Under the pieces are notes generated by a model. That model was not told the DNA's origin. It made no database searches and worked only from the letters and a program-made list of their open reading frames with translations. The translations under genes were made by a program, and so were the position numbers. From contig OY282370.1 in the NCBI GenBank assembly GCA_958295745.1, positions 1,545,724 through 1,609,723 of the forward strand: a stretch of 64,000 nucleotides of DNA. The letters run 5' to 3'. Shown here one piece after another: positions 1 to 64,000 of this stretch; position 1 is the first letter of the stretch, and each line of letters begins with the position of its first letter. This DNA comes from an uncultured Acidimicrobiia bacterium (GTDB lineage: Bacteria > Actinomycetota > Acidimicrobiia > Spongiisociales > Spongiisociaceae).

Positions 1-96
1 CGGGCCCCGCGGTGACGGATACGGCCGGTGACGGATACGGCAGGGGGCCCGGCCATCCGCAGAGCCTCGCCGGCGGGCCTACCATGCGAAGGGACC

Positions 97-181
97 GCCC
101 GGGTGACGGAACTGGTAGTCGTGGCGGACTTAAACTCCGCTGCCCCTCGAGGGCGTGTGGGTTCGAATCCCACCCCGGGCA
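97..181 (+). tRNA. tRNA-Leu (anticodon UAA)
   Basis: The acceptor stem GCCCGGG (97-103) pairs perfectly with CCCGGGC (174-180), followed by discriminator A181. The anticodon arm is GCGGA-CTTAAAC-TCCGC, giving anticodon TAA at 131-133. The T arm contains GGTTCGAATCC, and a long variable arm lies between the anticodon and T arms, as expected for a class II tRNA. The 3' CCA is not encoded (ACC then G). tRNA-Leu genes are common integration sites, and accessory-looking genes start directly downstream, but no repeat of this tRNA end was seen in the window. Confidence 0.95.
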
Positions 182-292
182 CCGCCGATGCCGTTGCCCA
201 AAGGGAACGAGCGCCGGGTTCGTCGTCGGATGCCCGCATGATGATCTTCCCTGGTTGCGCCGTACGAACGGGCGCCGGCCGCACCGCCGTGA

Positions 293-298
293 TATAAA
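293..298 (+). promoter_or_regulatory. -10-like element, probable leaderless start
   Basis: TATAAA at 293-298 ends 8 nt before the ATG at 307, so transcription would begin at or very near the start codon. No Shine-Dalgarno sequence precedes the ATG. Both facts fit a leaderless mRNA, common in actinobacteria. No convincing -35 box is visible. Confidence 0.4.
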
Positions 299-306
299 TA
301 CCTCTC

Positions 307-2508
307 ATGAAAGACAGGGCTGTCCATAGAAAACCGGCAGGGCCTGTCACGGCTGCCCTTGGAGTGGACTACGGGCCGGTCCGGATGTCGGCGTCGTGGG
401 GCAGTGCGGGCTGTCCGATCGCGCCGCGCGCCTATCGGACCGCATACGGCGAGATCGATGCCCCTGCCGAGCTGAAGGATCTGGCGGAGAACACGAGGCT
501 CAAGATCGGTGATCTGGACCGCGAGTTCTGGGATGACGCGCCTGTAACAGCACTGTCGGAATCGTGCAGGCAGATCGTGGGTCGGGAGCTGGGTCGGCTG
601 CAGTGCCCGCCGGGGGTAGTGGCCCTGCCGGCCGGGCTTCCCTTGGCGTGGGTGGTCGAACTGCCGTTGCGCACCCGCACCCGCAACGCTGTCGAGCGCC
701 TCGTAAGAGATCGCGGCAAGGGCCCGCTGGAACATTCTCTGCTGGTCGAAGACGTCATGGCTTGGCATACTGTCGGTGTGGGCTCGGTGCTCGATCTGCT
801 CTGCGTCTTGGAGAGCGCCGAGTTGGGCGCCCGGGATTTGCAGTCCGCAGATCCCGATGAAGGTCACGATCCACGCCACAGGATGACACCGGGCGAACGG
901 AGCTTGTACGACTTGGCCGCTTGGGCTCTGTCGGAGACCGACGCGTTGACCCTCGGCGATATCATGACTCTCTTTTTTGGCAAGGACACCGCAGTGAGCG
1001 AATGGCGAAACTTCGCCGAACTGCCCCTTTATGAACTGGCGAACCGCCTTCCCCATCCGTACGCCCTCGTGGACAGATGGGCCGACCGACTCCCCGAACG
1101 ATGGCGACTGATCTTCATGAAACGTCTGGTTGAATCCGAGCAGCGCATGACATTGCAAGAATTGGGTGACCGGTTTGGAGTTACCCGTGAAAGGGTTCGG
1201 CAGCTGGAAGAAAAAGTCCGCAAAAAGTTCTACGCCTACGCCGCCACCGCCTCCGGTCGTTCGATCAAATGGCGGATCGAAACCATCCGCAGATCGGTGA
1301 ACGTCGCCGTTCCGGTCGGCAGTGTGGAGGGATTACTGTTGGGTCCCGCAGATTTACCGGACTATTCCTCCCTCTTCTTGAATCTGGCCGGTCCTTATAG
1401 TATTTCGGGCGGCTGGTTGGTCCTCCAATCTGCTCTACACACCGACCCCACGAAGTCGATAATCGATGCGGTAGACGAGTACGGCCGCATCGACACGGTC
1501 GGCGCGGGTGAGGCCCTCCAGAAATGGGGTCTGGACGACAGCCTCCATCTGGAATGGTTGTCCCGTGACGACGCGGTTCACATGTTCAAGGGCCGACTGA
1601 TACGAAGTCGGGGACCCGCGGCGGAAAAGTTGGCTCTCTCCCTTCATGATCTCGGGGGCCAGGCTACTGCCGAGAAGATACGGGACAACCTTGGATTAGA
1701 CCGCAATATCCGTTATGTCAAGAACCTTCTGTCGGCGGATGATCGATTCACACGAGCAGCCAGAGCCGAGTGGGCGCTGACCTCATGGGGTCTTCCCGTA
1801 TACACGGGCATCGCCTCCTCCATCCGCCGTCTTCTGGAAGAGACCGGTCCGATGCGGGTCGGCGATGTGGCCGCACGGTTGGAGGCCGATTTCGGTATCA
1901 AGAGAAGCTCTACAAATACTTTCTGCGAGGCGGCGGCTTTCGTGGTAGAGGATGGTCTGGTGCGTCTTCGCCGGGAGGGCGAGGCCTATGTGTATAAGGA
2001 CGACTCTATCGGGGATGCAAAGGGGGTGTTCGCTCTCGGGGGGAGGCGGGTCGGGCTGCTCTTCCGGGTAGATCGGGATGTGCTGAGGGGGAGCGGGCGG
2101 TCACTCGGCGCGGCGGCCGGGGCGATCCTGGGGGTGGCCCCGAATGACCGCCTCGTTTTCCACGATCCGAACGGCCTTCTCCTCAACGTCTCCTTTCCCG
2201 ATACGACCATCCACGGTCCGTCTCTGGGTTCGTCGAGGGAGCTCGCCGAGGCCGCGGGGGCGGAGCTGGATGGTTATCTCAACCTGGTGCTCGATCGGGC
2301 CGACCGGTCGGTGTTGGCAACCGCGACCAAGGTCGCAGATCACGATCCCGGGTGGTCCTTGGCGGCGAGACTCACCGGCATCGACCAAGAAACCGGCCTC
2401 GACGGACTGGCCGCCGCCCTCCGATGCGCCCCCGAAGAGGTGGAGGCGGTGCTGCACAATCGAGGCGACCGCGTACTGGCCGAGACGCTGCCTACCGACA
2501 GATACTGA
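307..2508 (+). CDS. Large DNA-binding protein with sigma-70 region-4-like HTH and C-terminal winged-HTH segments
   Basis: The 733-aa protein has a clear sigma-70 region 4 helix-turn-helix at about residues 281-300, with the signature TRERVRQLE. It lacks the region 2 sequence needed to bind the -10 element, so it is not a complete sigma factor. Further on, residues about 445-570 carry two segments that look like winged helices; the second (starting LLEETGPMRVGDVAARLE) resembles the HARE-HTH fold found in restriction and chromatin proteins. The ATG at 307 has no ribosome binding site but follows a -10-like box at leaderless distance. The family occurs in actinobacteria as uncharacterised sigma-like HTH proteins. 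A role as a transcription regulator or as a DNA-sensing part of a defence locus is inference. Confidence 0.75.
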   Translation: MKDRAVHRKPAGPVTAALGVDYGPVRMSASWGSAGCPIAPRAYRTAYGEIDAPAELKDLAENTRLKIGDLDREFWDDAPVTALSESCRQIVGRELGRLQCPPGVVALPAGLPLAWVVELPLRTRTRNAVERLVRDRGKGPLEHSLLVEDVMAWHTVGVGSVLDLLCVLESAELGARDLQSADPDEGHDPRHRMTPGERSLYDLAAWALSETDALTLGDIMTLFFGKDTAVSEWRNFAELPLYELANRLPHPYALVDRWADRLPERWRLIFMKRLVESEQRMTLQELGDRFGVTRERVRQLEEKVRKKFYAYAATASGRSIKWRIETIRRSVNVAVPVGSVEGLLLGPADLPDYSSLFLNLAGPYSISGGWLVLQSALHTDPTKSIIDAVDEYGRIDTVGAGEALQKWGLDDSLHLEWLSRDDAVHMFKGRLIRSRGPAAEKLALSLHDLGGQATAEKIRDNLGLDRNIRYVKNLLSADDRFTRAARAEWALTSWGLPVYTGIASSIRRLLEETGPMRVGDVAARLEADFGIKRSSTNTFCEAAAFVVEDGLVRLRREGEAYVYKDDSIGDAKGVFALGGRRVGLLFRVDRDVLRGSGRSLGAAAGAILGVAPNDRLVFHDPNGLLLNVSFPDTTIHGPSLGSSRELAEAAGAELDGYLNLVLDRADRSVLATATKVADHDPGWSLAARLTGIDQETGLDGLAAALRCAPEEVEAVLHNRGDRVLAETLPTDRY

Positions 2509-2652
2509 GCCGCTGAGCAGCCCGAGAACAGCCCCATCGGTGAGCGTTACTTGCCTGCGGCGGCTGTTGCTCGATCTACACACGACCCTGTCCGCGGCCC
2601 GCGTTCAGGTAAACTTTCTACTATGTTATAACTATTGATAATCAGCGAACGG

Positions 2653-2658
2653 TATAAT
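2653..2658 (+). promoter_or_regulatory. -10 element TATAAT upstream of the propeller gene
   Basis: A consensus TATAAT lies 34 nt before the GTG start at 2693, giving a leader of roughly 28 nt. The local sequence (2610-2660) is much more AT-rich than its surroundings. TTGATA at 2635-2640 is too close (12 nt) to serve as a standard -35 box. Confidence 0.4.
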
Positions 2659-2692
2659 CACGGGGAAGTGGATTAGCAGGCGAGGAGTTCGG

Positions 2693-4663
2693 GTGACGGG
2701 TCGCAACGTGGTTCATGGCCGGCGGTGGTTTGCCGGGGCTCTTGCCGCCGCGTCGATGGTTTGGTTGGGGGTGCCGGCGGCAGGTAAGTGCGATCCGCCC
2801 GCCGATACACCCATCATTGGCACTCCGTCCGATATCGGAACCGGACGCATTGCCTATACAAAAACGAGATGGGACGACAGCTTGGCCGGTCTCTGGGTGG
2901 TGGATGCGGACGGTGCCAACAGACAGCGGCTGGCCGACCGGGGCAGGTATCCGGTGTGGTCGCCGGACGGTCGCTATATCGCCTACTCCGGATCGGGTGA
3001 TGACGGCGGGGTGTGGGTGATGGACGCCGACGGCGCCAACAGGCGGCGGCTGACCTACATCTCCGGGTCGTATCCGGTGTGGTCGCCGGACGGTCGCTAT
3101 ATCGCCTACTCCGGATCGGGTGATGACGGCGGGGTGTGGGTGGTGGATGTGGACGGTACCGACCGACAGCGGTTGGCCGACCGGGGCAGGTATCCGGTGT
3201 GGTCGCCGGACGGTCGCTATATCGCTTACACCGAGTGGGGTGATGACGGCGGGGTGTGGGTGGTGGATGTGGACGGTGCCAACAGACAGCGGTTGGCCGA
3301 CCGGGGCAGGTATCCGGTGTGGTCGCCGGACGGTCGCTATATCGCTTACACCGGGTGGGGTGATGACGGCGGGGTGTGGGTGATGGACGTCGATGGCGCT
3401 AATCCTCGGTTGCTGGCCGACCGGGGTGAGGGTTCGCCGGTGTGGTCGCCGGATGGTCGTAGTATCGCATACTACGAGTACGGTGATAACCGCGGGGTGT
3501 GGGTGGTGGATGTGGACGGTACCGACCGACAGCGGTTGGCCGCCCGGGGCAGGTATCCGGTGTGGTCGCCGGACGGTAGGCGTATTGCTTACAACCGCGA
3601 AGGGGTGTGGGTGGTGGATGCCGACGGCGCCAACAGGCGGCTGCTGACCCGCGACGGGGGTGAGGATCCGGTGTGGTCGCCGGATGGAAATCACATCACC
3701 TATCTGAAAAAGAGACTGAACGAGTACGTTTACGACATCTGGGTGGTGGATACCGACGGGGGCCGCCCCCGGTTGCTGGCCAAGAAAGGCCACCGGCCGG
3801 TGTGGTCGCCGGACAGCCGGCGTATCGTCTATCACAGAGGGGTCGAGGCCGTTTCGGAGATTTGGGTTATGGATACCGGCCGCGCCGCTCACCGACGGCT
3901 GGCCGACGGGTCGAGTCCGGTGTGGTCGCCGGACGGCCGGCGTATCGTCTACACCAAACGGGACGAGGATGGTATCGGGGTTTGGGTGATGGACGCCGAC
4001 AGCGCCGAACCCAGGCGCTTGGTTCGCGGGGGTGACGATGCGGTCTGGTCCCCCGACGGTCGTCGCATCGCCTACTTCGGAGCGGGTGGCGGGGTTTGGG
4101 TGATGGACGCCGACGGCGCCAGCAGGCGGCGGCTGACCTACAGCAACGGGTCGAGTCCGGTGTGGTCGCCGGACGGGAACTACATCGCCTACGACAGAGG
4201 CGCCGCGGGCACCACCGAGATTTGGGTGGTGAATGTCGACGGCGTTGGCCTACATCGGCTGACCGAGGGTAGGCGTCCGGTGTGGTCGCCGGATGGTCGT
4301 CGTATCGCCTACACCAAACCGGTCGGGGAACACAATGAGGTTTGGGTGATGGGTGCCGACGGCGCCGATTCTCGGCGTTTGGTTCGCGGGAGTGCGGGTC
4401 CGGTGTGGTCGCCGGATGGTCGTCGTATCGCCTATTTCACATTACATTGGGCGGTTTGGGTGATGGACGTGGACGGCGCCAACGTACGGCGAACGACCAA
4501 TGCCGACGGGTGGGGCCCGACGTGGTCGCCGGATGGGAACTATCTCGCCTTCTCCATTGGATGCGATTCCGCCGAGGAGGTTCGGTTAGTGGATCCCGAT
4601 ACCGACAGCGGCGACGTCTGGAAACTGGCCGATGGGCGGGGTCCGGTCTGGGCACCCGTTTAG
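2693..4663 (+). CDS. Secreted TolB-like beta-propeller repeat protein
   Basis: The 656-aa protein begins with a likely signal peptide (RR at residues 10-11, hydrophobic stretch to about residue 30, then AAGK). The rest is about 14 repeats of 35-41 residues, each with PVWSPDGRxIAY followed by a xWVxDxDGxxxRRL strand. This is the WD40-like/PD40 repeat of TolB propellers. Fourteen complete repeats would fit two seven-bladed propellers. The GTG start follows GAGGAG at 2682-2687. No enzymatic domain is visible, so it is probably an extracytoplasmic binding or scaffold protein. Several repeats are almost identical at DNA level, which indicates recent internal expansion. The ligand is unknown. Confidence 0.85.
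   Translation: MTGRNVVHGRRWFAGALAAASMVWLGVPAAGKCDPPADTPIIGTPSDIGTGRIAYTKTRWDDSLAGLWVVDADGANRQRLADRGRYPVWSPDGRYIAYSGSGDDGGVWVMDADGANRRRLTYISGSYPVWSPDGRYIAYSGSGDDGGVWVVDVDGTDRQRLADRGRYPVWSPDGRYIAYTEWGDDGGVWVVDVDGANRQRLADRGRYPVWSPDGRYIAYTGWGDDGGVWVMDVDGANPRLLADRGEGSPVWSPDGRSIAYYEYGDNRGVWVVDVDGTDRQRLAARGRYPVWSPDGRRIAYNREGVWVVDADGANRRLLTRDGGEDPVWSPDGNHITYLKKRLNEYVYDIWVVDTDGGRPRLLAKKGHRPVWSPDSRRIVYHRGVEAVSEIWVMDTGRAAHRRLADGSSPVWSPDGRRIVYTKRDEDGIGVWVMDADSAEPRRLVRGGDDAVWSPDGRRIAYFGAGGGVWVMDADGASRRRLTYSNGSSPVWSPDGNYIAYDRGAAGTTEIWVVNVDGVGLHRLTEGRRPVWSPDGRRIAYTKPVGEHNEVWVMGADGADSRRLVRGSAGPVWSPDGRRIAYFTLHWAVWVMDVDGANVRRTTNADGWGPTWSPDGNYLAFSIGCDSAEEVRLVDPDTDSGDVWKLADGRGPVWAPV
2931..3413 (+). repeat. Four near-identical tandem 120-123-bp coding repeats
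   Basis: Units start at 2931, 3054, 3174 and 3294. They encode the propeller blades and share long identical stretches around CCGGTGTGGTCGCCGGACGG and the GATGACGGCGGGGTGTGGGT segment. Blades further downstream are more diverged. The 120-bp period equals 40 codons, so unit gain or loss keeps the frame. Confidence 0.85.
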
Positions 4664-4692
4664 CCTGCTCACCCTCTTGGGAGTTGGGCCAT

Positions 4693-4721
4693 TCGACCGT
4701 CCAGGTTCCCAGGCTGGTCAG
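4693..4721. repeat. Left copy of 29-bp direct repeat (korB 3'-end fragment)
   Basis: This 29-bp stretch is identical to 23137-23165, which codes for the last residues of KorB. The similarity extends leftwards to 4679 (versus 23123), giving 40 matches over 43 bp including the position of the korB stop, which reads TGG here. It sits 29 bp after the propeller gene and marks the left edge of the accessory block. It is either an attachment-site copy or a remnant of a duplicated korB end. Confidence 0.85.
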
Positions 4722-4826
4722 AGTTGAGTCCACGGTCGTGGTGTACGGGGGGGTGGTGAACCCGGTACGGTTCATTGAGGCGTGTGGTGCAGGGCCGGGT
4801 GATCGCTGCGATCGTCCACCATCCCG

Positions 4827-5030
4827 CTATTGCTTTTCTTGCTCCAAGGTAACCTGGTCCGTCGCGGTTCTCATGTACCTCCCGATTCGTTCCCAGTCTC
4901 CGCGGAGGTTCCGAACGTCCGCCTCGAAGCCCTCGTATTTCTCTCTCCGGACCAGTACGCCCTCAAAGTCCATCAACCGTGCCATCCCGTCCATGAGGGG
5001 CGACCTCTGAATTGCCGACAACAATCCCAT
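4827..5030 (-). CDS. Small hypothetical protein (67 aa)
   Basis: A minus-strand reading frame encodes a 67-aa charged protein without low-complexity shadow features. A purine-rich GGAAGG lies about 4-9 nt before the ATG. It is the only plausible gene between the propeller gene and the helicase gene (a stretch of about 500 bases), and it lies just inside the left direct repeat. Function unknown; no domain recognised. It could be a spurious frame. Confidence 0.45.
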   Translation of the reverse strand: MGLLSAIQRSPLMDGMARLMDFEGVLVRREKYEGFEADVRNLRGDWERIGRYMRTATDQVTLEQEKQ

Positions 5031-5164
5031 GCGGCCTTCCGTCCTTCTGTAGAGGTTCGTGATGCACTGTAGTTGAGTGTATTACAGCGATGTCCGCCAC
5101 TATGCTTCGTGCCCCCAGAGCGGACCGAAATACCTGCTCAGGGCGTGATAGGACCTTTGTACTA

Positions 5165-8100
5165 ATGGATCTAAGTGAACTCGAACAAGGCAAACGGGTA
5201 GTTGGTGTTGTCCCGGGAGGCCCGGTCGAGGTGGTAACGGTCGAGTGGAGCGACGGCGATGTCGTCAACCTCATCTACCGCTCCGAGGCTGGCGTGCTGG
5301 ATCAGCGGCTGGTCACCGCGTCCGAAGCCGAACGTTTCGAGACGGCGGCGGATAGGCGGTGGTCCTTCGATGCCGACGGAGGGCTGTTCCGGCTGGCGTC
5401 GGAGGCCCGCCGCATCCAGCTCGCCCACCTGTTCGATCAGTTCACGGCGGTGGAGTCGTCCGGCATCGACCCGTTGCCTCATCAGATCGAAGCCGTCTAC
5501 CAGCGTTTGCTCCCCCTGCGGCCTCTCCGCTTTCTGCTGGCTGACGATCCCGGCGCGGGCAAGACCATCATGTCGGGCCTCTACATACGGGAGCTGGTTC
5601 TGCGCGGTGATCTCGCCCGATGTCTGATCATCGCCCCCGGTGCGCTGGTGGAGCAATGGCAGGAAGAACTTTCGGACAAGTTCGGTCTGAATTTCGACAT
5701 CTTCTCCCGTGACATGGTGGAGTCGTCCCGCACGGCCAATCCATTCCTCGAACGAAACATGCTGATCGCCCGCCTCGACCAGCTGTCGCGCAATGACGAA
5801 CTGCTGGACAAACTGTCCGTCTCGGAATGGGATATCGTGATCGTCGACGAGGCCCACAAGATGGCGGCTCATCTCTATGGCAACGAGGTCAACAAGACGA
5901 AGCGGTTCCGGCTGGGGGAGCGGCTCGGGGATCTGACACGCGGCCTGTTGCTCCTGACGGCCACCCCGCACAACGGAAAGGACGACGATTTCCTGCTGTT
6001 CCTGAGCTTGCTCGACGGGGAGCGTTTCGGCGGCCGGCTGCGCGACGGCGGCGCGTTGCCCGATACGAAGGACGTGATGCGCCGCTACGTGAAGGAAAAT
6101 CTCCTCACCTTCAAGGGCACCCCGCTGTTCCCGGAACGGTATGCCGAGACCCTCAAGTACAGCCTGAGCGAGCCGGAGCAACGCCTCTACGACGCGGTCA
6201 CCGAATACGTGCGCACCGGTATGAACCGGGCGGACGATCTGAAGCAGGGGGGCGACCGCCGTCGAGGTTTGATAGTGGGTTTTGCCCTGGCCGGGCTGCA
6301 GCGCAGGTTGGCCTCATCTCCGGCCGCCATCCACGAGTCGCTGCGGCGGCGTATGGAGAAGGTCGAGCGCAGGTTGGCCGAAGTCAAAGGATCGGCCAGC
6401 TCGGTTGCACCGGTTGCGGACTACGCCTATCCCGCGAGGGTCGGGTCGGCCGATTTCGAGGACTTCGACTACGACGACTTCAACGATTTACAAATCGAAA
6501 CCCTCGAGGAGGATGCGGTCGATGCCGCCACGGCCGAGCTGACCGCCGAGGAACTGGAAAAAGAACTCGCGCAGCTGCGCATCCTCGAACGCCTGGCCCG
6601 GCAGGTTCGAGAATCCCGGGTCGACCAGAAGTGGCGTCAGATGTCCGACTTCCTCCAATCGGACAAGTTCACCGACGGCGATGAACGAAGGAAGCTGATC
6701 GTGTTCACCGAACACAAGGACACGCTGGTCTATCTGACCGAGCGCATCCGGTCGCTCCTCGGACGATTCGAAGCGGTGGTCAACATCCACGGCGGGATGA
6801 GGCGGGAAGAAAGGCGGCGCGTTCAGGATGGGTTCCGCAACGACCCGAAGGTGCAGGTGCTCGTGGCGACCGATGCGGCAGGTGAAGGCGTCAACCTTCA
6901 GAGGGCGAACATGATGGTCAACTACGACATCCCGTGGAATCCGAACAGGATCGAGCAGCGCTTCGGACGAATCCACCGCATCGGCCAGAGACAGCCGTGT
7001 TACCTGTGGAATCTGGTGGCGCACGAGACCCGCGAGGGCAGAGTGTTGGAGCGGCTTTTTCACAAGATCGAGCAACAGCGCCGGGCTTACGGCGGCCAAG
7101 TCTACGACACCCTGGGGGACGCCCAGATAAACAAATCCTTGCAGAGGGCCCTCATCGACGCCATCCGGTACGGCGACAATCCGGCGGTCATGGCCCGCAT
7201 GGAGCAGGTCATAGACGGCGAAATCGGCCAGCGCTTCGTTGAGATACTCAAGGAGCAGGCGCTGGCACCCGAGAGCCTGGCCCAATCCGGCCTCGATGAG
7301 ATCCGGAAGCAGATGGAGTATGCCAAGTCCCGTAAGCTCCAGCCCGGCTTCGTCGAGGCGTTTTTCCTGGCCGCGCTGACGCATGTGGGCGGGCGCGCCT
7401 CGCATCGGGAGAAGGGGCGCTTTCAGGTGACGCGGGTTCCTGCTTCCGTCCGATCACGGGAGCGGGAAGCCCAAGTGCTGGGCCAGGTACAACCGCGCTA
7501 CGAGCGGATCACCTTCGAGAAGGTCTTCGTCGAGGGTCGAGAAGGCAAGCCGCGGGCGGAGCTGATCGCTCCCGGACACCCGCTTCTTTCGGCTCTGATC
7601 GAGACCGTCCTCGAAAGACACGGCGCCGCTCTCACCTCAGGGGCCATCCTGGTTGACGAGACCGATACGGGCCGGGCGCCGAAGGTGTTGGTCTATCTGG
7701 ATCACGCCATCACCGATGGGAGGATCGACAGCGGCGTTCAGCGGATCGTGTCGAGGCGTTTCCAGTTCGTCGAGGTGAGGGAGGACGGCGCGGTCGACGA
7801 TCCGGGCGCCGACCCCTATCTCAACTACCGGGAGCTCGCCGATGGTGAAGCCGAGCTGGTCAGGGCGAACATCGACCATTCCTGGGCCGATAAGGGCGTT
7901 GACGCAGTGGCCCGCAAGTGGGCCATCGCCAACCTCGCTGCCCCCCACTTCGAGGAGATTGCCGAGGTCTCCAGGGTTCGGATCGATCGGGTGCGCACGG
8001 CGGTCAGGGAGCGGCTCGACGGCGAGATACAGTACTGGGACCTACGCGCCTACGTACTGAGAGAGCAGGAGGATCAAGGCAGGAAACCGCGCCTCAACTC

Positions 8101-8668
8101 CGAGCGGGCTCGCCAACGGGCGGAGGGCCTCGCAGCGAGAAAGGAGCGCCGCCTTCGTCAGCTCGACGCCGAATCGGACCTGTCGAGCAGACCGCCCAAT
8201 GTGGTGGCGGCCGCTCTGATCATTCCTCAGGGCCTGTTGGACGGGTTGGCGGGGGTCGCCGACCCTCTGACCCGCGGCGACACCGCAGAAACCGACCGGA
8301 GGGCGGTCGCCGCCGTGATCGAGGCCGAACATTCGCTGGGACGGATTCCCGAGGAGCAGCAGCACAACAACCCCGGATTCGATATATTGTCACGTGACCC
8401 CGCCGACGGCATCGTGTACCAGATCGAAGTCAAGGGTCACCTGCCTACCACCCCCGAAATCAAGGTCAGCGCGGTGCAGGTCCGTCAAGGGAAGCAGAAC
8501 CCCGACCGCTTCCGCCTGGCAGTGGTCGAGGTACCGAAGGATCCAAACGCCGAGCCGGTGGTAAACTACTTGCTGAGACCCTTCGATGGATACGAGTTGC
8601 ACTTCGCCCAAACCCACCTGCCCCTCAAGGTCGCCGACCTAAGAACCCAGGCAGTAGCGCCTCAATGA
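5165..8668 (+). CDS. SNF2-family helicase with C-terminal DUF3883-like nuclease-fold domain
   Basis: The protein is about 1167 aa. Superfamily 2 motifs are in order: Walker A DPGAGKT (about 128-134), DEAH (about 228-231), TATPHNG (motif III), and QRFGRIHRIGQ (motif VI, about 600). A C-terminal segment (about 1040-1145) with NNPGFDI and QIEVKGH matches the DUF3883 type, a predicted restriction-endonuclease-like fold. The ATG at 5165 (protein starts MDLSELEQGKRV) fits family N-termini; an in-frame ATG at 5090 would add 25 residues. It overlaps the next gene by 4 nt and begins the helicase-unknown-methylase operon. Related proteins act in phage-defence loci together with DUF1156 and DUF499 proteins. 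Role here, as DNA translocase of such a system, is inferred from context. Confidence 0.88.
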   Translation: MDLSELEQGKRVVGVVPGGPVEVVTVEWSDGDVVNLIYRSEAGVLDQRLVTASEAERFETAADRRWSFDADGGLFRLASEARRIQLAHLFDQFTAVESSGIDPLPHQIEAVYQRLLPLRPLRFLLADDPGAGKTIMSGLYIRELVLRGDLARCLIIAPGALVEQWQEELSDKFGLNFDIFSRDMVESSRTANPFLERNMLIARLDQLSRNDELLDKLSVSEWDIVIVDEAHKMAAHLYGNEVNKTKRFRLGERLGDLTRGLLLLTATPHNGKDDDFLLFLSLLDGERFGGRLRDGGALPDTKDVMRRYVKENLLTFKGTPLFPERYAETLKYSLSEPEQRLYDAVTEYVRTGMNRADDLKQGGDRRRGLIVGFALAGLQRRLASSPAAIHESLRRRMEKVERRLAEVKGSASSVAPVADYAYPARVGSADFEDFDYDDFNDLQIETLEEDAVDAATAELTAEELEKELAQLRILERLARQVRESRVDQKWRQMSDFLQSDKFTDGDERRKLIVFTEHKDTLVYLTERIRSLLGRFEAVVNIHGGMRREERRRVQDGFRNDPKVQVLVATDAAGEGVNLQRANMMVNYDIPWNPNRIEQRFGRIHRIGQRQPCYLWNLVAHETREGRVLERLFHKIEQQRRAYGGQVYDTLGDAQINKSLQRALIDAIRYGDNPAVMARMEQVIDGEIGQRFVEILKEQALAPESLAQSGLDEIRKQMEYAKSRKLQPGFVEAFFLAALTHVGGRASHREKGRFQVTRVPASVRSREREAQVLGQVQPRYERITFEKVFVEGREGKPRAELIAPGHPLLSALIETVLERHGAALTSGAILVDETDTGRAPKVLVYLDHAITDGRIDSGVQRIVSRRFQFVEVREDGAVDDPGADPYLNYRELADGEAELVRANIDHSWADKGVDAVARKWAIANLAAPHFEEIAEVSRVRIDRVRTAVRERLDGEIQYWDLRAYVLREQEDQGRKPRLNSERARQRAEGLAARKERRLRQLDAESDLSSRPPNVVAAALIIPQGLLDGLAGVADPLTRGDTAETDRRAVAAVIEAEHSLGRIPEEQQHNNPGFDILSRDPADGIVYQIEVKGHLPTTPEIKVSAVQVRQGKQNPDRFRLAVVEVPKDPNAEPVVNYLLRPFDGYELHFAQTHLPLKVADLRTQAVAPQ

Positions 8669-9597
8669 CTGACTATTACACTGAAGATGGGCCACCAATG
8701 CTTTTTAAAAGACGAAGACAGCTTGCACTGATCGAAAGGGCAGAGGCTAAAGGACGGTCTTTCTGGACAGAAAGTCTAGATGAGAAAGTACGACAAAAGT
8801 TATTTTATCAGGTTCAAGATCTCACTTTACTCCTTAGGAGTATAAGTTTCCCAGGTAATTTTGATTTTCTTGCCAAGGCGCAACGCCATGTCCTTCGAGA
8901 TACGGGCCTCCCATGCCTATCTAAAAGCTATAGGTATGACCCTATAGAAGATGCTCTAAACTCCATTTTAGAGGCAGAAGAAGATATAGTTTTTTCGTTA
9001 ATTGAAGCTATTATATCACTTCCAAAACAGGCTGAATCAGTGCCGATTTCTCCTAATCATTTGTCAAAAGATGAAGCTAATCAATTGAATTTTTCCCTTC
9101 CTAATTTTATTGATAAAATACGCATAATTCTCCGAGAACACAGGATCAGCTACGATCTTGTAGGAGGAAAATTCTTGCCTTTAGAATCTCTTGTAATGCA
9201 CGAAAAGGTTGTTGTACCTACTCTTACCTTCCTTGGTAGTAATAAAGAATTTACCAATGCAGAAACAGCTTATTTAAAGGCTCTTGATGAGCTTCACAAA
9301 GGTAGTCCTGACAAAGCTATTACCGATGCAGCTGTTGCTCTCGAAGAGGCGTTGTCTGCACTGGGATGTGAGGGAAATAGCCTTGGCTCTCTTGCTAATT
9401 CGGCTATGAAAAGAGATATAATATTATCTTATGATAAAAAATTCATAAATTGGGTAGCAGCCGACCGAAGCACGAAGGGGGGTACTCACACTGTCAGCTC
9501 CGCTTCGACCGAGGATGCGTGGCTTACGGTGCATGTTGTGGGAGCAATTATTCTTCGAATCACCTCCGGGCCCTTACGATCTGAGGCGGCACAGTGA
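8665..9597 (+). CDS. Unknown AT-rich defence-operon protein, C-terminus Abi-like
   Basis: The 310-aa protein starts on ATGA shared with the helicase stop and ends on GTGA shared with the methylase start, so it is translationally coupled to both. Its base composition is far more AT-rich than the helicase gene. The N-terminal half is helical and charged without a motif I recognise. The last third (from about residue 205) has a pattern of A-V-A-LEEALSALG, then ST-G-G-H and a final hydrophobic helix, resembling the C-terminal domain of some abortive-infection proteins. That resemblance is weak. Its tight placement suggests an integral component of the system; no enzymatic residues are obvious. 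Confidence 0.8.
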   Translation: MTDYYTEDGPPMLFKRRRQLALIERAEAKGRSFWTESLDEKVRQKLFYQVQDLTLLLRSISFPGNFDFLAKAQRHVLRDTGLPCLSKSYRYDPIEDALNSILEAEEDIVFSLIEAIISLPKQAESVPISPNHLSKDEANQLNFSLPNFIDKIRIILREHRISYDLVGGKFLPLESLVMHEKVVVPTLTFLGSNKEFTNAETAYLKALDELHKGSPDKAITDAAVALEEALSALGCEGNSLGSLANSAMKRDIILSYDKKFINWVAADRSTKGGTHTVSSASTEDAWLTVHVVGAIILRITSGPLRSEAAQ

Positions 9598-12332
9598 GCG
9601 ACTACAAACCAACGTTGATCGAGGTGGCTTTGCCGTTGGCGGCGATCAACAAGGAGGCGGCTAGAGAAAAGTCCATACGCCATGGGCACCCATCGACCTT
9701 GCACTTGTGGTGGGCTCGTCGTCCGTTGGCGGCGGCGCGAGCGGTTATCTGGGCATCCTTGGTCGATGATCCGTCCGGAGACAATACCTTGAGCCCCGCC
9801 GAACAGGAGGTGGAACGGCAAAGGTTGTTTGAGATTCTGAAACGGCTTGTGAAATGGGAGAACAGCAACGACTCGGCTGTGTTGGGCGAGGCCCGGGCGG
9901 AGATCGATCGTTGCTTCCCCGACGGGCCGCCTCCAATTCTCGACCCTTTCGGTGGGGGCGGCTCCATTCCTTTGGAGGCACAACGGTTGGGATTGAAGGC
10001 GTTGTCGGGGGACTTGAACCCGGTGGCGGTGCTGATCCAAAAGGCAATGTTGGAGATACCGCCGCGCTTTGCGGGTTGCCGACCGGTGCATCCAGGCATC
10101 GATCGGGACCTTACTACTTGGTCAGGAGCTCAAGGATTAGCCGCAGACGTGGAGGCGTACGGTAAGTGGATGCGGGATGAGGCCGAACGACGTATCGGAC
10201 ATCTCTATCCTGATGCCACTGGTCCAGATGGTGAGAAGTTGACCCCCATTGCCTGGATCTGGGCTCGCACCGTGAAGTCGCCCGACCCTGCTTGGCATGG
10301 TCATGTTCCGTTGGTATCGTCGTGGGTTTTGCGCAGCAAGAAGGGGAAGCCCAGAGTCTGGATAGAGCCGATCATAGACAGGGATACCCAGACGATCAGC
10401 TACCGGATACAGGAGGGAGGTACACCATCCTACGATCCCACTATCAGACGAGGCAAAGGTATCTGCATAGCAACCCATGCTGCCATTTCATCTGATTATA
10501 TTAAGGACCAAGGCCGTGCGGGTAGTTTGCATAATCAACTGGTTGCTGTTGTTGCCGAAGGTTGGAGACAGCGTATCTATTGTGATCCTTCCTTTATACC
10601 TGATGTCCTTTTACCTAAGCCAAATAAATGTCTTGAAGAGAAAATGCCGCACTACTCTCAATACTTGAACCTACCTGCCTATGGTATTGATGAGTGGTGG
10701 AAATTGTTCTTACCCAGACAGATGGTTGCGCTTAATACTTTTTCTGAGCTGTTAGTTACTATTCGAGATAAAGTGATATCTGAAGCTAAGATATCTGGAT
10801 TTTCTAACAATGAGACTCCATTGCATGAGGGTGGTTATGGAGCTACTGCCTATGCTGATGCGATAGTCACCTATTTGGCCTTTGTTTTTGACCGATGTGT
10901 AGCGAGATGGAACCACCTGTCTGTATGGAACAATGTTAGAGAAACGCTTGAGCATGTTTTCAGGCTCAATGCTTTCCAGATGACTTGGCGATATTCTGAA
11001 GGTAATCCTTTTTCAGCGTCATCTGGTAATTGGCAAGGTCAGGTCAAGTGGATCGTTAAGTGTCTAAGACAGCTACCCGATATGAAATTACATAACCCGG
11101 TAATAACACAACAAGATGCTTGCATTAGTGTTCGGAATTGTCCTGGAGTAGTGATCTCAACGGATCCTCCTTACTACGACAATGTTCCGTTTGCTGATCT
11201 GTCTGATTTCTTCTATGTGTGGTTACGACACAATATTGCCGATATATGGCCTGATGAGTTCGCTACTATGTTGACACCCAAGGAAGATGAGATAATCGCT
11301 AATAGGTACAGAGCAGGATCTAAGCAGGCGGCCAATGAACATTTTGAAGCAGGGATGGCTGATTTTATGAAGGAAGTATCTACCTCGCAGAGTGCAATCG
11401 CTCCCGCCACGATATACTACGCTTATAAAGCCACTGAGACCAAAGATGGCAAAGTACGCTCTACTGGATGGGCGACATTCCTGCAGGCTGTTGTTGATGC
11501 CGGACTACAGGTTACTGCGACTTGGCCGATGCGCACCGAGATGCCCGGCGGGACACGAATGGTAGGGCGGAGTGTGCTTTCTTCTTCCGTTGTATTGACC
11601 TGTCGGCCCCGGTCTGCATCCGCTCACTTGGCTAGTCGCAGCGAATTCTTGGCGGCATTGCGGAATGAGTTACCGGCGGCGGTAAGCGTTTTGCAGTCGG
11701 GCAACATCGCCCCGGTCGACCTGGCCCAGTCCACTATCGGTCCTGGTATCAAAGTGTTCTCCCGTTACGCCAAGGTGGTGGAAGCCGATGGGTCGGCGAT
11801 GTCGGTTTCTGATGCGTTGGCCCTTATCAACGAAGAGCTCGGCGAGATACTCGATGGAGCTGAAGCCGAGCTCGACCCCGACACCCGTTTTGCGGTCACC
11901 TGGTATACCCAGCACGGTTATGAGTCTGGCCCGGCGGGCGATGCAGACAACCTGGCCCGAGCGAAGAACACATCGCTGGCCGGTATCGAATCTTCCGGCA
12001 TCGGCCAAGCTCGTGCCGGGTCTTTCCGGCTCCACCTACGCGGTGAGCTGACCCCGGACTGGTCACCGGCGACGGATGAACGGCTCACGGTGTGGGAAGC
12101 GACCCAGTACCTGTTGTCGGCCTTGAATCGCTCGGAGTCGGAAGCGGCCGAGTTGCTACACCAGATGGGCGGTTACGGCGAGCGGGCCCGCCAGCTCGCC
12201 TATGTGTTGTTCAAAAAAGCCACCGAAGCAGGTTGGGCTGAAGAAGCCAGTGTCTACAACGATCTGATCACTGCTTGGCCCATACTCCAATCTACTACTT
12301 TCGAGGCTGACCCTCAGCAACAACTCTTATAA
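9594..12332 (+). CDS. DUF1156 adenine-specific DNA methyltransferase
   Basis: The 912-aa protein opens with the DUF1156 signature (IEVALPL, then EKSIRHGHPSTLHLWWARRP). A methylase motif I variant, DPFGGGGS, occurs at about 117-124, and the catalytic DPPY at about 524-527, followed by YDNVPFADLSDFFYVWLR. This is the amino-methyltransferase arrangement of anti-phage DUF1156 proteins, expected to modify adenine in host DNA. The GTG start overlaps the previous stop by 4 nt. The middle of the gene (about 10.48-11.46 kb) is noticeably AT-richer than both ends, which suggests a mosaic origin of the target-recognition region. Partner proteins are the upstream helicase and the DUF499 ATPase at 15.3 kb. 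Confidence 0.88.
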   Translation: MSDYKPTLIEVALPLAAINKEAAREKSIRHGHPSTLHLWWARRPLAAARAVIWASLVDDPSGDNTLSPAEQEVERQRLFEILKRLVKWENSNDSAVLGEARAEIDRCFPDGPPPILDPFGGGGSIPLEAQRLGLKALSGDLNPVAVLIQKAMLEIPPRFAGCRPVHPGIDRDLTTWSGAQGLAADVEAYGKWMRDEAERRIGHLYPDATGPDGEKLTPIAWIWARTVKSPDPAWHGHVPLVSSWVLRSKKGKPRVWIEPIIDRDTQTISYRIQEGGTPSYDPTIRRGKGICIATHAAISSDYIKDQGRAGSLHNQLVAVVAEGWRQRIYCDPSFIPDVLLPKPNKCLEEKMPHYSQYLNLPAYGIDEWWKLFLPRQMVALNTFSELLVTIRDKVISEAKISGFSNNETPLHEGGYGATAYADAIVTYLAFVFDRCVARWNHLSVWNNVRETLEHVFRLNAFQMTWRYSEGNPFSASSGNWQGQVKWIVKCLRQLPDMKLHNPVITQQDACISVRNCPGVVISTDPPYYDNVPFADLSDFFYVWLRHNIADIWPDEFATMLTPKEDEIIANRYRAGSKQAANEHFEAGMADFMKEVSTSQSAIAPATIYYAYKATETKDGKVRSTGWATFLQAVVDAGLQVTATWPMRTEMPGGTRMVGRSVLSSSVVLTCRPRSASAHLASRSEFLAALRNELPAAVSVLQSGNIAPVDLAQSTIGPGIKVFSRYAKVVEADGSAMSVSDALALINEELGEILDGAEAELDPDTRFAVTWYTQHGYESGPAGDADNLARAKNTSLAGIESSGIGQARAGSFRLHLRGELTPDWSPATDERLTVWEATQYLLSALNRSESEAAELLHQMGGYGERARQLAYVLFKKATEAGWAEEASVYNDLITAWPILQSTTFEADPQQQLL

Positions 12333-12356
12333 GTCATGCCTTCTTGTACCCTTTAT

Positions 12357-12440
12357 TTATTCTCCGAAAGGTAATACCTGGGGATACGGCAGATCGGGCT
12401 TGGTGATCCGCATGTTAGAGTCGGATGGAGACCCTATTCT
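12357..12440 (-). pseudogene. Severed C-terminal codons of the PIN-domain gene
   Basis: If the insertion sequence and one copy of its 8-bp target duplication are removed, the PIN reading frame at 13888-14273 continues through here in frame and ends at a TAA at 12357-12359. The lost tail reads SPSDSNMRITKPDLPY and ends PFGE. The ancestral stop would lie 24 bp from the stop of the convergent methylase gene. This reconstruction rests on direct sequence reading of both junctions. Confidence 0.75.
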
Positions 12441-12467
12441 GGCTCTTCGGAAACGAGGGGGGAGTAA
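12433..12467 (+). repeat. ISL3 left end: target duplication plus inverted repeat
   Basis: CCTATTCT (12433-12440) is the target duplication, followed by the 27-bp left inverted repeat beginning GGCTCTTCGGAAACGAGG. Confidence 0.9.
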
Positions 12468-13887
12468 CGGGGAAAGTGGGCAGGAGGTGGGCTGGGTAAT
12501 CCGCGGGGTTGGGGGTGGGGTCCTCCATAATCGGATGTTGTAGGCACTTCCGAGAGAAGGAGGACCCCTGTGGAGCATGATCCTACGCGCATGTGCGAGG
12601 TGATGGTCGGATTAGGCGGAGTGGATGTTGTGGGGGTGGGTGAATGCCTGGACGGGGTATTGGAGGTCGAGGTCCGCACCCGGGGGGTGGTTCGTCCGCT
12701 GTGTCCGGGGTGTGGGGGTGGGGTGTGGTCGAAGGGCGAGAGGAGGGTCGGGTTGGTGGATCTCCCGGCGTTCGGACGTCCGGTGAGGGTCGGGTGGCGT
12801 AAACACCGGTGGGTATGCCCCGACGACGGCTGTGGGGCTGGTTCGTTCACCGAACAGGACCCCCGGATAGCCCCCGAGCGGGCGTTGTTGACCTCCCGGG
12901 CGGCCCGGTGGGCGACCAGGCAGGTGGGCGGGTCGGGACGCACGGTTACCGAAGTCGCCGAAGAGCTGGGATGTGATTGGCATACAGTCAACAACGAGGT
13001 AACCAGATGGGGCAAGGCCCTCTTGGACGCTGATCATGGTCGGGTGGGGAAAGTGGAAGCTCTGGGCCTCGACGAGACCCTGTTCTACCGGTTCGGACGC
13101 CGGGCGGCCAAGGTATGGTGCACCTCGGTCGCGGCATGTAGGCCGAGGCAGGCTGATCGACGTTGTCCCAGGCAGAAACACCCGCTCAGCAGCTTTGTGG
13201 CTTCGAGCGCAGCCCGCCGGATGGCTGGAAGGAATCGCCTGGGCGGTGATGGACCTGTCGGGCCCTTATCGGGCCGCCTACGACCTGATGCTGCCCCACG
13301 CCAAAGGCAGACAGCGCGACCCGTTCCACGTCGTTAGGTTGGCCAACGACCGCCACCGGTCAGGTACGCCGCCGCACCCAGAACGAGACCCTCGGCCACC
13401 GCGGCCGCAAAGGCGATCCCCTGTATCGGATCCGGCGGCTGTTGACCATGGCCCACGAACGGCTCGACACCCGCGGGGAGGGCCGCCTGCGGGGCCTGCT
13501 GGAAGTCGGAGACCCCTACGGGGAGGTTCGTATGGCCTGGCACGCGAAGGAAACCGTCCGTGATGTCTACGAAATCGACAACCCCGCCCTCGCTGCCCAA
13601 TACACCCGCCGACTCGCCCAAGACCTCCAAGACGGGTCCTGCCCACCGGAGGTCAACAAACTCGGACGCACCCTCGAGCGGTGGCACACCCAGATCGTCA
13701 ACTGGCATCACGCCCGCTACACCAACGCAGCCACAGAAGCCATCAACAACCTCATCAAACGAATCAAACGCATCGGGTTCGGGCATCGGCAACTTCACCA
13801 ACTACCGGATACGAGCCCTCCTCTACGCCGGGAGACCCAACTGGGCCCTACTCCCCGCTCTCACTCCCCCCTGAAATCCGATGAGCC
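12441..13887 (+). mobile_element. ISL3-family insertion sequence (1447 bp) with 8-bp target duplication
   Basis: Imperfect 27-bp terminal inverted repeats start GGCTCTTCGG on the left (12441-12467) and GGCTCATCGG on the right (13861-13887, reversed), 21 of 27 positions matching. The element is flanked by the exact 8-bp duplication CCTATTCT (12433-12440 and 13888-13895), the duplication length typical of ISL3 elements. It carries one frameshifted transposase. It is inserted in the 3' end of the minus-strand PIN-domain gene. The intact duplication means the insertion itself is still bounded by its original ends. Confidence 0.92.
12570..13874 (+). pseudogene. ISL3-family transposase, frameshifted
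   Basis: The frame opens at GTG 12570, after AGGAGG with 7-nt spacing. It encodes an N-terminal zinc-ribbon-like segment (CPGCGGG), an HTH and the start of the DDE region (GLDET). The continuation then moves to a second frame near 13.13 kb (GRLIDVVPGR to RDPFHVVRL), to a third near 13.36 kb (MAHERLDT to INNLIKRIKRIG) and back to the first near 13.78 kb (NFTNYRIRALLYAG). Three shifts in one gene make programmed frameshifting unlikely. The transposase is therefore dead, or the assembly has local indel errors. The original protein would be about 430 aa, normal for the family. Confidence 0.88.
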
Positions 13888-14273
13888 CCTATTCTTATGA
13901 GTTTTTTGTCAAAGGTGTCGAACACAGGACATTCGGCTATGAGAGCGGTAGCGACATGGATAGCGTCTTTCGTTGAGTATTCTTGATCCCATACTAATTG
14001 GCGTGATAGATGGCCAATTTCCTGAGTAACATCCCGAAGAACAATGTAGTCTCTCTGGAAAAATCCACGGATGAGTTCATCATCGGCTTTGGTCATCGAA
14101 ACCCTTCCGGTGATCCTGATCACTTCAGTTAGAGCCCAAGTAGAGGTGACGATGATTATTTTTCCTTGCTCGGCCGCATGGATCACTCCTTGACATAGTT
14201 TGCTTTCTGGTTCGTCTTTCATTACCGCTAGAAAACAAGCAGAATCCCAGTACCTTAGTTCAGAGTTCATCAT
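13848..14273 (-). CDS. PIN-domain ribonuclease (VapC-like toxin), C-terminus altered by IS
   Basis: The present frame encodes 141 aa with the acidic residues of a PIN nuclease: D10 (YWDSACF), E50, D103 (TKDAIHVATA) and D119 (FDTFDKKL). PIN domains cleave RNA using Mg2+ and usually act as toxins. The first ATG overlaps the stop of the upstream gene by one base (TAATG), indicating translational coupling. The last 13 codons (after RIG) derive from the inserted ISL3 element and replace an original tail of about 25 residues. All four catalytic acids are retained, so the product may still be active. Confidence 0.82.
   Translation of the reverse strand: MMNSELRYWDSACFLAVMKDEPESKLCQGVIHAAEQGKIIIVTSTWALTEVIRITGRVSMTKADDELIRGFFQRDYIVLRDVTQEIGHLSRQLVWDQEYSTKDAIHVATALIAECPVFDTFDKKLIRIGAHRISGGSESGE
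13861..13895 (-). repeat. ISL3 right end: inverted repeat plus target duplication
   Basis: Right inverted repeat at 13861-13887 (reads GGCTCATCGGATTTCAGG on the minus strand), followed by the target duplication CCTATTCT at 13888-13895. Confidence 0.9.
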
Positions 14274-15034
14274 TATCGACTATCAGCTAATATCCCGCGA
14301 ATGTCGTCGAACCCAGGGAGTTCGTCGGAGGGTGGCCGACGGTGTATTTTTTCAACTTTTACATACGCAAATTCGTCTCCCTTTTTGTGGATTTCTCCGT
14401 ATACAACCACTCGATTCTCAAGAGATTCTTTGACACTTTCGATTAGGTTACTCCTGAAATGGCATTCGATTCTCTCGTCGGTAAGAACTTCGTATAGGTT
14501 GAAGCTAGGGGCTCCTCTGGTGGAGATCATCTGTATTGTACCCTCCACTGACCCCCAACTCATCGTCCTGAGATCAACAAGATGTTTCGCGACAGATTCT
14601 AGGGTATGTGCACACTTGACGGATCGGCCACCGCTTTCTATTACAACTGTTATATCATCGCTTATTGCGACACTTGATATCCTGGCTACATGCCTCAAGG
14701 CTGCGTTGGTAAAACCGATAGGTCGTGTGCCTTCTTTTAGCTGCTCTAGGCCATCCAACACAGCTATGCTTACGCGCTCTGCTTCAAGTGGATCGGCATG
14801 CTCTGCGAGAGACGGGCTACATTCAATGATCAGGCTACCTTCCCGATGGCGGCTCACCAGTAAATCCTTGACATCGGCGACACCGAGATGTTTGCTTACC
14901 TCCTTGTAGAGGCTATTGAAAGAGGCCATCACAACAGATAATTTCTGCACAGAGATACCGATAGGAACAGATACCTCAATAGGTGTAGGCTTCTCAGTCG
15001 GAGACCTCTCCGAGTGTTTTCTCATGTCTTCCAT
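14273..15034 (-). CDS. Uncharacterised partner of the PIN toxin, putative antitoxin
   Basis: About 253 aa if started at the ATG at 15034 (protein begins MEDMRKHSE), which has GAGGG about 6 nt upstream; a GTG at 15106 would add 24 residues. Its stop TAA overlaps the PIN start, a typical antitoxin-toxin order. No HTH or known antitoxin motif is recognised. The C-terminus (ELPGFDDIRGIL) is a short conserved-looking tail that could contact the toxin. The gene is AT-richer than core genes. Antitoxin function is inferred only from position. Confidence 0.6.
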   Translation of the reverse strand: MEDMRKHSERSPTEKPTPIEVSVPIGISVQKLSVVMASFNSLYKEVSKHLGVADVKDLLVSRHREGSLIIECSPSLAEHADPLEAERVSIAVLDGLEQLKEGTRPIGFTNAALRHVARISSVAISDDITVVIESGGRSVKCAHTLESVAKHLVDLRTMSWGSVEGTIQMISTRGAPSFNLYEVLTDERIECHFRSNLIESVKESLENRVVVYGEIHKKGDEFAYVKVEKIHRRPPSDELPGFDDIRGILADSR

Positions 15035-15278
15035 GATGGCCCTCAGGTGGGTTGGCGGGGAATATAGCGTATCGAAAGGCCGCCCGATGGCTCTATCGCG
15101 GCCCACGATCCCCGAAATGTGGTCATGCCAAGAGCCGGGAGATGGTAGACGCCTGAGGGATCGGCGACGGTTGTGCGCAGGAGAGAGCGGCCCGCTGTTC
15201 GACCTTGGGCAGTCCGGGGTCAGCCTGCCGTCTACTCATCCGCGGCTATGGTAGCCTTGCTAGGAGGGTATTAGACTC

Positions 15279-18200
15279 ATGGCCATCACCAACCGCGAAA
15301 GCATCTCCAAGGCGCTGGAACTGTTACGGGATGGGCTTCGTCCCAAGTGCGAGGACACCTGGCGGGGTTTCTACGGGTCCGGCTGGCTCGGCATCGTCAA
15401 CAGCAGACTGCATATCCCGGATCGCCATCCCACCACCGGCGATGTGGCTTTCCTATTCAAGGCGATGAAGGCCACATGGAACGAGACCTTCGGCCATGGG
15501 TTTCCGCCAGCCGTCCGCTCTCTCGTGTTCGAGTTGTCCGATGTACGCAACAAGTGGGCCCACCAGCATTCCTTCACCACCGACGACGCCATCCGCGCCC
15601 TCGACTCCATGGAGCGGGTCCTCGACGCCTTCGGCAATCTAGAACACCGCCAGGAGATTCGTCGTCAACGCCGCGACCTGATACGCAGGATGTTCGAGGC
15701 GGAGTCGCGATACGAGCGGCGCCGAACAGCCGCCCGACCCACCGAAGGCAAGCCGACGGCCGGATTGACGCCATGGCGGGAAATCATCGCACCCCACGCC
15801 GATGTGGCCTCCGGCCGCTTCGAGCAGGCGGAGTTCGCAGCCGACCTGTCAGAGGTGGCGGACGGAAGCGCCGAAGAGGAATATCAGGACCCGCGGGCCT
15901 TTTTTGCCCGCACCTTCTTGACCGGCGGGTTGCGCACTCTGCTCATGGGGGCCGTTCGCAGGCTGTCGGGCGGCGGCGGCGATCCCGTGATCGAGCTGCA
16001 GACCAATTTCGGGGGAGGCAAGACTCACAGTCTCATAGCCCTGTACCACCTTGCTTCGGGTGTACCTGCCCATGACCTGCCGGGGATAAGTGAGGTGCTC
16101 GCCGAAGAAGGGTTGTCGTTGCCTCCCCGCGTAGCGCGGGCCGTCATCGTCGGCCAGATGATAAAGCCCGCCACGCCTGAGCCGGTGGAGGAAGGTATCA
16201 GCCTGCACACCCTGTGGGGTCAGTTGGCCTATCAGCTCGGTGGTAGGTCGGGATATGAGATGGTTCGCACCGACGACGAAGCGGGCACCAACCCGGGCGC
16301 GGCACTCAAGGCGCTGTTTCGGAAGTTCGGCCCGGCGATTGTCCTGATCGATGAGTGGGTGGCTTATGCCCGCCAGCTCCGGGACGCCGGGGTGGGGGAA
16401 CGCTTGGCAGGAGGGGACTTCGACACCCAGTTCACCTTCGCCCAAGCCCTCACCGAAACGGCGGCGGCTGCGGACAACGTGGTCGTGTTGGTGTCGATCC
16501 CGTCTTCCGACATCGAAGTGGGCGGTGAACGAGGTCGAGAAGCCCTCGAGCGGTTGAAGAACGTGGTCCAGCGCAAGGCCGCCCAATGGCAGCCCGCATC
16601 ACCGGACGAGTCATTCGAGATCGTGCGGCGGCGGTTGTTCGACCCCATTCCCGATGACAAGGCCAGAGTGCGCGACGGGGTGATACGGGCCTTCAGCGAC
16701 ATGTACCGTAAACGCGCTGCCGGTTTCCGCTCTGAAGTGAGCGAAGCGGACTATCGGCGGCGGATGGAGCTGTCCTACCCGATTCATCCCGAACTGTTCG
16801 ATCGCTTGTTCGGCGACTGGTCGGCGCTCGATAAGTTCCAGCGTACTCGAGGGGTTCTCAGGCTCATGGCTCTGGCTGTTTCCCAGCTATGGCAACGGGG
16901 TGACCGGTCGCTCCTCATCATGCCCGGCAACCTGCCTATGGACTCGGGCGCTCTGGTCAGCGAGCTGAAGAAATATCTGGAGGAGGGCTGGGATCCAATC
17001 ATCAAGTCCGATGTAGACGGCCCAAACGCCTTGCCTCTGATCATTGACCGGGAAGATTCGCGTTTTGGCCAACTGTCGGCTGTTCGCCGGGTCGCCCGCA
17101 CCATCTATATGGGTTCGGCGCCTCGACCAGATGGTTCCCGGGGAGTGGACGTCAAGTCGGTCGTCCTGGGATGCGTGCAACCCGGCGAGCCTATCGGACG
17201 GTTCGAAGACGCCCTGAAGCGTCTATCCGGTCGGGCGGCGCACCTGTACTTTGAGGACGCACAATATTGGTATTCACTGAAACCCAACGTCACCCGGATA
17301 GCCAATGACCGGGCCGCCTCCAACTTTACCGACGCCGATGCTGACGACCTGATTCAGGGTCGTCTGGTGGCTGACCGCCGCCGGGGGGCGTTTGTAGGAG
17401 TGCATGTGTTCCCCGGGGGCCCCGGTGATGTACCCGATGAAGACGATGGTGTGCGGCTCGTTGTAGTCGATCCATCCCGAGTTCACTATCCCAACGACAA
17501 CAACAGCCCCGCCATCGGGATCGCCGGCAAGATATTGTCTCAACGTTCGGCCGGTCCGCGGTTCCACCAAAACCTGATAGTTTTCGTAGCCGCCTCGGAG
17601 CCTAGACTCAAGGAGTTGCGCGATGGGGTTCGTAAGTACTTGGCTTGGAAGTCCATAGATGATGATGACAGGATGGAACTCACAGCGGCTCAACAGAAGC
17701 ATGTAATCTGGCAACTTGCTCAACGGGAGAAGATGGTGGCTTCGAGGATCGATGAGACGTTCGTCCATATCCTGACCCCGTTTCGAGCACCGGGAACGAA
17801 CGAGTTGAATTGGCATAAGACCAGGCCGACAGGTAACGGCTCGTTACCGGAGCGCGTTACCAACAAGCTGAAGTCGGAGGAGAAGCTGATCCTCGATTAC
17901 AGTGCGGTGCGGGTGCGGATGGACCTGGACAGATTTTCACTCTGGAAGGACCGCGGTGATGTTGAGGTAGGATACCTATGGTCTACCTACACGGATTACC
18001 TCTATATGCCGCGCCTTACAGGATTCAGTGTGCTTGAAGAGGCTATCAGTAAGAGCTCTGATAGCTTCAATTGGTCCGACGAGACCTTCGCCTATGCCGA
18101 AGCCCACAACGGTGAAACTTGGGTGGGTATCAAGGTCAATCAGCTGGTAAGACCGACAAGGTCCGGGCTGTTGCTTCGACCTGACGTGGTGCCTACGCCT

Positions 18201-18530
18201 TCCGAGGATACCGATGGCAAGCCATCGGTACCCAAAGACCCACTAGATATTCGAGAAATAACAGACGGAAGCGGTTCTCTTGCCGAGTCGGAAAGTGAAA
18301 CATCCGTACCCCAGCCAGGCCGATTCTATGCAAGCTTCGATCTAGACCCTGTTAGAGGGATTCACCAGCTGAACAAGATAATGAGCGAAGTGACCAACCA
18401 TCTTGGTGAAGGAGTAAAGCTTACGCTGGAGGTCGAAGCCGAGCTCGACAAAGGCTTCGATGAGCGAACCCGCCGCGTAGTGTCGGAGAATGCCTCGAAC
18501 TTAGGTGCGAACGGAGCAGAGTTCGAGTAG
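15279..18530 (+). CDS. DUF499 ATPase with N-terminal Swt1-type HEPN-like domain
   Basis: The 1083-aa protein has an N-terminal helical domain with RNKWAH at about residues 90-95, matching the RX4H motif of HEPN ribonucleases, as in the Swt1-type HEPN domains often attached to DUF499. Walker A (FGGGKTHS) lies at about 244-251 and Walker B (VLIDEW) at about 355-360. DUF499 ATPases occur with DUF1156 methylases and helicases in anti-phage loci. ATG 15279 follows AGGAGG, spaced 12 nt. It is on the same strand as the helicase-methylase operon, but separated from it by the convergent/divergent PIN module and the IS. Function as the motor or nuclease of the system is inferred. Confidence 0.85.
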   Translation: MAITNRESISKALELLRDGLRPKCEDTWRGFYGSGWLGIVNSRLHIPDRHPTTGDVAFLFKAMKATWNETFGHGFPPAVRSLVFELSDVRNKWAHQHSFTTDDAIRALDSMERVLDAFGNLEHRQEIRRQRRDLIRRMFEAESRYERRRTAARPTEGKPTAGLTPWREIIAPHADVASGRFEQAEFAADLSEVADGSAEEEYQDPRAFFARTFLTGGLRTLLMGAVRRLSGGGGDPVIELQTNFGGGKTHSLIALYHLASGVPAHDLPGISEVLAEEGLSLPPRVARAVIVGQMIKPATPEPVEEGISLHTLWGQLAYQLGGRSGYEMVRTDDEAGTNPGAALKALFRKFGPAIVLIDEWVAYARQLRDAGVGERLAGGDFDTQFTFAQALTETAAAADNVVVLVSIPSSDIEVGGERGREALERLKNVVQRKAAQWQPASPDESFEIVRRRLFDPIPDDKARVRDGVIRAFSDMYRKRAAGFRSEVSEADYRRRMELSYPIHPELFDRLFGDWSALDKFQRTRGVLRLMALAVSQLWQRGDRSLLIMPGNLPMDSGALVSELKKYLEEGWDPIIKSDVDGPNALPLIIDREDSRFGQLSAVRRVARTIYMGSAPRPDGSRGVDVKSVVLGCVQPGEPIGRFEDALKRLSGRAAHLYFEDAQYWYSLKPNVTRIANDRAASNFTDADADDLIQGRLVADRRRGAFVGVHVFPGGPGDVPDEDDGVRLVVVDPSRVHYPNDNNSPAIGIAGKILSQRSAGPRFHQNLIVFVAASEPRLKELRDGVRKYLAWKSIDDDDRMELTAAQQKHVIWQLAQREKMVASRIDETFVHILTPFRAPGTNELNWHKTRPTGNGSLPERVTNKLKSEEKLILDYSAVRVRMDLDRFSLWKDRGDVEVGYLWSTYTDYLYMPRLTGFSVLEEAISKSSDSFNWSDETFAYAEAHNGETWVGIKVNQLVRPTRSGLLLRPDVVPTPSEDTDGKPSVPKDPLDIREITDGSGSLAESESETSVPQPGRFYASFDLDPVRGIHQLNKIMSEVTNHLGEGVKLTLEVEAELDKGFDERTRRVVSENASNLGANGAEFE

Positions 18531-18697
18531 TCGATCCTTGCCTCGCCGTAGGTAGCCATAGCTACTATGTTATACGGAGTGAACAGGTTGAGGCCTAAAG
18601 CGAAAAGCGTGGATATGGATAGCCTCGGTGGAATGGCGAAGGTAAGCTGAATGACAACCTCAAGTGTAGAGAAGGATAGCTGAGTGGAGGTTCGTCG

Positions 18698-21600
18698 ATG
18701 AGTTCAGGGTCCGTTAACTTCAGGCTTATTAATCCATATGCTGGCAGTCAGAGCCGAGCCTTTGAGGAACTTGGCTTTCAGCTGCTAAAAGCTGGTATTG
18801 ATCAAGATTCTTGGCAGGTAACAAGAACAGGAGATCCTGACGCCGGTCTGGACTGGTATGCTACCGATGATAAGGGAGAGGTGCATGGCTGGCAGGCAAA
18901 GTATATCTTTGATATTAGTAGCTTGCTCACCAATATGACCAAATCGCTTAAAGCCGTCTTAGCTAAAAGGCCAGAAGTCAAAAGGCTAACCTTCGTTATT
19001 CCCTGGAACCTACCGGACGGTAGACCCCCTAGAGGTAAATCTGCTCGCCAGAAGTTTATTAACAAGGTTGAATCTTGGCAAACGGAAATAGATGGAGCGG
19101 AGAATATCGAGTTCTACCTCGTTGGTGAGAGTGAACTTGTTAGCCTTCTCGCACTTCCAGAACACTGTGGAAGGTTGCTCTTTTTCTGGGGTCAGCAGAT
19201 TCTCAGTAAGGATTCTCTTAGACAGATGCACACTAAAGCGTCTGATATAGCAGGACATCGCTATAGGCCCGAGCTTCATATTGATATTCCTATTCAGAAA
19301 GAAATTGAAATGCTTGGTCTTGGAGGCGACTTCTTCGAGGAGTTAAACTCACATTTTGTCTCACTTCGTGAGAGACTTAACAAACAGCTTTCGGTACCGA
19401 GTGAGTTCAAAGCTATCTATGAACAGGTTGTTACCTTGTGTTGGGAGATCATAAATAAGGGTGTAGGCTTTGAAGATGTAAAAATCATACTAAAACGCCT
19501 CAGGCTCCTTAGGTTGATTGTCTCCGAAGCAAGTGAAACGATTTCTGATGCTACATTAAAAGCGGAAGAATTACGGCGAGTAGAGAAAAGTAAAGTATCG
19601 CGGGACTCGTCAACAGGGTATAATATGTGGGATCGTACCGTCTACCGCTTACGACGGATTGCTGATACGGTGAATCGGCTCCAAAGTATGCTATCTTCAA
19701 GCTCAGATCTAATTGGTGGGAAACCTTATTTCTTGAGTGGTGAAGCAGGGGCAGGCAAGACCCATTTACTTCTCGATGCCTGCGATCAAGCACTCAATGA
19801 AGACAGACCTGCAGCGGTGCTCTTTGGGGAACAGTTTGGAACAGGGGACGACTTGTGGTCACAGTTGGCCAGGGGTCTTGGCTTAAGACCCGATTTATCA
19901 CAATTTGAATTATTGGGTATTATCGACGCGTGTGGAGCATCTAGTGGCAAACGTTTCCTTCTGGTGATTGATTCACTTAACGAGACACAGCCGATCTCCT
20001 TCTGGACCGACAACCTAATTCATCTCGTTTCGGCGCTCAAAGAATACCCTCATGTCGCTCTCGTCGTCAGTGTACGAACTACATATATAGAGCAGATTGA
20101 TCCAGACGGACGGCGAACAGAGAAATTTTCCCCCCGATATCATCCAGGTTTTGCAGGGAGAGAAATTGAGGCTACTCAGTTATATTTCGATCACTACGGA
20201 TTGGAAGTACCTCGCCATCCTCTTCTGACACCTGAGTTCACGAACCCGATGTTCCTGAAACTGTACTGTGAGAGCTACCAAGATTCCCCTGGAGCTCAGC
20301 ACGAATATGAGAGTCGGATGGCTATCTTCAATCGACTGATCGATAGTTGCACTACCAAAGTTGCCCTACAACTTACTGAGACCGGGTCACGCACTGAAAT
20401 ATCGTTTATCGAAGGCGATATTAAATCGGTAATAAACGCAGTTCTTGATGCCATGGGAGACCAAGGCGATGACCGATTAACCCTGCAGGAGGTTCGGGAG
20501 ATTGCTTCGTCCACCGCAGTGTCGGAAGAACGGGTAAACCGCTTTCTTTCTAGACTGGAGGCAGAGGGAATTTTTACCACTGGTAAAATGTGGATATCTG
20601 GTTCGTGGCAACTCGGCTTTCGCCTCACATTTCAGGCGTTCGGCGACTACCTTATTCTCAAGCGGAGGATTGACCGCCGGGACTCTGTTACGCCGATCAG
20701 CGAGGATAGTACCTTCGCCACTTGGCTCCTGAAGGCTAGCTGGGGTATTCAGGAAGCCGCCGCTGTCATTATGCCTGAGCTATACTGCGTTGAACTCCGT
20801 GACTATCTGGAGTCTACAGTACGGGAGGTAAGTGATGATACTAGGAAGGTCGAACAATGGTGCGATCGCTTCGATATATTAACCCTTGATACCCTTGCAT
20901 ACCGGACTGCTGATTCGATAACTAGCTATACGATAGATGCTGTCAATCGGAACTTGCAGAATGGTAAGGTTCTTCTCGAAGACTTCTATTCAAAGATGTG
21001 TATGGTCGCCGCTTTGCCAAACCACCCTCTGAACTCCTTGCGCATACACGAGCACCTGGCCAGCATGTCAATGGCCGAGCGGGATGCCACCTTCGGGATC
21101 GCTGTATACGACGCTCTGAGTCAAAGTGGACCATACTATCGATTGGCTGTCTGGGCGAGAGAAGGTCCATATCATAACTATGATAAGCGCGTGGTTGAAC
21201 TCGCAGCAATGCCGCTTATTTGGCTACTAAGTTCCCCAAATCGTTATATGCGAGATTGGTTAACAAAAGTACTTGTATGCCTGTTTGTCGGCCATATCGA
21301 ATCTTTGTCTGTTCTCATCAAACGTTTTGCGAACATAAATGACATATATATTCGAGAGCGCCTCGCCGCAATCGTATACGGTGTCCTCATGCGGAGCCAG
21401 AGTTCATTCGATCGTGATAGCCTCAGAAAACTTGTCATCAAGACGTGCACTTACTATCTCGAAAGACCGATTGCGAATGCCCTTGCATTAGACCATCTTG
21501 AAGGAATTATCGAATACAGTCTTACCCATGATATTATGTGTCCCGATGAAATCCCCAATCACACGGGTCCATATGGTCTCTCGATTCCAGATAACCCATG

Positions 21601-22975
21601 GAGTAAGGAATATATTGATGAGAACTATGGCTACGAATCCGTCGAAGACGAAAATAGGTACCGCTATGGGAGCATCTATGATTCGTTGTTCGGATTGGCC
21701 GACTTCGGTCGTTATATAGTGGACCGTTGCTTTGGACGTTTCACTAACCTTCGACGGACCGAACCGGAACCGCTTGAGAGATCTACCAGCTACTCCACGG
21801 AGGGAGCCCGTCGATGGATATTCATGAAAGCGATAGAGTACGGTTGGACGCCCGAGCGCTTCGAGAACTTCGATCGCGGGCGGAGATATGGTCGTTCCGC
21901 GGCGAAGGCAGAACGATTTGGCAAGAAGTATCAATGGATGGCGTACTTCGAACTCCTAGCAAGAGTTCGAGAGCACTTCCACCCTCAGCCAAGTTCGGCA
22001 ACCGATGCAGAGACGGAGTTTCAAGGATTGTGGGATACGTTCGACCGCGATATTGATCCGAGTGTTCCTCCGATAGACTCGTTTAAAGCGCTGCTAGAGC
22101 GTCAGGGAGAAGACGACACCACCTTTTCGCCGTCGGAGATTGTCGTTCCTTTGGAAGGCCTTGCCGATCAAGCGCTCGATCGATATCTGGATTCTGCTGC
22201 CGACGATCCGCTACAGGATTATGACTCGCTACCGAGGGCTGCGACGGTCGTGGAAGTCCTTGACGAGGCTGGTGAACCGTGGCTACTTCTTGATGCTTAC
22301 AATAGAGACCAAGTTGACGATCCTGCTCTTGAGTTCGGAATGTCCATTGATCAGATAAGCATTGTTGCGGTTTGGCTTGTCCCCGAAAAGAAAGCACAAT
22401 CAGCCGCGCAGGTACTACTCGATAGTGGCCCCGATCTGGATGGTCCATCAGATATGTGGGATCGTAACGGGCACATCGGCTGTTGCTATTTAGGCGAGAT
22501 CGGCTGGCGAGGTCAGGGATACTATCATCGTAGGACCGACTTTATAGAAGTTGCAAATGAACAAGGTATAATCCACCATTACCTACAAGTCGCTGAAGAA
22601 TATACTTGGGAATCAGGCCGGTTTGATGCCTCTATCACAAGTAGCACTCGTTTGTATGCTCCATCAGCTTGGTTGATATCAATGGGGCAGCTATCTTGGG
22701 ATGGTAACCTGTCATGGCTTGACGGGGAAAAACAAATTGTCGTTACCAATGTAGGTAAACACGGGTTCGACGAGAGCTATGGCTTGATCTTTCGGAAAAG
22801 CTGGCTCAAAAAGGTCCTCATTGATCATAACCTTGAACTGCTTGTTCGTTGTTGGAGTGATCGGCGAGACTTTCGAATACAAGCCCCGATAAGGTCCCTC
22901 TGGTCAAGCTCAATAGCCTTGTTCGACCAGTCGATTGCTTTGCGTTTCGATGACCGAGTGAACAGACCTTTGTAG
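18698..22975 (+). CDS. Avs-like STAND NTPase with N-terminal Mrr-like nuclease
   Basis: The 1425-aa protein starts with a restriction-endonuclease-like domain: E23/E24 (FEELGFQLL), D52 (GLDWY) and Q66-x-K68 (QAK), the Mrr-type PD-(D/E)xK layout. A NTPase follows, with Walker A GEAGAGKTHL at about 348 and Walker B LLVIDSLNE at about 421; this ID-LNE form is typical of Avs-type STAND sensors. The long C-terminal part (about 800 residues, largely helical) would be the ligand sensor. The gene is AT-rich relative to the core. GGAGG precedes the ATG at 6-nt spacing. Avs proteins recognise conserved phage proteins and then degrade DNA. Domain order resembles Avs4, but the sensor was not matched to any subtype. 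Confidence 0.82.
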   Translation: MSSGSVNFRLINPYAGSQSRAFEELGFQLLKAGIDQDSWQVTRTGDPDAGLDWYATDDKGEVHGWQAKYIFDISSLLTNMTKSLKAVLAKRPEVKRLTFVIPWNLPDGRPPRGKSARQKFINKVESWQTEIDGAENIEFYLVGESELVSLLALPEHCGRLLFFWGQQILSKDSLRQMHTKASDIAGHRYRPELHIDIPIQKEIEMLGLGGDFFEELNSHFVSLRERLNKQLSVPSEFKAIYEQVVTLCWEIINKGVGFEDVKIILKRLRLLRLIVSEASETISDATLKAEELRRVEKSKVSRDSSTGYNMWDRTVYRLRRIADTVNRLQSMLSSSSDLIGGKPYFLSGEAGAGKTHLLLDACDQALNEDRPAAVLFGEQFGTGDDLWSQLARGLGLRPDLSQFELLGIIDACGASSGKRFLLVIDSLNETQPISFWTDNLIHLVSALKEYPHVALVVSVRTTYIEQIDPDGRRTEKFSPRYHPGFAGREIEATQLYFDHYGLEVPRHPLLTPEFTNPMFLKLYCESYQDSPGAQHEYESRMAIFNRLIDSCTTKVALQLTETGSRTEISFIEGDIKSVINAVLDAMGDQGDDRLTLQEVREIASSTAVSEERVNRFLSRLEAEGIFTTGKMWISGSWQLGFRLTFQAFGDYLILKRRIDRRDSVTPISEDSTFATWLLKASWGIQEAAAVIMPELYCVELRDYLESTVREVSDDTRKVEQWCDRFDILTLDTLAYRTADSITSYTIDAVNRNLQNGKVLLEDFYSKMCMVAALPNHPLNSLRIHEHLASMSMAERDATFGIAVYDALSQSGPYYRLAVWAREGPYHNYDKRVVELAAMPLIWLLSSPNRYMRDWLTKVLVCLFVGHIESLSVLIKRFANINDIYIRERLAAIVYGVLMRSQSSFDRDSLRKLVIKTCTYYLERPIANALALDHLEGIIEYSLTHDIMCPDEIPNHTGPYGLSIPDNPWSKEYIDENYGYESVEDENRYRYGSIYDSLFGLADFGRYIVDRCFGRFTNLRRTEPEPLERSTSYSTEGARRWIFMKAIEYGWTPERFENFDRGRRYGRSAAKAERFGKKYQWMAYFELLARVREHFHPQPSSATDAETEFQGLWDTFDRDIDPSVPPIDSFKALLERQGEDDTTFSPSEIVVPLEGLADQALDRYLDSAADDPLQDYDSLPRAATVVEVLDEAGEPWLLLDAYNRDQVDDPALEFGMSIDQISIVAVWLVPEKKAQSAAQVLLDSGPDLDGPSDMWDRNGHIGCCYLGEIGWRGQGYYHRRTDFIEVANEQGIIHHYLQVAEEYTWESGRFDASITSSTRLYAPSAWLISMGQLSWDGNLSWLDGEKQIVVTNVGKHGFDESYGLIFRKSWLKKVLIDHNLELLVRCWSDRRDFRIQAPIRSLWSSSIALFDQSIALRFDDRVNRPL

Positions 22976-23132
22976 GCCGAATTGGCCACTCTTCGCTTAA
23001 ATTCTAGGTGTGTCTAGTCGGGTGCTCACCTGAGACAATAGATGAGTCATCAACGATGCCACCCCACCTACCGGCTGTCGTTGGAAGGTGTAGCCGTTGG
23101 GTCGAGGGGTGTTGCGGGGACCGGGAGTGGGG

Positions 23133-24134
23133 CTACTCGACCGTCCAGGTTCCCAGGCTGGTCAGCAGTTTGCCTAGGTCGCCGTTGCCGCGGGCGGCTT
23201 TGGAGCGGGTGACCTGGTCTTCTAGGGCGTCGTCGTAGACGGGGCGGTACACGTCCCGGAAGATGCCCAGGGGGGTGGGTCCGTAGGGGCCGTGGGCCAG
23301 GCGGGACAGGGCGAAGGCCTGCGAGGCGTCTTCGGCGTGGGCGTTGTGGACGATGATCCGTGAGGGGTCTACGGATGCGCGGTTGACGATCACCGCTCGG
23401 CCTTCCTCCCACACCACGGCCTTCTCCCGGTCGGCGCCGAACACGATCGGTTCTCCATGCACCAGGTTGATCCGGTTCTCGCGCCGTTCCTGCTTGCCGG
23501 TCAGCGCGATGAAGGCCTTGTCGTTGAACACGTTGCAGTTCTGGTAGATCTCGATCAACGACGACCCGCGGTGCTGGTGGGCGGCCTTCAACATGGAGGT
23601 CGTGTGGTTGCGGTCCATGTCCAGGGTGCGGGCCACGAAGGTGGCTTCCGCCCCTATGGCCAGGCTCACCGGGTTGAATGGGTAGTCGAGCGAGCCCGCC
23701 GGGGACGACTTGGTGGCCTTGCCGGGCTCGGAGGTGGGCGAGTACTGGCCTTTCGTCAGGCCGTATATCTGGTTGTTGAACAGCAGGATGGTGAGGTCCA
23801 CGTTGCGCCGCAAGGCGTGGATCAGGTGGTTGCCTCCGATCGACAGCAGGTCGCCGTCGCCCCCCACCACCCAGACCGACAGCCGGGGGTTGGCGATGGC
23901 CACCCCGGTGGCGATGGCCGGCGCCCGTCCGTGGATGGAGTGCATCCCGTAGGTATTCATGTAGTACGGGAAACGGGCCGCACACCCGATGCCGGATACG
24001 AACACCACGTTCTCACGCTCGATGTCCAGCCCGGCCATGAAGTTCTGGACGGCGGCCAGGATCGTGTAGTCGCCGCATCCGGGGCACCAGCGCACCTCCT
24101 GGTCGGTTTGGAAATCGACCCGTGTGTAGCTCAT
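23133..24134 (-). CDS. korB: 2-oxoacid:ferredoxin oxidoreductase, beta subunit
   Basis: The 333-aa protein has the thiamine-pyrophosphate domain of the family: WCPGCGDYT near the N-terminus, GIGCAARFPYY, and the TPP motif GDGD...N (VVGGDGDLLSIGGNHL, then NNQIYGLTKGQ). With KorA it would oxidise 2-oxoglutarate (or a similar 2-oxoacid) to the acyl-CoA and reduce ferredoxin. Its start overlaps the korA stop by 4 nt. The last codons are copied 18.4 kb away at the edge of the accessory block. The substrate is not certain from sequence alone. Confidence 0.94.
   Translation of the reverse strand: MSYTRVDFQTDQEVRWCPGCGDYTILAAVQNFMAGLDIERENVVFVSGIGCAARFPYYMNTYGMHSIHGRAPAIATGVAIANPRLSVWVVGGDGDLLSIGGNHLIHALRRNVDLTILLFNNQIYGLTKGQYSPTSEPGKATKSSPAGSLDYPFNPVSLAIGAEATFVARTLDMDRNHTTSMLKAAHQHRGSSLIEIYQNCNVFNDKAFIALTGKQERRENRINLVHGEPIVFGADREKAVVWEEGRAVIVNRASVDPSRIIVHNAHAEDASQAFALSRLAHGPYGPTPLGIFRDVYRPVYDDALEDQVTRSKAARGNGDLGKLLTSLGTWTVE
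23137..23165. repeat. Right copy of 29-bp direct repeat, within the korB 3' end
   Basis: Identical to 4693-4721. Here it codes for the C-terminal residues LTSLGTWTVE of KorB and touches its stop codon. It bounds the accessory block on the right; the distance between copies is 18,444 bp. Location at the 3' end of a housekeeping gene is typical of integration sites that preserve the target gene. Confidence 0.85.
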
Positions 24135-26044
24135 CGCCCCGCCAGCTCCATGATCTTGGCGGCTATCTCCTGGGCCGTGAACGGCACCCCCGTCACCTTG
24201 TTGAGCGAGATGACCGGGGTGACGAACTCCGCCTTCACCAGCCTGGAGAGCTGGCCGTTGTTCATCTCCGGTATGAGCACCTGTTTGTAGCTACTCAGCA
24301 CGGTGGGCATGTTGGCGGGGAAGGGGCTCAGGTAGCGGATGCGGGCATGGGCCACCTCGATGCCTTCGTTCCGGGCGTTTCCCACCCCCGCCCGTATCGC
24401 CGAAGAGGTGGAACCCCAGCTCAGCACCAGCAGGTCGGCGCCGTCGGGGTCGTCCACTTCGATCTCCGGGATGTCGTTGGCGATGTTGGCCACCTTCCAG
24501 GCCCTGATGTCGGTCATCAGCTGGTGGTTTTCGGGGTCGTAGGAGATGTTCCCGGTGGTTTCCTCCTTCTCGATCCCCCCTATGCGGTGTTCGAGGCCGG
24601 GCATACCGGGGACCGCCCACTGGCGGGCCATCGTTTCCATGTTGCGCAGGTAGGGCAGGAACCGGTCGCCGGCGTTGGGTCCGGCGGCGAAGGGCACCTC
24701 GAACCGGGGCAGTCCAGCCAGGTCGGGCAGCCTCCAGGGTTCGGCGGCGGTGGCTATGTATCCGTCCGAGAGCAGGATGACCGGGGTCATGTACTTGAGG
24801 GCGATCCGGCAGGCCTCGACCGCCGACTCGAAGGCGTCGGACGGCGACGAGGCGGCCACCACGGGGAGGGGGGATTCACCGTGGCGGCCCCACACGGCCA
24901 GGAAGAGGTCCGACTGCTCGGGCTTGGTGGGGAGGCCGGTGGACGGTCCGCCCCGCTGCACATCCACGATGATCATCGGTAACTCGGTGGTCATGGCCAG
25001 GCTGATGGTCTCGCCCTTGAGCGACAGGCCGGGGCCGCTGGTGCCGGTGACCGCCAAGGCGCCGGTGAAGGCCGCCCCGAGCGCCACCCCTGCCGCGGCG
25101 ATCTCGTCTTCGGCCTGGAAGGTCTTGACGCCGAAGTTCTGCCGGCGGGCCAGCTCGTGGAGGATGTCCGAGGCGGGGGTGATCGGATAGGAGGCGTAGA
25201 ACAGGGGAAGGCCGGACAGCTGCGAGCCGGCTATCAGCCCCCAGGCCAGCGCGGTGTTGCCGTTCACATTGGTATATGTGCCGGGCGGCAGGCTGGCGGG
25301 CCGCACCTCGATCTGGCGGGAGAAGCTCTCGGTGGTTATGCCGTAGTTGTACCCCGCCTTGAGGGCCGCCAGGTTGGCGTTCTTGACCGCCTCCATCTTG
25401 GCGAACTTCTTCTCCACCCACCGCGCGGTCACCTCGGTCTCGCGCCCGAACATCCACAGGAGCAGGCCCAACGCCAGGAAGTTCTTCGAGCGGAGGACGG
25501 CCCGGCCGCTGACACCGGAGCCCTTCACGGCCGCTTTGGTGAGGGTTTCCATCGGCACCAGGTGGACGTCGAAGCCCGCCAGGGTTCCGTCATCCAGGGG
25601 GTTGGATTCGAACCCGGCCTTGTAGAGGTTGCGCTCGTCGAAGGCCTCCTCGTTGATGAGCAGGATCCCGCCCTCGCGCACATCCTCGAGGTGCACCATG
25701 AGGGCGGCGGGGTTCATGGCCACCAGGACGCCCGGCTCTCCCCCGGGGGTGAGGATGTCCCAGTCGGCTATCTGGATCTGGAAGGACGATACGCCCGGAA
25801 GGGTGCCGGCCGGGGCCCGTATCTCGGCCGGGAAGGTGGGGAGGGTGGCCAGGTCGTTGCCGAAGATGGCGGCGGCGTCCGTGAAACGGTTGCCGGCCAG
25901 CTGCATTCCGTCGCCCGAATCGCCGGCGAAGCGGATCACCATCCGGTCTTGGGTGTCTACCCGCACTCCTCCGGCGTCCTCGGGCGCGCCGAGGTGCGGT
26001 TCTGCAGAACCGGTCGTGTGGTTCTCGTTGTCCAAGGGATTCAA
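24131..26044 (-). CDS. korA: 2-oxoacid:ferredoxin oxidoreductase, fused gamma-alpha subunit
   Basis: The 637-aa protein fuses an N-terminal gamma domain (RFAGDSGDGMQLAG) with the alpha pyrimidine-binding domain (ALAWGLIAGSQLSGLPLFYASYPITPASDILHEL and FQAEDEIAAAGVALGAA). This fused form is usual in actinobacteria. It works with KorB in ferredoxin-linked 2-oxoacid oxidation. The start is uncertain: the frame opens at TTG 26044, with an AGGA lying only a few nt away; another TTG follows three codons later, and conserved sequence begins near residue 34. The gene follows the amidase gene by 36 nt, so the two are probably co-transcribed. Confidence 0.93.
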   Translation of the reverse strand: MNPLDNENHTTGSAEPHLGAPEDAGGVRVDTQDRMVIRFAGDSGDGMQLAGNRFTDAAAIFGNDLATLPTFPAEIRAPAGTLPGVSSFQIQIADWDILTPGGEPGVLVAMNPAALMVHLEDVREGGILLINEEAFDERNLYKAGFESNPLDDGTLAGFDVHLVPMETLTKAAVKGSGVSGRAVLRSKNFLALGLLLWMFGRETEVTARWVEKKFAKMEAVKNANLAALKAGYNYGITTESFSRQIEVRPASLPPGTYTNVNGNTALAWGLIAGSQLSGLPLFYASYPITPASDILHELARRQNFGVKTFQAEDEIAAAGVALGAAFTGALAVTGTSGPGLSLKGETISLAMTTELPMIIVDVQRGGPSTGLPTKPEQSDLFLAVWGRHGESPLPVVAASSPSDAFESAVEACRIALKYMTPVILLSDGYIATAAEPWRLPDLAGLPRFEVPFAAGPNAGDRFLPYLRNMETMARQWAVPGMPGLEHRIGGIEKEETTGNISYDPENHQLMTDIRAWKVANIANDIPEIEVDDPDGADLLVLSWGSTSSAIRAGVGNARNEGIEVAHARIRYLSPFPANMPTVLSSYKQVLIPEMNNGQLSRLVKAEFVTPVISLNKVTGVPFTAQEIAAKIMELAGR

Positions 26045-26080
26045 CTTCCTACAAGGGCTGTCTCAGAGATAGCCGCCAGT

Positions 26081-27466
26081 CTACCCTCCCGCCAGGATTG
26101 AGCCGGGCGGCGGGGTCGAAGCCGCCAGGCCGGATCGTTCCAGGGCCTCCCCGGCCTCGAGCAATAGGTCCTCCCGCCGCCAGGCGGCTATCAGCTGGAC
26201 CGCCGGAGGAGGTGCACCCTCGTCGACCACCGGAAGGGAGATCGCCGGGCATCCGAGCACGTTCACCAGGGAGGTGAATCCGCTCAGCACCCCGCGATAG
26301 AAGGCGGGCCTCCCGTCGATGTCGATGTCGTCGACCCCGATCCGCTTGCGGGGATGCCCCACCGTAGGGGTGAGGAGCAGGTCGTAGTCGGCGAACAGCA
26401 TCCGGGCCGCCTGCACCTGCCCCGCCCGCCATCGGAGAGCCTCCGTGTAGTCGTCCAGCGTGATGTCCATAGCCTGGCCCAAGCGCTCCCGGAGGTCTGC
26501 CCCGTAGGGTTTGGCGGGGTCGTGGAACCACTTCCGGTGGACGGCGGCCGCCTCTGCCGCCGGCAGGACCGCCAGGATCCGGTCGGGCGCCAGGCCCGGT
26601 GCTTCCACCCGCTCGAAACGGTCCACGACGGCGCCGAGGGCGTTGCAGAAGCGTTCGAACGACCGCCGCGTCTCATCGGAGGTCTTCACGTATTCCATCC
26701 AGGCCATGGGCATCGCGATCCGAAGTTCTCCCAGCGGCCGCCGCCTGCGGGGCTTGTCCTCCACCGGGTCCGACCACGGGTCAGCCCGGTCGAACCCCTT
26801 CATGGCGTTGTACAGCAACCGGGCGTCTCCGACCGTGGCCGTCAGCGGGCCCACCGTGTCGAGCGATCCGGCTAGCGGGAAGACGCCGGTCAGGGGGATG
26901 CGTCCGTGTGTCACCTTCAAACCAACCACGCCGCACAAGGCGGCCGGCACCCTCACCGAGCCTCCCGTATCCGTGCCGAGGGCGGCCGGTGACATCCCGG
27001 CGCTGACCGCGGCGGCCGACCCGCCCGAGGAGCCTCCGGGCGACAGTTCCAGGTCCCAGGGGTTGCGCACCGCCCCGTACCAGGGGTTCTCGGACGAGAA
27101 CCCAAAGGCGAACTCGTGGAGTCCGGTGCGGCCCATGATGACCGCTCCGGCCGCCTCCAGCCGGTCCACGACGACGGCCGATGCCGGCGCTCGGTGCCGG
27201 TAGAAGGCGGAGCCCGCCGTGGTGACGCGCCCTGCCTGGTCGATGAGATCCTTGAGGGCGATCGGCACGCCGGACAGTGGCCCGGTCCGGGGTCCGGCAT
27301 CCACGAGATCGGCCTGCCTCAACGCCCCGGCCGGATCCAGCTCGGTAAAGGCGTTGAGGCGCGGGTTGCCGGCTTCCGCCGCCTCCAGGTATTCCTCCAC
27401 CACCTCACGGGCGGTCCGCCGCCCGGTGCGGACCGCGTGGGCGATCGATTCGACAGGCCCCTGCAA
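26081..27466 (-). CDS. Amidase signature family hydrolase
   Basis: About 461 aa. It carries the amidase Ser-cisSer-Lys triad: Lys in GVPIALKDLID, the nucleophile region in [11 protein letters not shown], and GTDTGGSVRVPA. The open frame extends far upstream through the DUF3048 gene in another frame, but coding similarity only begins near VESIAHAVRTGR. The best start is the TTG at 27466, 14 nt after the DUF3048 stop, with a purine-rich AGAGAACAGAGA just before it. It is related to GatA but is a separate stand-alone amidase, since a full gatCAB set occurs at 61.6 kb. The substrate is unknown. Confidence 0.87.
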   Translation of the reverse strand: MQGPVESIAHAVRTGRRTAREVVEEYLEAAEAGNPRLNAFTELDPAGALRQADLVDAGPRTGPLSGVPIALKDLIDQAGRVTTAGSAFYRHRAPASAVVVDRLEAAGAVIMGRTGLHEFAFGFSSENPWYGAVRNPWDLELSPGGSSGGSAAAVSAGMSPAALGTDTGGSVRVPAALCGVVGLKVTHGRIPLTGVFPLAGSLDTVGPLTATVGDARLLYNAMKGFDRADPWSDPVEDKPRRRRPLGELRIAMPMAWMEYVKTSDETRRSFERFCNALGAVVDRFERVEAPGLAPDRILAVLPAAEAAAVHRKWFHDPAKPYGADLRERLGQAMDITLDDYTEALRWRAGQVQAARMLFADYDLLLTPTVGHPRKRIGVDDIDIDGRPAFYRGVLSGFTSLVNVLGCPAISLPVVDEGAPPPAVQLIAAWRREDLLLEAGEALERSGLAASTPPPGSILAGG

Positions 27467-27480
27467 GCGGTCTCTGTTCT

Positions 27481-28776
27481 CTACCAGATGATGTCGGCGG
27501 TCTCGGGGTAGATCATGATCCACATCCTTCCCGGCGGCATCACGATCTCCTCGCCCGCCAGGTCGGTGACCGTGAACCAGTCGTTCGCATCGTCCCGCCG
27601 CCACCGGCCTTCCGCATAGCGGCCTTGGGCGAACACCAGCGCCCGGTTCTCGCCCACCGTGGTCCAAGCCGGTACGCACGACCCTTCTCCTGGCGGGCAG
27701 GCCCGGTAGCGTTCGGCCATCAGCACGATCAGCACATCGGCCGATATCTGCCCTATTACGTCGCCTCCCCTGCTCTGCCATAGGTGGGGTTCTCCCTCCA
27801 CCGACCGGACGTATCTCGCACCGTCCCAGGTCCAGGCGGCGTCCATCGTGTCGGACCAATCGAAGAAGATGTGGGAAACGGCCACCGTCTCCGAGCCGCT
27901 GAACCGCCCTCTGGGGAACAGCTGCGGAGGCGGGTCCGGGTCGAGGCCCCGTTCCTCGGCCACCCGGCGGGCCTCGTAGGTGTTCACGTACAGGTTGTGG
28001 GGGGCCTTCCGCTCTCTCCATCTGTTGGTCAGGGGCGGACCCAGATCCCCGATCAGGGGCACGTCGTTGCGGGGGAACTGACTGGTGATCCACGGCTGGC
28101 CGCCGCTGACCGTCATCACCCCGTTCAGCGGTTTTACGAGGGTCCAGTCGGTGGGGCGGGCCGAGCGCATGGGACCCACCCAGTCGGCGTCGCTGTGGTG
28201 GAACAGGGCTATGAACCTGGTGATCCCGCTTTCGACCACCAGCTCGAACACCGCGTCCGCCCTCTCGAGGCCCGACTGGGGCCGGGAGTCCCAATGGTTG
28301 TCGATCTTCACAGCCACCAGCTTGCGGTCTATCAGGGCCGGGTCGTCCACCGGAAAGCCGTTGACCGGCGACACCGGACCCGAATAGGCGGTTGCGGTCG
28401 AGGCGGCTGCGGCGGTGGTGGAGGGGTACTCGCCGCCGCCGACCGACTCGGCGCCCGGATTTTCTGTGTCCCGGTTGTCTGCGGCCGGAGTCTCTACATC
28501 CGGGCCGCCGGTATCGGAGGTTCCGGCTTCCTGGGTCACCGCGGCGGTCCCGTTCCCCGGTTCGGCGGCCGCTTCAGCGCCGGCGGCGGGTTGGCTTTCG
28601 CCTTCGGACGCCGAGCCGGGCGCGGTCGACGACGGGCCGGCCTCACCGGCGGCGGAGGTCTCCGGCGGGTTGGTTGCGCCGGTCTGTGCGGTGGAGGTCG
28701 GGGCGTCCTCGCCTCCGCCGCAGGCCGCGGCCAGCAACATCCATATGGAAAGGGCCGCGAGGGCCTTGCGGGGCAT
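27481..28776 (-). CDS. DUF3048 lipoprotein (YerB-like)
   Basis: The 431-aa protein begins with a lipoprotein signal peptide ending in LLAAAC (lipobox, Cys19). A long Ser/Thr/Ala/Gly/Glu-rich linker follows to about residue 140. The folded part has the DUF3048 signatures: PLINGFP-like VNGFPVDD, VKIDNHWDSRPQSGL, ADAVFE-VVE-GITRF, VGPMRSARPTD, and a C-terminal half with FDWSDTMDAAWTWDGARYVR. Anchored to the outer face of the membrane; the biochemical role of the family is unknown. The amidase gene starts 14 nt downstream. Confidence 0.88.
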   Translation of the reverse strand: MPRKALAALSIWMLLAAACGGGEDAPTSTAQTGATNPPETSAAGEAGPSSTAPGSASEGESQPAAGAEAAAEPGNGTAAVTQEAGTSDTGGPDVETPAADNRDTENPGAESVGGGEYPSTTAAAASTATAYSGPVSPVNGFPVDDPALIDRKLVAVKIDNHWDSRPQSGLERADAVFELVVESGITRFIALFHHSDADWVGPMRSARPTDWTLVKPLNGVMTVSGGQPWITSQFPRNDVPLIGDLGPPLTNRWRERKAPHNLYVNTYEARRVAEERGLDPDPPPQLFPRGRFSGSETVAVSHIFFDWSDTMDAAWTWDGARYVRSVEGEPHLWQSRGGDVIGQISADVLIVLMAERYRACPPGEGSCVPAWTTVGENRALVFAQGRYAEGRWRRDDANDWFTVTDLAGEEIVMPPGRMWIMIYPETADIIW

Positions 28777-28895
28777 CCATATCAGTTTCCCAAAATAAAC
28801 GGGCTATTACAACGACCTAAACGGGCGTTTCCAAGGAATGGGGATATTTTCTGCCATGACAACGGTCTCGCCTGCCGGGGGCAATAGATCGGTTG

Positions 28896-29414
28896 TCAGG
28901 GCGCCCGGCCACGGAACATGCGGGCCCGGCCGGCGGGGCGGTAGCGGGCCAGCGCGATCGAGTGGAGGTTCCGTCGTTCCACCGGCCCCGCCGACCGGCT
29001 GTCGAGGTCGGATCGGGGGCGGTTGTCGCCCAACACGAACCAGGCGCCGTCCGGCACCCGCCACTCTCCGTCCGGGCGGGTTGCCCCGGCCCACCAGGGA
29101 TCGTCGAAGGGGGTCCCGTCGATGATGATGACCCCCCCCTCGATCTTCACCTGTTCACCCGGGAGGCCGATCACCCTTTTGATCAGGTACAGGCCGTTTG
29201 ACCGAAACACCGCGATGTCCCCTCGGCGGGGCCCCCGCCGCCCCGGCGCGATGGTGATCAGATAGTCGCCGGGCTCCAACGCGGGGGTCATGGAACGGTC
29301 CGCCACCTCGAAGCGGCCGACCCCCCGCAGCCGGGCAACGGCCGCCGCCGCGAGCAGGATCGCAATGATCACCCCGGAGGGGGTGGGCGGTCGGAGGGAA
29401 CGGCGCAGCGGCAT
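28896..29414 (-). CDS. sodX: Nickel superoxide dismutase maturation protease (S26 type)
   Basis: The 172-aa protein has an N-terminal membrane segment (about 13-27) and the signal-peptidase I fold: Ser41 in DRSMTPALEPGDYL, Lys79 in YLIKRVIGLPGE and LGDNRPRSDLDSR near the C-terminus. These are the Ser-Lys dyad residues of S24/S26 peptidases. The divergent neighbour 63 bp away is sodN, and in actinobacteria a dedicated peptidase of this family removes the NiSOD prosequence. An open frame extends upstream to 29738, but that part overlaps sodN antisense and lacks similarity; the ATG at 29414 is the sensible start. Confidence 0.88.
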   Translation of the reverse strand: MPLRRSLRPPTPSGVIIAILLAAAAVARLRGVGRFEVADRSMTPALEPGDYLITIAPGRRGPRRGDIAVFRSNGLYLIKRVIGLPGEQVKIEGGVIIIDGTPFDDPWWAGATRPDGEWRVPDGAWFVLGDNRPRSDLDSRSAGPVERRNLHSIALARYRPAGRARMFRGRAP

Positions 29415-29477
29415 CAGGCGGACGCCGGCAAGTGTATTGTCAGCCCGGCAGCCGAAACGAATCCTGAAGGAGGTGTC

Positions 29478-29930
29478 ATGGGAATTTTCAAGCCCTCGAA
29501 GCTGGCCTATGCCCACTGCGATCTGTTCTGCGGAGTGTACGACCCGGCACAGGCCCGTATCGAGGCCGAGTCGGTATTGCAGGCCGCCAAGAAGTACCAC
29601 GGCAGCGATGACGAAGTGTTCCGGTCGCGCTGCATCTCGGTCAAGGAAACACAGGCCGAGCTGGTCAAGCACCATCTGTCGGTGCTCTGGACCGACTTCT
29701 TCAAGCCGCATCATGTCGAGCGGTTCCCGGAGCTCCACAGTATGTTCTGGAACGCCATCAAGGCGGCCGGGGACGCCAAGAAGTCGGCCGATCCGGCGGT
29801 GGCCGAGGATCTGATCGCCCAGATCGACGGAATCTCCGAAGTGTTCTGGCAGACGGAAGAGTCGGCCGCGGTCGGCCTGTACCCGCCTTCTTCCGACCCC
29901 TGCTGCGGAGGTATCGACGGCGGGCAGTGA
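29478..29930 (+). CDS. sodN: Nickel-containing superoxide dismutase
   Basis: The 150-aa protein has a 12-residue prosequence (MGIFKPSKLAYA) followed by the nickel hook HCDLFCGVYDP at residues 13-23, then AQARIEAESV, the standard NiSOD core. Cleavage after Ala12 would expose His13 as the nickel ligand, with Cys14 and Cys18. The conserved Pro of the hook (HCDLPCG) is Phe17 here (codon TTC). Start supported by AAGGAGGTG just upstream. Divergent sodX would process it. It removes superoxide in the cytoplasm. The C-terminal tail (SSDPCCGGIDGGQ) with two extra cysteines extends past the usual core. Confidence 0.95.
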   Translation: MGIFKPSKLAYAHCDLFCGVYDPAQARIEAESVLQAAKKYHGSDDEVFRSRCISVKETQAELVKHHLSVLWTDFFKPHHVERFPELHSMFWNAIKAAGDAKKSADPAVAEDLIAQIDGISEVFWQTEESAAVGLYPPSSDPCCGGIDGGQ

Positions 29931-29987
29931 CCCGTGCGATACGGGCCGCAGTTCGTGACCGCGCCTTGTGAGTGCTGAGGTAGAGAG

Positions 29988-30749
29988 TTACTCCCCGACC
30001 AGGTCCCGGCGCCGCAGCAGCAGCCCGGTGACCGCCACCGAGACGGCGATCAGAACCGCCGCTTTGGCGAAGGCGCCGCCCAGCCCGATCTCCACCCGGC
30101 CCAGTATCGCGTTCACGGTGTCGTAGGTGTCGGGGGTCATGTCGGCCAGATCCGCCCAGGCCGACAGGACGATGCGGTAGATCGAGGATCCCTGGAGGCC
30201 CTCGATCACCGCGGCCAGGATTCCTTCCCAGAGGAGCAGGTAACCGAGGCCCGCCAGGGTGGCCCGGTTCAGTGCCAGGCCCAAGGGGACGAATATGGCG
30301 GCCGACGCCAGGCTCTGTACGGCCGCGGCGGCGGTCGTGGGGATGCCTATCGACCAGTCGCCGCTCGTGAACCCGGCCACCAGCCAGGTTGCCAGCACCC
30401 CGGCCTCCAGAACCGCGAACGAGGCTAGGACGGCGGCTGCCGATGCGCCGAGGGCGATCACCCATCGCGACACCGGCTTGACCAGCAGGAACGGAAGGGT
30501 GCGGGTCTTGCGCTCCTCGCCCAGCGCGGCGGTCGAAACCACTAGGGCGACGACCGGATACAGGATGCCGATCCCCAGGGAGACGGTCAGGTCGTTGTAG
30601 AACTGGGCGGCTTCGCTGTCGAAACGGCCCCAGGACAGCAGCAGGAGGATCGCCGCCGGCGACCCGCCGAGCAGCATCAGCCAGACCGCCCGCCGCCGGG
30701 CCAGCAGCCGGCCCAAGACGGCGCGCGCGATCACCAGGGCGGCCCGCAT
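29988..30749 (-). CDS. ABC transporter permease (ABC-2 type)
   Basis: The 253-aa protein has about six hydrophobic segments and no ATP-binding motif. The ATG at 30749 overlaps the last base of the preceding ATPase stop; an upstream extension in the open frame is arginine-rich antisense-like sequence and is rejected. The pattern AALGEERKTRTLPFLLVKPVSRW is typical of ABC-2 permeases (EERxxxTLxLLL-P-SR). It pairs with the upstream ATPase at 30.7-31.7 kb. The substrate is unknown. Confidence 0.88.
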   Translation of the reverse strand: MRAALVIARAVLGRLLARRRAVWLMLLGGSPAAILLLLSWGRFDSEAAQFYNDLTVSLGIGILYPVVALVVSTAALGEERKTRTLPFLLVKPVSRWVIALGASAAAVLASFAVLEAGVLATWLVAGFTSGDWSIGIPTTAAAAVQSLASAAIFVPLGLALNRATLAGLGYLLLWEGILAAVIEGLQGSSIYRIVLSAWADLADMTPDTYDTVNAILGRVEIGLGGAFAKAAVLIAVSVAVTGLLLRRRDLVGE

Positions 30750-31684
30750 CAAATCTCCATCAGATAGCGGAACACGCTGTCCAGGGATTCGTCCTCGGGG
30801 GACACCGCGGTGACGAGGGCGCCGGTCTCGCGGGCCGCCCCGGCGATGTCGAGGCCCAGGGCGCGGGCGTCCCGCGTTCTGATCTCGACGCCGGTCTCGT
30901 CCACCCGTACCTCCTCCACCCAATCACCGGCGAGCAGCCGCCGGGCCAGAGGGCGGGGCCGATTGGTGTCGATCCGGATGAGGCGGGGAGTATCGAACAT
31001 GGCGTCGCGGAGCGAAGCCACTGCCCCGGCCGCCGCCGCCCGCCCGTCCACCATGGCCACAACCCGGCCCGCCATCCGCTCCACCTCGGCCAGCACGTGG
31101 GAGGACACGATGATCGTCCGGCCCTCCCCGCCCAGCTCGATCAGCAGCTCGATAAGGCGGGCGCGCTGGATAGGGTCGGCGCCGTTCAGGGGTTCGTCGA
31201 GCAGCAGCACCTCCGGATCGTGGACGAGGGCGGCGGCCACTTTGGTCCGCTGCCTCATACCTTTGGAGAAGGTGGAGAGGGTGCGGTGTGCATCCTCGGT
31301 GAGCTGGACGGTCTCGAAGGCCCGGTCGGCGGCGGCCGATACGTCCTCGACTTTGGATAGGGCGGCGCTCCACTCCACGAAACGCCGGGCGCTCATGTGT
31401 CCGTATACGGCTTCGTCTTCGGGGACGAAGCCCATCTGCCGGTAGATGCCGTAGGTCTTCCTGGGTGTGCGCCCGAGGACCGTCGCCTTTCCCGCCGAGG
31501 GTGTCAGCAGGCCGGCCAGCATCCGCAGCAGGGTGGTCTTGCCCGCTCCGTTGGGTCCGAGCAGGCCGGTGACGCCGGGTCCGAACGAGCAGCTCATCTC
31601 CGAGACCGCCACCTTCTGTCCGAACCACCTCGACAGGTCGGCGGTCACCACCGTGGCGTCGGGAACGTGCATGGCGTCGGTCAC
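30749..31684 (-). CDS. ABC transporter ATP-binding protein
   Basis: The 311-aa protein has Walker A GPNGAGKTT, the signature TFSKGMRQRTKVAAALVHDPE and Walker B VLLLDEPLNGADP, followed by an exporter-type C-terminal extension. The GTG at 31684 forms a GTGA overlap with the stop of the preceding permease; an ATG four codons later is an alternative. It is the fifth gene of a tightly packed operon from metG to the permease at 30 kb. Confidence 0.92.
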   Translation of the reverse strand: MTDAMHVPDATVVTADLSRWFGQKVAVSEMSCSFGPGVTGLLGPNGAGKTTLLRMLAGLLTPSAGKATVLGRTPRKTYGIYRQMGFVPEDEAVYGHMSARRFVEWSAALSKVEDVSAAADRAFETVQLTEDAHRTLSTFSKGMRQRTKVAAALVHDPEVLLLDEPLNGADPIQRARLIELLIELGGEGRTIIVSSHVLAEVERMAGRVVAMVDGRAAAAGAVASLRDAMFDTPRLIRIDTNRPRPLARRLLAGDWVEEVRVDETGVEIRTRDARALGLDIAGAARETGALVTAVSPEDESLDSVFRYLMEI

Positions 31685-32595
31685 GTCAGCCTCCGGTAGC
31701 GCCAGACGATCAGGGCCGCACAGGCGGCGGCCAGTCCTATCACCACCGTCAGGGAGGTGCCCGGTCCGAAGCCGGCCTGGGCCGGGATCAGGGAGGATTC
31801 GAAGCCGAAGATCCAATCCCGGATGTAGCGGGGGTGCTGCTCGAAGGCCAACAGGGCCGTCCAGCGCGCTCCGGGGGCGGAGGTGGCTTCGTTGAAGAAC
31901 AGGGCGATCAGGTTGAGGCCGAACAACCCTCCCAGGAAGGCCGCCGCCGCGCCGCCCACCCGGTTGACGAAAGAGGAGATCAGGAAGACGAGCGAGGCGT
32001 GGAGGGTGAAGTAGGCCAGTGCGGCGAGCGGGACCTTCCACAGGATGTCGGTGTTCTGCCCCAGATACGAGAGGAACCCTTCCGAGGAGAGGGCGGCGTA
32101 TCCGAGGTGAAGGAGGAGCTGCGGCGCCAGCCAGAAGCTCAGGATCACGGCGGCGTAGGCCCCGCTCTTGGCCAGCAGGTAGTCCTGCACCGTCAGGGGT
32201 CGCGAGAAGTACACGTTCAGCACCCCCCTGGTCCGGTCGGGGATCAGGAGCTGGGGGCCCGCGTAGCCGGCGAACACCAGGGCCACCACCGAGACGAAAT
32301 CGAAGAAGCCGCCGTAGCGGGGAATCTGGTCGTCCGCCCCGGCGGGGTTGCCGGCGGTCGAGCTGACCCAGGTTATGGTCACCAGCATCACCACCGCCGC
32401 CAGCGCGATCGAGATGAGTATCCACGGGAACAGCTTGTGTTTCGCCTTGCGGCGCAGGCCGAGAACCCGCCGGAACCCCTCCCTGACGATTGCCCGCACC
32501 GCCCCCCGCCGCCCGGTGCGCCGCCCCTCGTAGTGGCGGTAGCCGCGGTCGACGATGACCGCCGGATCGTGCCCGTTCGTCCGGGTTTCAGTCAT
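31681..32595 (-). CDS. ABC transporter permease (ABC-2 type)
   Basis: The 304-aa protein has a basic cytoplasmic N-terminus (to about 55) and about six membrane segments. PQLLIPDRTRGVLNVYFSRPLTVQDYLLAK is characteristic of ABC-2 permeases. It overlaps the upstream ATPase by 8 nt and the downstream ATPase by 4 nt. Together with the second ATPase-permease pair it may form one or two export systems; the substrate cannot be read from sequence. Confidence 0.88.
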   Translation of the reverse strand: MTETRTNGHDPAVIVDRGYRHYEGRRTGRRGAVRAIVREGFRRVLGLRRKAKHKLFPWILISIALAAVVMLVTITWVSSTAGNPAGADDQIPRYGGFFDFVSVVALVFAGYAGPQLLIPDRTRGVLNVYFSRPLTVQDYLLAKSGAYAAVILSFWLAPQLLLHLGYAALSSEGFLSYLGQNTDILWKVPLAALAYFTLHASLVFLISSFVNRVGGAAAAFLGGLFGLNLIALFFNEATSAPGARWTALLAFEQHPRYIRDWIFGFESSLIPAQAGFGPGTSLTVVIGLAAACAALIVWRYRRLT

Positions 32596-33505
32596 CGGTT
32601 TCCTTCACGGCGGCCACCAGGATGTCCTCGAGGCGGCTCAGGCGGGTGCCCATCCTCCGCACCGACGAGCCGGAGGTTTCCAACGCATCGCGCACCAGCG
32701 CGAACACATCGCCGGCGGCGCCTTCCACGTTTATCACCGCACCCTCGACGGTGAAACCGCCCCCCCGCTCGGCAAGGGCGGCGATCAGGGGTTGGGGGTC
32801 GCCGAATACCTCCACCGACACCGAGTCCGCCTCACCGGGGGGGTCGAGCGGCGCCGAGTGGATCATCCGGCCGTCGTCGAGCATGACCACCCAATCGCAG
32901 GTCTGTTCGATGTCGTCGAGGAGGTGGGACGAGAACAGCACGTTCATGCCGAATTCGCGAAATCGGGCGATCAGCTCGAGCATCTGTTCCCGCCCTGCGG
33001 GGTCGAGGCCCGAGGCGGGTTCGTCCAGGAGCACCAGCTCGGGGTCGTGGACGATGCTCTGGGCCAGCTTGACCCGTTGCTGCATCCCGGTGGAGAAGTC
33101 CCCCAGGTAGCGGAAGCGCTCCTCGTGCAGACCCACCAGGAACAGGGTCTCCGAGGCCCGCCGGCGCCCTTCGGCAATGGGGATGCCGGCCAGCTCGGCG
33201 GCGTAGGCCACGAAGTCCGCCGCGGTCTGGTCGGCGGGGAGGCAGCTCCCCTCGGGCATGTAGCCGATCCTGGCCCGGAGCCCGGCCGGGTCGCTCGCCA
33301 CCCGGGTTCCGAACACCGACGCCTGCCCGTGGGTCGGCCTGATCAGGCCCAGCAGGATCCGGATCAGGGTGGTCTTGCCGGCGCCGTTGGCGCCTATCAG
33401 GCCTGTTATACCGGGCGGTACGGCCAAGTCGACCTCTTCCAGGGCCCGGACGTTCCCGAATCGTTTGTAGAGGTCGCGGCACTCGATTATCGGCTGGTCG
33501 GTCAC
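32588..33505 (-). CDS. ABC transporter ATP-binding protein
   Basis: The 305-aa protein has Walker A GANGAGKTT, signature FSTGMQQRVKLAQSIVHDPE, Walker B VLLDEPASGLDP and a C-terminal extension. The GTG start overlaps the PGPGW gene stop by 4 nt. It is a paralogue of the ATPase at 30.7-31.7 kb, and both are each followed by a permease, which suggests duplication of an ATPase-permease unit. Confidence 0.92.
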   Translation of the reverse strand: MTDQPIIECRDLYKRFGNVRALEEVDLAVPPGITGLIGANGAGKTTLIRILLGLIRPTHGQASVFGTRVASDPAGLRARIGYMPEGSCLPADQTAADFVAYAAELAGIPIAEGRRRASETLFLVGLHEERFRYLGDFSTGMQQRVKLAQSIVHDPELVLLDEPASGLDPAGREQMLELIARFREFGMNVLFSSHLLDDIEQTCDWVVMLDDGRMIHSAPLDPPGEADSVSVEVFGDPQPLIAALAERGGGFTVEGAVINVEGAAGDVFALVRDALETSGSSVRRMGTRLSRLEDILVAAVKETDD

Positions 33506-33810
33506 GATCCTCCACCAAGGTCATCTTCCCGGGTTCTGGAATCGGACCCTGCGTTCTGGTCGTCCCTGGCGAGGCGGTGGAGCTTTTGCCGCACCCTGGT
33601 CAGAATCTGTTTGGCCCATGGAAACTCGCTCGACCAGAGAACCAGCCCGGCGATGCAGAATACCGTACCGGGCAGGAGGGGAAGGAACAGCCCGACCACC
33701 CCCACGACGAGCAGCACCCCCCCGCCGACGGCCACCGCCATCCGTCGAAAGTTCCTCGGCAACTCCATCTTCGTCTTCCTGTGTTTCTGTTTCGGTTTCG
33801 GGTGCTTCAC
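33502..33810 (-). CDS. PGPGW-type small membrane protein
   Basis: The 102-aa protein is basic at the N-terminus, then has two membrane segments flanking FLPLLPGTVFCIAGLVLWSSEFPWAKQIL, the core of the PGPGW family. The GTG at 33810 overlaps the metG stop (GTGA); an internal ATG (MELPRN) is an alternative. A much longer open frame upstream is antisense-like read-through of metG. Function unknown; it is part of the metG-ABC operon. Confidence 0.8.
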   Translation of the reverse strand: MKHPKPKQKHRKTKMELPRNFRRMAVAVGGGVLLVVGVVGLFLPLLPGTVFCIAGLVLWSSEFPWAKQILTRVRQKLHRLARDDQNAGSDSRTREDDLGGGS

Positions 33811-35462
33811 TTTGGAGGTCGGCCGCGTCCCGCGGTTTCCACCTTCCGGTACAGGGTGGAGACGGCGCCCAGGGTGGTTCCGGGAGGGATGTCCACGGCG
33901 GCCCATCCATGATCGGCGAGGGTTCCGGGAAGGCCCAGCATGGAGTGGAGCCGCTCCGAGGTGATCGGCAGGTAGGGGGCGAGGGCCGTCTTGAGGTGGT
34001 TGATGGCGTCGAGGGCGGTCTTCAGGACGGCGGCGGTCCGGGCGCGGTCGGTCTTGGCGGTCTTCCACGGCTCGGTGGCGTTCAGGTAGGCGTTTAGTCG
34101 TCCGGCCGCTTCCATGGCGGTCCGCAGGCCGGCCCGCAGCTCGACCCGCTCGATCCGGGCGGCCGCCTCGTCCAGCGCCTGGCGGGCGGCGGCGCGGGCC
34201 TTCCGGTCCTCCGGCCCGGTTTCCCCCGCCTCCGGGATCCGTCCGTCGAATACCGAGACGGTCATCGACAGCACCCGGTTGACCAGGTTCCCCCAGGTGG
34301 CGACCAGCTCCTCGTCGATGCGGCGGTCGATCTCCTTCCCGGATATCTCGGTGTCGCTGTTCTCCGGCAGATTGGCGGCCAAGGCGTAGCGGAGGGAATC
34401 GGGTTCGTAGTCGTCGAGGGCCTCGCCGATGGTCAGGCCGATGCCCCGGCTCGCCGACGCCTTGCCGCCCTTGAAGGTGACGTACTGGTTGGCGGGAACG
34501 TTGGTGGGGAGCTCCAGCCCGCCGTAGCCGAGCAGCATGGCCGGCCAGATGATGGTGTGGAAAGGGATGTTGTCCTTGCCGATGAAGTAGTAGTGCTCGG
34601 CCTCGGGGTTCTTCCACCAGTCCTTCCAGGCGTCCGGCGTACCCCGTATCCGGGACCATTCCTTGGAGGCCGACAGGTATCCGATCACCGCGTCGAACCA
34701 CACATAGATCTTCTTGCCCTCCCCCAAGCCCTCGACGGGTATGTCGATCCCCCAGTCGATGTCGCGGGTGATGGCCCGGTCCTGCAAGCCTTCCTCGATC
34801 CAGCCGAGGGAGAAGTTCATCACGTGTTTGCGCCAGCCCTTCCGGGTGTGCAGCCAGTCGGCCAGCCGCTCCGAGAAGTCGGACAGCCGCAGGTAGAAGT
34901 GATCGGTCTCCCTGATCACCGGGGTGGCGCCGGACAGCTTGGAGCGGGCGTCGATCAGGTCCACGGGGTCCAGCGTGCGTCCGCAGCCGTCGCACTGGTC
35001 GCCCCTGGCCTCCCGGTAGGCGCAGTGCGGGCAGGTCCCTTCCACGTAACGGTCGGGCAGGAACCGGCCGGCTTCGGGATCGTAGAACTGCTCGGAGGTG
35101 CGCCGGTCGATGTAGCCGTTTTTGTGCAGGCGGCTGAAGATGTCCCGGGTGACCTCGTGGTGGTTGGGTGTGCCGGTGGATGTGAAGAGTTCCCACTGGA
35201 CCGCCAGGTCGTCCCACCCGGCCACGAACTCGGCGTGGTAGCGGTCGACGATTTCCTGCGGCGTCACCCCTTCCTCGTCGGCCCGCACCGTGATGGGCGT
35301 GCCGTGTACGTCGCTGCCCGATACCATCAGCACGCGGTTTCCGGCCAGGCGGTGGTAGCGGGCGAAGATGTCGGCCGGCAGGTAGGCCCCGGCCAGGTGT
35401 CCGAGGTGGCGGGAACCCGACGCGTACGGCCAGGCGACGGAGACGAGGATATGTCTGCTCAC
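33807..35462 (-). CDS. metG: Methionyl-tRNA synthetase
   Basis: The 551-aa class I synthetase charges tRNA-Met. The HIGH-like motif is HLGH in PYASGSRHLGHL; a zinc knuckle is formed by CPHC and CDGC; the WFDAVIGYLSASKEW and YFIGKDNIPFHTIIWPA segments are typical. The KMSKS loop reads KASAS in FKGGKASASRGIGL at about residue 330, lacking the second lysine. The C-terminal anticodon-binding domain (TWGNLVNRVLSM) is present; no C-terminal dimerisation extension. It heads a six-gene operon. Confidence 0.93.
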   Translation of the reverse strand: MSRHILVSVAWPYASGSRHLGHLAGAYLPADIFARYHRLAGNRVLMVSGSDVHGTPITVRADEEGVTPQEIVDRYHAEFVAGWDDLAVQWELFTSTGTPNHHEVTRDIFSRLHKNGYIDRRTSEQFYDPEAGRFLPDRYVEGTCPHCAYREARGDQCDGCGRTLDPVDLIDARSKLSGATPVIRETDHFYLRLSDFSERLADWLHTRKGWRKHVMNFSLGWIEEGLQDRAITRDIDWGIDIPVEGLGEGKKIYVWFDAVIGYLSASKEWSRIRGTPDAWKDWWKNPEAEHYYFIGKDNIPFHTIIWPAMLLGYGGLELPTNVPANQYVTFKGGKASASRGIGLTIGEALDDYEPDSLRYALAANLPENSDTEISGKEIDRRIDEELVATWGNLVNRVLSMTVSVFDGRIPEAGETGPEDRKARAAARQALDEAAARIERVELRAGLRTAMEAAGRLNAYLNATEPWKTAKTDRARTAAVLKTALDAINHLKTALAPYLPITSERLHSMLGLPGTLADHGWAAVDIPPGTTLGAVSTLYRKVETAGRGRPPK

Positions 35463-35536
35463 GGCATCCCAGGCTACCGGAGTTGTGAGGTTGTCGGTAA
35501 GCCTTGTGTTCGGTTCCCGTAGCCGCCCCTCCTACG

Positions 35537-36232
35537 ATGGGCGCCATGAGAGCTGCGCCGGCCTTGGCGGCCGGTTTGGTCGCCACCGTGTTCCTCGTCG
35601 ATCTCCTGCGGAGATACCGGGCCCGTCCGGCGCCCCATACCGCTGCCTATGCGGCCGGGATCGGGTTCTTCGCCCTCGCCACTTGGGCGTTGTTCGTGGG
35701 CACGGCCGCCGGCTGGACCTCGGCCAGCTACCGGGCTTTCTTCCTGTTCGGCGCGATAGTCAACATCCCCGTGCTGGCGCTCGGTTCCATGTTCCTGGTG
35801 GCGGGTCGGCGGGCGGGCCATGTGATGCTGATGCTGCTGTTTCCGTTCTTCGCCATCTCCATTCCGATGACCCTGGCCCGGCCGTTCGACGCCGGGATGC
35901 TCCCCTCCGGGGGCGTACCGGGCGGCCAGGATCTCTGGTCGGAGATGTTCGGCCCCCGGTTGTGGGCGGCCATCGGGGGAGGCATGGGGGCTTCCATCAT
36001 CATCCTGCTGGCCCTTGTGTCGGTGTTCAGGTTCTGGCGCCGCAACCGGCGGATCGTGTGGGGCAACGCCGCCATCACGGCGGGCGTCCTGGCGGCCTCC
36101 ACCGGCGGGACCATCCTCGCCCTAGGGGAGGAGCGGGGCTTTGCGGTGTCGCTGCTGGCGGCGGTGACCCTCATCTGGGCCGGATTCCGCCTCGCATCCG
36201 GAGGCCGCGCCGCCGGGCAGTCCGGGCGGTAG
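35537..36232 (+). CDS. Integral membrane protein, unknown
   Basis: About 231 aa with seven hydrophobic segments, predicted in the cytoplasmic membrane. No motif recognised. Two nearby ATGs (35537 and 35546) are possible starts, neither with a good ribosome binding site. It stands alone, divergent from metG. Similar multi-pass proteins are common in actinobacteria without assigned function. Confidence 0.75.
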   Translation: MGAMRAAPALAAGLVATVFLVDLLRRYRARPAPHTAAYAAGIGFFALATWALFVGTAAGWTSASYRAFFLFGAIVNIPVLALGSMFLVAGRRAGHVMLMLLFPFFAISIPMTLARPFDAGMLPSGGVPGGQDLWSEMFGPRLWAAIGGGMGASIIILLALVSVFRFWRRNRRIVWGNAAITAGVLAASTGGTILALGEERGFAVSLLAAVTLIWAGFRLASGGRAAGQSGR

Positions 36233-36333
36233 GCGCGGCCCTCTTGACGGTGCGCCCCTCAGCGGTGCCCCGCCGGACGGTGCGCCCGGGCGGTGAACGA
36301 CCGGGCCGCCGCTCACGATCAGCCGCCCCGGTC

Positions 36334-37404
36334 CTATTCCAACATGAGGGTGTGCTGCCCTGAACGGTTCTTGAGAACCTCGATTCGGTCCAGCTGCCGC
36401 TCCAGCTGGCGGCTTCGGACACCGGACAGGTCGTCGAAGGCTTCGCCGAGCAGCCTCAGGCGATTCTGCACCAGCTCGTATTGCTTGACATACCGGCGCC
36501 ACTGGTCATTGAAGTGGGAGAGGTGCTCGAGTATCTCCCGGGAGGATCGTTCCAGCGCTACGGTCTCCATGGCCTGGCGCACCAGCGAGAGCATGGCGAA
36601 CAGGGTCGAGGGGGAGCAAACGACCACCCCGGCTTCGAGCGCTTCCTCGAAGACCTGCCCGTGGTGCTCGTGTATGAAGGCGTAGACCCCGTCGTTGGGG
36701 ATGAACATCAGCACGTACCCGGCCGTTTCGACCGATTCCTTGTAGTCATCCCGGGCGGCTATGGCTCTTGCGTGGCCCTGCACGGCCCGGCCGAAGTCTT
36801 TGAGCGCCCGGCCCTTCTCCAGGTCGGAAGGGGCTTCCAGATAGCGGACGTAGCCCTCCAAGGGGAACTTGACATCCATATGCAGCTTCAGGCCGTTCGG
36901 TAACTGGAAGGTGAAGTCGGGCCGGGTGCCGGCGGCGGTTGTTTTCTGTTTCAGATAGTTGACACCTTCCTTCATGCCGACCGCCCGCAGGATGTCGTCG
37001 GCCATCCGCTCGCCCCACTGCCCCCTGGCCTGGCGGTTGATGAGGATGTCGTTGAGCTTTCCCGTCATGTCGAGGAGCCGTCTCTGTTGCTCGGCGGCCC
37101 CCGACAGCTGCTGTGTCAGCCCCTCGTGTTGGACGGCCCTTTCCCTTTGGAGGTCGGCCACCAGCTTGTTGAGGCCGGACAGCTTCTCGCCCATCTGCGA
37201 GGTGACCCCCTCCCACTTCTGGTCGAACAGTTCCCGCTCGTGCCGGTTCTGGGTTTGCTCCCGCTCCAGCAGGGTCTGCCACTGCTGCTCCTGTTCGAGC
37301 CGGTCCGGGGCGGCGGTCGGCCCCGAGCGTCTGGTCCGGACCAGTACCACTACGAGCAGCACCGCTAGCAACGCCACCGCCAGATAGAGAAGCATGTTTT
37401 CCAT
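36334..37404 (-). CDS. rmuC: RmuC-family DNA recombination protein
   Basis: The 356-aa protein has an N-terminal membrane segment (about 4-22), a coiled coil (about 35-110) and the RmuC core: GQWGERMADDILRAVGMKEGVNY, GTRPDFTFQLPNG, MDVKFPLEGY and ETAGYVLMFIPNDGVYAFI. RmuC limits inversions between repeats in E. coli and has a predicted endonuclease-like fold. The gene is alone on its strand. Confidence 0.92.
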   Translation of the reverse strand: MENMLLYLAVALLAVLLVVVLVRTRRSGPTAAPDRLEQEQQWQTLLEREQTQNRHERELFDQKWEGVTSQMGEKLSGLNKLVADLQRERAVQHEGLTQQLSGAAEQQRRLLDMTGKLNDILINRQARGQWGERMADDILRAVGMKEGVNYLKQKTTAAGTRPDFTFQLPNGLKLHMDVKFPLEGYVRYLEAPSDLEKGRALKDFGRAVQGHARAIAARDDYKESVETAGYVLMFIPNDGVYAFIHEHHGQVFEEALEAGVVVCSPSTLFAMLSLVRQAMETVALERSSREILEHLSHFNDQWRRYVKQYELVQNRLRLLGEAFDDLSGVRSRQLERQLDRIEVLKNRSGQHTLMLE

Positions 37405-37536
37405 GATGATCTTGGTCTCTCCTTCTTTCCCGGGCCGGTCAGCCGCCGGCGGGGATCAGAACAGCGATTGATTCCATGTCGATCAGGGTACGGAGGGGGT
37501 GTGACATTTCTCGGACTCCCTATAGGCTTGGCCCCG

Positions 37537-38505
37537 ATGTCAGCCAAGGCGCCCGCGACCGTTCTCCCGACCTCCCCGGTGCTCGGCCCCTCGGTGACTC
37601 CGAAGGTCATCGAGTCGTACCTGCGCGCCGTCCCGCCCGTGGACGAGGTGGGGGCGGCGGAGCGGGCGGCGGCGCTGTCCACCCGTTCCGTCAAGAGAGA
37701 GTCGAAGCTGGCCGCCCTCGACCTGGCGGTCCGCATGTGCGACCTGACCACGCTGGAAGGCCGGGACACTCCGGGCAAGATCGTCCAGCTGGCATCCAAG
37801 GCCGCCCGCCCCGACCCCACCGATCCGACCATCCCGCCCGCGGCGGCCCTCTGCGTCTACCCGAACCTGGTTCCCCACGCGGTTCGGGCGCTGGCGGGGA
37901 GCGGGGTGGGGGTTGCGTCCGTGGCTACCTACTTCCCGTCGGGACAGGCCCCCCTCGAGGTCAAGCTGGCCGAGGCGGCCTGGGCGGCGTCGGAAGGCGC
38001 GGACGAGATAGACATGGTGATCGACCGCGGCGCCTTCCTGGCCGGTGACTGCCTCAAGGTGTATGAAGAGATCGCCGCGGTCGGCGAAGCCTGCCGTCCG
38101 GCCTGTCTCAAGGTGATCCTCGAGACCGGCGAGCTGGGCGGCTTCGACAACGTTCGGCGGGCCTCGATGCTGGCGATGGCGGCAGGCGCCGACTTCATCA
38201 AGACATCCACCGGCAAGGTATCCCCCGCCGCCACCCTCCCTGTGACCCTGGTGATGCTGGAGGCCATCCGCGACTTCTACGCCGCCTCGGGCCGGGCGGT
38301 GGGGATCAAACCGGCCGGCGGGATCAGCACCGCCAAACAGGCCGTCCGCTACCTGGTGATGCTCTCCGAGACGCTCGGGGCGGCTTGGCTCACCCCCTCC
38401 CGCTTCCGGTTCGGGGCGTCCAGCCTCCTCAACGACCTCCTCATGCAGATACGCTGGGTGCGCGAAGGCCGCTACCAGTCGCCCGACTATTTCACCGAGG
38501 ACTGA
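37537..38505 (+). CDS. deoC: Deoxyribose-phosphate aldolase
   Basis: About 322 aa. It cleaves 2-deoxyribose 5-phosphate to glyceraldehyde 3-phosphate and acetaldehyde. The Schiff-base lysine is in GADFIKTSTGK and the second lysine in GIKPAGGIS; ADEIDMVIDRGA is also characteristic. The ATG at 37537 is chosen because upstream in-frame sequence is not conserved; TATAGG at 37521-37526 suggests a very short leader. It is followed after 4 nt by an aldehyde dehydrogenase gene, which could oxidise the acetaldehyde product. Confidence 0.94.
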   Translation: MSAKAPATVLPTSPVLGPSVTPKVIESYLRAVPPVDEVGAAERAAALSTRSVKRESKLAALDLAVRMCDLTTLEGRDTPGKIVQLASKAARPDPTDPTIPPAAALCVYPNLVPHAVRALAGSGVGVASVATYFPSGQAPLEVKLAEAAWAASEGADEIDMVIDRGAFLAGDCLKVYEEIAAVGEACRPACLKVILETGELGGFDNVRRASMLAMAAGADFIKTSTGKVSPAATLPVTLVMLEAIRDFYAASGRAVGIKPAGGISTAKQAVRYLVMLSETLGAAWLTPSRFRFGASSLLNDLLMQIRWVREGRYQSPDYFTED

Positions 38506-38509
38506 CCGG

Positions 38510-40003
38510 ATGTATGACCAGACGTCGGAACGGACGCCCGCCAGGCGAGGGGAGGTAGTTCCCTCCGGGCTGGACTACGCGCCTTCCTTGGAGGCCGTCG
38601 ACCAGGTTTCCATCGACGAGAGCTACGACCTCTGGATTGACGGGAAGCCCAGCCCGCCCGCCGCCAACCGTTACTTTCCTACGGTCAACCCGGCCACAGA
38701 GGAGACCCTGACCCGGGTGGCGGAAGGGGACGGAGAAGATGTGGACCGGGCGGTGGCGGCGGCCCGCAAGGCCTACAACGGCGCCTGGGGGAAGATGGCG
38801 GGCAAAGAGCGGGCCAAATACCTCTACCGGCTGGCCCGCATGCTGGCGGAACGGTCCCGTGAGTTCGCGGTGCTCGAAACCCTGGACGGAGGCAAGCCGA
38901 TCAAGGAATCCCGGGATGTGGACCTGCCCTTGGCCTCGGCGCACTTCTTCTACTACGCCGGTTGGGCGGACAAGCTCGAGTACGCCTTTCCGGGCCTGGA
39001 CACCCGTCCGCTGGGGGTGGCAGCCCAGGTCATCCCCTGGAACTTTCCCATTCTGATGCTGGCCTGGAAGGTGGCGCCCGCCTTGGCCGCCGGCAACACG
39101 GTGGTGCTCAAGCCGGCCGAGACCACCCCGCTGACCGCCCTGGCCTTCGCCCGGCTCACCGCCGAGGCCGGGCTCCCGCCCGGCGTCCTGAACATCGTGA
39201 CCGGGGGCGGCGGCGCCGGCGCGGAGGCGGTGGCCCACCCCGGAGTGGACAAGGTGGCTTTCACCGGTTCGACCGAGGTGGGGAAGCTGATCCAGAAGCG
39301 GCTGGCCGGCGCCCGCAAGAGGCTGACCCTGGAGCTGGGCGGCAAGGCGCCCCACATCGTCTTCGAAGACGCACCCGTCGATCAGGCGGTCGAAGGAGTG
39401 ATCAACGGGATCTTCTTCAACCAGGGCCACGTGTGCTGCGCCGGGAGCCGCCTGCTGGTGCAGGAGTCGATATACGACGCCTTCCTGGACAGGCTCAAGG
39501 TGCGGCTGGCCTCCCTGCGGGTGGGCGACCCGCTCGACAAGAACACCGACGTGGGGGCCATCAACAGCCGGGCGCAGCTGGACAAGATCGGCGCCTTGGT
39601 GGAGATCGGGGTGGCCGAAGGCGCCGAGATGTATCAGCCGCCCTGCGCCCTTCCCGAGCGCGGCTACTGGTTCGCTCCCACCTTGTTCATGGGCGTATCG
39701 CAGGGCCATCGGATCGCCCGGGAGGAGATCTTCGGGCCGGTGCTGTCGATCATGACCTTCCGCACCCCCGTCGAGGCGGTGGAGAAGGCCAACAACACCC
39801 CCTACGGGCTGTCGGCCGGGGTGTGGACCGCCAAAGGTTCCCGGATACTGTGGGTTGCGGACCGGCTCCGGGCCGGGGTGGTGTGGGCCAACACCTACAA
39901 CAAGTTCGATCCGGCCTCCCCGTTCGGGGGGTACCGGGAGTCGGGGTTCGGACGGGAGGGGGGGCGGCACGGCCTGCTCCCTTACCTACGGGGCGGGTCA
40001 TGA
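38510..40003 (+). CDS. NAD(P)-dependent aldehyde dehydrogenase
   Basis: The 497-aa protein has the complete ALDH fold: PWNFPILMLAWKVAPALAAGN, FTGSTEVGK, the general-base Glu in LELGGKAP, catalytic Cys in QGHVCCAGSRL, and EEIFGPV. GAGGA precedes the ATG. Position between deoC and a second ALDH-like gene suggests acetaldehyde or another nucleoside-derived aldehyde as substrate (inference). Confidence 0.93.
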   Translation: MYDQTSERTPARRGEVVPSGLDYAPSLEAVDQVSIDESYDLWIDGKPSPPAANRYFPTVNPATEETLTRVAEGDGEDVDRAVAAARKAYNGAWGKMAGKERAKYLYRLARMLAERSREFAVLETLDGGKPIKESRDVDLPLASAHFFYYAGWADKLEYAFPGLDTRPLGVAAQVIPWNFPILMLAWKVAPALAAGNTVVLKPAETTPLTALAFARLTAEAGLPPGVLNIVTGGGGAGAEAVAHPGVDKVAFTGSTEVGKLIQKRLAGARKRLTLELGGKAPHIVFEDAPVDQAVEGVINGIFFNQGHVCCAGSRLLVQESIYDAFLDRLKVRLASLRVGDPLDKNTDVGAINSRAQLDKIGALVEIGVAEGAEMYQPPCALPERGYWFAPTLFMGVSQGHRIAREEIFGPVLSIMTFRTPVEAVEKANNTPYGLSAGVWTAKGSRILWVADRLRAGVVWANTYNKFDPASPFGGYRESGFGREGGRHGLLPYLRGGS

Positions 40004-40872
40004 GCGGGCGGATCGGGGTACGCAAGACCTACAAGCTGTATGTGGACGGCGACTTCCCCCGCTCCGAGTCGGGCCGCACCTATCCGGCTCTCGACCATCG
40101 GGGGGAGGTGATCGCCCGGGTGGCGGCCGCCACCCGCAAGGACCTGCGCGGGGCGGTGCGGGCCGCCCGCCGCGCCCAACCGAGCTGGGCCGCCCGGACC
40201 GGATACAACCGGGGCCAGATCATCTACAGGATCGCCGAGATGGTGGAGGACAGGGCGGCTGTTTTCGCCGCCCAGGTTCGGATGGCCGGGGTCGCCGCCG
40301 CCAAGGCCCGCCGGGAAGTGTTCCGGTCGATCGACCGTCTGGTCTGGTATGCCGGGTGGGCCGACAAATACCAGCAGGTGATAGGGAACCTGAACCCGGT
40401 GGCCGGGCCTTTCTTCAACATCTCGGTGCCGGAGCCGACCGGAGTGGTGGGGGTGATCGCACCGGAGGCGCCGGCCCTGCTGGGTCTGGTGTCCAGGCTG
40501 GCGCCGGTGATCGTGTCGGGGAACACGGCGGTGGTGCTGGCTTCGGAGCGTTGGCCCGCGCCGTCGGTCGTGCTGGCCGAGGCCATGGCCACCGCCGACC
40601 TGCCGGGCGGGGTGGTGAACATCCTCACCGGCCCCCGGTCGGGGATGGCGCCGTACCTGGCCTCCCATCTGGATGTGAACGGGATCGACGCCTACGGCGC
40701 GGACGAGGATATGTTGGCCGGGCTGGAGGAGGCCGCCGCCGCCGGGGTGAAGCGGGTGGTGGGCCCCCCAGAGGGCCGAATCGCCTGGATGGACGACCGG
40801 ACGGCCCAGAGCCCCTACGCCATCGCAGCGTTCACCGAGATAAAGACGGTCTGGCATCCCAAGGGCCTCTGA
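40000..40872 (+). CDS. Truncated aldehyde dehydrogenase paralogue, catalytic half missing
   Basis: The 290-aa protein matches the N-terminal coenzyme-binding half of ALDH (YVDGDFPRSESGRTY, VRAARRAQPSWAARTGYNRG, PTGVVGVIAPEAPALLGLV). The pattern ends with a short tail; the LELGGK Glu and the catalytic Cys region are absent, so it cannot be a normal dehydrogenase. Its ATG overlaps the preceding stop (ATGA). The frame is clean and no frameshift is evident, which argues for a maintained partner or regulatory subunit rather than decay. deoC-ALDH-short ALDH clusters may recur in related actinobacteria. Confidence 0.85.
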   Translation: MSGRIGVRKTYKLYVDGDFPRSESGRTYPALDHRGEVIARVAAATRKDLRGAVRAARRAQPSWAARTGYNRGQIIYRIAEMVEDRAAVFAAQVRMAGVAAAKARREVFRSIDRLVWYAGWADKYQQVIGNLNPVAGPFFNISVPEPTGVVGVIAPEAPALLGLVSRLAPVIVSGNTAVVLASERWPAPSVVLAEAMATADLPGGVVNILTGPRSGMAPYLASHLDVNGIDAYGADEDMLAGLEEAAAAGVKRVVGPPEGRIAWMDDRTAQSPYAIAAFTEIKTVWHPKGL

Positions 40873-40930
40873 GTTATGAGCGCCGAGGCCGGACACGAGT
40901 CATGGGCAATGCCGAACGAAAGGAGAGAAC

Positions 40931-41161
40931 ATGACCACGGCATTATTCGAGATGGCGGTTGAGCTGCTCACCTCTGAGTGCGTAGCTGCACTCGAATGGC
41001 ATTTTGGTAGTAGTTGGGATTGTGGAATGTTTTCTGACAATCTCCAAGCAGCCATATCCAAAACCCTAAGTGAATTCGAAAATAGGGATTTATTTGTCGA
41101 GGATGCAGTAGCGAAGCTAGGTGAATATGTAGTTGTTGGTAAGGGTACTAATATTGGATAG
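40931..41161 (+). CDS. Small hypothetical protein (76 aa), AT-rich
   Basis: A strong AAAGGAGAGA lies just before the ATG. The protein is acidic with no recognised motif. Its composition is clearly AT-richer than deoC and ALDH upstream. It is followed 51 nt later by the HTH-DUF433 gene and may form a two-gene unit with it. Confidence 0.65.
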   Translation: MTTALFEMAVELLTSECVAALEWHFGSSWDCGMFSDNLQAAISKTLSEFENRDLFVEDAVAKLGEYVVVGKGTNIG

Positions 41162-41212
41162 AGACAGCAGAATATTATACTCGGATGTGTTGACAGAAGG
41201 GGGAAAAGAGAG

Positions 41213-41914
41213 ATGACTACAGTAAAGGATGACCTACTCCGGTTGGGGGTGTACAGCCTGGCCGACGTAGCCCGGCTGATAGGACGAGGAAACGTTACTG
41301 TAAAGCGTTGGATAACTGGCGATCAGCCGCTTTATGAAGCTGCCAACCCTGTAATATTGGATTTCTACGACCTGATAAGCCTGTGGGTCATCTCACGGTT
41401 ACGCAAAGAGGGCGTACCGCAGTTAGCTATAAGGACCGGTAGAGAGTATCTTTCCAGCAAACTGATGACCCCTTATCCGTTTGTGCATCATACAGGTATA
41501 GCCACGTTGGGGAAGTCCTTTTTCGGGAGGGTAGATGAATGGTGGGTGGATGTGGGAAGGAGCGGTCAGAGCGCATTTCAACATATGATAGAACAGAGGT
41601 TGACACCGGTTGGGATCGTTAGCGACGAGCTGCGACAGATATATGAGCAAGAGATGAAACCTATGGAGTTCGACGACAACGACATAGTCAAAGCCTGGAT
41701 ACCGCATCCGGGTGTCAAGGTGGACCCGAGGGTGCAATCAGGGCAGCCCTGCCTAGAAGGGACGCGAGTGCCGGCACTGATGATCGCGTCTTTGGTAGAG
41801 AAATCGGGTGGAAAAAGGTGGCATCAGTTGATAGCAGAAGACTATCAGCTACAGGTAGGCCAGGTAAAAACGGCGGTAAACTACGGGACCCTTGTCAGCA
41901 ACCGTTCTTTCTAG
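41213..41914 (+). CDS. HTH (MerR-like) and DUF433 protein, VapB45-like antitoxin candidate
   Basis: The 233-aa protein has an N-terminal helix-turn-helix (YSLADVARLIGRGNVTVKRWI, about 14-34) and a C-terminal DUF433 domain (HPGVKVDPRVQSGQPCLEGTRVPA, about 165-190). This architecture occurs in VapB45-type antitoxins, which bind DNA and neutralise a PIN toxin. No PIN gene is adjacent, so its partner is missing or is the unusual 76-aa neighbour. The patch differs in composition from flanking core genes. GGGGGAAAAGAGAG upstream of ATG acts as ribosome binding site. Confidence 0.78.
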   Translation: MTTVKDDLLRLGVYSLADVARLIGRGNVTVKRWITGDQPLYEAANPVILDFYDLISLWVISRLRKEGVPQLAIRTGREYLSSKLMTPYPFVHHTGIATLGKSFFGRVDEWWVDVGRSGQSAFQHMIEQRLTPVGIVSDELRQIYEQEMKPMEFDDNDIVKAWIPHPGVKVDPRVQSGQPCLEGTRVPALMIASLVEKSGGKRWHQLIAEDYQLQVGQVKTAVNYGTLVSNRSF

Positions 41915-41934
41915 TGGCTCGTACCTGTTCGATG

Positions 41935-43326
41935 TTATCTCGCGCCGGTGAGTACCGATGCGGCACGCCGGGTCGCCTCGTCGGGATGGAGGCATGACGG
42001 CAGGTTCATCGGCGTGTCCGGGGGGATGCCGTCGGCGAAGCTCGATCCGTGCGGTCCGAGCAGGCGGAAGTTGGTCAGTGACAGCGCTCCAATCGATGTT
42101 CCTTTTCCGTTTTTCAGTTCCCACGTCCGTTGCCCGACGGCCTTTCCGTAGGTCCTCTCGCCGACCACCGCGGCCCGTCCGTTGCCCTTCAACGCGGCGG
42201 TCAGTATCTCCGAAGCAGAGGCGGACCCCCCGTTCACGGCCACCGCCATGGGCAGGAGAGCCGGATCGGAGGCGATTCCGTCTCCGGCCGCCGACCAGCT
42301 GCCGATCAGCCCTTTGTGCATCTGTTGACCGCCCATCGCCTGATCCTCGAGGAAGAGGGCGGCGATGTCCAAGGTCGTTTGTAGATAGCCCCCGGTGTTG
42401 TCCCTGAGGTCCAGCACCAGAGCGGTGATGTCCGATTCCAGCAGCCGTTGGAGTTGTTCCTCGAACGGGCCGGCGGCGCCGCTGCTGAAGGAGTCGAGCC
42501 GGATGTATCCGATGGTGCCGTCGACCACCCTGCTGCGGACGGCGGGGATGGCAAGCCGGGCGGCTTCGGCGCGGAGAGCCAGGGTGCGGCCTCCGCGTAT
42601 CACCTCCACCGTTACTTCTTCTCCCGGGCCGAACCGGTCGAGGCGGGGCAGGTCCCGGCAGGCGAGATCGTCTGCGAGCGGGCCGTCCAGCCCCGCCAGT
42701 ACATCCCCCGCCAGGAGGCCGGCGCGAGCGGCCGGACTGTTCGGATACACCTCGAAGACCACCGGCCGGCAGGCGGCCGAAACCTCCTCGCAGGGGTCGT
42801 CTCCATCCATGAGGGCCAAGCCCACGCCGAGGCTGCCGGGAGAGACGTTGTTGATGTTCGACTGCACCGCCCGGTAACGCTCCGGGGTCGTGAGATACGA
42901 ATAGCGGTCGCCCAGATATCTGACCATCCGGGCGGCCGCCGCCCGTACCGCCGCGTTCGGGTCGGCCGCGGTTCCGATCTTCCGGCAGACAGCCTCGAAT
43001 TCGGGGGCCGGGAGGGGGCAGGGCGGGGCGGTACGTTCCCGGCCGGGGGCCGGCTCGACCTCTCCGAGGCCTCGGGCCGCACCCTCGGCCAGGATCACGG
43101 TCTCGATCGGGTCCACGTAGGCCGAGCTGATCAGCTCGTAGACCAGGCACAGCAGGAAATACACCTCCGGGGCCTCGCCGCACGCAGCCAGGCGGCCGGT
43201 TCGGCCTGTCTCGGCTGACGGCCCGGACCCGTCGGTATGCGCGACGCCCGACGGCGGGGCGGCCGCCGAGGTCAGCACTGCGGCCAAGAGGACGCAGACA
43301 ACAAGACGCGGACGCCGCCGGACCAT
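41935..43326 (-). CDS. S41-family C-terminal processing protease, secreted
   Basis: About 463 aa from the ATG at 43326 (MVRRRPRL), which has GGAGGA at 8 nt; an upstream extension is rejected. An N-terminal signal peptide is followed by a PDZ domain (SLGVGLALM ... VYPNSPAARAGLLAGDVL) and the S41 catalytic core: GYIRLDSFSSG, nucleophile Ser in NGGSASASEI and Lys in GERTYGKAVGQ. It would act outside the membrane, on unknown protein substrates. Confidence 0.9.
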   Translation of the reverse strand: MVRRRPRLVVCVLLAAVLTSAAAPPSGVAHTDGSGPSAETGRTGRLAACGEAPEVYFLLCLVYELISSAYVDPIETVILAEGAARGLGEVEPAPGRERTAPPCPLPAPEFEAVCRKIGTAADPNAAVRAAAARMVRYLGDRYSYLTTPERYRAVQSNINNVSPGSLGVGLALMDGDDPCEEVSAACRPVVFEVYPNSPAARAGLLAGDVLAGLDGPLADDLACRDLPRLDRFGPGEEVTVEVIRGGRTLALRAEAARLAIPAVRSRVVDGTIGYIRLDSFSSGAAGPFEEQLQRLLESDITALVLDLRDNTGGYLQTTLDIAALFLEDQAMGGQQMHKGLIGSWSAAGDGIASDPALLPMAVAVNGGSASASEILTAALKGNGRAAVVGERTYGKAVGQRTWELKNGKGTSIGALSLTNFRLLGPHGSSFADGIPPDTPMNLPSCLHPDEATRRAASVLTGAR

Positions 43327-43485
43327 GAGGGTATCCTCCCAACGACTTGCCGGTGAATGCTGAAAACCCGATGATAGTCCGGTTGTTCCTGCTACCGGAT
43401 GTCGTAGGAACTGGACTGTATGCGGCACCTGTCAACTGGCACCGGAAGAATGCAAAGCATTACAACGAGAGAGGCGCTGTAGAGG

Positions 43486-43752
43486 ATGGAAGAAGAAGCC
43501 CCTAAGAGCAAAGCTGTAGCAGGTGCGGCAGCCATCTTGATGGGCGGCCTCGGCGTCCACAAATTCTATCTCGGATATTACGTGCAAGGACTCGTTCTGT
43601 TGGCCATCTCCCTCGTCGGGTTTCGCTCCCCCGGTTTCATCATCAACGGCGCCGTAGCCGTCGTAACCTCGATCGAAGGCATTATCTACCTGCTCAAGAC
43701 CGATTACGAGTTCCACGAGACGTACATAGAGAACAGGAAACCCTGGTTCTGA
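43486..43752 (+). CDS. TM2-domain protein
   Basis: The 88-aa protein has two membrane segments joined by a short loop, with the TM2 signature GGLGVHKFYLGYY. Function of bacterial TM2 proteins is generally unknown. Purine-rich GAGAGG is about 12 nt before the ATG, and TAGAGG immediately precedes it. The composition is slightly less GC-rich than neighbours. Confidence 0.85.
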   Translation: MEEEAPKSKAVAGAAAILMGGLGVHKFYLGYYVQGLVLLAISLVGFRSPGFIINGAVAVVTSIEGIIYLLKTDYEFHETYIENRKPWF

Positions 43753-43789
43753 CCGGACAGGTTCTCCGATGCCACAGGAGGCTGATACC

Positions 43790-44719
43790 TTGAGGCAGAT
43801 GCCTGACAGCTCGGTTTCGTCGGTGAGGCCCCGGTCGCGTGTTCTTCCCCTCGCCCGTCCGCTGGACATGCGCGCCACCCTGGTGGTGAAGGGTCTGCGG
43901 GGGCCCTCGCTGCAGGTCCGTCCTGACGGGTTGTGGCGGGCCACCCGAACCCGGTCGGGGCCGGCAACCGTGTGGATGCGCCTGCAAGGCCGGGAGCTGA
44001 GGGTCGATGCGTGGGGGGAGGGGGCCGACGAGGCGCTCGATCGGATACCGGAGTGGGTGGGGGAGTCCGATGACCCCACGGCCCTGGCGCCTCGGCATCC
44101 GGCGGTGGAGCGGGCGGCCCGGCTGGGAAGGGGGATGCGGATGGCCTCGGTAGGCGGTCTGGTCGAGGTCTTGATTCCCACCGTTCTGGCCCAGAAGGTA
44201 ACGGGTGTGGAAGCGGCCCGCAGCTACCGGCGGCTCACCGCCCGCTGCGGAGAACCCGCGCCGGGCCCGCTGAGGATGCGACTGCCTCCCGACCCGATCC
44301 GCCTAGCCGGGCTCGCGTACTACGACTTCCATCCCCTGGGGGTGGAGCGGCGCCGGGCCGAAACCATTCTGCGAGTGTGCAGGGCCGCGCCCCGGCTGGA
44401 GGCCGCCGCAGCAGGGGGGCTGGACGACCTGTACCGGTTGCTCCATTCCATGCCCGGAATCGGGCCTTGGACCAGCGCCTCGGCGATCAGGGTGGCGAGG
44501 GGCGATCCGGACGCCGTCCCGGTGGGGGATTTCCACCTTCCCAACACGGTGTCGTGGGCGTTGGCGGGGGAGGCTCGGGGAACGGACGAGCGGATGTTGG
44601 AGCTGCTCGAGCCCTATGCGGGCCAGCGCGGCCGGGTGGTGCGGCTTCTGGAACGGTTCGGCGGCCGTGCGCCCGCCTACGGCCCCCGGCTCGCCCCGCG
44701 GGACTTTCGCCGCTTCTGA
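43790..44719 (+). CDS. DNA-3-methyladenine glycosylase II-like (HhH-GPD)
   Basis: About 309 aa. A helix-hairpin-helix plus Gly/Pro...Asp motif is present: LHSMPGIGPWTSASAIRVARGDPDAVPVGD, where the last Asp is catalytic. It removes alkylated bases for base-excision repair. The TTG at 43790 is preferred: AGGAGG at 43776-43781 is spaced 8 nt from it, better than for the in-frame ATGs at 43769 or 43802. Its 3' end overlaps the convergent second glycosylase gene by 43 nt. Confidence 0.88.
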   Translation: MRQMPDSSVSSVRPRSRVLPLARPLDMRATLVVKGLRGPSLQVRPDGLWRATRTRSGPATVWMRLQGRELRVDAWGEGADEALDRIPEWVGESDDPTALAPRHPAVERAARLGRGMRMASVGGLVEVLIPTVLAQKVTGVEAARSYRRLTARCGEPAPGPLRMRLPPDPIRLAGLAYYDFHPLGVERRRAETILRVCRAAPRLEAAAAGGLDDLYRLLHSMPGIGPWTSASAIRVARGDPDAVPVGDFHLPNTVSWALAGEARGTDERMLELLEPYAGQRGRVVRLLERFGGRAPAYGPRLAPRDFRRF

Positions 44720-45597
44720 CGGACGCTGTCGTCCGTCCATCGTTCGAGCAGCAGGTGTACGGCCCAGTTGCCGCCGTCGCCCCACGATTCGACGGCGGCC
44801 CGTACGTCGGACTCCGGCATGACCTCGTCGACATTCGCCGCGTACCGGGAGACGACCTTGCGAACCCCCAGGTCCCCGGCGGCGATGGCGTCGGGCCTGG
44901 CCAGGGAGCGGGCCAGGAACCATTCCGCCGTCCAGAGTCCCAGCCCGCGGATCGCCGTGATCCGCTTTATCACCCGCTCGCTGCTGTCGTGCTCCAAGCC
45001 GTCGAGGTCGCCCGCCGCCGATGCCTTGGCCAGCCCCACGATGTATTCGGACTTGCGGGTGCTGAACTGCATGGCCCTGATCTCTTCCGGGTCGGCCTCG
45101 GCCAGCCGCTCGGCTTCGGGAAACCTCCATATCCGGACGCCTTCCAGCTCCAGCGGGGCCCCGTACCGCTCGACCAGCCGGCCCAGGGTGAGGGCGGACC
45201 AGCGCATGTTGACCTGTTGGGAGCATATCGACGACACCAGTGATTCCGTGACCGCCGAGTTGATGGAGGGGCGGGACCCCGGCGTGCGGCGGAGCTGGTC
45301 GGCGACGGCCGGAACCCGCTCGGCCACTTCTTGGAGAGGTTCGACCGGCAGCGTCTCGCCCAGGCAGTACTGCGATTCGGCCACCGCCGCGTCCAAGCCG
45401 TACGGGGCGCCCACCTCTATGTCCCCGCCGGGAAGCTGGCGGATCCGGTACGGGGCGCCGCCGCAGGTGGTCCGGTACAGGTACCCGTGCGAGACCGCCT
45501 CGAGCAGATTGGGCCCGCGGCGCGAGCAACGTTCGATAGTGAGAGACAGGTCGAGCGGATGGCCCGGGGTCCAGCGGGCTGTTTCCATCCCGGTCAT
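44677..45597 (-). CDS. DNA-3-methyladenine glycosylase-like (HhH-GPD), second copy
   Basis: The 306-aa protein has HhH-GPD signature ITAIRGLGLWTAEWFLARSLARPDAIAAGDLG, with the final Asp as probable catalytic residue. SSICSQQVN is the family Q-Q loop. It is a distant paralogue of the convergent gene, with which it overlaps by 43 nt at the 3' ends. Its start overlaps the pgl stop by 4 nt, so the two are co-transcribed. Confidence 0.88.
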   Translation of the reverse strand: MTGMETARWTPGHPLDLSLTIERCSRRGPNLLEAVSHGYLYRTTCGGAPYRIRQLPGGDIEVGAPYGLDAAVAESQYCLGETLPVEPLQEVAERVPAVADQLRRTPGSRPSINSAVTESLVSSICSQQVNMRWSALTLGRLVERYGAPLELEGVRIWRFPEAERLAEADPEEIRAMQFSTRKSEYIVGLAKASAAGDLDGLEHDSSERVIKRITAIRGLGLWTAEWFLARSLARPDAIAAGDLGVRKVVSRYAANVDEVMPESDVRAAVESWGDGGNWAVHLLLERWTDDSVRQKRRKSRGASRGP

Positions 45598-46388
45598 CCG
45601 GTCAGGCGGGAGGCGGCCTTCTCGTCCACCAGCCAGGTCACCGGTGCGCCCCCCTCCATGAGGCGGCGGGCCGGGAGCGGCGGGCCGTCCTCGGGTTCCA
45701 GCACTTCGGCCAGAGCCGCCGCCTTAGCCTCCCCCGATACCAGTACGTAGATCTGTTTCGCCCGGTGTACCAGCGGGAAGGAGGCGGTGAGGCGCCAAGC
45801 CCCGATCGACTCCACCCGGTTGGCCGTGTACCACCGATCGGTCGTTTCGAGGGCGGGAGAGCCGGGGAACAGCGACAGGGTGTGCCCGTCGTCTCCCATA
45901 CCCGCCAGCACCAGGTCGGGCCTGGGTCCGCCGGCGTCATGGGCCAGCGCCTCGAGCAGTTTCTCCTCGTAATCGGCCGCCGCCGCCTCGGCCGATCGGC
46001 CCTCCTGCCAAGGCACTCTCAGGAAGCGGGCGTCGGTGTGGTCGAGCAGCAGGCGCCCTATCATGGCTCCGTTGTTGTCTGGGTGGTCAGGAGGGACGAA
46101 GCGCTCGTCGCCCACCCAGGCGGACACCCGTTTCCACGGCACGTCCATGCCGGCCAGGAGACGGTAGGCGGCGGCCGGGGTGGATCCGCCCGCCATCGCT
46201 ACGGTAACCCTGTCCCCGCCCTGGGCGTCGGAGGCGTGCTTCCGTATGAACCCGGCTATCCGGTCGGCCGCCCCGGAGGCCAGCTCGGCCGGGTCCGAGA
46301 AGATCAACATCTCGGCCGGGCCCGATATGCGGGCGCTGTCTATGCGGGCGCTGTCTATGCGGGAGTTGTCCATGCGGGCGCTGTTCAT
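45594..46388 (-). CDS. pgl: 6-phosphogluconolactonase
   Basis: The 264-aa protein has the SugarP isomerase-like fold: VTVAMAGGSTPAAAYRLL, VGDERFVPPDHPDNN and GMGDDGHTLSLFPGSPAL. It hydrolyses 6-phosphogluconolactone in the oxidative pentose phosphate pathway. The first about 22 residues are made of RIDSA-type repeats encoded by a 15-bp tandem repeat and are not conserved; an internal ATG (MLIFSDPAE, about 46310) may be the true start. Confidence 0.9.
   Translation of the reverse strand: MNSARMDNSRIDSARIDSARISGPAEMLIFSDPAELASGAADRIAGFIRKHASDAQGGDRVTVAMAGGSTPAAAYRLLAGMDVPWKRVSAWVGDERFVPPDHPDNNGAMIGRLLLDHTDARFLRVPWQEGRSAEAAAADYEEKLLEALAHDAGGPRPDLVLAGMGDDGHTLSLFPGSPALETTDRWYTANRVESIGAWRLTASFPLVHRAKQIYVLVSGEAKAAALAEVLEPEDGPPLPARRLMEGGAPVTWLVDEKAASRLTG
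46326..46385. repeat. 15-bp tandem repeat, four units
   Basis: Four units of TATGCGGGCGCTGTC, the first two identical, the third and fourth with two or three changes. It lies in the extreme 5' end of pgl and encodes repeating RIDSA residues on the minus strand. If the downstream start is used, the array lies in the leader. Confidence 0.85.
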
Positions 46389-46437
46389 GCGGGGAACGAT
46401 ACCGGCTCAGGCCGCCGGTCCGCCAAGGGAGGCTTAG

Positions 46438-47109
46438 GTGCAGCCAGGGGAAGGTATGGCTCGACAGGTGGTGATCCGTTGGGGAGGCCGGGCCGTGTCC
46501 GGCCGCTGGGCGCTTCCCCGGCGTGCTTCCGGCGCCGCCGTGCTGCTGGCGCACGGGGCGGGCGCCGGCCAGGACCACCCGGGGATCACCGCCATCCGGG
46601 ACGGACTGGCGGCGAGGGGCCATCCGGTGCTGACCTTCGACTACCTCTACATGGAAGCCGGGCGCCGGTTCCCCGACCGGCGGGAAGTGCTGCTGGAATG
46701 CCATCGGGCGGCGGCGGCCTGGCTGCGGGAGCGGTTTCCGAGGTTGGTGATGGCGGGCCGTTCCATGGGAGGGCGCATGGCCTCCTACCTGGCCGCGGAG
46801 GGGGAACCGTGCGCCGGGTTGGTGTTCTACGCCTACCCGCTCCATCCGGTCGGAAAGCCGGACCGCCCCCGGGCGGACCATCTTCCCCGAGTGCGGGCGC
46901 CGATGCTCTTCTTCTGCGGCGGACGGGATTCGATGGCCCTCCCCGGCTTGGTGGACCGCTGGATCGCACCCTTGGAGCGGGCGGCGTTGGAGATCATCCC
47001 CGACGCGGACCACGGGTTCCGGGTGCCCAAGCGCAGCGGCCGCACCCGCGAGGAGGTGATCGAGGGGATGGTTGCCCGGACCTCGGAGTGGATCTCGGTT
47101 CTGGGGTAG
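46438..47109 (+). CDS. Alpha/beta hydrolase, KANL3/Tex30-like
   Basis: The 223-aa protein has an alpha/beta-hydrolase fold with LLAHGAGAGQ near the start, nucleophile Ser in GRSMGGRMAS, Asp in FFCGGRDSM and His in DADHGFRVP. GTG at 46438 follows GGGAGG at 6-nt spacing; ATG at 46456 is an alternative. Substrate unknown. It is divergent from pgl. Confidence 0.88.
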   Translation: MQPGEGMARQVVIRWGGRAVSGRWALPRRASGAAVLLAHGAGAGQDHPGITAIRDGLAARGHPVLTFDYLYMEAGRRFPDRREVLLECHRAAAAWLRERFPRLVMAGRSMGGRMASYLAAEGEPCAGLVFYAYPLHPVGKPDRPRADHLPRVRAPMLFFCGGRDSMALPGLVDRWIAPLERAALEIIPDADHGFRVPKRSGRTREEVIEGMVARTSEWISVLG

Positions 47110-47141
47110 GCGGCCGCCTGACAGGCCCGATCCGGCCTTCT

Positions 47142-47585
47142 CTACCCGGTTTCCTCTATCCGGGCGATCTTGGCGAGCCGGCGGAGGTGGCGGGGATCCC
47201 CCGTGAAGGAGGCGCCCAGGAAGCTCCGGGCCAGCTCGAGGGCGACCCTTTCCCCGATCACCCTGCTGCCCAGGCACAGGACGTTGGCGTCGTCGTGCTC
47301 GACCGACTGGCGGGCGGTGTAGGTGTCGTGGGCGAGAACGGCCCGGATGCCGGCCATCTTGTTGGCGGTGATGGCGGCCCCCGCCCCCGAGCCGCACACC
47401 ACGATGCCCCGCTCGGTTTCGCCGCCGCGCACCGACTCTCCCACCGCCGCCGCGTAGTCGGGGTAGTCGACCGGGTCCGTGGAGCCCGTTCCGAGGTCGG
47501 CCACCTCGTGCTCGCCTCCCAGCGCTCCGGCCAGGTATTCCTTCAGCAGATATCCGGCGTGGTCGGCGCCGATGGAGATTCGCAC
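47142..47585 (-). CDS. rpiB: Ribose-5-phosphate isomerase B
   Basis: About 147 aa from the GTG at 47585 (AAGGAG at about 6-9 nt), giving the standard N-terminus [30 protein letters not shown] and the [12 protein letters not shown] segment match RpiB/LacAB sugar isomerases; the catalytic Cys is in VVCGSGAG. It interconverts ribose 5-phosphate and ribulose 5-phosphate. A longer frame starting at 47639 would add 18 non-conserved residues. Confidence 0.92.
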
Positions 47586-47827
47586 GTCCTTCTCCTTCCC
47601 GGAGGGAGGATACCCGCCCCATGGCGGAGGCAGCCTCACGGCAGCGAAGCCTCCGCCAAGGCCGCGCCTTTGAAGCGATACAGACTCGATACTTCGAGCA
47701 AGGATTTATGGTATGCGGGGAACGCAGGTCGTTGAAAGAGCCGAAGGTGCTCTCCGCCTAGAATGGCCGCCGGCCTGCAGGCGATATGCCGTCGAATCCT
47801 GAATCGAACCATCGGAGCAACCTGACG

Positions 47828-48115
47828 ATGAGCACCACCGAGACCCCGGTCGTCCTCCGCTCGTCGTCGAGGCGTGAGCCGTCCGGCGGGATCGACCTCG
47901 ATTTGCTCGACGCGACCCTGGAGTACATCCGCCCGGCCCTCCAGTACGACGGCGGCGATCTCGTCCTGCTCGGCGTGGATGACGACGGGACAGTGAACCT
48001 GGACCTGGTCGGGGCGTGCAGTGGATGCCCCATGTCGATGATGACGCTCACGGCGGGGATCGAGCGGATACTCACCGACCGGGTGCCCGGCGTAACCGCG
48101 GTCAACGCCGCTTGA
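47828..48115 (+). CDS. NifU C-terminal domain (Nfu-type) Fe-S protein
   Basis: About 95 aa. The Nfu domain YIRPALQYDGGDLVLLGVD ... GACSGCPMSMMTL carries the CxxC that binds a 4Fe-4S cluster for transfer to client proteins. ATG at 47828 has GGAG 10 nt upstream; an earlier in-frame ATG is at 47786. The 240-bp region before it separates it from divergent rpiB and contains TAGAAT at 47759-47764, a possible -10 box. Confidence 0.9.
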   Translation: MSTTETPVVLRSSSRREPSGGIDLDLLDATLEYIRPALQYDGGDLVLLGVDDDGTVNLDLVGACSGCPMSMMTLTAGIERILTDRVPGVTAVNAA

Positions 48116-48146
48116 ACATCCTGCGAGACCCGCCAGAGGCGGCGTA

Positions 48147-48944
48147 GTGGAGGATCCCGCCGCCGCCGATCCGACCCAAACCGGCCGCCTCGATCCGGAA
48201 GCCTGGATAAGAAGGATCAGGAAGGGCGACCGCCGCCTTCTGGCCCGGGCGGTCAGCACTGTCGAAATGGATGCTCCCGAGGCATCCCTCCTGCTGGCCG
48301 GGTTGGCCGCGTTTACCGGGAAGGCCAGAAAGATCGGCATGACCGGAGCGCCCGGGGTGGGCAAGAGCACCCTCGTGTCCGGGTTGATCTCCACTGTCCG
48401 GGGGCGGGGGCGCACGGCGGCGGTGATCGCAGTGGACCCGTCGAGCCCCCTGACCGGCGGGGCGATCCTCGGCGATCGGATCAGGATGCAGGAGCACGCG
48501 GACGATCCGGGGGTCTATATACGGTCGATGGCCGGGCGCGGCCACCTGGGCGGCCTCTCGGCGGCGGCGCCGCGTGTCGCCGAAGTGCTGGACGGGGCCG
48601 GTTTCGACGTGATCCTCATAGAGACGGTAGGGGTGGGGCAGGCGGAGGTGGAGATCATGCACCACGCCCACTCCACGGTGGTGGTGGTCACTCCGGGCTG
48701 GGGGGACAGCATCCAGGTGGGCAAGGCGGGCCTGCTGGAGATCGGCGATGTGTTCGCGGTCAACAAGGCCGACCTGCCGGGGGCGGTGCGAGCCCGCCGC
48801 GACCTCGAAACCATGCTGGCGATGGGACCCCGCCGGCCTTGGACGCCCCCGGTGGTGGAGACCGCGGCGGTATCCGGGATGGGAGTGGACAGTCTGTGGG
48901 AGGCCCTGGAAGACCACGCCGCCCACCTGGCGAGAGACATCTGA
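48147..48944 (+). CDS. meaB: MeaB/ArgK-type GTPase (methylmalonyl-CoA mutase chaperone)
   Basis: The 265-aa G3E-family GTPase has Walker A GAPGVGKST, AVDPSSPLTGGAILGDRIRM, RSMAGRGHLGGLS, ETVGVGQAEVE and NKAD (base specificity). MeaB protects and reloads B12-dependent acyl-CoA mutases. No mutase gene lies nearby in the window, so its client is elsewhere. GTG start at 48147 without a strong ribosome binding site. Confidence 0.92.
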   Translation: MEDPAAADPTQTGRLDPEAWIRRIRKGDRRLLARAVSTVEMDAPEASLLLAGLAAFTGKARKIGMTGAPGVGKSTLVSGLISTVRGRGRTAAVIAVDPSSPLTGGAILGDRIRMQEHADDPGVYIRSMAGRGHLGGLSAAAPRVAEVLDGAGFDVILIETVGVGQAEVEIMHHAHSTVVVVTPGWGDSIQVGKAGLLEIGDVFAVNKADLPGAVRARRDLETMLAMGPRRPWTPPVVETAAVSGMGVDSLWEALEDHAAHLARDI

Positions 48945-48956
48945 CAATCCGAAGCC

Positions 48957-48980
48957 GGAGCGGGATGCCAGGCCCGCTCC
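48957..48980 (+). terminator. Hairpin after meaB
   Basis: GGAGCGGG and CCCGCTCC form a perfect 8-bp stem with an 8-nt loop, 13 nt after the stop. No T-tract follows, so it may be a weak terminator or an mRNA 3'-end stabiliser. Confidence 0.4.
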
Positions 48981-49059
48981 CAGGCCCGACGCGATGCACA
49001 TGAACGATCAGGGTTAACCTACCCCCGCCCGCAACCCGGCCGATAAAGAGGAGAGAATC

Positions 49060-49827
49060 GTGGAGCTGGTTTCATATACCGCCGAGGGCGCGGTGGGGGT
49101 CATCGAGCTGACCCGTCCGCCGGTCAACGCCATTTCGGGGGAGCTGGTGCAGGATCTGGACGACGCAGTCGATCAGGCCTCCCGTCCTGAGGTTCGGGCG
49201 GTGGTCATCACCGGCCGCCCGCACTTCGCGGCGGGCGCCGACATCAACAAGTTCAAGGCCGCCCACGACGCCGGGACCGGCCCCTTGGACGACAACCGGC
49301 TGGTTCCGGTCATCCGGCAGTTGGAACGGCTGTCCAAGCCGGTGATCGCGGCGGTGTTCGGATACGCCCTGGGAGGCGGCCTGGAGCTGGCGATGGGGGC
49401 GGACTTCCGTTACCTGGCCGAGGACGCCAAGGTGGGTCAGCCGGAGGTCCGTCTCGGCATCATCCCCGGTGCGGGGGGAACCCAGCGGCTGCCCCGCCTG
49501 GTCGGGTTCAACCGGGCGAAGGAATTGGTCTATTCGGGGCGTCACATCGGCGCCGAAGAGGCTCTGGCCATCGGGTTGGCCGACAAGGTGTTCCCCGCCG
49601 ACGGTCTGTTGGAGGCCGCACTGGCCGATGCCGCCCGCTACGCATCCGGCGCCGCCGCCGCGCTGGGAATGGCCAAACGGGCCATCAACGAGGGTTGGGG
49701 CCGTCCGATCGATGAGGCGCTGGCCGTCGAAGCCGAAGCATTCGAAGAGTCTTTCGCCAGCGACGACGCCAAGGAGGGTGTGGCCGCCTTCCTCGAGAAG
49801 CGCCCGCCGCGGTTCGGCGGCGCGTGA
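49060..49827 (+). CDS. Enoyl-CoA hydratase/isomerase
   Basis: The 255-aa crotonase-fold protein has the oxyanion-hole segments AAGADINKF and ALGGGLELAMGADFR, and the catalytic glutamates in GQPEVRLGIIPGAGGTQRLPR. It hydrates enoyl-CoA in fatty-acid oxidation; the exact substrate is not set. GTG start preceded by AAGAGGAGAG. Overlaps the next gene by 4 nt. Confidence 0.93.
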   Translation: MELVSYTAEGAVGVIELTRPPVNAISGELVQDLDDAVDQASRPEVRAVVITGRPHFAAGADINKFKAAHDAGTGPLDDNRLVPVIRQLERLSKPVIAAVFGYALGGGLELAMGADFRYLAEDAKVGQPEVRLGIIPGAGGTQRLPRLVGFNRAKELVYSGRHIGAEEALAIGLADKVFPADGLLEAALADAARYASGAAAALGMAKRAINEGWGRPIDEALAVEAEAFEESFASDDAKEGVAAFLEKRPPRFGGA

Positions 49828-50198
49828 ACCCAACCCCGCATCGAACCGGTCGCATGGGGAGGGCCGTCCTTCTGGTGACGGTCCTGCTGACGGCGGCTGC
49901 CTGCGGTTCTCCCGAGCATCCCGAGGGATTCGACGGTGAGATCGACTGTACCGCCGAGGCTTGGGCGGAGGTGATGGAGTACGGGCGGGGCGCCGAGGGG
50001 GCCCGGACTCCCTACGACGCCATGGAGGAGTGGGCGAACGCCTACCGGGATCGCGGCCACCGGATCCACGTAGACAGCTCCCGCACCGCCACCGTGGTGA
50101 TCGACGGCGCCGAAATTGCCTTCATCAGGGTGGTCGAGCTCCCTTCCGAGACCTTCGCAGTGGCCGAGGTCAAGGGGTGCGCGGGTTTCGAGCCGTGA
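49824..50198 (+). CDS. Small lipoprotein, unknown
   Basis: The 124-aa protein has a basic N-terminus, a hydrophobic stretch and lipobox LTAAAC. The mature part is acidic without a recognised domain. Its GTG overlaps the enoyl-CoA hydratase stop by 4 nt. Expected on the outer face of the membrane. Confidence 0.75.
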   Translation: MNPTPHRTGRMGRAVLLVTVLLTAAACGSPEHPEGFDGEIDCTAEAWAEVMEYGRGAEGARTPYDAMEEWANAYRDRGHRIHVDSSRTATVVIDGAEIAFIRVVELPSETFAVAEVKGCAGFEP

Positions 50199-50425
50199 CA
50201 CGAGCGCCAACGTAAGAGAGTGCGCGGATAGGTGTTTCACCTGGGAATACACTGCTTGCGACGGTTGATGAGCCCACAGCCCCAGCCAGTGGTTCCGAAC
50301 TGGAACTGACCGACGTTTACGAACAAGGGAGGCCGCGGTCGCCTGTCTGCGCACCCTCTAACTATGTATTGCGGGGCGGTATCCCAGAAGGCTTCTCATA
50401 GGCGTCGGCGGGGCAACCGGCCAGG
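50199..50425. other. Non-coding region before the direct repeats
   Basis: No convincing gene, RNA or promoter was recognised. The frames present are short and arginine-rich. It joins the lipoprotein gene to the 38-bp repeats and the IS110 element. Confidence 0.5.
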
Positions 50426-50463
50426 GTTCGCGAAATCCGCAAAGCGCCTCGATTTCCCTCATC
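50426..50463. repeat. 38-bp direct repeat, copy 1
   Basis: Begins GTTCGCGAAATCCGCAAAGC and ends TTTCCCTCATC; identical to 50501-50538, with 37 bp between them. Read on the minus strand it starts GATGAGGGAAATCGAGG. Confidence 0.9.
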
Positions 50464-50500
50464 CCCAGACCCGACCCAGACACCGACCCCCGGCCGCCAC

Positions 50501-50538
50501 GTTCGCGAAATCCGCAAAGCGCCTCGATTTCCCTCATC
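50501..50538. repeat. 38-bp direct repeat, copy 2
   Basis: Identical to 50426-50463. Only two copies were seen in the window. It may be a dispersed intergenic repeat or part of an insertion-sequence target. Confidence 0.9.
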
Positions 50539-50599
50539 AGCCCCTCCGAGAACGCGAAAAATGGCCGCCGCCGCCCGCCCCCCGATGGGACCCCGCCCC

Positions 50600-50856
50600 C
50601 ACCTCCGTGCGTGTTTAACTGCTGGTGGGTAGGCCCCCGGCGGGGGATGGCTCAACGTCGCCTGCCCAGCCATCCCTAGGGATGGCTGTGGCTTTTGCGG
50701 TGATTGCCTCCCCGCCGGGCCTGCCGGGGTTCGGTAGTTGTCGCTTGATAGGAGCCTGAACGGCCCACACGTGTCGGGTGTGTTCCCTACGCATGGTTGC
50801 GCAATACCGGACCGGCCTACCGCCGGTAAGACCAGCAACCGAAAGGATACACCCTG
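50600..50856 (+). ncRNA. Candidate IS110 bridge RNA region
   Basis: The non-coding segment upstream of the transposase contains a perfect 20-bp palindrome (AGCCATCCCTAGGGATGGCT, 50668-50687), a GC hairpin CCCCCGGCGGGGG (50634-50646) and further short inverted repeats. IS110 elements express a structured bridge RNA from such a region that pairs with target and donor DNA. The exact RNA limits and loops were not determined. Confidence 0.35.
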
Positions 50857-51900
50857 ATGCCAACAGCAGGGATAGACTCCCACAAGGACACCCTGGCGGG
50901 ATGTGTCATCGACCCGACGGGACGGGTCGTCGAGCACAGGACCTTCTCGAACACCCCTGCCGGTTACCGCAGAACCCAAGCCTGGCTACAGGCTCATGAC
51001 GTCGGCCGGGTGGGGATCGAGGGGTCGGGCAGCTACGGGCGGCCCTTGGCGTTGTTCCTGATCAGCGTAGGCTGCGAGGTGGTGGAAGTGCCTCCTCAGA
51101 TGACCGCCCAAGCCAGAAAGACCCAGCGGAACCGCAGCAAGTCCGACCGCATCGACGCTTTGGCCATAGCCCGGGTCGCAGCCCGAGAGGACGACTTGGG
51201 AGCGCCTCGACCCCAAGACGCTCTAGAAGACCTGCGTGCGCTGGTGTTCTACCGGCGTGAGTTGGTCGAATCCCGAACTGCTGAGGTCAACCGTCTCCAC
51301 GCTGACCTTACCCTGCTCTGTCCGGGCTATCACAACCTGTTGGGATCGGGGTTGTTGTCTTACAAGGCCTTGGCACGGGCCGCCAGGCTGATCACCGCAG
51401 ACAGAACCACCAGAGCTGACATCGCCCGCCGGCGCATCCGCCGCGTTCGTCGGCTCTTGCGCCAGGTTCGGGAACTCGACACCCAGATCACCCGCCTGGT
51501 CGCCGCCTTGGGCACGTCCCTCACCGACATCTACGGGATCGGGAACCTGATAGCAGCTGAGATCATCGCCGAAGTCGGCGACGCCGCCCGGTATCCGACC
51601 AAAGCCCGCTTCGCTATGGCCAACGGCACAGCCCCCATCGAGGCGTCCTCGGGACGGGTCACCCGCCATCGGCTCAACCGAGGAGGCAACCGCCGGCTCA
51701 ACCGGGCCCTCCACAACGCGGCCATCACCCAGATCGCCCGGCCCGGCACCGAGGGACGCTGCTACTACGAACGGCTCCTCCAACGAGGAAAAACCAAAAA
51801 AGAAGCCATCCGCATCCTCAAACGACGCATCTCCGACCGGGTCTGGACCCACCTCCAACCCACCACCAACACCCCCCAAACCCACCAAGTCTTGACATAG
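50857..51900 (+). CDS. IS110-family transposase
   Basis: The 347-aa protein is intact. The N-terminal RuvC-like DEDD domain shows GIDSHKD, GIEGSGSYG and KSDRIDA; the C-terminal Tnp2 domain shows a helix-hairpin-helix-like IYGIGNLIAAEI and the catalytic Ser region EASSGRVTRHRLNRGGNRRLN. It catalyses RNA-guided recombination. The ATG follows AAAGGA at about 9 nt. The full frame implies possible current activity, unlike the ISL3 copy. Confidence 0.94.
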   Translation: MPTAGIDSHKDTLAGCVIDPTGRVVEHRTFSNTPAGYRRTQAWLQAHDVGRVGIEGSGSYGRPLALFLISVGCEVVEVPPQMTAQARKTQRNRSKSDRIDALAIARVAAREDDLGAPRPQDALEDLRALVFYRRELVESRTAEVNRLHADLTLLCPGYHNLLGSGLLSYKALARAARLITADRTTRADIARRRIRRVRRLLRQVRELDTQITRLVAALGTSLTDIYGIGNLIAAEIIAEVGDAARYPTKARFAMANGTAPIEASSGRVTRHRLNRGGNRRLNRALHNAAITQIARPGTEGRCYYERLLQRGKTKKEAIRILKRRISDRVWTHLQPTTNTPQTHQVLT

Positions 51901-52150
51901 GAGCTCACCACTCAGCATCGGACTCCGCCGGGCCATGTAGGGCCGGCCCCGGCTCCAGGGGTTAGACCGGGTGAGTTCCGCCGATGATCGTTGCTCGCTC
52001 TAGAACCGGCAACGATATTTGTGCGCTTCGGTATGCACCTTTATCTCAAATTTCGATGGGAGGGTCAAGACCCTTGTTCAGGATTTTTTTAGCAGCCTTG
52101 GGGAACGGGGTGAGGATCGGCGGGGCCGCTACGCAGCCCGGCCCCGGCGC
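51901..52150. other. Region between IS110 and SRPBCC gene
   Basis: About 250 bp. It probably includes the IS110 right end. The small inverted repeat AGGGTCAAGACCCT (52061-52074) is followed 8 nt later by seven T residues (52083-52089), a weak terminator-like arrangement on the plus strand. No gene seen. Confidence 0.4.
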
Positions 52151-52591
52151 TCACGGGTTCTGTTCGATCCTTCGCTTGAATTCGGCCAGGTTGGCCCGCC
52201 AGACACGGCCCAGGAACATCGCTCCTATCCATGCGCCCACTGGCCCGCCGAAGCGCAGCGGGAACCGGACGCACTCCCTCCATACGAAGCGGGTCCGTCC
52301 GGGCGCCGGCGACGAGAGCTCGAAACGCCCCTCTCCGGTGAACAGTCCGGTGTGCCGTCCGGCGATCATCCGCATAGGTTCGACGGCGGTGATCTCGAAG
52401 CGGTCGACCGTGCGGAAGGGACCTAACCGGGTCTCGATGAGCAGCACCGTCCCGGGTTCCCGGCGCTTCTCCCCTTCGAACCGAACCGAGCGGGCGTCCT
52501 TCATCCACTCGGAGTGCGAGGCGAAGTCGGCCGCCTCGGCCCACACCCGCTCCAACGGAGCGTCTATGTCGATCGCGGCCGAGCTCTCCAT
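52151..52591 (-). CDS. SRPBCC-family (polyketide cyclase/START-like) protein
   Basis: The 146-aa protein matches the SRPBCC fold: IDIDAPLERVWAEAADFASHSEWM near the N-terminus, then alternating strands and a C-terminal helix (WRANLAEFKRRIEQ). These proteins bind hydrophobic ligands; the ligand is unknown here. It diverges from the cysteine desulfurase gene. Confidence 0.82.
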   Translation of the reverse strand: MESSAAIDIDAPLERVWAEAADFASHSEWMKDARSVRFEGEKRREPGTVLLIETRLGPFRTVDRFEITAVEPMRMIAGRHTGLFTGEGRFELSSPAPGRTRFVWRECVRFPLRFGGPVGAWIGAMFLGRVWRANLAEFKRRIEQNP

Positions 52592-52695
52592 CGTCCGAGG
52601 ATATTCGCCCCCCGGCTCTTGCTGTTACAAACGCCCGCTCGCCCTCCGTCGGCCCATGAAACGCGTTGGTTCAGCGCCGTGCGACAATTCGGGCC

Positions 52696-53829
52696 ATGTT
52701 CTACCTCGACCACGCCGCCTCGTCGCCCCTGCGCCCGGAGGCCTGGGAAGCCATGGCGCCGTTCCGGGAGGAAATCTACGGGAACCCCTCCGGCGGCCAC
52801 GCCGTCTCGCGCCGCGCCAAGAACGCCCTCGAAGACGCCCGGGACCTGGCGGCGGCGCTCCTGAACGCCGACCCGTTGGAGATCGTGTTCACCGGGGGAG
52901 GCACCGAGGCCGACAATCTGGCCGTCAAGGGATCGGCGTTCGCTGCAGAAACGCCGGGGGGCATAGTTACCGCGCCGGTCGAGCACGATGCGGTTCTCCA
53001 GAGCGCCCGGTTCTGCGGGGAGGCCGGGCGCCGGCTGTCCCTGGTGAAGGTCGACCGGGACGGCCTGATCGATCCGGACGAGGTGGCCTCGCACGTTGCT
53101 TCCCGAACGGGGGTCGTGTCGATCATGATGGGCAACAACGAGACCGGGGTGCGCCAGCCTGTCGAAGAGACCGTCCGGGCCGCCAAGGCCTCCAACCCGT
53201 CCGTCTCATTCCACACCGACGCCGTGCAGGGGTACGTCTCCGAGCGGGTGGACGTCGACGCCTTGGGCGTGGACATGCTGTCCCTGGCCGCCCACAAGTT
53301 CGGCGGCCCCAAGGGGGTGGGGCTGCTCTACGTCCGCTCGGGAACGCCGCTCCAACCCCTGATCCACGGGGGAGGCCAGGAGCTGGGGCGCCGTTCGGGT
53401 ACCCACAACGTGATGGCCGCGGTGGGGATGGCAGCGGCCATGGCGGCCCTGGAGGAGGATCGGGACCGCTTCAGGGCCCGGACGGCGGCGGAGCGCGACA
53501 GCTTCGAATCGACCCTGTCCGCCCTGGTTCCCGGGGTGGTCTTCACCGCCGCCGAGGCGCCGCGCATGGTCCAGACCAGCCATGTCCGCATCCCCGGGGT
53601 TCTCAACGAGGTGCTGCTGGTCCGCCTCGACGCGGCCGGCGCGGCGGCTTCGGCCGCTTCCGCCTGCCAGTCGGGCGCCGCTACCGTCTCCCATGTGCTG
53701 GAAGCGATGGGGATGACCCCTGCCGAGGCGAGGGAGTGCCTGCGGTTCTCCTTCGGATGGTCCACGCCCGCCGGCGAGGGGGCGGCGGCGGCCCGATTGG
53801 TCGCCCGAGAGGTGGAGGCCCTCCGATGA
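52696..53829 (+). CDS. Cysteine desulfurase (NifS/IscS-like)
   Basis: About 377 aa from ATG 52696 (MFYLDHAASSPL). The PLP-binding Lys is in LAAHKFGGPKGVG, with FTGGGTEADNLAV and HTDAVQ also typical; the sulfur-carrying Cys is in SACQSGA. It removes sulfur from cysteine. Its stop overlaps the mnmA start (ATGA), so it probably supplies sulfur for tRNA 2-thiolation. The reading frame of mnmA extends upstream through this gene, but that is overlap noise. Confidence 0.92.
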   Translation: MFYLDHAASSPLRPEAWEAMAPFREEIYGNPSGGHAVSRRAKNALEDARDLAAALLNADPLEIVFTGGGTEADNLAVKGSAFAAETPGGIVTAPVEHDAVLQSARFCGEAGRRLSLVKVDRDGLIDPDEVASHVASRTGVVSIMMGNNETGVRQPVEETVRAAKASNPSVSFHTDAVQGYVSERVDVDALGVDMLSLAAHKFGGPKGVGLLYVRSGTPLQPLIHGGGQELGRRSGTHNVMAAVGMAAAMAALEEDRDRFRARTAAERDSFESTLSALVPGVVFTAAEAPRMVQTSHVRIPGVLNEVLLVRLDAAGAAASAASACQSGAATVSHVLEAMGMTPAEARECLRFSFGWSTPAGEGAAAARLVAREVEALR

Positions 53830-54881
53830 AAGTCCTGGTAGCCATGTCGGGAGGGGTGGATTCCTCGGTGGCGGCCGCCCTGGTCAAGGAGTCCGGCTGG
53901 GAGGTCATCGGGGTCACCATGAAGATGTGGAAGGGCCCAGGCGGAGAGGCGCCCACCGCCGGATGCTGCACGGTGGCCGACGCGGAAGACGCCCGCCGGG
54001 TGGCCGCCCATCTGGACATTCCCTACTACGTGTGGGACTACACCGACGAGTTCATGTCAGGGGTGGTAGATGTATTCATCGGTGACTACCTCTCGGGCCG
54101 GACCCCCAACCCGTGCGTGGAATGCAACCGGACCGTCAAGTTCTCCCGCCTGCTCGCCCACGCCGACGCCCTCGACTGCGACGCGGTGGTCACCGGCCAC
54201 TACGCCCGGATCACCGCCGAGGACGGCCGGCGGCGGCTGTGGCGCGGGGTCGATCCGGGCAAGGACCAGTCGTACGTGCTCTCGATGCTCGGCCAGGACC
54301 AGCTGGCCAGGCTGAGATTCCCGGTGGGCGAGCTGGTCAAGGAAGAGACCCGCCGGATAGCCGCCGAGCTGGGCATCCGCACCGCCTCCAAACCCGACAG
54401 CCAGGACATCTGCTTCGTGGGCCGCGGCGACTACCGGGATTTCCTGGCGGAACAAGGGGTTGATTCGGCGCCCGGCCCGGTCCTCGACCGCGACGGAACG
54501 GTGCTCGGATTCCACTCCGGCGTCTCCAGCTTCACCATCGGACAGCGGCGCGGGCTGGGGGTGGCGGTGGGCGCCCGCCGCTACGTGATCGGGATCGATC
54601 CGGACACGGCCGCCGTTACGGTCGGATCGGCGGAGGACCTGGAGATAGAAGAGGCGGCGGTCGGCGGCATGAGCTGGGTGAGCGGGCCCGTTACCGGGTT
54701 CCTGTCGGCGCAGTACCGGGCCCACGGCCGGGCGGTGATGTCGGAGGTGTCGGAGGCGAAGGGAGGGGGGGTCAGGGTGCGCTTCTCGGAGCCGCAGCGG
54801 GCGCTGGCGTGCGGGCAGACCCTGGCCCTGTACCGGGGCAACGAGGTGGTGGGCGGAGGGATCATCGAGTCGGCGGCCTGA
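53826..54881 (+). CDS. mnmA: tRNA-specific 2-thiouridylase
   Basis: About 351 aa. The ATP-pyrophosphatase motif SGGVDSS is near the N-terminus; the catalytic cysteines are in NPCVECNRTVKF and DICFVGRGDY; KDQSYVLSML binds tRNA. It thiolates U34 of Lys, Glu and Gln tRNAs using sulfur from the coupled desulfurase. ATGA overlap with the upstream gene fixes the start. Confidence 0.95.
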   Translation: MKVLVAMSGGVDSSVAAALVKESGWEVIGVTMKMWKGPGGEAPTAGCCTVADAEDARRVAAHLDIPYYVWDYTDEFMSGVVDVFIGDYLSGRTPNPCVECNRTVKFSRLLAHADALDCDAVVTGHYARITAEDGRRRLWRGVDPGKDQSYVLSMLGQDQLARLRFPVGELVKEETRRIAAELGIRTASKPDSQDICFVGRGDYRDFLAEQGVDSAPGPVLDRDGTVLGFHSGVSSFTIGQRRGLGVAVGARRYVIGIDPDTAAVTVGSAEDLEIEEAAVGGMSWVSGPVTGFLSAQYRAHGRAVMSEVSEAKGGGVRVRFSEPQRALACGQTLALYRGNEVVGGGIIESAA

Positions 54882-57029
<2,148 letters not shown>

Positions 57030-57071
57030 TGGAGCGGCCGGCGAAGAGGCGGCCCCCCGATACGGTTCAGT

Positions 57072-57473
57072 TCAGAAAACCCGGAAGCTCCAGCTGTGCT
57101 CGCCTTCGTCCGCAACTCCGGTCACCTTCCGCCAGCGCACCGATACGGTGTGGGGGCCGGGTTCCCACACGATGGTGGACGAACGGGCGGGCGCCCAGGA
57201 ATGCACGCCGGTCCCCTCCACGAACCGCACTTCGGAGTCGGGCGCCCGGAACCCATCGACAAAGATCTCGGCCCGGTAGCCCACCGGCATGTCCACCTCT
57301 ATGGACGCCTGTAGGGGAACCTGGCTGCCCGGCGAAGGATCTATCCCTTCGATGGCGGACGGCAAGGGCTCGCTTCCCCTATCCGGCGACCCGTACAGGA
57401 ACGCCAGCACCACGACAGCCGCCCCCGCCGCCCCCAACAGCAGAAACAACGCGCGATATTGCCCCTTGGTCAT
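57072..57473 (-). CDS. Small anchored protein, unknown
   Basis: The 133-aa protein has one N-terminal membrane segment (about 8-26) and an extracytoplasmic beta-rich domain ending in RWRKVTGVADEGEHSWSFRVF, which looks Ig-like. No function is assigned. It lies between convergent ligA and divergent dapC. Confidence 0.7.
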   Translation of the reverse strand: MTKGQYRALFLLLGAAGAAVVVLAFLYGSPDRGSEPLPSAIEGIDPSPGSQVPLQASIEVDMPVGYRAEIFVDGFRAPDSEVRFVEGTGVHSWAPARSSTIVWEPGPHTVSVRWRKVTGVADEGEHSWSFRVF

Positions 57474-57535
57474 GAAATCCTTCCCGGCATGGTCGATGGG
57501 GCAGCTGTGGTCGGCAGATCACATCCGAGCTATGA

Positions 57536-58686
57536 ATGACCAAGGTCAAGGCTAGCCTGCGGCGGATGCGCGTCAATCCCGTTCTCGACATCGTGGGCCG
57601 TAACCCGGTCACCTTCGTCCAGGACCGGGCCCGGGCGTTGCGGGACGAGGGACGGACGCTGCTGGACTTTTCGATCGGGGACGCCAGGGAACCCACCTCG
57701 CCGCATATTCCGCAGGTGCTGCGCGATGCCGTGCCGGACGTCTCCCGATATCCGACTGTGGCCGGGTTGTCCGCCCTCCGCCGGGCCGTCGCCGGCTATG
57801 TGCGGCGCCGCTTCGGGCTGGAGATCGACCCCGACACCGAGGTGACCCCCGTCTCCGGGGCCAAGGAAGCCATCTTCTCCACACCGCTCGCATTCATAGA
57901 CCGGGGCGCCGCCGACGGGGTGGCATGGCCGGTCCCGGGATACCCGGTCTACGAGCGGGGCGCTTTGTTCGCCGGGGCAGTTCCCTTCCCCACCCCGCTG
58001 CGGGACGATTTCGTCTTCCGGGCTTCTGACATGTCCGACGAGGTCTGGCGGCGGGTCCGGCTGCTGTGGATATGCAGCCCGCACAACCCGACCGGCTCGG
58101 TCATCCCCCGCGGCGAGCTGGCCCGCATCAGGGAACGGGCCGCCGCCGAAGACGTGCTGCTGTGCTCCGACGAGTGCTACTCCGACATCTACGAGGACGA
58201 AGCTCCGACCTCTCTGCTGGAGGTGGGCGGCGTCGAAGGGGTTCTGGTCTATATGAGCCTGTCCAAGCGGAGCGGCATGACCGGTTACCGCAGCGGGGCG
58301 GTGGTGGGCGACCGGCGGGCGATCTCCGCTCTCAGGAAGCTCCGCTCCTGCACCGGAACCTCCTCTCCGGAGTTCGTCCAGACCGCGGCCGCCTCGGCCT
58401 GGGCCGACGACGGGCATGCGGCCATGATGCGGGAGCTGATTCTCGGCAAGCGGCGGGTGCTGGGCCGGGGGTTCGCCGAGATGGGCTGGCCGGTGTCCGC
58501 CTCCGAGGCGGGCCTGTACATGTGGGTGAAAGTACCCGACGACGCGGCGGTAACGGAGCGGCTCATGGACGAAGGTATGGCGGTCACGCCGGGCAGTGCC
58601 TTCGGGCCTCGAGGAGCGGGGTATATTCGCCTGGCCCTGGTGCCCACGTTCGAGGAATGCGAAGAAGCGGTGGAGGTGTTGAAAAA

Positions 58687-58705
<19 letters not shown>
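57536..58705 (+). CDS. dapC: Succinyldiaminopimelate aminotransferase (class I)
   Basis: The 389-aa PLP enzyme has SPHNPTGSVI, SDECYSDIYED and the PLP Lys in YMSLSKRSGMTGYRSG. It converts N-succinyl-2-amino-6-ketopimelate to N-succinyl-diaminopimelate, and dapD and dapE follow directly. The start may be the ATG at 57536 or at 57566 (MRVNPVL); neither has a good ribosome binding site. Confidence 0.9.
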
Positions 58706-59489
<784 letters not shown>

Positions 59490-59493
<4 letters not shown>

Positions 59494-60536
59494 GCTTGCT
59501 GGACACCCTCGTCTGGCTGGTGGACATCCCGTCGGTCACCGGAGAGGAAGGGCCGCTCTGCGAGGCGCTGGCCCGGCGGCTGGGCGGGAACTATCCGGAC
59601 GAGGACATCCGACGGGCCGGAAACAGCCTGGTGGTGGGTCGGCGCACCGGCCGTCCCATGGTGCTTCTGGTGGGGCATATAGACACGGTGCCCGCCCAAG
59701 GCCAGGGTCCGGCCCGCGTCGAAGGGGGCCGGCTCTGGGGTTTGGGCGCTTCGGATATGAAGTCCGGGGCGGCGGTGATGGTGCACCTTCTGGAAGACCC
59801 CGGGGTGCGGGGCGGCCCCTACGACGTGATAGGTGTTTTCTATGACGCCGAGGAAGGTCCGTTCCACCAGAACGGGCTGGGTCCGGTGCTGCAGACTTTC
59901 CCGTGGTTGGAGGAGGCCAGCTTCGCGGTGGTTGCCGAACCGACCGACCTCGAGCTGCAGCTCGGCTGCCAGGGGGTGGTCAACGCGGTGGTCCGCTTCG
60001 AGGGCAAGGCGGCCCACAGCGCCCGGCCCTGGCTGGGGGAGAACGCGGTCACCAAGGCGGGAAACTGGCTGGCCGGCCTCCACGAACGGGCCCCCGATCC
60101 CTGCGAGGTGGGCGGTCTGACCTTCTACGAGGTGTTCTCGGTGACCGCGGCCCGCGGCGGGATCGCCAACAACGTGATCCCGTCCGCTTTCGAGATGAAC
60201 CTGAACTACCGCTTCGCCCCCCATCGGCGCCCGGCCGACGTCCTCGCCCGGCTGGCCGAGATCACGGAGGGGGCCGATGCGGTGGAGGTGAAGGAGCGCG
60301 TCGACGGGGCGCCGGTACCCGAAGGTAATCCCTTCCTGGACCGGCTGGTTCGGGCCGCCGAGGCCCCGGTGACCCCTAAGCAGGCCTGGACCGACGTAGC
60401 CCGTCTGGCCGCCCACGGCATCCCGGCGGTGAACTACGGCCCGGGAGAGACCGCCCAGGCCCATCAGGCAGACGAGAGCGTCCCGGTCGACAACCTGCCC
60501 GCCGCCTACCGGGCGCTGCATCGGTTCCTCACCTGA
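59490..60536 (+). CDS. dapE: Succinyl-diaminopimelate desuccinylase
   Basis: The 348-aa M20 metallopeptidase has the metal ligands in GHIDTVPA, GASDMKSG and AEEGPFHQNG, and VAEPTDLELQLGCQG. It releases succinate from N-succinyl-LL-diaminopimelate. Its GTG overlaps dapD by 4 nt, completing a dapC-dapD-dapE operon. Confidence 0.94.
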
Positions 60537-60647
60537 CCAGGTATTTTGTCATCGACCGATGGAGCCGTCGATGTATCGCTCAGGTCGCTACAGTTACCGA
60601 CATTCCAACGCACTTCCATCGACAAGAAGAAGAAGGAGGTCCCAGGG

Positions 60648-60833
60648 ATGGCAACTATCTACCTCACTCTGGAAGATATCTGGGAGGAGATCAAGCCTTA
60701 TGCTTTTCGCGAGGGTTTGTCAACTATCGAGGAGTATTACGCGGCCGGGAGGGATGACGAACTGCTGGAGGCAAACCTTCGAGACCTCTGGCTATACTAT
60801 CGTTCCGAGCTAGAGGTTTTGTTAGAAGAATAA
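60648..60833 (+). CDS. Small unknown protein (61 aa), first gene of an AT-rich pair
   Basis: AAGGAGG at 60633-60639 is spaced 8 nt from the ATG. The protein is acidic and mainly helical; it begins MATIYLTLEDIWEEIK. Its stop overlaps the next start (TAATG). Size, acidity and coupling are antitoxin-like, but the family is not recognised. The pair interrupts the dapE-gatC arrangement and is AT-richer than both. Confidence 0.7.
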   Translation: MATIYLTLEDIWEEIKPYAFREGLSTIEEYYAAGRDDELLEANLRDLWLYYRSELEVLLEE

Positions 60834-61531
60834 TGGACAAGATACTTCAACAGCTAACAGATAAGTTTGCTGATCAGCTCAACTGTCTTTTATCGCAAGT
60901 ACTCAACAGTGACGCCAAGTATGAAGAAGAATCACGTCGGGAAACCAAGGAAGGTAGACCCCAACGGGCTCTCAAATTGATGAACTTGAAAAGTAATGGA
61001 AAAGAGGGATTACCCTTAGTTCGTGCGTGTGATGATTCTGTTAATCCAGCCTTGTTCTTACGTTCTAGTTATACTGTCGAGTTAGATAGAGAGGATACCT
61101 ATTTGCAGGTAGCTACCTCCACTGTTGGTTTGTGGATCGACTCTATAAGGAACCAGAAAAACCCACGGCCTTTGATACGGGTAGAGTATGATCGCGAAAA
61201 GAGGATGTACTCCTCATCGCATGTCCATCTGCATGCCCACTCGAGCGACTTGGGATGGATATATGGGTCCAGCGGTCAGAAGATACGCCGCCTCCATGAT
61301 ATCCATTTCCCGGCTGGTGGCCGCCGGTTCAGACCAACAATCGAGGATTTTCTGCTGTTCTTAGATCAGGAGAAGATATTTACGGATTGGAAGGAAGGGT
61401 ATAAAGATATCCTGATGGGCTCGCGTTCGGAATGGGAGCGGCTCCAAGCTAGAGCAACCACCCGCCGGTTCCCGAAAGAGGCTGCTGAAACTCTTGAAGG
61501 TTTGGGTTATCGGGTCATCCCGCCTGACTAA
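60833..61531 (+). CDS. Unknown protein (232 aa), second gene of an AT-rich pair
   Basis: A basic-to-neutral protein with no recognised domain. A His-rich stretch SSSHVHLHAHSSDLGWIYG occurs at about 125-143, and a polar C-terminal half follows. Translationally coupled to the 61-aa protein. A nuclease or toxin role is only a guess from the His cluster and gene order. Confidence 0.68.
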   Translation: MDKILQQLTDKFADQLNCLLSQVLNSDAKYEEESRRETKEGRPQRALKLMNLKSNGKEGLPLVRACDDSVNPALFLRSSYTVELDREDTYLQVATSTVGLWIDSIRNQKNPRPLIRVEYDREKRMYSSSHVHLHAHSSDLGWIYGSSGQKIRRLHDIHFPAGGRRFRPTIEDFLLFLDQEKIFTDWKEGYKDILMGSRSEWERLQARATTRRFPKEAAETLEGLGYRVIPPD

Positions 61532-61575
61532 TCGTGTGAGTGAGCCGGTGGTCTCGGTGGGGTAGAATCGACGCT

Positions 61576-61872
61576 GTGCCCATCGACATCGATATCGCCC
61601 ATGTGGCGCGCCTGGCGCGTCTGCGGTTGTCAGAGGAGGATCTGGAGGCCTACGGACGGCAGTGCCGTGATCTGTTGGAGCACGTAGCCCGGATCCAGGC
61701 TCTGGACACCGAGGGGGTGGCGCCGACCTCCCATCCCTTCCCGATGACCAACCGCTTCCGGGAAGATCTGGTCACCCCCGATTCGGTCCTGGACCGCGGC
61801 GAGGTATTGGCCCAGGCGCCCAGCACGGAAAGGGAGTTCTTTCGGGTGCCTCCCGCCCTCGAGGACGACTGA
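61576..61872 (+). CDS. gatC: Aspartyl/glutamyl-tRNA amidotransferase subunit C
   Basis: About 98 aa. DIAHVARLARLRLSEEDLEAY and the FREDLVTPDSV segment are typical of GatC. GTG at 61576. It stabilises GatA for amidation of misacylated tRNAs. Stop overlaps the gatA start (TGATG). Confidence 0.93.
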   Translation: MPIDIDIAHVARLARLRLSEEDLEAYGRQCRDLLEHVARIQALDTEGVAPTSHPFPMTNRFREDLVTPDSVLDRGEVLAQAPSTEREFFRVPPALEDD

Positions 61873-63356
61873 TGGCGCCGTTCACGGTCATGGGCGCCGC
61901 CCGGGCCCTGCGCGGCGGCGCCGTCACCTCTGTTCAGCTGGCCGAGCAGGTTCTGAAGAGGGCTTCCATGGTCGAAGCCCAGGTCCACGCCTACCTGACC
62001 CTCGACTCGGATGGGCTGCTGCAGGCGGCGGCAGAGGCCGATGAAGCCTTGGCGTCCGGCGGCGGCCGGGGCCCCCTCCACGGCATCCCGATCGCCCTCA
62101 AGGACAACATGGCAACCCGGGGTATGGAGACCACCGCCGGGTCGAAGATACTGGCCGGCTACCACCCTCCTTACGACGCCACCGCGGTGGTGCGCCTGCG
62201 CAGGGCGGGGGCGCTGGTAACCGGCAAGACCAACCTCGACGAGTTCGCCATGGGGTCGTCCACCGAGAACTCGGCCTTCGGGCCTACCCGCAACCCGTGG
62301 AACACCGATCGGGTTCCCGGGGGTTCGTCGGGGGGCAGCGCGGCGGCGGTGGCCGCCGGAACGGCCTTCGGGGCTCTGGGTTCCGACACCGGAGGATCGA
62401 TCCGCCAGCCCGCCTCGCTGTGCGGCCTAGTGGGGGCCAAGCCCACCTACGGGGCGGTGAGCCGCTACGGCCTGATCGCCTTCGCCTCCTCCCTCGACCA
62501 GATCGGTCCGTTGACCCACACCGTGGAGGACGCGGCGGTGCTGCTCGACGCGGTCAACGGCCCCGACCCCCTGGACGCCACCTCCTATCCGGGCGATCTT
62601 CCCCGGTCGGACGGGCGGTTGGGCCGGGGCCTCGAAGGGATGCGGGTGGGTGTGGTTTCCGACCTGGGGGGCTTGGAGGCGGTCGAGCCGGACGTGGACG
62701 CCTCCTTCAGGAAGATGGTTGCGGCGATGGAAAGGGAAGGGGCGCGGATCGTGGATGCGTCCCTTCCCGCCGCCCCCCACGCCCTTTCCGCCTACTACCT
62801 GATCGCCCCCGCCGAGTGCTCGGCCAACCTGGCCCGCTTCGACGGGGTCCGCTACGGCCTGCGGGTCGACGGGGCCACCACCGAGGAGATGATGTCCCGT
62901 TCCAGAGCCGAAGGGTTCGGGCCGGAGGTCGTCCGCCGGGTGCTGATGGGCACCTTCGCCCTGTCGGCCGGTTACCACGAAGCTTTCTACGGCCAAGCCC
63001 AGAAGGTGCGCACCCTCATACGCCGGGACTTCGCCCGCGCCTACGAAGGATGCGACGTGCTGGTTTCGCCTACCAGCCCGACCACCGCCTTCCCGTTGGG
63101 GGACAGGACCGAGGATCCCATGTCCATGTATGTGAGCGATGTGTTCACGATTCCCTCCAACCTGGCCGGGCATCCGGCGGTCAGCGTTCCGATCGGTCTG
63201 GACCGGCGAGAACTGCCGATCGGATTCCAGGTGATGGCGCCGGCTCTGGGGGAACCTGTCATGTTCCAGGCGGCAGAGGCGGTGGAGGCGCTGGCCGGCT
63301 TCGACACCAGGGCGCCCTACGATCCCGGCTTCGGTCTGCGGGGAGGCGTCCGATGA
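61872..63356 (+). CDS. gatA: Aspartyl/glutamyl-tRNA amidotransferase subunit A
   Basis: The 494-aa amidase has Lys in [14 protein letters not shown], Ser-cisSer in [15 protein letters not shown] and [16 protein letters not shown]. It hydrolyses glutamine and passes ammonia to GatB. Overlaps gatC by 1 nt and gatB by 4 nt. Confidence 0.96.
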
Positions 63357-64000
63357 GCTGGGAGGCGGTGATCGGTCTGGAGACCCATGTCGAGCTGTCC
63401 ACCCGCTCGAAGATGTTCTGCGGATGCCCGGCCCGCTTCGACGCCCCTCCGAACACCAACGTCTGCCCGGTCTGCCTGGGGCTTCCGGGGGCGCTACCGG
63501 TGCCCAACCGGGAGGCCATCAACCGCATCATCCGGATCGGCCTGGCGCTGAACTGTTCGGTGACCGGCCGCTCGGTGTTCCACCGTAAGAACTACTTCTA
63601 CGCCGACCTGCCCAAGAACTACCAGATTTCCCAGTTCGACCTGCCGGTGTGCGTGGACGGATATCTCGACGTGGGGGGTGATCATCCCGGACGGGTGGGC
63701 ATCGAACGGGTCCATCAGGAGGAGGACACCGGTAAGAGCACCCATATGGGAGGAGACGGCCGCATCAGCGCCGCCGAGTATTCACTGCTCGATTTCAACC
63801 GTTCGGGGGTTCCCTTGGTCGAGATCGTCACCAGGCCCGACATCCGCTCTGCGGCCCAGGCCCGGGCCTACGCGCAGGAGCTGAGGCTGCTGGTCGAGGC
63901 CCTAGGGGTGTCCGACGCCCGGCTCGAAGAGGGTTCGATCCGCTTCGACGCCAACGTCTCTGTGCGCCCTGGCCCGGAAGCGCCGCTGGGTACCAAGGTT
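63353..64000 (+). CDS. gatB: Aspartyl/glutamyl-tRNA amidotransferase subunit B, partial
   Basis: The first 216 codons are present and run off the window end without a stop. Zinc-binding cysteines (FCGCPA, CPVCLG), [26 protein letters not shown] and the HQEEDTGKS segment identify GatB, which transamidates Glu-tRNA-Gln or Asp-tRNA-Asn. ATG at 63353 overlaps the gatA stop (ATGA). Confidence 0.96.

Follow-up and report, generated by a model that had tools for sequence, protein, structure and literature searches.

At positions 18698–22975 of the plus strand, the window analysed here, a stretch of 64,000 nucleotides, carries one intact open reading frame that encodes 1425 aa. It begins with ATG, has no internal stop codons, and is preceded about 8 nt upstream by GGAGG, a plausible ribosome-binding site. 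The gene, referred to here as avs2, starts 167 bp 3' of hmaC on the same strand and follows a complete Hma system (HmaA, HmaB, and HmaC; 5090–18530). The principal features, in window coordinates, are as follows.

5090–8668: hmaA, upstream of avs2; PADLOC/profile match
9594–12332: hmaB, upstream of avs2; PADLOC/profile match
15279–18530: hmaC, upstream of avs2; PADLOC/profile match, with an N-terminal Swt1-like HEPN domain
18698–22975, plus strand: avs2 (1425 aa); all segments match PADLOC Avs2
18698–19192, plus strand: Mrr-like PD-(D/E)xK nuclease domain, residues about 1–165; PADLOC profile, model, and motif conservation
18893–18901, plus strand: QxK catalytic motif, Q66-A-K68; alignment of 85 sequences
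19718–20287, plus strand: STAND/NACHT-type NTPase domain, residues about 341–530; profile searches, model, and fold re-alignment
19739–19765, plus strand: Walker A, GEAGAGKTH (348–356); G, G, G, K, and H invariant in 85 sequences
19967–19984, plus strand: Walker B and the residues that follow it, IDSLNE (424–429); D425 and N428 invariant in 85 sequences
20336–22972, plus strand: helical-repeat sensor and C-terminal alpha/beta part, residues 547–1425; profile against 9o4e, and Foldseek against Avs3-terminase
21923–21940, plus strand: KKYQWM block, the best-conserved stretch of the distal sensor; two alignments
22067–22972, plus strand: last 302 residues of the sensor, its most divergent part; PADLOC and a profile of relatives

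Several other features lie among the Hma genes. The interval between hmaB and hmaC contains fragments of an ISL3 transposase, a PIN-domain gene, and a gene on the other strand without a convincing family. A 277-aa protein encoded at 14273–15106 (minus strand) adjoins the PIN-domain gene, found no convincing family in profile searches, and is possibly the partner of the PIN toxin. Between hmaA and hmaB, a 310-aa protein (8665–9597) weakly resembles AbiJ_NTD4 and the STM4504/CBY_0614 family and is a possible accessory of the Hma operon. There is also a 26-nt inverted repeat at 12047/15199, the left arm of which falls within hmaB, although the match of that gene to its family extends almost to its end. 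A second hmaC is present in the same genome at C1:2805337.

The whole Hma-Avs2 block, 18.4 kb in length, is bracketed by a 43-nt direct repeat (93%) at 4679–4721 and 23123–23165. Its 30-nt core occurs in only two copies in the genome, and the right copy covers the 3' end of the neighbouring 2-oxoacid:ferredoxin oxidoreductase beta gene, past the end of which the sequence varies among relatives. No integrase was recognised within the block. The repeats look like the att sites of an integrated element, and the lower G+C content of the block relative to its surroundings, together with flanking repeats derived in sequence from the oxidoreductase gene's 3' end, suggests that the Hma and Avs2 genes arrived as a mobile block.

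The initial annotation described an Avs-type protein with nuclease, STAND, and sensor parts, and the intact reading frame and profile searches agree with this description. Six PADLOC models for Avs2 (PDLC02161–02166) match the protein with scores that reach 862 bits, the best being PDLC02164 with an E-value far beyond chance (2.6e-259), and the match to PDLC02162 covers residues 5–1387 of 1425. Besides Avs2, the PADLOC search listed only a marginal match to Nhi (E 0.068), and when the protein was cut into five segments that were each searched alone, Avs2 was the sole match for every one. A phmmer comparison with the solved Avs2 9o4e gave an E-value of 3e-85, a likeness that rests on sequence because 9o4e is not among the fold-search matches listed; a literature search for a paper on an Avs2 structure found none. 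Alignment with the R. marinus protein that NCBI annotates as Avs2 runs the full length. The window protein has in common with the Avs2 reference set (PDLC02161–02166, NF041813, and 9o4e) the domain order, the NTPase motifs, and the entire sensor including the last 300 residues, but differs in its low identity and in falling below the NCBIfam naming cut-off (NF041813; 624.9 bits against a curated cut-off of 1000). Since the best identity is 36% and the NCBIfam score lies under that cut-off, it is regarded as divergent; it is almost certainly a complete member of Avs2 (AVAST type 2) nonetheless.

The N-terminal effector is a PD-(D/E)xK nuclease with a conserved motif. Residues 1–200 match a PADLOC Avs2 profile (E 3.6e-42), while a Pfam search returned no match for this region. 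In the predicted model of the N-terminal 550 residues (pLDDT 88.6), the core elements run helix-strand-strand-strand-helix-strand across residues 18–100, with pLDDT values of 83–97. The motif D48-x-G50-x-D/E52...Q66-A-K68, together with F22-E23-E24, is conserved in an alignment of 85 sequences (the window protein, which has D52, and 84 relatives). Q66 is kept in 70 of these and K68 in 71. The QxK motif of the Mrr-like nuclease proposed earlier is present, and most of the alignment retains it; several of the sequences that lack these residues possess another N-terminal domain. The nuclease profile gave no alignment to the N-terminal effector of 9o4e, which indicates that effectors vary within Avs2.

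It is this half of the protein that gave rise to the earlier impression of an Avs4 domain order, as the nuclease and NTPase together resemble Avs4. The top Foldseek matches of the 550-residue model are Avs4 chains, the best being the portal-bound 8dgf, in which an Mrr-like nuclease is likewise followed by a STAND NTPase, and the nuclease profile weakly matches Avs4 residues 5–109 (E 9e-4). The impression holds for the N-terminal half and fails for the protein as a whole: the NCBIfam Avs4 model (NF041815) scores 14.3 bits where its cut-off is 1500, over residues 48–118 only and with nothing beyond the nuclease, as against up to 862 bits for the Avs2 models of PADLOC. The Mrr-like nuclease is common to many Avs2 proteins and hence cannot distinguish Avs4 from Avs2. 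Furthermore, the sensor is unlike that of Avs4 by sequence, and in fold it comes closest to Avs3 in complex with terminase. Membership of Avs4 was accordingly rejected on profile scores, a full-length sequence match being absent, and a portal-sensing protein of the Avs4 type is an exceedingly improbable reading of this gene.

The STAND NTPase is intact, with both Walker A and Walker B present. The GEAGAGKTH and IDSLNE motifs, the second of which had been pointed out in the initial annotation alongside Walker A/B, contain residues that are invariant in all 85 aligned sequences (G348, G351, G353, K354, H356, D425, and N428), as is R460. When re-aligned by fold, this part of the protein gave Z scores of 12.7–13.4 with the NTPases of NLRC4, NOD2, NLRP3, and plant NLR resistosomes.

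The long C-terminal sensor comprises 879 residues, where about 800 had first been estimated, and can be aligned with relatives across its whole length. A family profile built from the window protein and 63 relatives aligns with residues 543–1481 of the 1484 in the solved Avs2 9o4e (984 bits, E 5.9e-295), and on this sequence match the sensor is judged homologous to that of the solved protein, that is, Avs2's own. Within its distal part, K1077 and Y1078 of the KKYQWM block are invariant in a 12-sequence alignment, and the equivalent K531 and Y532 are invariant in 64 sequences; segments 1126–1175 and 1276–1300 are poorly conserved. The last 302 residues, for which a Pfam search found no match, still identify PADLOC Avs2 PDLC02164 when searched alone (E 1.9e-18). 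Against a profile of relatives from which the window protein was left out they score 86.5 bits, compared with 4.8 for the best of 300 shuffles; the underlying alignment had been built with the window protein included, and the PADLOC search is therefore the independent test of this region.

Fold comparison leads to a related family. The predicted sensor model is confident (pLDDT 83.7, pTM 0.88), and when Foldseek compared it with the PDB only 8dgc, the complex of Avs3 with phage terminase, matched significantly (E 7e-6), the two chains of the terminase-bound Avs3 being the only matches at E up to 0.001. Re-alignment with 8dgc extended over 476 residues, as far as model residue 872, with a Z score of 14.3 and an rmsd of 7.0, and the next chain had a Z score of 9.6; Avs4 has no row in this re-alignment, which by itself excludes nothing. 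Avs3 thus shares the sensor fold up to the C-terminus but differs in being larger (2004 modelled residues) and only 13% identical, and neither PADLOC nor NCBIfam listed an Avs3 model with an E-value of 0.1 or lower, although the sensor fold is Avs3-like. The initial annotation had left the sensor unassigned, and had named a strong full-length match to a described Avs subtype as the observation that would speak against it. Such a match was found, to Avs2, with every segment assigned and the profile covering nearly all of the 9o4e sensor. A sensor of unrecognised type was rejected on the evidence of the PADLOC segments, the 9o4e profile match, the Avs3 fold, and the shuffle control.

These observations are most readily understood if the protein is an Avs2 pattern-recognition receptor, a reading to which we assign a probability of about 0.9, and if it works as the Avs2 proteins studied so far do. 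The helical-repeat sensor would bind a conserved protein that the phage produces late in infection, with the large terminase subunit as the likeliest candidate; ligand binding and ATP would cause the STAND NTPase to oligomerise, and the clustered Mrr-like domains would go on to cut the DNA of phage and host alike, ending the infection at the cell's cost. Domains, conserved motifs, full-length Avs2 homology, and the likeness of the sensor fold to terminase-bound Avs3 are directly supported, whereas the ligand, the oligomerisation step, cutting of DNA, and protection of the cell, if any, are inferred from studied Avs2 proteins. Later papers that cite the primary work on Avs1–4 state that Avs1–3 sense the large terminase subunit, the ligand of Avs4 being the portal (PMC12724215), and that the nucleases of Avs1–4 cleave both phage and host DNA (PMC12931631); it is on account of these ligands and activities that terminase-triggered oligomerisation and DNA cleavage are considered most likely.

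The large terminase is probably a ligand of the window protein, although the family name does not in itself give the ligand because Klebsiella Avs2 is reported to respond to Ksap1 as well as terminase (PMC12724215, PMC12931631). That dual recognition, and the low conservation at 1126–1175 and 1276–1300 that would be expected of a changing contact surface, lend some weight to the idea that the sensor of this Avs2 has been redirected to a non-terminase phage protein. This is nevertheless unlikely, as the core and C-terminal part of the sensor are conserved and run co-linearly with those of Avs2 and, at the level of fold, of Avs3 bound to terminase, and there is no specific pointer to another ligand. 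Less likely again is a divergent actinobacterial Avs2 whose altered sensor recognises none of terminase, portal, and Ksap1 but some different phage protein.

Proteins of the same layout are present across bacteria and archaea. An alignment-based scan of genome contigs recovered at least 112 relatives, from which a set of 80 was retained, while a scan with the single protein as query recovered none. They span Actinomycetota, Binatia, Planctomycetota, Bacteroidota, Proteobacteria, Cyanobacteria, haloarchaea, and others, and plasmid copies include the R. marinus protein mentioned above. The nearest among those recovered (L040; 36% identity) adjoins a phage-type integrase gene. In L063, L067, L072, L095, L096, L100, L103, L105, and L112, mainly from Bacteroidota, the STAND and sensor parts are alike and the N-terminal effector is different; by inspection, these effectors look like a trypsin-like protease or a membrane-spanning segment.

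The position of avs2 just downstream of hmaC, on the same strand, raises the question of whether Avs2 functions as a component of the restriction-like Hma operon that precedes it instead of as a system of its own. Comparable arrangements occur elsewhere: in L041 an Avs2 gene is embedded, with gene overlaps, in an operon resembling Hma, and in L058 and L007 the Avs2 gene comes after a DUF499-DUF3780-DUF1156-helicase operon and the pglX gene of BREX, respectively. Avs2 frequently has other neighbours, however, and within the Acidimicrobiia, 33 of the 395 genomes sampled for Hma carry it, as against 3 of 296 for Avs2; of those three, only the window's own genome is also an Hma carrier. Co-occurrence within the class lends no support to a fixed Hma-Avs2 unit, and dependence of Avs2 on Hma is very unlikely. 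The L041 locus (L041:1-19556, from Candidatus Binatia) additionally contains two pairs of ATPase and DUF4276 genes that are HEC-01-like.

The repeated occurrence of Avs2 beside restriction-like systems (Hma, DUF499-DUF1156, and BREX) fits the general clustering of defence genes in islands. The sensor that had seemed unplaceable is the described Avs2 sensor, and the protein adds one divergent member to Avs2, a subtype that, like its sensor, was already known.
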